DNA of 28,549 bases from a virus. A model generated the notes under the pieces. It saw nothing but the letters and a program-made list of their open reading frames with translations, had not been told where the DNA came from and did not search any database. Shown here in pieces: positions 1 to 28,549 of this stretch. Within the stretch, counting starts at the first letter, position 1. Each line of letters starts with the position of its first letter. The position numbers and the translations under genes are program-made. The stretch spans positions 1 to 28,549 of the IMG/VR virus record IMGVR_UViG_3300031951_000935; one strand, written 5' to 3'.

Positions 1-1
1 T

Positions 2-97
2 GAAAATACGTTGATTTCTATGCAAACGTTGCCAGCAGGAACAACGCCAACGACACCAGTAACGCCAAGTGTTATTCTAACCGCTACTCAAGTATAG
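2..97 (+). CDS. C-terminal end of an unidentified phage protein (partial)
   Basis: An open frame enters from the left edge and ends at a TAG at 95-97, giving 31 residues rich in Thr, Pro and Val (for example TLPAGTTPTTPVTPS). It ends 7 bases before the next ATG, on the same strand as the virion genes that follow. The Thr/Pro-rich end looks like a flexible tail, and nothing more can be said about function. The start lies outside the window. Confidence 0.6.
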   Translation, partial: ENTLISMQTLPAGTTPTTPVTPSVILTATQV

Positions 98-104
98 GTG
101 ATTT

Positions 105-242
105 ATGCCATTGAAGAAGTGTGCAAGTAAAGCGTGTGTATCCAAGAACATTAAGACTGAGATGGCATCGGGAAAATCGCAAAAGCAAAGTGTGGCGATA
201 GCGCTTGATGTTGCTAGAAAGGCGAAAGCAAAGAAAAAATGA
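105..242 (+). CDS. Small basic phage protein (45 aa)
   Basis: A 45-residue protein starting MPLKKCASKACVSKN and ending in a Lys/Ala-rich helix (ARKAKAKKK). The central part, TEMASGKSQKQSVAIALD, resembles the 'Kxx...G.xxKQAvAIAL..AR' pattern of small basic phage proteins of the DUF6496 type; this is from memory. The stop TGA overlaps the next start as ATGA at 239-242, so the two genes are probably translationally coupled. Strong net positive charge suggests nucleic-acid or virion association, but no function is known to me. Confidence 0.75.
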   Translation: MPLKKCASKACVSKNIKTEMASGKSQKQSVAIALDVARKAKAKKK

Positions 243-679
243 ATGATCTAAAAATCAATGCGCAACACATAGCAGATTTAAAAAATGCTATGCAGCAAGC
301 CATTGATGACGGTGAAATTGCTAAAGTTGACGCGCCATTAGAGCATTATTTTGCTGCTGGATTATATGGGCGCAGAATCTTTGTTCCAGCAGGCACCACT
401 GTAGTTACAAAGGTCCATAAAGTTCAGCATATTGCTATAGCTTTAAAAGGAACTTGTACAGTTATTGATCAGGATGGCAAGAAATCAATTGTTTCTGCGC
501 CATCTGTATTTATTACAGAACCCGGAACGCAAAGAGCTATTTTTTGTCATGACGATGTTGAATGGATAACTGTTCATGCATCGGAATCAAATGATGTGCA
601 AGTTATTGAAAAAAATGTAACTTGTGATTCATTCGAGGAATATAATATGTTGATTGAATCGCAGAGGGCATTGCCATGA
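239..679 (+). CDS. Cupin-like phage protein (146 aa)
   Basis: A 146-residue protein with an N-terminal helix and then a beta-rich core from about residue 40. The pattern (IFVPAGTTVVTKVHK, HIAIALKGTCTVIDQDGKK, APSVFITEPGTQRAIF) is like a small cupin barrel: a glycine turn, a His after a strand, then 'G-T' and 'P-G' turns. Proteins of this kind occur in phage virion-gene regions with unknown role. It overlaps both neighbours by ATGA (239-242 and 676-679), so it belongs to a tightly coupled operon. The cupin call is a fold-level guess; the gene itself is secure. Confidence 0.75.
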   Translation: MNDLKINAQHIADLKNAMQQAIDDGEIAKVDAPLEHYFAAGLYGRRIFVPAGTTVVTKVHKVQHIAIALKGTCTVIDQDGKKSIVSAPSVFITEPGTQRAIFCHDDVEWITVHASESNDVQVIEKNVTCDSFEEYNMLIESQRALP

Positions 680-2166
680 GTTTTTTAATGTTAGGCGGCG
701 GGTTGCTGACTATGGCTGGAGGTCTTGCAAGTGGCGCAATGGCTTCTGGCGGTGCTTCTGCTGCTGCAAAAATGCAGCAGTACATTGCGCGCTTGCAGGC
801 TGAAGAAGCTAACAAATGGTATGCATCTGCGAAGAATCGCATGAAACCATATCAGCAAATTGGCGCACAACAGATGCCAATTTATCAGCAAGCGCTGCAA
901 GATTATTCAAACGCAATTCCAGGTTATTGGGATCAGCTTGGTAACTATCAGCAAGCTGTAGACGCATATCGTCAGACTGCAATTCCTGGTGTAGAGCAAG
1001 CAATTAGAGATTATCAGACAGTCGCGCCACAGTATCAGCAAGCAATGCGTGACTATGGTGGCGCTTTACAGCGTTATGAAGGCATGGTTGGCAACCTTGG
1101 CGCAACTGCTGGCGAAATGGGCGATCTTGCCAAGCGTTATCAGCAGGCAGTAAATCGTTACTATGGTGCTGCTGGAAGGTACGAGGGTGCTATTCCAGAA
1201 ATGACTCGGGCTTTTACGCAAGCGGACTATGAAGCAAGCCCAGTTTACACACCAATGGTGCGTAATCTTGCTGAATTGCAGGCTACGCCAGGCTACCAGT
1301 TTGAGCTTGAGCAAGGCCAGAAAGAACTTGCACAAAGTGCTGCTGCACGTGGTGGCACGTTATCTGGCGCACAGCTACAGGCATCAAGACGTTTCGGTCA
1401 GCAGCAGGCAGCTACAGGCTTCCAAAACGCATGGCAACGCGCTCAGAACGCTTACCAAACCGCACTTGGACAACATCAAAACTATCAGAAACAGATGGCT
1501 GGTGTGCTTGGTGAGAATGTCGCAAACTTTGGTCAGGGCGCACAGTTAACTGGTGCAGAAGCCAACATTATTTCTGGTAAAGCTGGTATTCAGGCGCAGC
1601 AACTTGGAGGTATGGGTACTGCGCTTGGAGGTTACGGTACTGCCGTTAATCAGGTTGGCGGTCTTGGCGATCTTTTAGGTGCTGGAGTTCAGCAACAAAT
1701 TGGACGCGCTGGGCTTTATGGTAACGCAGCAAATATGGCGCAAACTGGCGCTGGTTTATACGGTGCTGGCATGAAACTGCTCAACCAAAATATTGCAAAC
1801 AGACTTGGTGCTGTTAACTTTGGTTACGGCGCTAATATGGACATGAATAATCTTGGCATGCAACGCCTTAATCTGATCAATCAAGCTCTTGGTGGATACG
1901 GCAATGCATCAGCGGCCAACTCAATTGCACAAGGAAATATTGCTGGCAATATGATCGGTCAGGGTCTTGGTGCCATTGGTGGCATGATGGGTAATTTTGG
2001 CGGTTCTGGCGGTCTTGGCAGTTTGTTTGGCGGCGGTGCTAGTGGCGGTGGCTCTGGCGGTTGGGGCGGCGCATTTGGGGGCGGCGGCTACGGCAGCATG
2101 GGTCATGGTGGAATTACAAAGCCGCTGATTATTGACACAAATGTACCAGGCAGCATTCCAAGATAA
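676..2166 (+). CDS. Gly/Gln-rich DNA-ejection/internal virion protein candidate (496 aa)
   Basis: A 496-residue protein starting with a glycine/alanine-rich hydrophobic stretch (about residues 4-32), followed by a long Gln/Tyr-rich helical region with repeating YQQA-type motifs (about 40-190). Next comes 'ATPGYQFELEQGQKEL' with 'AAARGGTLSGAQLQASRRFGQ' (about 205-245), a signature I associate with podovirus DNA transfer/ejection proteins (P22 gp7/gp20-like role). The last 70 residues are almost pure Gly/Ser with GGSGG and GGGG blocks. It starts in ATGA overlap with the cupin-like gene and is followed 19 bases later by the next virion gene. The ejection role is inferred from composition, position and this signature. 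Confidence 0.8.
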   Translation: MSFLMLGGGLLTMAGGLASGAMASGGASAAAKMQQYIARLQAEEANKWYASAKNRMKPYQQIGAQQMPIYQQALQDYSNAIPGYWDQLGNYQQAVDAYRQTAIPGVEQAIRDYQTVAPQYQQAMRDYGGALQRYEGMVGNLGATAGEMGDLAKRYQQAVNRYYGAAGRYEGAIPEMTRAFTQADYEASPVYTPMVRNLAELQATPGYQFELEQGQKELAQSAAARGGTLSGAQLQASRRFGQQQAATGFQNAWQRAQNAYQTALGQHQNYQKQMAGVLGENVANFGQGAQLTGAEANIISGKAGIQAQQLGGMGTALGGYGTAVNQVGGLGDLLGAGVQQQIGRAGLYGNAANMAQTGAGLYGAGMKLLNQNIANRLGAVNFGYGANMDMNNLGMQRLNLINQALGGYGNASAANSIAQGNIAGNMIGQGLGAIGGMMGNFGGSGGLGSLFGGGASGGGSGGWGGAFGGGGYGSMGHGGITKPLIIDTNVPGSIPR

Positions 2167-2185
2167 ATTTAAATAAGGTATAGCT

Positions 2186-3781
2186 ATGGCTGATCTATTA
2201 ACTACGTTTGCTAACGCATACAGATACAACCCAAATGCTGCATTTGAGGGCGCTCAAAACATGCAGAATATGATGACAAACGCGCTTGATTATCAGCAGA
2301 AGCGCGAAGCGTTAGAGGCGCAGCGTAGCATTAAAGAGTTGTACGCACAAAATCCGCAACCTGGCTTTGAAGACATTGCACGCATTGATCCTGCATTTGC
2401 TATGCAACAGCAGATTGCAAATATGAACATGCGAGAAAAAATGCTGAAGTCAGAAAAGACGCAAGGCGAAATTTCTGAACAACAAAAAACAGCGTTTGCA
2501 CGTACAGCAGCACCAATTGCTGAAAAGTATGCTGGTATGCAGATGAATCCACAAACTATGGCGCAGTTTCATAGCGAAATGGGTGGCGCACTTGCGCAAT
2601 TTGAACAGCAAACTGGTATTAAACCACCTCCGGGATTTAATGTGGAAGCCCTAAGTCCAGACAGTGTTTTGATGTGGGCGGCACCATATTATCAGTCTCC
2701 AACAATGGCAAACAGAGCAGCGGTTGATCGTCAGGCTGCTTTGAATCAGTTGCCACCTCAGATGACACCTAATCAAGCCTTTGGGTATTACAACCCAACA
2801 GAATACGGAATACAGCGTGTTCCTGGCATGGGCGGCATGAGTGGTCAAGCAGGAATGTCGCAAGGTCCTGTATTAAGGCAACAAGGTGTAACGCCATTTG
2901 CGCCTACAGGCGTGCAGCAAGAAGCGTACACAACCGAAGGTGCTATGCCATCTGGTATGCAGCCTGCACCAATGACGAATGTTGCAGAAGACCTTGCAAA
3001 GATGAAAGCGGTGCGCGCTCAGATGCCTGCTGGTCGTCAACGAGATGCAATGGACAAGTTAATTGCGGATCTTGAGGCTGGTAACGTTGGACAAGCTCCA
3101 GTGCCGACTGATGAGCAATTTGTCACTGGGCAAGATATTCAGCGTGCAAAAGAAGAAGCGCGTCAGAAAGAGATTTTAATGCAAGCTGAAGGTGCTGGTT
3201 TGCGCAAAACCGCTGAAACAGAAGCAGAACGCAAAGCAGAGGGCGAAAGAATCACCGGCGCATTTAAGCGTGCAATGGGTGAGGGCGGCGTATCTCGCGT
3301 TATGAAGCTAATTTCAGAGTCTACTAGTGGCCCGACTGAGGAGTTTGCAGCAGGCGTAGTTGGTGGCATTCCACGTCCAGGTGGGTCACGCTCAACTGCT
3401 GGCATGGAAAAGATTGGAGCGCTTACAACTGTTGCAAAAGAGCTTGCAAAAACGATTGAACGCTCACCTGGCCCGCAGTCAGACAAAGATGTTGCACTAG
3501 CAGCATTGGCAGCGGCTGCAATTGACAATCCATCTATTCCTTACAACCAAAGAATGGCTGGTTTCTTGGAGTTTACTAGAATCATTTCGCAGCGCGCTAA
3601 TGACTTGGGTCTTGATCCTGCATCAATTGGTATTGATGTTGATGTGTCTACTGGTGCTGCAAACGCTCCACAGGCACAACCGGCATCTGCTGGGCGATTA
3701 CGCATTGGTGACATTAAAAACGGTTACGAATACCTTGGCGGCAATCCTAATGATCAATCTAGCTGGAGGAAGTCACGCTAA
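2186..3781 (+). CDS. Virion/ejection protein candidate (531 aa)
   Basis: A 531-residue Gln/Met/Ala-rich protein. The N-terminal 120 residues are helical with many QQ and MQ pairs. The middle (about 150-280) is Pro/Gly/Gln-rich and probably extended. Residues 290-500 are helical again, with a charged coiled-coil-like part (EARQKEILMQAEGAGLRKT). No enzyme motif is visible. Its place between two other large proteins of similar composition, all upstream of the tail fibre, suggests an internal virion or DNA-ejection protein. The start at 2186 is preceded by AAGG; the stop TAA shares its last base with the next ATG at 3781. Confidence 0.75.
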   Translation: MADLLTTFANAYRYNPNAAFEGAQNMQNMMTNALDYQQKREALEAQRSIKELYAQNPQPGFEDIARIDPAFAMQQQIANMNMREKMLKSEKTQGEISEQQKTAFARTAAPIAEKYAGMQMNPQTMAQFHSEMGGALAQFEQQTGIKPPPGFNVEALSPDSVLMWAAPYYQSPTMANRAAVDRQAALNQLPPQMTPNQAFGYYNPTEYGIQRVPGMGGMSGQAGMSQGPVLRQQGVTPFAPTGVQQEAYTTEGAMPSGMQPAPMTNVAEDLAKMKAVRAQMPAGRQRDAMDKLIADLEAGNVGQAPVPTDEQFVTGQDIQRAKEEARQKEILMQAEGAGLRKTAETEAERKAEGERITGAFKRAMGEGGVSRVMKLISESTSGPTEEFAAGVVGGIPRPGGSRSTAGMEKIGALTTVAKELAKTIERSPGPQSDKDVALAALAAAAIDNPSIPYNQRMAGFLEFTRIISQRANDLGLDPASIGIDVDVSTGAANAPQAQPASAGRLRIGDIKNGYEYLGGNPNDQSSWRKSR

Positions 3782-5421
3782 TGGCTAATCCTTGGGAACA
3801 ATCATGGCAAACTGAAGATGGGCCTTGGTCACAAGATTGGTCTGGAGTGCAAGCTGCTCCAGCATATAAATATCAAGCGAAACCGTATGAATTTCAGTTA
3901 GATATTTCAAAGCCAGAAACCGAATCTCCCGCAATGCAGGCGCTCAAAGGTGGCGCAATTGGATTGCGACAGACACGACGTGGCTTACAAGGTCTCTTTA
4001 GTGAACCTACAGAAAGTGATCTTGCTGAGCAGGCGGCAATGCAGGATTATTTGAATCGATCTGGATGGGCTACTCTTGGAAAAACCATAGAGCAAATTCC
4101 ACAATACGCGCTAGCAACTGGACTTGGCCCAGCGACAATGCTTGGGCGTGGAGCAATGTCTGGATTGACTGCATTTTTAACGTCACCAGAAGACAGAGCA
4201 AAAGAAGCTGGATTAGGCGCTATCGGATCTATTGCTGGAGAGCAAGCTGTCAATCTTGGCGCGAAAGCCCTGCGTGGTCCAATCGCACAAGAATATGTAT
4301 CTGGCTTGTATGAAAAAGGCATTAGGCCAACTTTAGCGCAAGCACTTGGTGGCGGTTGGAAAGAGGCAGAAGAAAAGTTAACTAGCATTCCATTGATTGG
4401 ATCGGCTGTACAAAGAGCGCAAAAACGTTCTCTTGAGTCATTTAACACTGCATCAATTAAAGGAATCATTGATGAGCTAAATACTGGGCTTATGGAGTCC
4501 AGCGAGGGGCGTAATCTTATTCCTGCTGGCGCTAACGCGCTTCGTCAAGAAGTTACAAATATTGGCAAGATTGAGCCTGGAGCCAAAGGGATTGAACAAG
4601 CCTATGGCGCTATTTCGCGAGTTTATAATGATCTTGCTGAAAATTCGAGAGGATCAATTACGCCAGCATTGTCTGAATCTTTAACAATGGCTAAAGACAG
4701 AATGCACAGCATTTCACCAGAAGCCGGTAAAAGTTTTGATGCGCTGTTTAATCAATATATTGCTGGTCGTATCGATCCAAATGGCGCTATCTCTGGCAGA
4801 ACCATGAAAGAGATTGATTCTGATCTTACTGGGCTTATTTCTGATTTAAAGCGCGGTAATTCTGTTGACAAAAACATGGCAAGCGCATTTGAAAGCGTAC
4901 AGAATAGCTTTGATTCAATGATGAATGAGTTGAATCCAGGTTATCAAGAAATCAAGCGCAATGCAGATGCCGCTTATAGAAAGTTAGCGTTGCTTGGTAA
5001 AGCATCCACTAGCTCAGTTGGAAGTGAATTGGCTACACCAGCTAATCTTGCACAACAATTGCGTGCAGAAGACACTTCTGGCTGGAACGCTAATTTTGCT
5101 ATGAATCGTTCTAATTGGTCAGATTGGGCAAGACAAAATATTGATTTGATGGGCAATAAATTCCCAGAATCTGGTACAGCGGCTAGGTCTGCATTGTCTG
5201 ATTTAGTGACTGCTGGCATTGCCTCGCAGTTTGGCGCTATTCCGCAAGCATTAGCGACCTATGGAGCAGCTAGAGCGGCTTGGAGTCCAGCAGTACAGGA
5301 TTATTTAGTACAACAAGCGATGAAACAGCCTGGACCACAACGCACTGTTGCAATTGCTGGTTTACGAAAACTTCTTGAGCCAGCGGGTGTTGTTGGCGCT
5401 TCTTACGCTACTAGCAGGTAA
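3781..5421 (+). CDS. Virion/ejection protein candidate with amphipathic segments (546 aa)
   Basis: A 546-residue protein. The first 55 residues are Trp/Gln/Ser-rich (MANPWEQSWQTEDGPWSQDW). Two Gly/Ala-rich hydrophobic stretches follow (about 57-75 and 105-145, e.g. YALATGLGPATMLGRGAMSG), which could insert into membranes. The rest is helical and charged (about 170-430), ending in another Ala-rich segment. Composition and position after two other ejection-type proteins suggest the third member of an internal-protein set, comparable in place to the P22 ejection proteins. No catalytic motif is seen. It is coupled to the upstream gene (TAATG) and ends 4 bases before the tail fibre ATG. Confidence 0.75.
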   Translation: MANPWEQSWQTEDGPWSQDWSGVQAAPAYKYQAKPYEFQLDISKPETESPAMQALKGGAIGLRQTRRGLQGLFSEPTESDLAEQAAMQDYLNRSGWATLGKTIEQIPQYALATGLGPATMLGRGAMSGLTAFLTSPEDRAKEAGLGAIGSIAGEQAVNLGAKALRGPIAQEYVSGLYEKGIRPTLAQALGGGWKEAEEKLTSIPLIGSAVQRAQKRSLESFNTASIKGIIDELNTGLMESSEGRNLIPAGANALRQEVTNIGKIEPGAKGIEQAYGAISRVYNDLAENSRGSITPALSESLTMAKDRMHSISPEAGKSFDALFNQYIAGRIDPNGAISGRTMKEIDSDLTGLISDLKRGNSVDKNMASAFESVQNSFDSMMNELNPGYQEIKRNADAAYRKLALLGKASTSSVGSELATPANLAQQLRAEDTSGWNANFAMNRSNWSDWARQNIDLMGNKFPESGTAARSALSDLVTAGIASQFGAIPQALATYGAARAAWSPAVQDYLVQQAMKQPGPQRTVAIAGLRKLLEPAGVVGASYATSR

Positions 5422-5425
5422 AACG

Positions 5426-6397
5426 ATGTCAAACGCCTATCTATCTCCAATCCTCCAGCAGTCACAGTTTGATGACAACGGAAACTTTCTAGCTGGTGGT
5501 CTCATATGGTCGTATGTCGCTGGTACGACTACGCCACTGACTGTTTACACTACTAGCGATGCATCCACTGCATGGCCTAATCCGATTGTGCTTGATGCAC
5601 GTGGTGAGTGTGGCGGTGAAATCTGGCTAGCGGCTGGATCTAGTTACAAGTTTGTACTAGAAGGCGCGCCACAGTACGGACAAACGCATGGCCCTGTTGT
5701 ATCGACATTTGACGAAGTAACTGGAGTAAATGACACGGTTACGGTGCCAAGCACCAATAACTGGATTCAGTTTGCTGGTACGCCAACATATATATCTGCA
5801 ACGTCTTTTAGCGTTGCTGGCGATCAAAGGACTACATTTCAGGTTTATCGCAGACTGCGTTCTAGCAATAGTGCTGGTACGATTTACTCATCTATTCTCA
5901 CCAGCACATACTCCACTGGCATTACAACGGTTACAGTTCTAAATGACACTGGAACGCTTGATGCTGGATTATCGTCTGTCTATTACAGCTTTGTAGAGAC
6001 TGATCCTAGCGCTATTCCTCCTCCATTTGCATCTGGAACGCGGTTGACGTTTGCACAGGCTGCTGCACCTTTTGGATGGACACAAGTAACGACATATAAT
6101 GATTACGCATTGCGCCTTGTAAATACTGCTGGTTCTGGTACTGGTGGCTCAGTAGCCTTTACTACTGCTTTTGCAAACACAAATACTGGTGCGCATACAT
6201 TATCTACATCACAAATACCTGCGCATACTCACGATGCTTATCAAAATACAGGAACAGCATCTTTTTTTAGCTCTGGTCCAGGTGTTATGGGTTATGCATA
6301 TGTTGCAACAGGTAGCACTGGGGGCGGCGGGTCACACACCCATCCATTGACTCAAGCAGTTAATTATCTGGATGTAATTCTTTGCGAGAAAGACTAA
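5426..6397 (+). CDS. Tail fibre protein with collar-like His-rich tip (323 aa)
   Basis: I start this gene at ATG 5426, 4 bases after the upstream stop; a longer frame from 5348 would overlap the previous gene by 74 bases for no reason. Residues 1-100 (SNAYLSPILQQSQFDDNGN, LAGGLIWSYVAGTTTPLTVY, DARGECGGEIWL) match the N-terminal module common on phage tail fibres and spikes. The C-terminus resembles tail-collar/gp12-like tips: GWTQVTTYNDYALRLVN, SQIPAHTHDAY and GGSHTHPL give two H-x-H pairs that in this family can bind metal. The stop overlaps the next start by one base (TAATG). It probably binds the host receptor. No template/variable repeat is apparent at its end. Confidence 0.88.
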   Translation: MSNAYLSPILQQSQFDDNGNFLAGGLIWSYVAGTTTPLTVYTTSDASTAWPNPIVLDARGECGGEIWLAAGSSYKFVLEGAPQYGQTHGPVVSTFDEVTGVNDTVTVPSTNNWIQFAGTPTYISATSFSVAGDQRTTFQVYRRLRSSNSAGTIYSSILTSTYSTGITTVTVLNDTGTLDAGLSSVYYSFVETDPSAIPPPFASGTRLTFAQAAAPFGWTQVTTYNDYALRLVNTAGSGTGGSVAFTTAFANTNTGAHTLSTSQIPAHTHDAYQNTGTASFFSSGPGVMGYAYVATGSTGGGGSHTHPLTQAVNYLDVILCEKD

Positions 6398-6870
6398 TGA
6401 AACTTACAATTATTCCAAGTGATGGCACTGTTTGCGAAGATAACGTGTGTTACAACAATCTTGTGTGGGTTGGTACACCAGCAGATGTACATGCGCTGCA
6501 ATGGCAGGATGTTGCAGGCTGGATTGAATACAATGATGGCAAGCCAAATGAAGACATTACTACGCTGCCTGCATGGGTAGCCAATGCTGAGGCTGCATGG
6601 ACTGAAGCTAATAAGCCTCCAGCACCTCCTGGGCCACCAACTGCTGAACAGAATCAGCAAACTGCAATTGGCTTGCTAGTCGCTACTGACTGGGTTAATC
6701 AGCCTGATGTGCGCAACACTGCAAACGTTCCTCATTTGTTAAATGGACAAGCGTTTGATGACTACAGGGTTGCTGTGCGCATTTACGCTGTTTATCCAAA
6801 TGCTGGCTATATCGATTGGCCGGTTAAGCCAGTAGAACAATGGTCAGATCCTTTTGAAGGTATCTCATGA
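6397..6870 (+). CDS. Tail fibre-associated protein (157 aa)
   Basis: A 157-residue protein starting MKLTIIPSDGTVCEDNVCY. The central region has the pattern 'PADVHALQW...GWIEYNDGKPNEDITTLPAW' followed by a Pro-rich linker (NKPPAPPGPPT). I recall this pattern from proteins next to tail fibre genes in many phages, often called tail assembly or tail fibre chaperones. The start at ATG 6397 overlaps the fibre stop by one base; an alternative start 15 bases upstream (MRERL) is less likely. The stop overlaps the next ATG as ATGA at 6867-6870. The helper role is inferred from family pattern and position. Confidence 0.75.
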   Translation: MKLTIIPSDGTVCEDNVCYNNLVWVGTPADVHALQWQDVAGWIEYNDGKPNEDITTLPAWVANAEAAWTEANKPPAPPGPPTAEQNQQTAIGLLVATDWVNQPDVRNTANVPHLLNGQAFDDYRVAVRIYAVYPNAGYIDWPVKPVEQWSDPFEGIS

Positions 6871-7184
6871 CTGTAGAAGTTAAGTTGTCCTGTCCGCTAG
6901 GGTCTAAGTGCGAAGAGGCTAAGGATGGCGCTTTGCACAGATGTCACTGGTACATGCAAGTGCGCGGCGTTAATCACAACACTGGCGAAACTGTAAACGA
7001 ATGGCGCTGTGCAATGGCTTGGATGCCAATGTTGTTGATTGAGAATTCTGGCATGCAACGTAGCACTAGCGCGGCCGTAGAGTCATTCCGCAATGCAATG
7101 ATTGAAGGAAACATTCGTATCCAGAACGCAATGCAAGCAGCTATAGAACAGAAAGATGTACCAACTATCAGAGAAATCAATTAG
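6867..7184 (+). CDS. Conserved Cys-containing phage protein (105 aa)
   Basis: A 105-residue protein with four Cys and two His in the first half (LSCPLGSKCEEAKDGALHRCHWY and EWRCAM) that could hold a metal ion. A long helix with 'QRSTSAAVESFRNAMIEGNI' follows. I recall similar small proteins just upstream of endolysin genes in other phages, without a defined function. It overlaps the upstream gene by ATGA and the endolysin gene by 29 bases, so translation of the three is likely coupled. Confidence 0.7.
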   Translation: MTVEVKLSCPLGSKCEEAKDGALHRCHWYMQVRGVNHNTGETVNEWRCAMAWMPMLLIENSGMQRSTSAAVESFRNAMIEGNIRIQNAMQAAIEQKDVPTIREIN

Positions 7185-7536
7185 TAAACTTGCTGGCGTG
7201 CATCCTGATCTTGTAAAGGTCATTAAGCGCGCTATTGAGATTACGCCAATAGATTTTACTGTGCTTGAAGGACTGCGCACTAAAGAGCGTCAAGCGTACT
7301 TAGTCAAAAAAGGCGCGTCTAAAACGATGCGTAGCCGCCATTTGACCGGACATGCAGTGGACATTGCACCAATCGTTAATGGTAAAGTTAGCTGGGACTG
7401 GAAGGATTACCATTCATTGGCGGCGGCTGTTAAGCAGGCGGCTAAAGAAGTGCAAGTTTTAGTAGAATGGGGCGGCGATTGGAAAGGCTTTCGCGATGGC
7501 CCGCATTGGCAATTAAGCAGGAGCGTTTATAAATGA
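7156..7536 (+). CDS. Endolysin, M15-type L-alanyl-D-glutamate peptidase (126 aa)
   Basis: A 126-residue protein that fills the peptidase M15 (VanY/T5-endolysin-like) domain. The zinc-site motifs are complete: 'SRHLTGHAVDI' gives H62 and D69, 'GFRDGPHWQL' gives H117, with D114 as the likely catalytic acidic residue. The family cuts the peptide of the cell wall between L-Ala and D-Glu. There is no signal peptide, so the protein needs the holin encoded next to it. It overlaps the upstream gene by 29 bases and the holin gene by ATGA at 7533-7536. It is close to the size of the single-domain enzymes of this family. Confidence 0.9.
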   Translation: MYQLSEKSISKLAGVHPDLVKVIKRAIEITPIDFTVLEGLRTKERQAYLVKKGASKTMRSRHLTGHAVDIAPIVNGKVSWDWKDYHSLAAAVKQAAKEVQVLVEWGGDWKGFRDGPHWQLSRSVYK

Positions 7537-7694
7537 ACAAGTTTGGCGTAGCGCTATCACAACGTAGCACATGGATTGGCTTGACGGCGCTTGCGTCAGT
7601 TCTTGGTGTTCAGCTTGATCCAGAACAGTGGGAAGCTATTAGCAGTGTCGGCATTGCTGTTGGCGGCTTGTTTCTCACTTTCTGGAAAGACTAG
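7533..7694 (+). CDS. Small holin candidate (53 aa)
   Basis: A 53-residue protein that starts inside the endolysin stop (ATGA). It has two hydrophobic segments: residues 14-26 (WIGLTALASVLGV) and 35-51 (AISSVGIAVGGLFLTFW), separated by a short polar link (QLDPEQWE). It ends WKD. Size, two short membrane segments and the place directly after the endolysin fit a small phage holin that makes holes in the inner membrane at the end of infection. The call rests on topology and position, not on a recognised sequence family. Confidence 0.75.
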   Translation: MNKFGVALSQRSTWIGLTALASVLGVQLDPEQWEAISSVGIAVGGLFLTFWKD

Positions 7695-7695
7695 C

Positions 7696-7902
7696 GTGCG
7701 CTGGATAGAGCTAGTCATTCCAATCTTAGCTGCTGCGTTGACTGCTTGGAGCATGATACAAAACAACAGCTACAGATTGGATAAACTGGAGGATGGCTTT
7801 GAAAAGCATCTTGAGAAACATGAAATACAGCAAAAGCAATTTCAAGAAACTCTTTATGCGATTCAGCGTTCCGTAGATCGTCTGGCACCAAAAGACAAGT
7901 AG
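7696..7902 (+). CDS. Membrane-anchored coiled-coil protein, lysis cassette (68 aa)
   Basis: I start at GTG 7696, one base after the holin stop, because GGAAAG lies 7 bases upstream; a TTG start at 7591 would overlap the holin gene by 104 bases. The 68 residues hold one membrane segment (residues 3-19, WIELVIPILAAALTAW) and then a charged helix with heptad-like spacing (RLDKLEDGFEKHLEKHEIQQ). The layout resembles an inner-membrane spanin (Rz-like) or a regulator of the holin. I see no separate outer-membrane spanin lipoprotein. The stop TAG abuts the stop of the opposite-strand gene at 7903. Confidence 0.65.
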   Translation: MRWIELVIPILAAALTAWSMIQNNSYRLDKLEDGFEKHLEKHEIQQKQFQETLYAIQRSVDRLAPKDK

Positions 7903-8193
7903 TTACTTCGGCCAGAACATGTCGTAGATCGGCGCTACTGGCTGATACTGCGGCGTTACTGGTACTACTGGCATCACTTGCATGTCTGGAGTCTGTATAG
8001 GGCGCATGCTAGTGCCAAATGGACCGTAATCATATTCCTGTCTTGGTGGCTGTATGATCGTCATGTTGCCAATACTGCGTGCTGATGCGCCATTGGAGCA
8101 GGATACAAATCCATCGCCGTAGTTCATGCATGTGACGCTAGCGCTTGCAATTGAGGCTACAAGTGTTGCTACTAGAAATGTCATTGCTTTCAT
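7903..8193 (-). CDS. Small exported Pro-rich protein (96 aa)
   Basis: A 96-residue protein with a typical Sec signal peptide: Lys near the N-terminus, hydrophobic core (MTFLVATLVASIASA) and an ASA-S cleavage site near residue 19. The mature part has two Cys (VTCMNYGDGFVSCSNG) that could form a disulfide. It then becomes Pro/Gln/Val-rich (PPRQEYDYGPFG, VVPVTPQYQPVAP). It is the last gene of the leftward early block, read toward the lysis genes. An envelope protein made early could act in superinfection exclusion or envelope change, but that is a guess. Confidence 0.7.
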   Translation of the reverse strand: MKAMTFLVATLVASIASASVTCMNYGDGFVSCSNGASARSIGNMTIIQPPRQEYDYGPFGTSMRPIQTPDMQVMPVVPVTPQYQPVAPIYDMFWPK

Positions 8194-8511
8194 TTAATAC
8201 TCCCGTTTCTTTAGTCGGCTTTTGCCATAAGTTTCTATACTTTGGCGGCGATACCACTGGTCGCGTGTGATCTTAGCGTGTTTGCAAGCGCTGCCGATGG
8301 ATGATCCAAGTGCTACCAGTTCTTTTGCCTTATGATATCGTTTAGTTAAATTCTTATCTAGTGGCTTTCCTCCAGTTGGCTTTGCGGTTAGCTGCGTGTA
8401 AGTTTTAATCCATTCGTGTGCTAAGTGCTGAATGTCTTCGCCATCAACAGCGTCTTCCATGATGGATAGAGCGTCATCTAGTAGCTCTCTGCACTGTTTA
8501 TACGTCAGCAT
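8194..8511 (-). CDS. Small helix-turn-helix-like protein (105 aa)
   Basis: A 105-residue protein. The N-terminal half is acidic and helical (LLDDALSIMEDAVDGEDI). The C-terminal part, 'KAKELVALGSSIGSACKHAKITRDQWYRR', has the spacing of a helix-turn-helix, with an extra basic tail (YGKSRLKKREY). It overlaps the upstream gene by 14 bases and ends one base before the start codon region of the exported protein gene. It might bind DNA or a host polymerase part; I do not recognise the family. Confidence 0.6.
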   Translation of the reverse strand: MLTYKQCRELLDDALSIMEDAVDGEDIQHLAHEWIKTYTQLTAKPTGGKPLDKNLTKRYHKAKELVALGSSIGSACKHAKITRDQWYRRQSIETYGKSRLKKREY

Positions 8512-8893
8512 CAGTTATGCCGTGGTGCTTTTCTGCGAAACGAACGCCTTGGATAAAACAAGTCTGTCTTGAATCGCCTGTTAAATAGCCAGAATCAACA
8601 AACGCTTTTTCAATCTCGTGCCTTTTTAACGGATGTAATACTTTCCCTCTGGCTTCAATAGCTCTAGCAAATTTATCAAAGTGAAAAATGGTTGAATGCA
8701 CAGACGTTTCTTCTTCGCATTGGTTGTAAAGTTCTAATATCTCCTCCTCCGTCATCGGCTTTCTTGCTGGCTCCTCAGCATCATCGGAAGTGGTGGAAAG
8801 GTAGGCTTCAATGTCATCTTGAATATTAGTCCTAGCGGGTAAACCGCTTAGATATACAAGGGCTTTTTTCAGAAGTTCGCGTTCTTTGGTCAC
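8498..8893 (-). CDS. Hypothetical early protein (131 aa)
   Basis: A 131-residue acidic, helical protein of unknown family. It starts with GTG at 8893, which overlaps the upstream stop as GTGA. The N-terminal third is helical (ELLKKALVYLSGLP), the middle acidic (TSDDAEEPARKPMTEEE), and the C-terminus has 'CFIQGVRFAEKHHG'. No motif that points to a function is seen. Coupling to both neighbours supports that it is a real gene. Confidence 0.65.
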   Translation of the reverse strand: MTKERELLKKALVYLSGLPARTNIQDDIEAYLSTTSDDAEEPARKPMTEEEILELYNQCEEETSVHSTIFHFDKFARAIEARGKVLHPLKRHEIEKAFVDSGYLTGDSRQTCFIQGVRFAEKHHGITDADV

Positions 8894-9249
8894 AACGATT
8901 TCCTCGCAAAACCCGCAGCATCATTCTTAGCAATAAACACCTGGTTAAACCTAAACAACTCAGCATGTTCTGGATACACCAGCGCAAACAATCGAGCTAA
9001 ATATGGAGTGCTGTTGTTGCGAATTTTAAAGGCTCCGTTCTTTTCAGTTAACGCCGTGTGATGCCGTAAAAACTCCAGAATTGTTCTAGCGCTGTAATGC
9101 TTAAATCCAGCGTTTATCACGGCTAATGACTCTTTTTCAAATGCCTTCCAAATGTGAAAGTTGTCTGTTAACCAGTCTAAAAATGCATCTGGAATTTCTT
9201 TGTTTGTTTTGCCAAGTAATGTTACTTGCGCTAACGTTAAATTTTTCAC
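8890..9249 (-). CDS. Conserved hypothetical phage protein (119 aa)
   Basis: A 119-residue protein with the pattern 'IPDAFLDWLTDNFHIWKAFE', 'GFKHYSARTILEFLRHHTAL' and 'PYLARLFALVYPEHAELF'. I recall this as a widespread phage/prophage protein of unknown function. It is helical and rich in aromatic residues and His, with no catalytic signature I can name. GTG start at 9249 overlaps the upstream stop as GTGA; its own stop overlaps the next GTG in the same way. Confidence 0.7.
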   Translation of the reverse strand: MKNLTLAQVTLLGKTNKEIPDAFLDWLTDNFHIWKAFEKESLAVINAGFKHYSARTILEFLRHHTALTEKNGAFKIRNNSTPYLARLFALVYPEHAELFRFNQVFIAKNDAAGFARKSL

Positions 9250-9449
9250 TTCACTCTCCGCACATAAACATCACACCTAGTACCAAGTCCATCTGGTGAT
9301 GACTCAGCGCATCTAAACTCTTTCTCATTCAGAATCACTGATTTATGCGCGTTCAATGCAAGTGTGATAGCACTAAAAGCTAAGATTAGTACGGCAAGGT
9401 TGATCCAATGATCAATAATCCAAGATCCAAGGTTTTCAATGTTTTTCAT
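9246..9449 (-). CDS. Small single-pass membrane protein (67 aa)
   Basis: I start at the second ATG of an ATGATG pair (9449) because GGAG then sits 6 bases upstream; the frame extends to 9473. The 67 residues hold one membrane span (about residues 13-33, WIINL-type hydrophobic run with INLAVLILAFSAITLAL). A soluble tail with two Cys follows (FRCAESS and GTRCDVYVRR). It overlaps the upstream gene by 14 bases. Small early membrane proteins like this are common in phages. No function is known to me. Confidence 0.65.
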   Translation of the reverse strand: MKNIENLGSWIIDHWINLAVLILAFSAITLALNAHKSVILNEKEFRCAESSPDGLGTRCDVYVRRVK

Positions 9450-9699
9450 CATAGTCTCCAGTGTAACTAACATCAGTCATGTAGAAAGCGCGCACCATGC
9501 CAGCTTCTGAAAAGTAATCGTGCGAGTCAAATTCATGCACAAGCTCTTTTAGTGCCGCCTTGCGTCCATCTAAACGCGCCTGTCGTATATCATGCGCTCT
9601 AGCCATCCAAATATATTCAGCATCGCCTGGGTTCATCTTCTCGCGCATCTCTACTGGTAACGATTCCCAGAACTGTCTGAATGATCGACAATCGCCCAT
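9436..9699 (-). CDS. Hypothetical early protein (87 aa)
   Basis: The ribosome site decides the start: GAGGAG lies 6 bases before ATG 9699. An upstream ATG at 9738 (100 aa) has a weak site but would overlap the previous gene by 8 bases, a layout seen elsewhere in this operon, so either may be used. The protein is helical and mixed-charge (FWESLPVEMREKMNPGDAEY, ARAHDIRQARLDGRKAALKE) and ends in an acidic segment (SYTGDYDEKH). No known family is recognised. Confidence 0.6.
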   Translation of the reverse strand: MGDCRSFRQFWESLPVEMREKMNPGDAEYIWMARAHDIRQARLDGRKAALKELVHEFDSHDYFSEAGMVRAFYMTDVSYTGDYDEKH

Positions 9700-9730
9700 G
9701 TGTTGCTCCTCTAGTACGTAACGCATCTTG

Positions 9731-9952
9731 TTACTCATATCCAAGCTGAAAAAACTCTTCTATTGCATCCTGCAATTCGTAATCAACGAGTCTTGCCCAG
9801 TCCCAGCGATCGTATATTTCCATTGCGCCAATCATTCCACGCCTGATCTGAGTGCTTGCAGGCGCTCTGTAACCAAGTGAGAGTAGCCAGCTAACAGACT
9901 CTACGACAGTACGCATATCAACCTCATAGCGCGCTTTTGGTAGATTGTTCAT
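9731..9952 (-). CDS. Hypothetical early protein (73 aa)
   Basis: A 73-residue protein with several aromatic and Arg residues (VVESVSWLLSLGYRAPAS, GAMEIYDRWDWARLVDYE) and an acidic helical C-terminus (QDAIEEFFQLGYE). The start overlaps the upstream stop as ATGA at 9949-9952. Unknown family; the gene call rests on coupling and the tidy fit in the operon. Confidence 0.6.
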   Translation of the reverse strand: MNNLPKARYEVDMRTVVESVSWLLSLGYRAPASTQIRRGMIGAMEIYDRWDWARLVDYELQDAIEEFFQLGYE

Positions 9953-10353
9953 TTGTATTTCTTCAGTTCTGCTGATGCTTTTAGGATGGCGGTTGCAATG
10001 TCTTCCAGTGCATTGGCTAGTATCTCTGTGTGAGATTGTCTAGTTGGCTGCTGGTCTTTTGCTGGCTGGATAGATTGGATGGCTTCCTTTGCTTCCAGCA
10101 CTGCTTTATTTTTCTTTGCTCCTGGTAGATCCCAGACCATGATGCCCTTTGACTCAACCATTGTGCTGATGACTTTGCCTTTGGTGCGCAGTTCTGCAAG
10201 ACGCGCTGAGATTCTTGCTCGAGCTGCCCGTGGATCTGTGTTTGCGTATGCACCTTCCTTCACTACGCGCAGATAAATGTCGTTGCTAGATGCTGGTCTA
10301 GGCATGCTTTTTAGCGTTGCGTAAATCAGATCCGTAGATGTTAATGGTCTCAC
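9949..10353 (-). CDS. Winged-helix-like DNA-binding candidate (134 aa)
   Basis: GTG start at 10353 with GGAG 6 bases upstream. The first 80 residues (TDLIYATLKSMPRPASSNDI, ARARISARLAELRTKGKVIS, GIMVWDLPG) have the helix-helix-helix-wing pattern of a winged helix, ending in the Trp-containing strand common in such domains. A Gln/Lys-rich linker (about 82-105) and a C-terminal helix with heptad spacing (LEDIATAILKASAELKK) follow, perhaps for dimer formation. It may regulate transcription of the downstream small genes. A 125-base noncoding gap lies upstream. Confidence 0.65.
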   Translation of the reverse strand: MRPLTSTDLIYATLKSMPRPASSNDIYLRVVKEGAYANTDPRAARARISARLAELRTKGKVISTMVESKGIMVWDLPGAKKNKAVLEAKEAIQSIQPAKDQQPTRQSHTEILANALEDIATAILKASAELKKYK

Positions 10354-10478
10354 TTATGTCTCCAATGTTTGTAATTAAAGGTGCCAAGCCCACGCATTGA
10401 ACAGCACAGGGTAGGAGAGAGGCTGCCGCTCTGTCTTGGCTCAGTCGATGTTGACGCTCTGACTGCTTACGTTTGCTT
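10354..10478 (-). other. Noncoding gap with possible RNA structure
   Basis: No gene fits this 125-base gap inside an otherwise overlapping operon. It holds a 6-bp outer stem (GCCAAG 10383-10388 with CTTGGC 10435-10440) around a smaller stem (AGAG 10416-10419 with CTCT 10429-10432), and beside it a hairpin CAGTC 10442-10446 / GACTG 10461-10465. No T-run follows on the minus strand, so a simple terminator is unlikely. It could be a small RNA, a leader or a processing site. Confidence 0.35.
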
Positions 10479-10634
10479 CTACTCGTTGTGGTGAATTTTT
10501 GACTCTAAGATAGATTTCTTACGTACAACTACGCCAAGGTCTGCGCCTAGTTGATCTATCTGTTGCTGCAATCTGGCTATCCTTGCCTTGTAAAAATGAA
10601 GCCTGAATAGTCTGACTGCGCGCATGAGGTTCAT
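10479..10634 (-). CDS. Small basic coiled-coil protein (51 aa)
   Basis: A 51-residue frame that starts inside the stop of the gene above it (ATGA at 10631-10634). Sequence features: MNLMRAVRLFRLHFYKARIA, then a Gln/Leu helix (RLQQQIDQLGADLG) and a basic end. It looks like an amphipathic, basic helix followed by a short coiled coil. The overlap with the upstream gene and lack of a better frame support it. Function unknown. Confidence 0.6.
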   Translation of the reverse strand: MNLMRAVRLFRLHFYKARIARLQQQIDQLGADLGVVVRKKSILESKIHHNE

Positions 10635-10744
10635 TTTGCCGCCTCGACAGTTTTGTGCTGCAACATCTTAGTGTTGTAGTCATCGTTTGAAACATACGCA
10701 AATGCGCACAGGATGAAGACAAGTGCTAGAAGTTCCTTAAGCAT
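10631..10744 (-). CDS. Very small membrane protein (37 aa)
   Basis: A 37-residue protein, MLKELLALVFILCAFAYVSN and a polar tail. The ATG at 10744 has a perfect GGAGG 8 bases upstream, which selects this start over a longer frame. Residues 4-18 form one membrane span. It overlaps the upstream zinc-ribbon gene by 19 bases and the downstream gene by ATGA. Function unknown. Confidence 0.65.
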   Translation of the reverse strand: MLKELLALVFILCAFAYVSNDDYNTKMLQHKTVEAAK

Positions 10745-10917
10745 GTGTAATCCTCCAAGTACATTAGTGGAAAGCGTGTCTCTTTGTCTGGGTGTGCGCC
10801 AATCCAGTTGCAATATGTGCATTCCCAGTAGTTACGTGTAGCGTTCCAGATGTCTGCTGGTTTGCCACATTCTGGGCAATAGCCAGGTGCTGTGTTTGGG
10901 GTGTCGAAGTCATCCAT
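10726..10917 (-). CDS. Zinc-ribbon small protein (63 aa)
   Basis: A 63-residue protein with two CxxC pairs, 'YCPECGKPAD' and 'ECTYCNW', spaced 17 residues apart, the layout of a zinc ribbon. I use ATG 10917; TTG starts at 10932 or 10944 would add 5 or 9 residues, and none of the three has a strong ribosome site. Small zinc ribbons in early phage operons often contact nucleic acid or host polymerase, but this is only a possibility here. Confidence 0.65.
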   Translation of the reverse strand: MDDFDTPNTAPGYCPECGKPADIWNATRNYWECTYCNWIGAHPDKETRFPLMYLEDYTCLRNF

Positions 10918-10928
10918 AGCGGCAACAA

Positions 10929-11126
10929 TCAAAAAGGTTCGCAACCAATGCTAATCATGTTTTCAGCATGGACTTGCAGATCAGCATGCGACCAGTCGTA
11001 CCAACGCATTGCAATTAGCAGCATTTTTATTGAGTGTCCCAACAAAAAAATGTCTACTTTCTCTTGCTCAGATGAAATCATTAAATTTCTGAAATTTTCG
11101 ATTGACTTAACATATACAACGTCCAT
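10929..11126 (-). CDS. First gene of the second leftward transcript, hypothetical (65 aa)
   Basis: A 65-residue protein (MDVVYVKSIENFRNLMISSE ...). GGAGAG lies 5 bases upstream of ATG 11126. It is the first frame after the promoter at 11174-11202, which supports it. It has one moderately hydrophobic stretch (IFLLGHSIKMLLIAM) but no clear membrane span and no known family. Confidence 0.55.
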   Translation of the reverse strand: MDVVYVKSIENFRNLMISSEQEKVDIFLLGHSIKMLLIAMRWYDWSHADLQVHAENMISIGCEPF

Positions 11127-11173
11127 TTATCTCTCCGGTTGTTGCTCTGGGACATCCCCTCGGCTTGGATGTA

Positions 11174-11202
11174 AGAATAAGACTACATACACTACATGTC
11201 AA
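11174..11202 (-). promoter_or_regulatory. Leftward sigma70-like promoter
   Basis: On the minus strand TTGACA (11202-11197) and TATTCT (11179-11174) are 17 bases apart. The expected start near 11167 would give an RNA that begins with a hairpin, ACATCC paired with GGATGT (11172-11167 and 11157-11152). The spacer holds two direct copies of ATGTAGT, 9 bases apart, which could be an operator. It would drive the cluster of small genes from 11126 leftward. Confidence 0.65.
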
Positions 11203-11211
11203 CAACTATTT

Positions 11212-11802
11212 TTAAAATATTCCCCACTGTTCTGCCATTGCATCTGCAATGCCTTGATAAGTGCGGCTGCGCTCTTTCCAGCGATCTGCGCTAGGCGCTA
11301 ACTTGTTCTGTCCGCTTTCTGTCTGGTTGCCACGCCTTGTTTTGTTATCACCTGGCAGCATGTCTGTTGGGGTCAGTGCTGGCAGATTCTTTAACCATAA
11401 GCATGTTTTCTTGCTGGCATCATCGCCAAACCACCAAGGCTGAATGATCTGATCTGGCTTGCGTATGCGTGATGAGATGACTGATACAGGGTTCTCAAGC
11501 GCTATGCGCTCTATGGGCGCATTTAAAAGCGCTTGCACAAACATCAAAGCATCTTCAGTCAATTGCGGATCACGTAAGCCCCTGGTGGTCCAGTGCATAC
11601 CAGACACAGCAAGATAAGTGCATGGCGGGTGCGCGATCATCAGATCCCAGCCATCATTCAACAGCGTCAAAACATCACCAACAATGTGATGCGCTGAATC
11701 ATCTTCTGCCGGTAACAGATCACAACTCCATGCATCATGTCCGCGCTGTCTAAACGCTTGACGCACGCGCCCCGAATATTCACAAGCTACAAGTACTTTC
11801 AT
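11212..11802 (-). CDS. DNA cytosine methyltransferase-like protein (196 aa)
   Basis: A 196-residue protein. Residues 1-12 (MKVLVACEYSGR) form a Rossmann-type SAM-binding start, 'GHDAWSCDLLPAE' holds the acidic strand end, and 'DLMIAHPPCTYLAVSG' (53-68) contains the P-C motif of C5-cytosine methyltransferases with Cys61 as likely nucleophile. 'IALENPVSVISS' matches the ENP motif. The protein is shorter than bacterial 5mC enzymes and seems to lack a separate target-recognition domain. Similar phage proteins are annotated as DNA cytosine methyltransferases. No restriction partner is present, so protection from host restriction or marking phage DNA is the likely role. The gene overlaps the upstream nuclease gene by 4 bases. 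Confidence 0.75.
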   Translation of the reverse strand: MKVLVACEYSGRVRQAFRQRGHDAWSCDLLPAEDDSAHHIVGDVLTLLNDGWDLMIAHPPCTYLAVSGMHWTTRGLRDPQLTEDALMFVQALLNAPIERIALENPVSVISSRIRKPDQIIQPWWFGDDASKKTCLWLKNLPALTPTDMLPGDNKTRRGNQTESGQNKLAPSADRWKERSRTYQGIADAMAEQWGIF

Positions 11803-12818
11803 TCCGTAATCCTCGCATCAAACACTGAGCGCAACTCCTCAACCGCTGCATCTGCATGCGCACAGGCTTCTGGGTTAGCCAATAACTCTGCACTACTGTA
11901 AACGTTCGTATCCGCCTCGCCATTGCGCACTGGTACGTTGTCTATCAAGTACAAGGCTTCATGCGGATTGTCTGCTGGTAGGCGCTTGTACGGCAGGACA
12001 TCTGGGTGCAACACATGTTGACTGCAGCCTTTCAACTGGAACTCAAATGGAATCTCTGCATTGTCGTTGCGTGCGCATAAAAACTGACTCTGTTCTGTTG
12101 ATGTTGAGTGTGCGCAGTTCCTACAAGACACATTGTCTGTAATGTGCGTTTCATGGCAGAAGGCATGGTAAGAGCACAACTTACACTCAAACCAACTTGG
12201 ATCTGCGCTAATAGGTTCTGGAATGTAATCACTAAGAGCTATTCTTTTTGCACGTTCTACGGTTTTCTCAGCAAACTCTTTGTCCAGCTTCACAATCTCT
12301 GTGTAAATGTCGCTTGTGTTTTTATTAAGGGCATAGAACAAGCAACGATCCAGCTTTAGGCCAAGCATGTAACAATGAACTTGCGCCCAATAGATTGGCT
12401 TTGATTCTTGCAGTTTCTTCTTTTTTAAATCGTTAAAAGATTTGTCAGACAATGTCTTAATTTCAAGCAACAGCGTCTGTTTTTCTCGTCCAGGTACGTT
12501 TGTGATAATGCCATCACAAGATCCGCTAACATGACTGCCAAAGTCTATTTTGGCCTGTCGATGTACGATCCTGCATCCAATAGCTTTTAGCTCTTTGATT
12601 ACTGTGTCTTCGTAATCATGTCCAAATTTAAACAGTTTCAGTATGCGACCAGGAAACTTTGAAGAAACAACATTACGAAATCCCAGCCATAACTTGCGGT
12701 CGCACTTTTCACCAATTTGACTGATCCCCATGTGTGGTCTTGGTGGATCTGCATTATCTTGATAACTTTGATAGATCAATGACTCTATAGAATGCACAGC
12801 TTCTGGAATAGCTGTCAT
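11799..12818 (-). CDS. Cas4-like PD-(D/E)XK exonuclease with added zinc-ribbon tail (339 aa)
   Basis: I start at ATG 12818, with GGAGG 6 bases upstream and ATGA overlap with the HNH stop; the frame could start 4 codons earlier. The nuclease core is visible: E70 region (GHDYED), D102 (GSCDG), E119-x-K121 (LLLEIKT) and the RecB-family Q-motif Q146 (AQVHCYMLGL). C39 (GEKCDRKLWL) with C212-x2-C215-x5-C221 (CKLCSYHAFC) reproduces the four-Cys iron-sulfur staple of Cas4 and AddB nucleases. A second Cys set, C232, C235, C248 and C265, makes a likely zinc ribbon. It probably resects DNA ends for the phage recombination system with the AAA and DUF669-like proteins encoded upstream. It is shut off from their transcript by a terminator unless readthrough occurs. 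Confidence 0.82.
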   Translation of the reverse strand: MTAIPEAVHSIESLIYQSYQDNADPPRPHMGISQIGEKCDRKLWLGFRNVVSSKFPGRILKLFKFGHDYEDTVIKELKAIGCRIVHRQAKIDFGSHVSGSCDGIITNVPGREKQTLLLEIKTLSDKSFNDLKKKKLQESKPIYWAQVHCYMLGLKLDRCLFYALNKNTSDIYTEIVKLDKEFAEKTVERAKRIALSDYIPEPISADPSWFECKLCSYHAFCHETHITDNVSCRNCAHSTSTEQSQFLCARNDNAEIPFEFQLKGCSQHVLHPDVLPYKRLPADNPHEALYLIDNVPVRNGEADTNVYSSAELLANPEACAHADAAVEELRSVFDARITE

Positions 12819-13303
12819 ATGTGCCTCCATGTTTTTTTATTTCTTACCGCATAGATTACAGAAATTGATACGCCATATTTTTCTGCAATACTTTTATGTG
12901 TTCCTTGCTCTTGTCTGATCATCAAAACTTTTTCATTAGTCAGTTTTGCGCTTCCTTGCTGCTCTCCTTTGCATCGTGGCACTTTGACGCGCTGACGCTG
13001 TGATGCTTGTCGCATGTTGTCTGTTTGCGTGCCAAGCTCTAAATGATCTGGGTTTATGCAAGCAGGAACATCACATTTATGCAGCACAAATAATCCATCT
13101 GGAATCTTTCCATGCGTAATCTCATAAGACGCTCTATGCGCTAATATTCCTTTTCCATTCATCGTAAAACGCCCATAACCGTGATTATTTTTTGCGCCAA
13201 TCCATAAAATGCATCCTGTGCTTGTTGTTTCTCCGGTGTGTTCAGCTAATCGCACATGTACGGGCTGACCTCGCATATGTCTGCCATTGCCAGTTTTTTT
13301 CAT
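12815..13303 (-). CDS. Freestanding HNH homing endonuclease (162 aa)
   Basis: A 162-residue protein. 'CILWIGAKNNHGYGRF', 'LAHRASYEITHGKIPDG' and 'LHKCDVPACINPDHLELGTQ' make a Cys-containing HNH_3-type nuclease (about residues 31-92). The C-terminal 'VLMIRQEQGTHKSIAEKYGV' is a helix-turn-helix DNA-binding module. It sits right after the terminator at 13315-13342 and ends in ATGA overlap with the nuclease gene, whose GGAGG site lies inside its last codons. Unlike the other three endonuclease genes of this window it has no three-way-junction RNA in front. The position suggests insertion between terminator and exonuclease gene. Confidence 0.85.
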   Translation of the reverse strand: MKKTGNGRHMRGQPVHVRLAEHTGETTSTGCILWIGAKNNHGYGRFTMNGKGILAHRASYEITHGKIPDGLFVLHKCDVPACINPDHLELGTQTDNMRQASQRQRVKVPRCKGEQQGSAKLTNEKVLMIRQEQGTHKSIAEKYGVSISVIYAVRNKKTWRHI

Positions 13304-13314
13304 AAAGTTTGTAT

Positions 13315-13342
13315 AAAAAAATGCCCAACATCCATGTCGGGC
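13315..13342 (-). terminator. Rho-independent terminator of the first leftward transcript
   Basis: On the minus strand GCCCGACAT and ATGTTGGGC (13342-13323) pair over 9 bp, one of them G-U, with a 2-base loop, and are followed by A and a run of seven T (13321-13315). On the plus strand the same stem has an A-C mismatch and no T-run, so it works only leftward. It closes the operon that starts at 15228. Confidence 0.8.
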
Positions 13343-13366
13343 TTAGTGCTATCGCTCAGTGAGGAA

Positions 13367-13822
13367 TTACTTTTTCCAAGGCGGCGTGTTAGTAGACTTG
13401 GCTGTACTTGCTGCTGGTGCTGAGTCATCAGCCCTGTAGCCGCCAACTCTGTTTTGAGTACCGTACTGCTCGGACTCTTCAACGGTCAACTTAATCTTTA
13501 ACCGCCCGCCAATAAGCTGATCTGAGTCCTTTAACGTATCAAGGCCAATGGCGCGCATCAGTTCACCAAGCTGCTGGCGACCTATCTCCTCAGCGCGCTG
13601 GTTTGGGTTGGTCAAGTTCACCATGCCAAAGACAACACGGCCAGCATGTGATGGCCCAGTGATGTCATAACGTACGTTAAGGTACTGACCTCCAGACTTA
13701 GCAGTTTTCAGTTCTGCGTTTGCGATGGTTGCGCTGTAAAAGCCAGCAGGTAGTGGATCGTAAGAGCCAGTGTTACCAGTAGGAAGTGCGTCAAGTGAGA
13801 ATGATTCGTTAAGAAGTGCCAT
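13367..13822 (-). CDS. DUF669-like ssDNA-binding protein candidate (151 aa)
   Basis: A 151-residue protein. 'LPAGFYSATIANAELKTAKS' and 'GGQYLNVRYDITGPSHAGRVVFGMVNL', then 'LGELMRAIGLDTLKDSDQLIG' and 'GRLKIKLTVEES', follow the pattern of phage DUF669 proteins, which have an OB-fold-like core and act as single-strand binding proteins in recombination modules. The C-terminus is low-complexity (APAASTAKSTNTPP) and ends in WKK; the usual acidic SSB tip is absent. It lies downstream of the AAA_24-like gene in the same operon and is the last gene before a terminator. Confidence 0.75.
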   Translation of the reverse strand: MALLNESFSLDALPTGNTGSYDPLPAGFYSATIANAELKTAKSGGQYLNVRYDITGPSHAGRVVFGMVNLTNPNQRAEEIGRQQLGELMRAIGLDTLKDSDQLIGGRLKIKLTVEESEQYGTQNRVGGYRADDSAPAASTAKSTNTPPWKK

Positions 13823-13823
13823 G

Positions 13824-13994
13824 TTAGTTAGTCTCCAAAGGTTTTACAGGGTACAAGTCATATTTTCTGCATGCAAGGTCTGCTGTATGTAGCAATGCAT
13901 GCACGCATGTTTGCGGGTCAACTCCGTGATCTACATATGTTTCTATAAGAGACAGATATTGATCAGCAATCTGTTCTGCGTTTACTTTATCCAT
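13824..13994 (-). CDS. Hypothetical small early protein (56 aa)
   Basis: A 56-residue helical protein (MDKVNAEQIADQYLSLIETY). ATG 13994 overlaps the upstream stop by 8 bases, and the frame ends one base before the next ATG. It has two Cys and one His (CVHALLHTADLAC) that could be structural. No family recognised. It is part of the recombination operon by position. Confidence 0.6.
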   Translation of the reverse strand: MDKVNAEQIADQYLSLIETYVDHGVDPQTCVHALLHTADLACRKYDLYPVKPLETN

Positions 13995-14364
13995 CGTTAA
14001 ACTCAATACTAAAAGTTGCTCGTCCAGGTTCAGAAGTAATTGCTGGCATCAATGCTTTAACAACCTCTGGCGGTTGCTTGCGCCATGCGGACATGACTAG
14101 TTCACACTTCCATTTGGTGAAGTCGTTAATAGAGATGCCATCACGGTCTGCAAGCATCAAGAACGTTTCTGGATTGATCTTGCGGTTAACGCGACACGTT
14201 GCTTTAACTGTGTAGTTATCAACAACATGTTTTACAGTTCCTTCTTCGTCATCTGCAATGCGTAACTCCTTACGCATCTGATCCTCTAGCTGTCTACGTT
14301 CCTCGGCCGCTGAGCGCTCTATCTCCTTGAGTTCTAGCCAACGGTGTGCGTGTGCGCTATTCAT
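13987..14364 (-). CDS. Conserved recombination-operon protein (125 aa)
   Basis: A 125-residue protein. The N-terminal 40 residues are a charged coiled coil (ELKEIERSAAEERRQLEDQM). The rest has the pattern 'VDNYTVKATCRVNRKINPET' and 'WKCELVMSAWRKQPPEVVKALMPAIT', with a conserved-looking end (RATFSIEF). I recall proteins of this design next to AAA_24 and DUF669 genes in other phages, of unknown function. It may be an accessory factor for the annealing machinery. It overlaps both neighbours by 8 bases. Confidence 0.65.
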   Translation of the reverse strand: MNSAHAHRWLELKEIERSAAEERRQLEDQMRKELRIADDEEGTVKHVVDNYTVKATCRVNRKINPETFLMLADRDGISINDFTKWKCELVMSAWRKQPPEVVKALMPAITSEPGRATFSIEFNDG

Positions 14365-14548
14365 CTTTGTCCTCTGTCTGTTCTTCTAGTGCTTTATGCT
14401 CAATGCCAAGCATTGCCTCGATAGCCGCTAAGCGCTGGTCGTATGCGCCAAGCAAAGCTGAGTGCATGTTATGGATCTGAGCGAACTCAGTTAGCACATT
14501 CTCTACGTCATGCTCTTGGTTGTTTTGATCTACTAGTGTCAGTTTCAT
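14357..14548 (-). CDS. Hypothetical acidic small protein (63 aa)
   Basis: A 63-residue acidic protein with helices in the middle (LTEFAQIHNMHSALLGAYDQ) and a strongly acidic end (EEQTEDKDE). The start overlaps the AAA gene stop as ATGA. Acidic tails in this setting often bind partner proteins, but no partner can be named. Confidence 0.6.
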   Translation of the reverse strand: MKLTLVDQNNQEHDVENVLTEFAQIHNMHSALLGAYDQRLAAIEAMLGIEHKALEEQTEDKDE

Positions 14549-15228
14549 GTTTTGTTACCAGTTACAATTTTATTGATGATGTGTCCAAGGTCAGCGTCCT
14601 CCCATGGGCTTAAACGCCCTGAGCGATCCTTAGCGGACCATAGGCCATCTGAGTCACACATCAGCGCGCGTTGTGGCTTTCCTTCTTCATCTTTCTCTAC
14701 TCGTAGCGCTAGGACTTCATCAAAGAAATATGGAAGCTGCTGTGCCAGTTTGTTCCCCGGCATAGATGGTCCGTACAAAACGCGCCCAGCTTCGTCCTGC
14801 ATCTTCTCCATCTTGGCTGACATGTAAACATGCTTGCCGGGAATGTCTCTAAATGCGCGAATCAAATCCGTCATCTGTTCCTGTAGCGCTCCATACGCTT
14901 GGCGAGGATCTTTGGTCAGCTTCTTCTCAGCGTTCAGTACAACTTCTGCAATCTCGCTGATGCTATCGAGCGCGACTGACTGAAACTGTTCAGCTTCTTT
15001 GCTGTGAGCCGCCCATTTGTAGGCCTCGTGTAGCTGCTCAATTGTCTTAACCTCGACATACGGAATGTCGTAACCATTAAGAGACAACAAGCCACCTTCA
15101 GCAGAAATAATGACTGGCGTTGGTAGCGTTGCCACTAGCGTTGTCTTGCCAGCACCAGGAGGACCGTAAACCAGTAGTTTGGAATTGTCAGCACCAAAGT
15201 TCTTAGTGCTGGAGAGTGAAATAGCCAT
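14545..15228 (-). CDS. AAA_24/Sak4-like RecA-fold ATPase (227 aa)
   Basis: A 227-residue protein with Walker A 'YGPPGAGKTTLV' at residues 21-32 and a Walker B-like strand 'QSVALDSISEI' around 84-94. Size and pattern match the small phage nucleotide-binding family AAA_24, which includes Sak4-type single-strand annealing proteins. Such proteins work with an SSB; the DUF669-like gene three genes away would supply it, and the Cas4-like nuclease would prepare the ends. It is the first gene of the leftward early operon, with GGAG 6 bases before the ATG and the divergent promoter just upstream. A role in recombination or recombination-dependent replication is inferred. Confidence 0.78.
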   Translation of the reverse strand: MAISLSSTKNFGADNSKLLVYGPPGAGKTTLVATLPTPVIISAEGGLLSLNGYDIPYVEVKTIEQLHEAYKWAAHSKEAEQFQSVALDSISEIAEVVLNAEKKLTKDPRQAYGALQEQMTDLIRAFRDIPGKHVYMSAKMEKMQDEAGRVLYGPSMPGNKLAQQLPYFFDEVLALRVEKDEEGKPQRALMCDSDGLWSAKDRSGRLSPWEDADLGHIINKIVTGNKT

Positions 15229-15246
15229 TAAAGACTCCAGTTAAAG

Positions 15247-15273
15247 CCCCGGTTTGCACAATGCAGTTTGGGG
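15247..15273 (-). promoter_or_regulatory. Leader hairpin of the leftward early transcript
   Basis: CCCC and GGGG (15247-15250 and 15270-15273) enclose a second stem TGCA/TGCA (15255-15258 and 15262-15265). The predicted leftward start is near 15277, so the RNA would begin almost directly with this hairpin. It may protect the 5' end or control translation of the ATPase gene. Confidence 0.35.
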
Positions 15274-15277
15274 TGCG

Positions 15278-15307
15278 TTGACAATGCTAGTGATTCTGTT
15301 CTAGCAT
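15278..15307 (+). promoter_or_regulatory. Rightward early promoter within a palindrome
   Basis: TTGACA (15278-15283), 18 bases, then TAGCAT (15302-15307). The expected start is near 15314, and the regulator gene ATG is at 15345 with GGAG upstream. The spacer begins with ATGCTAG and the -10 lies in CTAGCAT, which form a perfect 7-bp inverted repeat and a likely operator. Confidence 0.65.
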
Positions 15308-15312
15308 GTCAA
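15284..15312 (-). promoter_or_regulatory. Leftward early promoter superimposed on the rightward one
   Basis: On the minus strand TTGACA (15312-15307), 17 bases, then TAGCAT (15289-15284). It uses the same palindrome as the rightward promoter, so each -35 lies beside the -10 of the opposite strand. It would serve the recombination operon starting at 15228. Confidence 0.65.
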
Positions 15313-15344
15313 GGGGCAGTTACAAAAAACTTGGAGTACGTTAA

Positions 15345-15524
15345 ATGTTGACTTTGGAAGAGATTAGAGAGCTTTTGCTAGATAGACGGCTAGATATGGT
15401 GGCTGATTCGACTGGCGTTGACTACAGCACTATTTGCGGCATCAAGTCGGGACGCAATGACAATCCTAAGTACAAGACCGTTAAGGCCTTGAGTGACTAT
15501 TTTCAGAACAAGAGCAACGCATGA
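15345..15524 (+). CDS. Cro/XRE-like helix-turn-helix regulator (59 aa)
   Basis: A 59-residue protein that is mostly one XRE-type helix-turn-helix domain: 'EEIRELLLDRRLDMVADSTG', 'VDYSTICGIKSGRNDNPKYK' and 'TVKALSDYF'. Size and fold fit Cro-like phage regulators. It is the first gene of the rightward operon, with GGAG upstream, and its stop overlaps the start of the primase-helicase gene as ATGA. The perfect ATGCTAG/CTAGCAT palindrome within the divergent promoters just upstream is the obvious candidate binding site. That link is inferred. Confidence 0.82.
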   Translation: MLTLEEIRELLLDRRLDMVADSTGVDYSTICGIKSGRNDNPKYKTVKALSDYFQNKSNA

Positions 15525-17494
15525 TTGCAAACTCAGAATTTCTGGGGCATCTACAAGAACTGGTGTCACCAGGATCAAGCCTTTGGTGGAATGCATTTGC
15601 TGGAGACATAGACGCACCAGGGTTTACACCACCTTGGGGCGGTCAGCGGTACATACATGATCAATCAGACGTTGACTCGCTTGTTAACCGCAACACTTAT
15701 TACTCGGTGGCAGCGTTAAAGCCATTCAATGGAGCGCTTAACAGGCGCAATGAATGCTTTGATCGTCTGTTAGTGTTGGTCGCTGACGATCCAGATATTA
15801 CAAAGCTCAACGGTGAACCTAGTTACATCCTAGAGACCAGTCCAAACAACTTTCAAGTTGGATTGTTTCTTGATGTGGATGACGCGCTTGCAGCGGATTT
15901 AAACGCCGTAAGCGCATTGATGTCCGCAATGTCAGCAGTTGGCCTTATGCCAGCAGACTTGTCTGGCAACAATGCAGTGCGGTACGGTAGGCTGCCAAGA
16001 GGTATGAACCAAAAAGGTAAGCACAACAACTTCCAGCACAGGCTTGTTGAATGGAACCCAGAAAACAGCTACACGCTTGCAGATGCTGCTGATGTCTTTG
16101 GAATCACATTTGATGCAACCGCCAAGGTCTATTCATCTAACTCGCGCTTTGAGGAGCAGGGTGAAAAACTAGCTAAGGCTGTGCATGACATTATTCATGG
16201 TGTTGCGCTGCATGACAACATTAACAGACTCATCAGTAGCCTTGCTGCGTCCGGCCTGGATGATGGCGCAAACGTTAATCTTACTCGCGCTATCGTCAAT
16301 CAGTCTGCGCGCAAGCATACAGATCCAAAAGTCTGGCAATCGCGGTACGATGAGATTCAAAAATCAGTTACTGACGCTTCCAAGTTTAAGCAACGTCAAA
16401 GCGCTGCACCAGACCAAGAAGGTGATGATGAATATCAGTATGAGCTTGACAAGCTAAAGCCAGTTGAGTTTGTCATTGATGGATTTATAAGCAACAAAAT
16501 TACAGTCATTGCTGGCCCTCCAGGTGTTGGTAAAACTAGCTTGCTGGTGCCATTGTCATTTTATGCGGCACATTTGTGTGCCCCGGAAGCTGAATTAAAG
16601 CCAATGTTGAAGCGCAGAGTGATCTACGTTACAGAAGATGCGGAACAGGTTGAACGCATCATGTACGGCATTGTGAAGCATGAACAACTTAAAGAGCCAG
16701 CAGAAGGTTTTGGTTACTGGTTCAAGATTATGAACGCTAAACGGCAATCAAAAGAGGAGTTAGCAGACTTAGTTGAAGACATAAGATCCAAGTATACAGT
16801 AAACCTTGGGCCTGAGTTTAATAATTATGTCACTGAGCCGTTAATAGTATTAGATACTAGTAACTCAACGATTGATTTAGATAACGAAAACGATAACGCA
16901 GAAGCCGGAAAAGCAATATCTGGCATTAAATGCGCAATGAATAGATCAGCTATCTGGCTAGTTGCACATACTGCAAAAGTTGCCAGCAAAACAGAAGTTG
17001 AACAAATATCTGCGCGTGGTGCTGGCGCGTTTGAAGGTGATGCAAATGCCGTAGCATACTTATTAAATCTTGATGGCAATAGGTTTTTAACCCTCGGTAA
17101 GCGCCGCTTTGAAGCAGATTACACAGACATTAGATTTGAATCTTTTGCTGACTCAGAAACCGTATCAACGCCGTGGGGTACGCAGCAAACTGTGCGTTAC
17201 AGGTATGGCATTCCATGCGTTTCAAGCGCACAGGAACGCGATGACGTTAAGAACTGCGGTGCAGAGGCAGCTAAGGTGCAGACTAGAGCGCGCATCAGGC
17301 TGGAGATTCTGACCGCCCTAAGCAATCATGGCGAGATGTCTAAGAACAAGATTAAGAGCTTTGTGCAAGGCAAAGACACGATCATCAGCGAGGTGCTAAC
17401 TGCCCTTCTAAATGAGTCAATGATCGTCATGTCGGAGTTCGGCCAAAAGCATCTTTATCGAGTCGTCAACGAACGTCCGTACAGAAAAGACTAA
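15521..17494 (+). CDS. Primase-helicase fusion replication protein (657 aa)
   Basis: A 657-residue protein. The N-terminal 200 residues match a RepB-type primase pattern: 'RRNECFDRLLVLVADD' (75-90), 'YILETSPNNFQVGLFLD' (102-118) and 'VRYGRLPRGMNQK' (153-165). A linker follows. From about 315 there is a RepA-like hexameric helicase (AAA_25, RecA fold): Walker A 'AGPPGVGKTS' (331-340), 'YVTEDAEQ' (369-376), Walker B 'LIVLDTSNST' (441-450) and 'VAHTAKV...ARGAGAFEGDAN'. The last 90 residues look like a winged helix (LEILTALSNHGEMSKNKIK). It should unwind and prime phage DNA. The iteron cluster directly downstream is the probable origin. No phage DNA polymerase gene is in the window. Confidence 0.85.
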   Translation: MIANSEFLGHLQELVSPGSSLWWNAFAGDIDAPGFTPPWGGQRYIHDQSDVDSLVNRNTYYSVAALKPFNGALNRRNECFDRLLVLVADDPDITKLNGEPSYILETSPNNFQVGLFLDVDDALAADLNAVSALMSAMSAVGLMPADLSGNNAVRYGRLPRGMNQKGKHNNFQHRLVEWNPENSYTLADAADVFGITFDATAKVYSSNSRFEEQGEKLAKAVHDIIHGVALHDNINRLISSLAASGLDDGANVNLTRAIVNQSARKHTDPKVWQSRYDEIQKSVTDASKFKQRQSAAPDQEGDDEYQYELDKLKPVEFVIDGFISNKITVIAGPPGVGKTSLLVPLSFYAAHLCAPEAELKPMLKRRVIYVTEDAEQVERIMYGIVKHEQLKEPAEGFGYWFKIMNAKRQSKEELADLVEDIRSKYTVNLGPEFNNYVTEPLIVLDTSNSTIDLDNENDNAEAGKAISGIKCAMNRSAIWLVAHTAKVASKTEVEQISARGAGAFEGDANAVAYLLNLDGNRFLTLGKRRFEADYTDIRFESFADSETVSTPWGTQQTVRYRYGIPCVSSAQERDDVKNCGAEAAKVQTRARIRLEILTALSNHGEMSKNKIKSFVQGKDTIISEVLTALLNESMIVMSEFGQKHLYRVVNERPYRKD

Positions 17495-17752
17495 AAAAAA
17501 GGGAATCGGTTAGTGTGAATTTTTTGTCGTTTTTTGTAGTGTTTTGTCGGGTGTGTAGTGTTTCAAAATCGAGATTTTTAACCGATTCCTTCCCTAAGGA
17601 AAATAACGAGGGAATCGGTTTGTGCGCTATTGAGCGCGCACTACACCGTCCCCTGATCCCTTGCAACCGAGGCCCCGGGGGAATCGGTAAGGGAAGCGGG
17701 GAACCGGTTAGTGTCATTTGCAAGGCAATAAAAAGAATGTAACAATACCAGC
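17495..17752 (+). other. Iteron cluster, candidate replication origin
   Basis: A 258-base noncoding region directly after the primase-helicase gene. It holds repeats around GGGAATCGGTTAGTGT: forward at 17501-17516, 17610-17625, 17679-17694 and 17699-17714, a reversed copy at 17579-17590, and a partial one at 17691-17699. The last two full copies start 20 bases apart. The reversed copy and its neighbour form a 10-bp inverted repeat (17580-17589/17611-17620). A T-rich strand (17517-17563) could melt easily, a GCGCT/AGCGC hairpin lies at 17624-17637, and a GC-rich patch at 17671-17681. Iterons beside a replication gene are the mark of plasmid-type and lambda-type origins. Confidence 0.7.
17501..17714 (+). 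repeat. Five full copies of a 12-16 bp iteron
   Basis: The core GGGAATCGGTT is shared. Copies: 17501 (GGGAATCGGTTAGTGT), 17579-17590 reversed (AGGAATCGGTTA), 17610 (GGGAATCGGTTTGTGC), 17679 (GGGAATCGGTAAGGGA), 17699 (GGGAACCGGTTAGTGT), plus a short copy GGGAAGCGG at 17691. First and last copies differ at one base only, although they are about 200 bases apart. Confidence 0.85.
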
Positions 17753-18118
17753 ATGCTAACCCTTCAGCTTCCATATCCAGTGTCAATGAACAGCATCTGG
17801 CGCGTCTACAAGGGTCGTCAGGTTCAGTCCAAGGAAGCGATCAAGTACAAAAATGAAGTCAAGTACATAGCGACACAAAAGAAAGCACCAATCACACATG
17901 ACAACGTATCCGTCATTTTGGAGCTACAGCCAAAGCAAACAATCTCTGGCCGCGCCTATGAAAAATGCATTGACCTTGATAACTGCATTAAAGCAACCCT
18001 AGACGCATTACAAGGCGTAATCATCGCAAACGACAAACAAGTAAAACGTATATACGCCTATTATGGCGATCCAGTACCAGGTGGCGGTTTATTAATAACA
18101 ATAGAGAAATATGTCTGA
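17753..18118 (+). CDS. rusA: RusA-family Holliday junction resolvase (121 aa)
   Basis: A 121-residue protein, the usual size of RusA. The catalytic signature is complete: 'CIDLDNCIKATLDALQGVII' with D74, D76, N77, K80 and D84, followed by D94 in 'ANDKQV'. RusA dimers cut four-way DNA junctions; in phages they resolve recombination and replication intermediates before packaging. It is the first gene after the iteron region and has a poor ribosome site (no clear GGAG before ATG 17753). It overlaps the next gene by 8 bases. It fits with the recombination genes on the other side of the promoter. Confidence 0.9.
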   Translation: MLTLQLPYPVSMNSIWRVYKGRQVQSKEAIKYKNEVKYIATQKKAPITHDNVSVILELQPKQTISGRAYEKCIDLDNCIKATLDALQGVIIANDKQVKRIYAYYGDPVPGGGLLITIEKYV

Positions 18119-18299
18119 ACGATACGCGGCTGAATATCAACCAATTTGGAAACACGTAGAAGAGATACCGCCACCAAAAGGTGCAAAGGTTTTATTACGC
18201 ACTGAGTATGGTCAGGCAATCATTGGGCAGTATTATCCAGAAGGAAAGTTTACGCACTGGTGTGGGCTTCCGAGACATGCTCCTGGAGACAAGCAGTAA
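18111..18299 (+). CDS. Small DUF551-like protein (62 aa)
   Basis: A 62-residue protein: 'WKHVEEIPPPKGAKVLLRTE' and the end 'FTHWCGLPRHAPGDK' recall the DUF551 pattern (W...PP..G..VL......W.PLP..P) found in small phage proteins of unknown role. It overlaps rusA by 8 bases and ends 3 bases before the next ATG. Confidence 0.6.
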   Translation: MSERYAAEYQPIWKHVEEIPPPKGAKVLLRTEYGQAIIGQYYPEGKFTHWCGLPRHAPGDKQ

Positions 18300-18302
18300 C
18301 TT

Positions 18303-18545
18303 ATGGCGAAGCCAAGACATAACTTAATTAATATGACATTTACACGCTGGACAGTGATCAACGATGCAGAAAACTCTGCCCACGGCAAACATGTCGTAGT
18401 CGTCAAGTGCAGATGCGGGACAGTACGTGCAATTCTTGCACAGAACTTACTGCGCGGTCAGTCAAAGAGCTGCGGATGCTTGCAAGTGGAAAGAGCATCT
18501 GAAACACAACGCGCTAGATGGGCGGCGTTACGCAATAAAACATGA
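18303..18545 (+). CDS. Zinc-binding domain protein of the type fused to HNH/AP2 proteins (80 aa)
   Basis: An 80-residue protein: 'RHNLINMTFTRWTVINDAEN', 'VVKCRCGTVRAIL' and 'GQSKSCGCLQVERAS'. The C-x-C and C-G-C pairs make a small zinc site. I recall this 'F.RltVi...W.CrCdCG....v....L..G.tkSCGCl' domain both alone and at the N-terminus of phage HNH/AP2 proteins. Here it stands alone and ends at the promoter of the next endonuclease module. It may be an ordinary phage gene or part of an old endonuclease insertion. Confidence 0.7.
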   Translation: MAKPRHNLINMTFTRWTVINDAENSAHGKHVVVVKCRCGTVRAILAQNLLRGQSKSCGCLQVERASETQRARWAALRNKT

Positions 18546-18551
18546 TATGAT
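18546..18551 (+). promoter_or_regulatory. -10 box of endonuclease module 1
   Basis: TATGAT preceded by TG one base upstream (TGATATGAT), an extended -10. No good -35 is seen. The distance of 6 bases to the GCGGC stem puts the expected RNA start at the base of the stem. Confidence 0.5.
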
Positions 18552-18556
18552 TTATT

Positions 18557-18605
18557 TGCGGCAGGGAAATGCATATCCCGTTGAGCTAGTCACTCAACAG
18601 CCGCA
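18557..18605 (+). ncRNA. Three-way-junction RNA element, copy 1
   Basis: Outer stem TGCGGC/GCCGCA (18557-18562 with 18600-18605). Second stem GGGA/TCCC (18564-18567 with 18576-18579). Third stem GTTGAG/CTCAAC (18580-18585 with 18593-18598). Single A at 18563 and 18599 join the stems; there is no linker between stems two and three. The same plan is found at 21568 and 26560 with different but compensating bases. It lies 33 bases before an HNH gene. Confidence 0.75.
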
Positions 18606-18638
18606 TCCCACAAGACTACTCTATGACTGGAGGTCTAA

Positions 18639-19133
18639 ATGCTTACTCAAGCACAACTCAAAGATTTAGTTGTCTATTGCCCAGAACGTGGTGGTTTGTA
18701 TTGGGTAAAGCCAACAGGAAAAAAAGCAAGAATTGGTCATCGTGTTGGCGCAAAAACGTTAGAAGGATATAGGCAAACAAGCATCTTAAGGATTCAATAT
18801 AAAGAGCATAGGCTTGTATGGTTGTATCATTATGGATGTTTGCCAAACAACGAAATTGACCATATTAATGGCGTGCGAGACGATAACCGCATAGAAAATT
18901 TGCGAGATTGTACGTCAGCGCAAAACAAACAAAATCTAAGAAATTGTACTGTTAGAAATAACAGCACAAAAATTTTAGGTGTGTACCAACAGTTAACGCA
19001 TTCTCCTAATTTTGTTGCAAGAATAAGCGTAAATGGAAAAAACGTTTATCTTGGTACATTTAAAACCAAAGAAGCCGCAGCAAAAGCGTATGTCGCGGCA
19101 AAGCGTAAACATCACAATTATGGAACTTTATAA
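18639..19133 (+). CDS. HNH-AP2 homing endonuclease (164 aa)
   Basis: A 164-residue protein. The HNH core is 'EHRLVWLYHYGCLPNNEIDH' followed by INGVRDDNRIENL (about 56-90), with D74-H75, N77, N83 and N87. A C-terminal AP2 DNA-binding domain follows (113-160: GVYQQLTHSPNFVARISVNG, YLGTFKTKEAAAKAY). It is freestanding, not in an intron. GGAGG lies 5 bases before the ATG. The three-way-junction RNA and -10 box precede it, and the MazG-like gene follows 2 bases after its stop. It is AT-richer than its neighbours, in keeping with transfer. Confidence 0.9.
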   Translation: MLTQAQLKDLVVYCPERGGLYWVKPTGKKARIGHRVGAKTLEGYRQTSILRIQYKEHRLVWLYHYGCLPNNEIDHINGVRDDNRIENLRDCTSAQNKQNLRNCTVRNNSTKILGVYQQLTHSPNFVARISVNGKNVYLGTFKTKEAAAKAYVAAKRKHHNYGTL

Positions 19134-19135
19134 CA

Positions 19136-19447
19136 ATGTCATCTTTTGAGAGCTTAGAATTAGATGTTTGTCGCTGGGCAGATGCACGAGGGATTCTCAA
19201 GAATGGCAATCCAAAAACCCAAATGCTAAAGGGCGTGTCAGAGCTTGGTGAGCTAGCTGACGCGGTTGCAAAAGACGACCTACACGGCATCATTGATGGC
19301 ATTGGAGACACTCTAGTAGTGCTAGCAATCGTAGCGGACATGTACAGTCTTAGCCTTAAAGACTGCTTGCAAGCAGCCTATGACGAAATTAAAGACCGCA
19401 AAGGCTATCTCAACAGTGCTGGTGTATTCATCAAAGAGGAAGCCTAG
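19136..19447 (+). CDS. MazG-like nucleotide pyrophosphohydrolase (103 aa)
   Basis: A 103-residue all-helical protein with the MazG/dUTPase-type metal motif: 'VSELGELADAVAKDDLHG' (E36-x2-E39) and 'IIDGIGDTLVVLAIVADM' (D54-x3-D58). Such enzymes split nucleoside triphosphates to monophosphates and may remove unusual nucleotides or alter (p)ppGpp during infection. The substrate cannot be told from sequence. It follows the HNH gene with a 2-base gap and precedes a membrane protein gene by 2 bases. Confidence 0.82.
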   Translation: MSSFESLELDVCRWADARGILKNGNPKTQMLKGVSELGELADAVAKDDLHGIIDGIGDTLVVLAIVADMYSLSLKDCLQAAYDEIKDRKGYLNSAGVFIKEEA

Positions 19448-19449
19448 CT

Positions 19450-19674
19450 ATGGTTGAGAAAGAGCTTGCGTACTACATGCTTGCTGTAATCATGATGTTA
19501 GGTCTATGGATTGTGTATTTGCTTTACAGAATTGGCGAATTGAAGATAGACATAAAAGGCTGGGATCATGCCTTGGTGCGCTGTCATGAAGAAAAGCAAA
19601 AGCTAGAGATTAAAAAAAACACAATGGTTGAGCGTGTAAAAAAGGTGCTAGATGTATACGAAACAGGAAAATAG
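19450..19674 (+). CDS. Small membrane-anchored coiled-coil protein (74 aa)
   Basis: A 74-residue protein with one membrane span (residues 7-27, YYMLAVIMMLGLWIVYLLYR) and a cytoplasmic-type charged helix (CHEEKQKLEIKKNTMVERVK). The layout resembles the other small membrane proteins of the early region. The next gene starts 23 bases inside it. Function unknown. Confidence 0.65.
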   Translation: MVEKELAYYMLAVIMMLGLWIVYLLYRIGELKIDIKGWDHALVRCHEEKQKLEIKKNTMVERVKKVLDVYETGK

Positions 19675-19879
19675 AACAGAGAATGGCGAAGACATAAAAG
19701 TTCTGCCAACCGTTGGCTATTGCATCATTGATGGCAACGCAACTGTTAGTTTACTAACAAAACAAGATGACAATCAGTTTACGCTTTTTGCTTATGATCC
19801 AGAAGAAGCGCGCATGATTGCTGAAGACTTAAACACTTGGGCTACAAGGGTTGAAAAATTAAGAGAAAGCAAACAATGA
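19652..19879 (+). CDS. Hypothetical protein (75 aa)
   Basis: A 75-residue protein starting at ATG 19652 with AAGGTG upstream. A small beta-rich part (VGYCIIDGNATVSLLTKQDD, FTLFAYDPEEA) precedes a C-terminal helix (ARMIAEDLNTWATRVEKL). It overlaps the previous gene by 23 bases and the next by 4 (ATGA). No family recognised. Confidence 0.65.
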   Translation: MYTKQENRTENGEDIKVLPTVGYCIIDGNATVSLLTKQDDNQFTLFAYDPEEARMIAEDLNTWATRVEKLRESKQ

Positions 19880-20046
19880 GCGATTACATCATAGAAACTG
19901 GCTGGATCAACATTTATCCAGCACATAGCGTCTGTTCATGCGGTCATGCAACCGCAAAGATACATCCAACAAAAGAACACGCTGATGCACATGCTGACGA
20001 CAAACGCATTGCATGTGTGCGTGTAGAGTACGAGGTGAAGCAATGA
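19876..20046 (+). CDS. Small Cys/His-rich protein (56 aa)
   Basis: A 56-residue protein: MSDYIIETGWINIYPAHSVC, then 'SCGHATAKIHPTKEHADAHA' and a short basic end. The C-x-C-x-H and spaced His residues suggest a metal site. The start overlaps the upstream stop and the stop overlaps the next start, both as ATGA. Function unknown. Confidence 0.65.
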   Translation: MSDYIIETGWINIYPAHSVCSCGHATAKIHPTKEHADAHADDKRIACVRVEYEVKQ

Positions 20047-20267
20047 ACGCAGACGACTATCAAGCTGGTGGCACCCACTACAAAGACATGGCCGTACAGC
20101 CATGGTCCGTCATGGAACAACTATTGACAAAACAAGAGTTCATAGGCTATCTAAAAGGTAATATAATCAAGTACGCAATGCGCGCTGGCCTCAAAGACGA
20201 ACACGATGGCGAAAAACTTAAACATTACATGCAAAAGCTCAACGAGTTCGGCATCAAGGTCCTGTAA
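20043..20267 (+). CDS. DUF3310 protein (74 aa)
   Basis: A 74-residue protein with the full DUF3310 pattern: 'AGGTHYKDMAVQPWSVMEQL', 'FIGYLKGNIIKYAMRAGLKD' and 'EKLKHYMQKL'. This small domain is frequent in phages, sometimes labelled nucleotide kinase-like, without proven function. I start at ATG 20043, in ATGA overlap with the previous stop, rather than 30 bases upstream. It lies among replication and nucleotide genes. Confidence 0.85.
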   Translation: MNADDYQAGGTHYKDMAVQPWSVMEQLLTKQEFIGYLKGNIIKYAMRAGLKDEHDGEKLKHYMQKLNEFGIKVL

Positions 20268-20403
20268 TGATTGCGAGTATTATGAGCCACGAATTCATGT
20301 ACCTGGCTTCGGCCATTGTTATTTTAACTTTCATGGCTTTGACGACCTGAAGGATGGCATGTCATCTGACACATGTGAGTTCTGGATAGAGGTTGATGAT
20401 TAG
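20206..20403 (+). CDS. Cys-rich small phage protein (65 aa)
   Basis: A 65-residue frame whose start ATG 20206 lies 62 bases inside the DUF3310 gene. The part after that overlap, 'CNDCEYYEPRIHVPGFGHCY' and 'SDTCEFWIEVDD', has four Cys in the C-x2-C...C...C-x-F-W pattern of many small phage zinc-type proteins, which supports the frame. The ribosome site is weak. Function unknown. Confidence 0.6.
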   Translation: MAKNLNITCKSSTSSASRSCNDCEYYEPRIHVPGFGHCYFNFHGFDDLKDGMSSDTCEFWIEVDD

Positions 20404-20495
20404 TTTGCTAGTTACATTAACGTGTCGGAGCGTTTGGCTTCTAGCAATGACAGCCAGGAACAGACTGGCGCTTAATTCTTACTTGGAGCACGTTT
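20404..20495 (+). promoter_or_regulatory. Early/late boundary with inverted repeats
   Basis: A 92-base gap before the packaging genes. TTGCTAG (20405-20411) and CTAGCAA (20441-20447) are perfect inverted repeats with 29 bases between; TGCTAG is also the core of the palindrome at 15284. A hairpin GCCAG/CTGGC (20452-20456/20464-20468) follows. The ribosome site context ACTTGGAG(C)ACGTT is nearly identical to that of the regulator gene at 15345. A late promoter would be expected here, but I see only weak boxes. Confidence 0.35.
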
Positions 20496-21284
20496 ATGCC
20501 TAGACCAACACTAGCATCACTCTTGGAAGACTTCCGTAACTGGAACAAAACACAAGACTGGATGCTTAACAAGCAGCGCGACATCTACGGCAACGAAGAT
20601 CCAGACACAATTGCATTGAACGAAAAGCTAGCCGGTATCGGTACCGCTGACATGGGGATAATGGGTTCCAGTGTTGGTGGATTGGCTGGGATGCTAATTC
20701 CAGCTATTGGAGTCAATAAAATCCCAAAGATAGAAAATCTTGCTAAAGCTGCTGATAAGTTTATTTATCATTCTGGAACAGCGGATATGGCTCCTGACTT
20801 GCGCTATGGCATTACACCAACAAATGAAGGCGCTTGGATTCGTGAGGTTGCAGAAGGCGCAACAGATGATGTAGATAATTTATTAGAGCAATCTACTCCA
20901 TTATCTTGGTATTCAAGCACTCCAGAATGGATAAAAATTAAAGTCGCAAGAAAATTAGGTAAAGCGCTAACAGATGTAAATGAACAGGACATTTTGGAGC
21001 ATGGTCATTTAGCTATGGTTCCAAAAAAAGGACAACATGCTAAAGATGTTTGGTATGTTGGCAGCGGAGGATTGCAAGATGACGTTATCAATTTGCTTGG
21101 ACAAAAGAAAACACCAAGTTTGACTGATCTTTATGGCGAAAACAATTACGGACAGCGCACAGAACCGTTTGGTGTTGAAAGAAACGAATATGTTACAACT
21201 CAAGACATTGAGCCAATGTTTCAGTTAACAGGAAATGATTTGTTGTCTTTTTTAAAAGCAATAGGGTCATCAGGTGGAAAATAA
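20496..21284 (+). CDS. Unknown protein, possibly ADP-ribosyltransferase-like (262 aa)
   Basis: A 262-residue protein with good GGAG upstream. Residues 1-50 are polar helix, 51-75 Gly/Met-rich hydrophobic (GIMGSSVGGLAGMLIPAIGV). From residue 88 the pattern 'KFIYHSGTADMAPDLRYGIT', 'PLSWYSSTPEWIKIKVARKL', 'HGHLAMVPKKGQ' and 'GVERNEYVTTQDIEP' recalls the H-Y-E layout of ART-type toxins and phage polyvalent-protein domains (YHG, Y-S, E near a strand). This is a weak resemblance. Placed just before terminase genes, it may be carried into the host or be a host-directed early effector. The small terminase start overlaps its last 11 bases. Confidence 0.6.
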   Translation: MPRPTLASLLEDFRNWNKTQDWMLNKQRDIYGNEDPDTIALNEKLAGIGTADMGIMGSSVGGLAGMLIPAIGVNKIPKIENLAKAADKFIYHSGTADMAPDLRYGITPTNEGAWIREVAEGATDDVDNLLEQSTPLSWYSSTPEWIKIKVARKLGKALTDVNEQDILEHGHLAMVPKKGQHAKDVWYVGSGGLQDDVINLLGQKKTPSLTDLYGENNYGQRTEPFGVERNEYVTTQDIEPMFQLTGNDLLSFLKAIGSSGGK

Positions 21285-21552
21285 AGTACGGGAAAATACG
21301 GGTGTTGGTAATCGCGGTCGCGGCAGGCCAAAAGGCGCGCCAAACAAAAGCACAGCAGCCATAAAAGACATGCTGCTAGCCTCACTCGATGAGGTTGGCG
21401 GTCAAAACTACTTCAAGCAACAAGCGCTAGATAATCCAAACGCTTACATGGCGCTTATTGGCAAGATCATTCCAGCCGAAGTAAAGAATCAAATCACTGG
21501 TGCAGATGGCGGTCCAGTTCAACACAGCGTAAAGCTAAAGTTTGGTGATTAA
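21274..21552 (+). CDS. terS: Terminase small subunit candidate (92 aa)
   Basis: A 92-residue protein from GTG 21274, overlapping the upstream gene by 11 bases. 'GRGRPKGAPNKSTAAIKDML' followed by LASLDEVGG, and then 'NPNAYMALIGKIIPAEV', is a pattern I recall from short phage proteins directly before large terminase genes (DUF5681/small-terminase-like). The basic N-terminus would bind DNA. Small subunits find the packaging site and load the large subunit. The HNH module has separated it from the large subunit gene. Confidence 0.7.
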   Translation: MENKVRENTGVGNRGRGRPKGAPNKSTAAIKDMLLASLDEVGGQNYFKQQALDNPNAYMALIGKIIPAEVKNQITGADGGPVQHSVKLKFGD

Positions 21553-21554
21553 GC

Positions 21555-21560
21555 TATAAT
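21555..21560 (+). promoter_or_regulatory. -10 box of endonuclease module 2
   Basis: A perfect TATAAT, 7 bases before the C that begins the outer stem of the RNA element. No convincing -35 is seen upstream, where the sequence codes for the end of the small terminase. Confidence 0.55.
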
Positions 21561-21567
21561 GATTATG

Positions 21568-21612
21568 CGCGGCAGGGAGGCATCCCGTCAGATTTCGCAG
21601 CTGACAGCCGCG
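21568..21612 (+). ncRNA. Three-way-junction RNA element, copy 2
   Basis: Outer stem CGCGGC/GCCGCG (21568-21573 with 21607-21612). Second stem GGGA/TCCC (21575-21578 with 21583-21586) closing a GGCA loop. Third stem GTCAG/CTGAC (21587-21591 with 21601-21605). Single A at 21574 and 21606. The first pair is C-G where the other two copies have T-A. 33 bases separate it from the HNH start. Confidence 0.75.
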
Positions 21613-21645
21613 CCACTCCATGCGAACCTTAGCGAGAGGAAGCCA

Positions 21646-22133
21646 ATGATTACGCAAGAACTTCTGCATTCAATGTTTTCTTATGACCCAATTACTGGGT
21701 CATTGTTGTTTAAGACTCATTTGGCTGGGACACGTAAAAGACAAGTTGCTGGCTATGGGCAGAACAAAGGATATTTGTCCGTCAGCATTCAAAACAAAAA
21801 GTATTTATTGCATAGACTTGTATGGATGTTCCATCATGGATCGTTTCCAAAAAACAGTTAGATCACATCAATGGAATTAAGCGCGACAATAGAATAGAAA
21901 ATTTAAGAGAAGCAACTGATTCTGAAAATCAGCAAAATCAAAAAAAGCCACCAGCACACAACACGTCTGGATTTCTTGGTGTCACAAAATACAAAAGAAA
22001 TGGAAAATGGGTTGCAGGAATAAAGTTAAATGGCAAAAGAATAAACCTTGGATACTTTGATACGCCAGAAGCTGCACATGCTGCATATCTTCAGAAAAAG
22101 AAAGAACTGCACCCGTTTCAAACGCTAATATAA
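21646..22133 (+). pseudogene. HNH-AP2 homing endonuclease split by a -1 frameshift
   Basis: The first frame runs from ATG 21646 (MITQELLHSMFSYDPITGSL) to TAG 21859-21861. The rest of the protein (QLDHINGIKRDNRIENLREA, then an AP2 domain GFLGVTKYKRNGKWVAGIKL) continues in the -1 frame to TAA 22131-22133. The break lies in A6-C at 21849-21855, in phase as CC-A AAA AAC, the classic slippery heptamer. A -1 slip gives GSFPKNQLDHING, which aligns without a gap to GCLPNNEIDHING of the HNH protein at 18639. It is either a dead gene (one A lost), a sequencing error in a homopolymer, or programmed frameshifting. Without the slip, all of the catalytic D-H and the AP2 domain are lost. Confidence 0.8.
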
Positions 22134-23398
22134 TGGAAACAATTGCTCATTTTCCCCCCAAGATGCGTGGTCTTTTCGATCCATATCGATACAAGATTTA
22201 TCACGGGGGGCGAGGATCTGGAAAGTCTTGGGCATTCGCTAGAGCATTGTTAATTCAAGCGGCGGCGGAACCGTTGCGCGTTTTATGCTGTCGCGAGGTT
22301 CAGAAAAGCATCAAGCAATCTGTGCATCAATTGCTTAAAGACCAGATTCAAGACCTTGGATTTGGATATTTGTTTGACGTTACAGAAACAGCAATTCGCT
22401 GCAAAAATGGTTCAGAATTCTATTTTGCTGGTCTCGCCCAACACACAACTGAGTCGATCAAAAGTTATGAGGGCATTGATCGTGTCTGGATTGAGGAAGG
22501 GGCTACGATCACAAAGAAATCTCTTGATATTCTTATTCCTACAATCAGAAAAGAAAATTCAGAAATATGGATTAGCCTTAACCCGGATCTTGATACTGAT
22601 GAGGTTTATAGTCGCTTTATCGCAAATCAGGTTCCAGGGTCTTTGGTTGTTCAGGCAAATTACAGCGATAATCCATACTTTCCAAGCGTTCTTGAAACAG
22701 AGCGTGCGCATTGTGAAGCGCATAGCAAACATGACTACGAAAACATCTGGCTCGGTAAACCCAAAACTGTTGTCGATGGCGCAATCTATGCAGATGAGTA
22801 TCAGAAACTGGTCGAAGAGCATCGTATTAACCTTGTAACGTCTGATCCAATGCTGAAGTCACATGTTGTTGTAGACCTCGGCTGGAATGACGCAATGTCT
22901 ATCATTGTTGCTCAGCGTGCAGGCTCTGAGTGCAGGATAACGCATTACATCGAAGAGTCATTTCAGACGTTGGACTGGTACTCTGCTGAACTGCGCAAGC
23001 TCAACCTCAACTGGGGAAAGATGTGGCTTCCGCATGATGCTGTACACAAGGACTACAAGACTGGCAAGAGCGCTGCTGAAATCATGACGATGCTAGGCTG
23101 GGAGACAGAAGTCATACCCATTGGCAACGTAGAGCATGGCATTAAGCTATGTCGCATGATGTTTCCAAGGGTTTGGATGGATAAGGAAAAGACTAAGCGT
23201 TTGCAGGAATGTCTCAAGCGTTATCGCCGTAGTATCAATGCAACGACTAACCAGCCATCTGGCCCATTGCACGATGAATACTCACATGGAGCAGATGCAT
23301 TTAGGTATCTAGCAACATGCATAGACCTATTTAGGAATGATAATATACGGCAACGCAAACCACGCGATCTTGGCGCGTCTAGCTGGATGAGCTTTTAG
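22133..23398 (+). CDS. terL: Terminase large subunit (421 aa)
   Basis: A 421-residue terminase of the Terminase_3/PBSX-like type. Walker A 'HGGRGSGKS' at 24-32, Walker B 'RVWIEEG' at 117-123, and the RNase H-like nuclease with D248 (VVVDLGWND), D302 (LPHDAVH) and D381/D388 (HDEYSHGADAFRY). It pumps DNA into the procapsid and cuts the concatemer. The start ATG overlaps the stop of the split HNH gene by one base (TAATG), and no Shine-Dalgarno is visible upstream, so translation may depend on ribosomes finishing the HNH frame. The portal gene follows 9 bases later. Confidence 0.93.
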   Translation: METIAHFPPKMRGLFDPYRYKIYHGGRGSGKSWAFARALLIQAAAEPLRVLCCREVQKSIKQSVHQLLKDQIQDLGFGYLFDVTETAIRCKNGSEFYFAGLAQHTTESIKSYEGIDRVWIEEGATITKKSLDILIPTIRKENSEIWISLNPDLDTDEVYSRFIANQVPGSLVVQANYSDNPYFPSVLETERAHCEAHSKHDYENIWLGKPKTVVDGAIYADEYQKLVEEHRINLVTSDPMLKSHVVVDLGWNDAMSIIVAQRAGSECRITHYIEESFQTLDWYSAELRKLNLNWGKMWLPHDAVHKDYKTGKSAAEIMTMLGWETEVIPIGNVEHGIKLCRMMFPRVWMDKEKTKRLQECLKRYRRSINATTNQPSGPLHDEYSHGADAFRYLATCIDLFRNDNIRQRKPRDLGASSWMSF

Positions 23399-23407
23399 GA
23401 TACAAAC

Positions 23408-25591
23408 ATGGCTAACTTAGATACTGATTCCGTACTGAACTCTCTTGGCGTAGAGCCAGAAGCTAACGAACGTAGCGATATGGATCAGGAGACGCTAAAA
23501 GAGATACGCGAACGGTTTCAGCAGGCAACAAAATTTGAAGGTCAAGGAAGACAAGACAGGCTAGATGATATTCGTTTTGCACGCCTCGGTGATCAGTGGT
23601 CAGAGGCGGCTAAGTACGACAGGAACCGTCCAGGCCAAGAGCGGCCAATGCTTGTTGTTAACAGGCTCTTGCAGTTCCGTGATCGTGTCGTAAACGAAAT
23701 CAGACAGAACACGCCAAGTATCCGTTACCGGCCATCGAACAATGAAGCTGATGTAGAGACAGCAGAAGTATTGATGGGCCTTGCGCGCCACATACAAGAC
23801 AACAGCAACGCACCGATTGCATACGATACTGCTGTTGAATGGCAAGTAGACACTGGCCTTGGATACATTCGCGTCCGCAATGACTGGGCATCAGACACTA
23901 GCTTTGATCAGGAAATCTACATTGATCGTATTCCAGATCCAATGAAGGTCTATTACGATCCGCATAGCAAGACACCAGATGGCTCAGATGCTGAGTGGGC
24001 GATTATTGCTGAGGAAATCAGCAAGGATGAGTTTAAGCGTCTGTATCCAGATGTTGATCTAAGCTCTTGGGAAGCGGCTGGTAATGGCGACATGCAAGGC
24101 TGGTACACCAGTGATTCAGTGCGTATCGCTGAGTATTACTACCTTGAGCATGAGATGAAGGAGATATATGACGAAGAAACAGGCCAGTCTCGCATGGCTG
24201 ACATTAAGCGCTGCATGTGGTGTAAGGTTGGCGGTCATACGGTACTAGAGCGCACTGAGATTCCATGCAAATACATTCCAGTCGTACCAGTCATTGGGCA
24301 TGAAGTCTGGTTGCAAGGTAAACGTCATCTGTCTGGTCTTGTTCGTAACGCTAAGGATGCACAGCGACTGTATAACTACTATCTGTCAGCAAATGCTGAG
24401 AACGTAGCGCTTGCGCCAAAGGCTCCATTTATTGGCGTTGCAGGACAGTTTGAGACTGATCCTAACTGGGCTGTTGCGAATAAGACTAGCCTTGCATATC
24501 TCGAATACGATCCTGTCTCTATTGCTGGCACTCCTGTTGGCGCTCCACAGCGCGCACAGCCACCACAGGCATCAAGTGCAATCATGCAGGCTATTCAGAT
24601 TGCCGAGAATGACATCATGCAGTCTATGGGAATCTACCAGCCTAGTCTTGGTGGTGACTCTAACGAAACTTCTGGACGCGCATTGTTGCTGCGTCAGAAG
24701 CAAGCAGAGACTGGTAACTTCCATTTCCAGGACAATCTTAATCGTTCAATCCGTCAGGTTGGGCGCATTGTGTTGAGCATGATTCCGAGGATCTATAACC
24801 GAGCTAGAGTTGTACGTATCCTTGGTGAAGATGGGTCGCCAAAGTCTGTCAATCTTGATCCAAGCCTGCCGCAGGCCAGCGCTAACACTGACAATCCAGC
24901 AATCGATAGCATCTATAACCCAACCATTGGTGAATACGATGTTGTCTGCGATTCTGGGCCTAACTACGCAACGAAGCGTGATGAGGCAGCAAATATGATG
25001 CTGTCATTGACTCAAGCGAACCCACAGCTATTCCAGATGATTGGCGACCTGATGATGAAGAACATGGACTGGCCTGGTGCTGAGGAAATCGCCAAGCGTC
25101 TGCAAGCCATGTTGCCGCCACAGTTCCAGCCCAGTGCTGATGGTACTAAGGTTGATCCACAGGTTATCCAAGCGCAGCAGATGATGGAGCAGATGGCTAC
25201 GCAGATGGAGCAGATGGCACAACAGGTCCAGATGATGAATCATCAGAACCAGTTACTGGTCGATTCCAAAGAACGCGAATGGTACGAAGCTCAGACTAAG
25301 CGCATGGATGTCGAAGGTAAGCTGATGATGACTGATGCGCAGTTACAGGCAGCAGTGCGTGAAAACCTGATGACAATGATGGCGGCTGGTTCAGCAGAAG
25401 TCATGGAATCTAACCGCGAACTTGAAGAAGCAGAGAACGCATTGATTGCACAGCAAATGCAGCCAGCACAGCAGCCACAACAGCAGCAACCAGCAATGCA
25501 AGGTCAGGCATTAAGCGTTGGCACAATGAGACGACAGCCCGATGTACAGGCATTAACAGGCGAAGCAAAACCAGGAGAAAGTAATGAGTGA
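23408..25591 (+). CDS. P22-type portal protein (727 aa)
   Basis: A 727-residue protein, the size of P22-like portals. Typical parts: 'GDQWSEAAKYDRNRPGQERP' followed by MLVVNRLLQFRDRVVNEIRQN (about 62-105), 'VEWQVDTGLGYIRVRNDW' (143-160), and 'YNYYLSANAENVALAPKAPF' with 'SMGIYQPSLGGDSNETSGRA' in the core. From about residue 595 the chain is Met/Gln-rich and helical (MMEQMATQMEQMAQQ), like the barrel of P22 gp1. The dodecameric ring forms the DNA entry channel. AGGAT precedes the ATG at 23408. It overlaps the scaffold gene by 8 bases. Confidence 0.9.
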   Translation: MANLDTDSVLNSLGVEPEANERSDMDQETLKEIRERFQQATKFEGQGRQDRLDDIRFARLGDQWSEAAKYDRNRPGQERPMLVVNRLLQFRDRVVNEIRQNTPSIRYRPSNNEADVETAEVLMGLARHIQDNSNAPIAYDTAVEWQVDTGLGYIRVRNDWASDTSFDQEIYIDRIPDPMKVYYDPHSKTPDGSDAEWAIIAEEISKDEFKRLYPDVDLSSWEAAGNGDMQGWYTSDSVRIAEYYYLEHEMKEIYDEETGQSRMADIKRCMWCKVGGHTVLERTEIPCKYIPVVPVIGHEVWLQGKRHLSGLVRNAKDAQRLYNYYLSANAENVALAPKAPFIGVAGQFETDPNWAVANKTSLAYLEYDPVSIAGTPVGAPQRAQPPQASSAIMQAIQIAENDIMQSMGIYQPSLGGDSNETSGRALLLRQKQAETGNFHFQDNLNRSIRQVGRIVLSMIPRIYNRARVVRILGEDGSPKSVNLDPSLPQASANTDNPAIDSIYNPTIGEYDVVCDSGPNYATKRDEAANMMLSLTQANPQLFQMIGDLMMKNMDWPGAEEIAKRLQAMLPPQFQPSADGTKVDPQVIQAQQMMEQMATQMEQMAQQVQMMNHQNQLLVDSKEREWYEAQTKRMDVEGKLMMTDAQLQAAVRENLMTMMAAGSAEVMESNRELEEAENALIAQQMQPAQQPQQQQPAMQGQALSVGTMRRQPDVQALTGEAKPGESNE

Positions 25592-26468
25592 TGAGACACA
25601 AGTATTTGAAACAGTAGATGACGATGCTGGCGTACAAGACAACGATCAAGCCACTATCGATAATCAAGACAATTCACAAGAGGGGCTTGAAGAGGCGCAT
25701 GAGCAACAAGCAGACGAACAAGGAGAGAAGCAAAAAGATCCGTGGTACAAGCGCAGGATCGATGAACTTACGCGAGACAAACATGAGGCTCGTCGTCAAG
25801 CTGAGCGGCTTGAGAAGATCCTTGAGCAGCAGGAACAGCTTCTCAAGCAGTACCAGCCAAATGGACAGCAACAGCCTCAGCAATCAACTCTACAGCCTCC
25901 TAATCCAGCCGATTTTGCTGGCGGCCAGTATGATCCTCGATACATGGAAGCAATGCTTCAGTACACTCGGTCTAGCGCTGTCGAAGAAGCTAAACAGGCA
26001 GTTGCCGCAGAGTACCAGCAGCGCGCACAGCAAGAAGCAGTTATGGCTGCACAGGCGCGATTAGAGACCGCTGAAACCGCTGCACGCGCTAAGTACTCAG
26101 ACTATGACGCGGTTATTGAAGGTGTAACCTCAGATCCACGGCTTGCTCAAAATGAAACCATTAAAGCAGCGCTACTAGGATTGGATAATGGGCCAGACGT
26201 TGCGTATCTCCTTGGACGAAACCTGGATATTGCGTATGAGATTGCGAATACCCGCAATCCTATTGCTGCTGGAATGAAACTAGCAGAGCTGATGAATCGC
26301 GCACCAAGGAAGGTTGCAAACGCGCCAACGCCAATTAAGCCTATCAATGGCGCGGCTGGTGGCGTAGCTGGTGCAGGACGCAGCTACAGTGAAATGTCTA
26401 CGGCTGAGTTTATTGCTGCGCGCAATGCTGAAGAAATGGCGAAACGGCAAGCACTCTACAAACGGTGA
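25584..26468 (+). CDS. Scaffold protein (294 aa)
   Basis: A 294-residue protein with an acidic Gln/Asp-rich N-terminus (about 1-50), a charged coiled coil (WYKRRIDELTRDKHEARRQA, then ERLEKILEQQEQLLKQ), a Pro/Gln linker (about 93-110) and a helical C-terminal half ending in a basic segment (RNAEEMAKRQALYKR). Composition and place between portal and coat genes match podovirus scaffolds, which guide coat assembly and then leave. The basic C-terminus would bind the coat protein, as in P22. AGGAGA lies just upstream of the ATG, which overlaps the portal end. A hairpin and a terminator follow. Confidence 0.85.
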   Translation: MSDETQVFETVDDDAGVQDNDQATIDNQDNSQEGLEEAHEQQADEQGEKQKDPWYKRRIDELTRDKHEARRQAERLEKILEQQEQLLKQYQPNGQQQPQQSTLQPPNPADFAGGQYDPRYMEAMLQYTRSSAVEEAKQAVAAEYQQRAQQEAVMAAQARLETAETAARAKYSDYDAVIEGVTSDPRLAQNETIKAALLGLDNGPDVAYLLGRNLDIAYEIANTRNPIAAGMKLAELMNRAPRKVANAPTPIKPINGAAGGVAGAGRSYSEMSTAEFIAARNAEEMAKRQALYKR

Positions 26469-26511
26469 TATAGTGAGATAGTCAGCGCAATGCTGACAGT
26501 CTCCATATCAC
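26465..26511 (+). promoter_or_regulatory. Long hairpin at the end of the scaffold gene
   Basis: GTGATAT/ATATCAC (26465-26471 with 26505-26511), then GAGA/TCTC (26475-26478 with 26500-26503), then GTCAGC/GCTGAC (26481-26486 with 26492-26497) stack to one 17-bp interrupted hairpin that includes the scaffold stop codon. No T-run follows it directly. It may protect the upstream mRNA from exonuclease or act with the terminator three bases later. Confidence 0.6.
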
Positions 26512-26513
26512 TC

Positions 26514-26544
26514 AAAGGCCAGCGTTAAAAACTGGCCTTTTTTT
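26514..26544 (+). terminator. Rho-independent terminator between scaffold and coat genes
   Basis: AAAGGCCAG (26514-26522) and CTGGCCTTT (26532-26540) pair over 9 bp with a 9-base loop and run into seven T (26538-26544). It is the strongest terminator in the window and lies inside the virion operon. Confidence 0.88.
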
Positions 26545-26548
26545 ATGC

Positions 26549-26554
26549 TAATAT
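26549..26554 (+). promoter_or_regulatory. -10 box of endonuclease module 3
   Basis: TAATAT preceded by TG one base upstream (TGCTAATAT), an extended -10, starting 4 bases after the terminator T-run. The predicted RNA start is at the base of the GCGGC stem at 26560-26561. Confidence 0.5.
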
Positions 26555-26559
26555 ATGTT

Positions 26560-26609
26560 TGCGGCAGGAGGTTCGAAACTCCGTCTGGATTCACGCCCAG
26601 ACAGCCGCA
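26560..26609 (+). ncRNA. Three-way-junction RNA element, copy 3
   Basis: Outer stem TGCGGC/GCCGCA (26560-26565 with 26604-26609). Second stem GGAG/CTCC (26567-26570 with 26579-26582), which differs from GGGA/TCCC of the other copies at two compensated pairs. Third stem GTCTGG/CCAGAC (26583-26588 with 26597-26602). Single A at 26566 and 26603. 32 bases separate it from the GIY-YIG start. Confidence 0.75.
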
Positions 26610-26641
26610 CCCTCAAGCGTGACCATTCGTGCTGGTGATCT

Positions 26642-27307
26642 ATGAAGCAGTTCTACGTCTACATCCATAAAAAGCCTGATGGCACGCCGTTTTACGTTGG
26701 TAAAGGCACAGGAAGGCGTGCATATCAGTTCTATAACAGATCAAGCTGGCATAAAAACATCGTAGCCAAATATGGCAGAAACAACATTATCATTGAAGTT
26801 GTGAACTGTTTGAGTGAAGCGCAAGCATTTGATCTAGAAAAGATTTACATAAAACAGTTTAAGCATAGTGGAGTGTGTTTAGTTAATTTGACTGATGGCG
26901 GTGAAGGACATAGTGGCTTCAGGCAAACACCGGCAATGAAGAAAAAACGCTCTGAAACCTTAAAAAGGTTTTATGCTTCAGAGACTGGTAAGCAAGTTAA
27001 TGCTGAGCTAAATAAGCACAGGATCGGGAGAAAAAACACCCAAGCAACAAAGATAAAAATGAGTAGCGCAGCAAAAGGCAAACCAAAGACTGCGCAACAT
27101 GCTTTGAATTTGTCAAAAGCTCGGGTTGGAAAACCAAGGACAGGAAGCGGAATTGGTTTGGCTGGCGTTAATTGGGTGAAATCACAGCAATGTTGGAAAG
27201 TTGTTGAGTGTTTCCGTGGCAAAACAACTTTTTATGGAAACTTTAAAAATTTGTTAGATGCCGCTGCGCATAGAATTTCTTTACAAAATAAAAAACAAAT
27301 GGTATAA
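26642..27307 (+). CDS. GIY-YIG homing endonuclease (221 aa)
   Basis: A 221-residue protein. The GIY-YIG core is at 4-90: 'FYVYIHKKPDGTPFYVGKGT' with Y5-V-Y, Y18-V-G, R25/R26, and E66 in 'LEKIYI'. From about 90 there are NUMOD3-like basic repeats (GRKNTQATKIKMSSAAKGKP, NLSKARVGKPR). The last 45 residues look like an AP2-like end (LAGVNWVKSQQCWKVVECFR). It is freestanding, placed between a terminator and the coat gene, and preceded by its own -10 box and the three-way-junction RNA. It is the same insertion plan as for the two HNH genes, with an unrelated nuclease. Confidence 0.9.
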   Translation: MKQFYVYIHKKPDGTPFYVGKGTGRRAYQFYNRSSWHKNIVAKYGRNNIIIEVVNCLSEAQAFDLEKIYIKQFKHSGVCLVNLTDGGEGHSGFRQTPAMKKKRSETLKRFYASETGKQVNAELNKHRIGRKNTQATKIKMSSAAKGKPKTAQHALNLSKARVGKPRTGSGIGLAGVNWVKSQQCWKVVECFRGKTTFYGNFKNLLDAAAHRISLQNKKQMV

Positions 27308-27433
27308 GTCGGATACCAAGCGTTGACACGGCCCTTGTAGCGCTTGCGGCATATCAGATCATTCGAGGGATTGGCTCCTATCTGAAAACATATATGGGCA
27401 TACCATTTATTTTTTCATCATTAGGAGGTTCGC
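27308..27433 (+). other. Leader of the coat protein gene
   Basis: A 126-base noncoding stretch. AAATGGTAT (27297-27305) and ATACCATTT (27400-27408) are perfect 9-bp inverted repeats that could close the leader into a loop. A nested GGTAT/ATACC hairpin lies at 27301-27317. TTGACA occurs at 27323 but with no -10 at a proper distance. The AGGAGG at 27423-27428 is the strongest ribosome site in the window, as expected for a coat gene. Confidence 0.45.
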
Positions 27434-28549
27434 ATGTCGAACAATTTGCTTACCATAAGCTCCATTACTAATGAGGCTTTGCGTGTGCTGACCAATAACT
27501 TGGTTTTCACTCGCGCAGTATCTCGGCAGTATGACGACCGTTTTGCAATTGAAGGGGCCAAAATCGGCACTACTATCAATTTGCGTAAACCGCCGCGTTA
27601 TATTGGTCGTACCGGTCCTGCACTTCAGGTTGAATCTTCAGTTGAAACGTATGTTCCGCTGACTCTGGATACTCAGTTCGGCGTAGACATGGCGTTTACG
27701 ACTCAGGATCTTACGATGAACATCAGCGACTTCTCTGATCGTTTCATTAAGCCTGCTGTTGCAGCGATTGCTAATAAGATCGATTATGACGGTCTTCAGC
27801 AGTTCTACAACGTCTACAACCTTGTCGGCACGCCTGGTCAGTTGACTGATGGCGCTACGACTCAGGCTGAGGCGATTGCTTCTATTCTGGCTGCACGCCG
27901 TAGACTGAATGAAGAAGCTGCACCGATGGACGAAGATCGTTCATTTGTTGTAGATCCCGCAATCGAAGTCGGCATTGTTTCTGGTCTGACCAATCTGTTC
28001 AACCCGCAGGGTACGATCAGCGCTATCTTCAAGAAAGGTGGCCTTGGTGACTCTACGCTGGGCTTCAACTTTGCGGCTGATCAGAACGTTGGTAACTTCA
28101 CCACTGGTACTGCTACGAACTTCACGGTTTCTGCACAGTCTGGTGGTTCAGTACAGACCAATGCTCAGACCACGTTTACGCTGGCTGTTAGCTCTACCTC
28201 TGGCACTCTGACCAAGGGTACTGTCTTCACCATTCCTGGTGTATATGCAGTTAACCCGCAGAACCGTCAGTCAACTGGCTCACTGCGTAACTTTGTTATC
28301 ACCAGCACTGCTGCTGGTAGCTCTACCAGTCTGTCTATCTTCCCGACTCCGGTCTTTAGCGGTCAGTTCCAGAACGTTACCAGTGCTACTGGTGCAATTG
28401 CTTCTGGAACCGCTACGATCCTGTCTGGTGCGTCTGGCTCTGCTGCAAGTTATGCACAGGCTCTTGCATTCCACAAGGATGCATTTGCACTGGGTACGGC
28501 TGACCTGATCCTGCCGCAGGGTGTGGATATGGCTGGTCGCGCTTCGGCT
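27434..28549 (+). CDS. Major coat protein, P22 coat family (partial, first 372 codons)
   Basis: Starts at ATG 27434 after AGGAGG and stays open to the right edge. The N-terminus 'SNNLLTISSITNEALRVLTN' and 'NLVFTRAVSRQYDDRFA', then 'GAKIGTTINLRKPPRYIGRT' and 'VPLTLDTQFGVDMAFTTQDL', match the P22 coat (gp5) family. The middle (about 210-345) is Thr/Ser/Gly-rich beta sequence, possibly an inserted surface domain, after which the family pattern resumes (AFHKDAFALGTADLILPQG). It builds the icosahedral shell on the scaffold encoded upstream. The C-terminus is outside the window. Confidence 0.92.
   Translation, partial: MSNNLLTISSITNEALRVLTNNLVFTRAVSRQYDDRFAIEGAKIGTTINLRKPPRYIGRTGPALQVESSVETYVPLTLDTQFGVDMAFTTQDLTMNISDFSDRFIKPAVAAIANKIDYDGLQQFYNVYNLVGTPGQLTDGATTQAEAIASILAARRRLNEEAAPMDEDRSFVVDPAIEVGIVSGLTNLFNPQGTISAIFKKGGLGDSTLGFNFAADQNVGNFTTGTATNFTVSAQSGGSVQTNAQTTFTLAVSSTSGTLTKGTVFTIPGVYAVNPQNRQSTGSLRNFVITSTAAGSSTSLSIFPTPVFSGQFQNVTSATGAIASGTATILSGASGSAASYAQALAFHKDAFALGTADLILPQGVDMAGRASA

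Follow-up and report, generated by a model that had tools for sequence, protein, structure and literature searches.

Candidate translational switches in the leader RNAs of phage homing endonuclease genes

Introduction

Why would a phage carry the same small structured RNA in front of three of its nuclease genes? The question arises from a virus record of 28,549 bases (the window), which belongs to a podovirus-like phage with a P22-like portal and a terminase about 49% identical to those of Pseudomonas phages such as LKA5. A first-pass annotation had described three copies of a three-way-junction RNA, each with its own -10 box and each preceding a homing endonuclease gene. It had recognized no known class, and had suggested mRNA stabilization, ligand sensing, control of timing or mobility of the module as possible roles.

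Results

Three junction RNAs in the window

The three annotated copies are located exactly as reported, on the plus strand at positions 18557-18605 (copy 1), 21568-21612 (copy 2) and 26560-26609 (copy 3). They are 45-50 nt long and lie 5' of two HNH genes and one GIY-YIG gene. All share one plan: a stem P1 (GCGGC/GCCGC plus one covarying outer pair), a single A, stem P2, no linker, stem P3, another A, and P1'. In copy 1, P1 is formed by 18557-18562 and 18600-18605, followed inwards by A18563, P2 (18564-18579), P3 (18580-18598) and A18599; in copy 2 the P2 loop, L2, is a GGCA tetraloop. Each copy folds into this junction when folded alone, at -20.5, -21.0 and -24.8 kcal/mol for copies 1-3 (z-scores -3.5, -3.0 and -4.4). 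A loose pattern, GCGGCAGG..CCGT..ACAGCCGC, matches the window only at 18558-18604, 21569-21611 and 26561-26608, and had no matches in 100 dinucleotide shuffles. A covariance model run with its filters off recovered the three copies at E-values of 1e-12 to 1e-17; nothing else in the window fell below E = 1, and there is no fourth copy.

Rfam searches found nothing relevant, either in the whole window at the gathering cut-off or in positions 18400-27400 at E-values up to 10, and the window copies have no profile match to HEARO or OMEGA RNA, group I introns, ribozymes or other Rfam families. We dropped self-splicing or ribozyme activity as a candidate because there was no match of any sort.

Junction-to-ATG distances are 33, 33 and 32 nt, in agreement with the 32-33 nt annotated. 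Copy 1 precedes an HNH_3 + AP2 homing endonuclease gene (18639-19133), copy 2 an HNH_3 + AP2 nuclease gene that is broken by a -1 frameshift (21646-22133), and copy 3 a GIY-YIG-type homing endonuclease gene (26642-27307; phrog_314, E = 1.4e-25) for which a Pfam search gave no match; all three are on the plus strand. The frameshift in the copy 2 gene sits at a run of A residues (21849-21854), and a relative of this gene in L053 is intact, without the shift there. The frameshift is probably a one-base loss in the A run; programmed frameshifting is conceivable. The association with homing endonuclease genes holds for the three window copies, with the qualifications that one gene is frameshifted, that a fourth HNH gene in the window lacks the RNA, and that some relatives of the RNA precede other kinds of gene.

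That fourth gene (HNH_3) lies on the minus strand at 12818-13303, with a terminator-like hairpin directly before it. Just 5' of copy 1, an 80-aa ORF (18303-18545) matches part of a different HNH nuclease family (phrog_374, E = 1e-14), as a nuclease-gene remnant adjoining a nuclease gene. The frame break in the copy 2 gene (21847-21861) coincides exactly with CC-A-AAA-AAC, which is a classic slippery heptamer for -1 frameshifting.

Promoter-like signals at the 5' end

Plus-strand -10-like hexamers lie 5, 7 and 5 nt before P1 in copies 1-3: TATGAT (18546-18551), TATAAT (21555-21560) and TAATAT (26549-26554), the first and third in the extended forms TGaTATGAT and TGcTAATAT. The annotated -10 boxes are thus present; consensus promoter and terminator scans found no plus-strand sigma-70 -35/-10 pair at any window copy. 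A similar hexamer lies 4-9 nt 5' of P1 in all 13 of the related leaders that we tested, with a mean score of 7.6 compared to 4.9 in shuffled upstream DNA, and frequently has the extended TGn form. Since the boxes are often extended and lack a -35 element, we regard a promoter as probable but unproven. A terminator-like hairpin, AGGCCAG-CGTTAAAAA-CTGGCCT, and T run at 26516-26544 end immediately 5' of the copy 3 -10 box, and several relatives of the GIY-YIG leader have a T-rich stretch at the same place, which suggests that the GIY-YIG nuclease relies on its own promoter.

Compact relatives and covariation

By protein similarity to the nucleases we fetched relatives of the window leaders that carry the same compact structure with changed stems. 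An initial pattern scan yielded 118 stretches, mostly chance matches in GC-rich coding DNA, which a pairing filter removed. In an alignment of 13 leaders, 97.4% of cells pair, and 12 of the 16 pairs are changed on both sides. There are 41 doubly changed cells, compared to 12.5 ± 3.2 in shuffles, and the signal is lost when partners are slid by 1-3 columns. The earlier claim of a selected, covarying RNA is upheld by these tests, and a covariance model search of further genomes turned up additional copies in many phages. The compact model detected leaders outside its training set, including L192 (E = 3e-8) and L229 (E = 1e-5), and also L391, L403, L406, L413 and L420 at E-values of 1e-9 to 3e-13, of which L391 was first fetched with a pattern containing P2, and the other four with one containing P1 and the L2 motif. 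In BLASTN searches against named phages, no match was obtained with the copy 1 leader, and those obtained with the copy 3 leader were weak and partial.

As a rule, the compact leaders precede nuclease genes; only the L406/L413 lineage precedes a non-nuclease gene, of unknown family. L138 has a group I intron (3880-4159) downstream of a GIY-YIG nuclease gene, and in L136 a tRNA gene (2826-2898) lies directly 5' of the leader of another GIY-YIG nuclease gene.

Loop L3 matches two downstream sites, one of them at the SD

We found that the P3 loop, L3, has two complements further along the leader. R1 lies some 7 nt beyond P1'; R2, at a distance of about 17 nt from P1', abuts or overlaps the SD. 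Between R1 and the start codon is a predicted short hairpin, P4, which by sequence holds the SD in all three window copies. In copy 1, L3 (CTAGTCA, 18586-18592) is complementary to R1 (GACTA, 18614-18618) and to R2 (TGACTGG, 18624-18630); R2 lies in the loop of P4 (CTC/GAG, 18619-18632) and overlaps the SD, GGAGG (18629-18633). The elements of copy 2 are L3 (TTTCGCAG, 21593-21600), R1 (TGCGAA, 21621-21626), P4 (CCT/AGG, 21627-21639) and, in the P4 loop, R2 (AGCGAGA, 21631-21637), which overlaps the SD and runs into AGAGG. Those of copy 3 are L3 (ATTCACGC, 26589-26596), R1 (GCGTGA, 26617-26622), P4 (ACCA/TGGT, 26622-26636) and a weak R2 of about 4 pairs in the P4 loop (TCGTG, 26627-26631). The three codes are orthogonal, with own pairings of -7.8 to -8.8 compared to -1.3 to -4.6 for crossed pairings. 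By itself, nested folding is not always enough to sequester the SD: the full leader of copy 2 has a z-score of -0.8.

Because viral contigs are not independent, we collapsed the sequences to distinct loops before assessing these pairings, whose energies are nearest-neighbor duplex estimates without tertiary terms. Among the compact leaders (13 distinct L3 sequences), each loop pairs with its own R1 zone at -7.39 kcal/mol compared to -2.26 kcal/mol for mismatched zones, and with its own R2 zone at -6.52 compared to -3.16 kcal/mol; none of 10,000 permutations reached the observed value in either case. L3, R1 and R2 thus co-vary between phages, shuffling of partners abolishes both pairings, and G-U pairs are present in the L3-R duplexes. 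The same alleles, CTAGTCA/GACT, occur before unrelated genes–HNH genes (window copy 1 and L215), a GIY-YIG gene (L140) and a Prim-Pol gene (L335).

An extended class with the same pairing logic

Many HNH genes whose leaders fail our strict descriptor have the same pairing logic with other linkers. We collected this extended class by scanning for a 17-mer, GCTAGGAGGCATCCGAA, which is limited to the last part of P1, P2 and the junction, and contains neither L3 nor R. The scan gave 67 viral loci, and the plan L3-R1-P4(R2)-SD is that of the compact leaders. For 35 distinct L3 sequences, pairing with R1 is -6.49 for own partners and -2.41 for mismatched ones, and pairing with R2 is -7.05 and -4.02, with 0 of 10,000 permutations as extreme in each case. 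P4 encloses R2 in 34 of 35 extended leaders (score 10.0 compared to 7.33 ± 0.43; 0 of 200), a statistic that applies to the extended class only and for which the P4 and R2 sites were located partly by the pairing itself. The junction and P2 are strongly kept (C-UA-GGAGGCAUCC-GAA...CU-G), an invariance that is partly by construction because the 17-mer was the search pattern.

Genes behind the extended leaders include HNH, GIY-YIG/T5orf172, KilA-N, Phage_pRha, Prim-Pol, a phosphoesterase and a helicase. As the genes for Prim-Pol and KilA-N show, the arrangement is not confined to nucleases. Named phages with an extended leader include E. coli Bas80 (PQ850597, leader at 28112-28155 on the reverse strand), Vibrio BUCT006 and VchM-138, Klebsiella JD001, Pseudomonas PfAn1 and PS-1, and a Leptolyngbya phage. 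One viral contig (L391) has a compact leader (3817-3861) and an extended one (6601-6649) together.

Relationship to int-alpA

Two HNH leaders from elsewhere exceed the gathering cut-off (35.8 bits) of an existing Rfam family, int-alpA (RF02996): L211 scores 36.6 bits, and L280/L292, from Stutzerimonas, score 39.2 bits. The earlier statement that the RNA is not of a known class is therefore correct for the window copies, which do not match int-alpA at the gathering cut-off or at E-values up to 10 over 18400-27400, but needs amending for their sister leaders. The matching HNH leaders have UA and GAAAA linkers and CU before P1', as do the Rfam consensus and the extended class, whereas the window copies have A, no linker and A at these places. 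Common to int-alpA and the window copies are a P1-P2-P3 three-way junction at this scale and, by a feature that we found here and that lies outside the Rfam criteria, an L3 whose complement occurs twice 3' of P1', the second time at the SD (with copy 3's R2 being weak).

We sampled 274 genomes from the same class as the Stutzerimonas genome, and 35 of them have an int-alpA match above the cut-off. Among 30 distinct int-alpA loops, the best pairing is -8.48 compared to -6.92 in permutations and the second is -7.02 compared to -4.75 (0 of 5000 permutations). R1 mostly follows P1' by 7-8 nt, and R2 follows it by about 20 nt, just before a start codon; in one int-alpA locus, L321, we did not find such L3 pairing. 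Because of this two-site pairing, int-alpA looks like a cis-acting leader. Rfam types it as 'sRNA', and the L3-R1-R2 logic is absent from the Rfam structure. In the literature that we covered, we found no paper on this pairing or on the function of int-alpA, and the one paper found to mention the family only lists it in a table [PMC12370729]; the pairing may have been noted earlier, in the original description of int-alpA.

Our extended-class model hits 10 int-alpA-matching loci at E < 0.01 (the best being the HNH leader L292, E = 6e-8), and in the window it hits only copy 2, at E = 0.037; copy 2 has the GGAGGCATCC P2 hairpin in common with int-alpA. Since the window copies fail the int-alpA profile and differ in the junction, we call them a compact variant. 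To judge from their sequences, the window leaders would work like int-alpA, and the two are likely to be of common descent.

Discussion

A translational switch as the favored explanation

We propose, with a probability of about two in three, that the leader RNA is a cis-acting translational switch in the mRNA of a free-standing nuclease. One loop with two partners of similar strength, one of them at the SD, is what a two-state switch requires. Transcription would start at or beside the first base of P1, as the position of the -10 box suggests, and the junction would fold first and present L3. L3 could then choose between two partners: R1, which follows the junction closely, and R2, which lies at the SD and in most cases within the P4 loop. 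L3:R2 together with P4 would cover the SD (OFF), and L3:R1 would free R2 and the SD (ON), or act as a competitor that sets the level or delay of expression. Competition of R1 with R2 in the cell is an inference, as is the assignment of the ON state. As R1 is transcribed before R2, a delay or timing function would be natural, and the purpose would presumably be to limit or delay a nuclease that is costly to its phage. Copy 3's weak R2, with its roughly 4 pairs, would count against a switch, and the two-state idea may fail for some leaders, such as L219 and L213, since they have R2 without a clear R1. Of the roles suggested in the first-pass annotation, the notion of a selected structure stands, but ligand sensing and mobility are disfavored, and the pairing of L3 with R1 and with R2 at the SD, together with P4, points to translation.

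The most serious competing explanation, though we find it doubtful, is a riboswitch or protein-sensing leader, in which the junction binds a metabolite or a host or phage protein that chooses between L3:R1 and L3:R2. The strongly kept junction and P2 of the wider class (subject to the search bias noted above) could be a sign of a ligand or protein acting there, and the same linkers recur in the Rfam int-alpA consensus. However, the compact window form has A, nothing and A in place of that junction, and the downstream genes have no common pathway; such a trigger would also be compatible with a translational switch.

It is unlikely that the RNA is a 5'-end stabilizer and nothing more, with a GC-clamped junction that shields the mRNA from RppH and RNase E. 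The very stable fold and the consistent placement of the -10 box 4-9 nt before P1 (13 of 13 leaders) fit that idea, but it leaves the L3/R1/R2 covariation, the position of R2 against the SD, and P4 unexplained. The same RNA might do both: a junction at the 5' end of the transcript may stabilize the mRNA in addition to controlling its translation.

Equally, we see little prospect of a trans-acting sRNA, in which cleavage or early termination would release the junction and L3 would act on other mRNAs. This would suit the Rfam typing of int-alpA, the U-rich run after P1' in some extended and int-alpA leaders, and one phage record in which the site is called a terminator. It sits poorly with R1 and R2 being on the same transcript, at fixed spacing before the start codon, and with the window copies, which have no U run and whose codes do not cross-pair.

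Finally, L3, R1 and R2 together repeat a 5-7 bp word downstream of the promoter, once in inverted and twice in direct orientation, and could be three DNA sites at which the nuclease represses its own promoter, as is known for T4 I-TevI [PMC2988022], but we rejected such an operator as the main explanation and think it very improbable, because the word follows the RNA loop rather than the nuclease: it is the same before HNH, GIY-YIG and Prim-Pol genes and different at related nucleases, L3 occupies the loop of a covarying hairpin, R2 that of a second hairpin, and G-U pairs occur.

Comparison with other structured leaders

We compared the window leaders to three further known systems, and they have no Rfam match to either of the first two. 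In the pseudoknot of IncI-type repZ (PK-repZ), a hairpin loop pairs near the SD and controls translation. In the window leaders, by contrast, the loop belongs to a three-way junction and its target is present twice, and we identified no antisense RNA. Flaviviral xrRNAs are three-way junctions in which the third loop pairs downstream; the likeness is one of topology only, since sequence, position relative to the 5' end and context all differ. The third system comprises the RBS-sequestering hairpins of T4 I-TevI, I-TevII, I-TevIII and segB and of Aeh1 mobE [PMC2988022], where, as we propose for the window leaders, RNA structure over the RBS limits translation of a free-standing or intron nuclease [PMC2988022]. 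The T4 genes have one hairpin, which forms in read-through transcripts only, and a late promoter inside it gives the ON form. By contrast, the -10 boxes of the window leaders lie before the whole structure, with none inside a hairpin, and the structure is a three-way junction with alternative partners.

Our results provide a testable mechanism for int-alpA and extend its plan to many phages and several kinds of gene. They suggest that a mobile nuclease entering a new genome may come equipped with its own expression control, independently of the operon next to it. If they act as proposed, the leaders are a natural collection of translation switches that work independently of one another, since their L3 and R sequences drift together on a constant scaffold. 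The presence of members in cultured phages such as E. coli Bas80 makes the class directly testable. We put even odds on the broadest version of this proposal: that there is a large and mostly unrecognized class of phage and prophage leaders, with int-alpA as one branch, in which a loop has a choice of two identical targets, a free one and one located on the ribosome-binding site, and in which drift of the pairing word makes every copy in a genome a switch independent of the others.

Other conserved features of the leaders

Several further types of leader came to light before HNH genes. A subtype in L212, L213, L237, L247 and L263 has a TGTCAG/CTGACA-like stem followed by CCACTCACTCA; it shows an L3-R2 match but no clear R1, as does L219. 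Another conserved HNH leader, GTCTGCATCGTACTAGCGGTGTCTCCCCACGGC..., with a terminator-like stem, occurs in L221, L240, L245 and L266, and a short conserved leader of a different type, TATAATGATTTATCATTTAACACCA, precedes HNH genes in L214, L217, L231, L242 and L244.

The P2 loop can also take a distinctive 8-nt form, consisting of a purine, a self-complementary hexamer (TTCGAA, TTGCAA or ATGCAT) and a purine. Such loops are present in the window at 18568-18575 and 26571-26578, and in L133, L136, L140, L403, L406, L413 and L420. When the pattern was allowed any middle pair, structured leaders had only CG or GC there (10 of 10), whereas unstructured matches had many others. The loop resembles retroviral dimerization loops.
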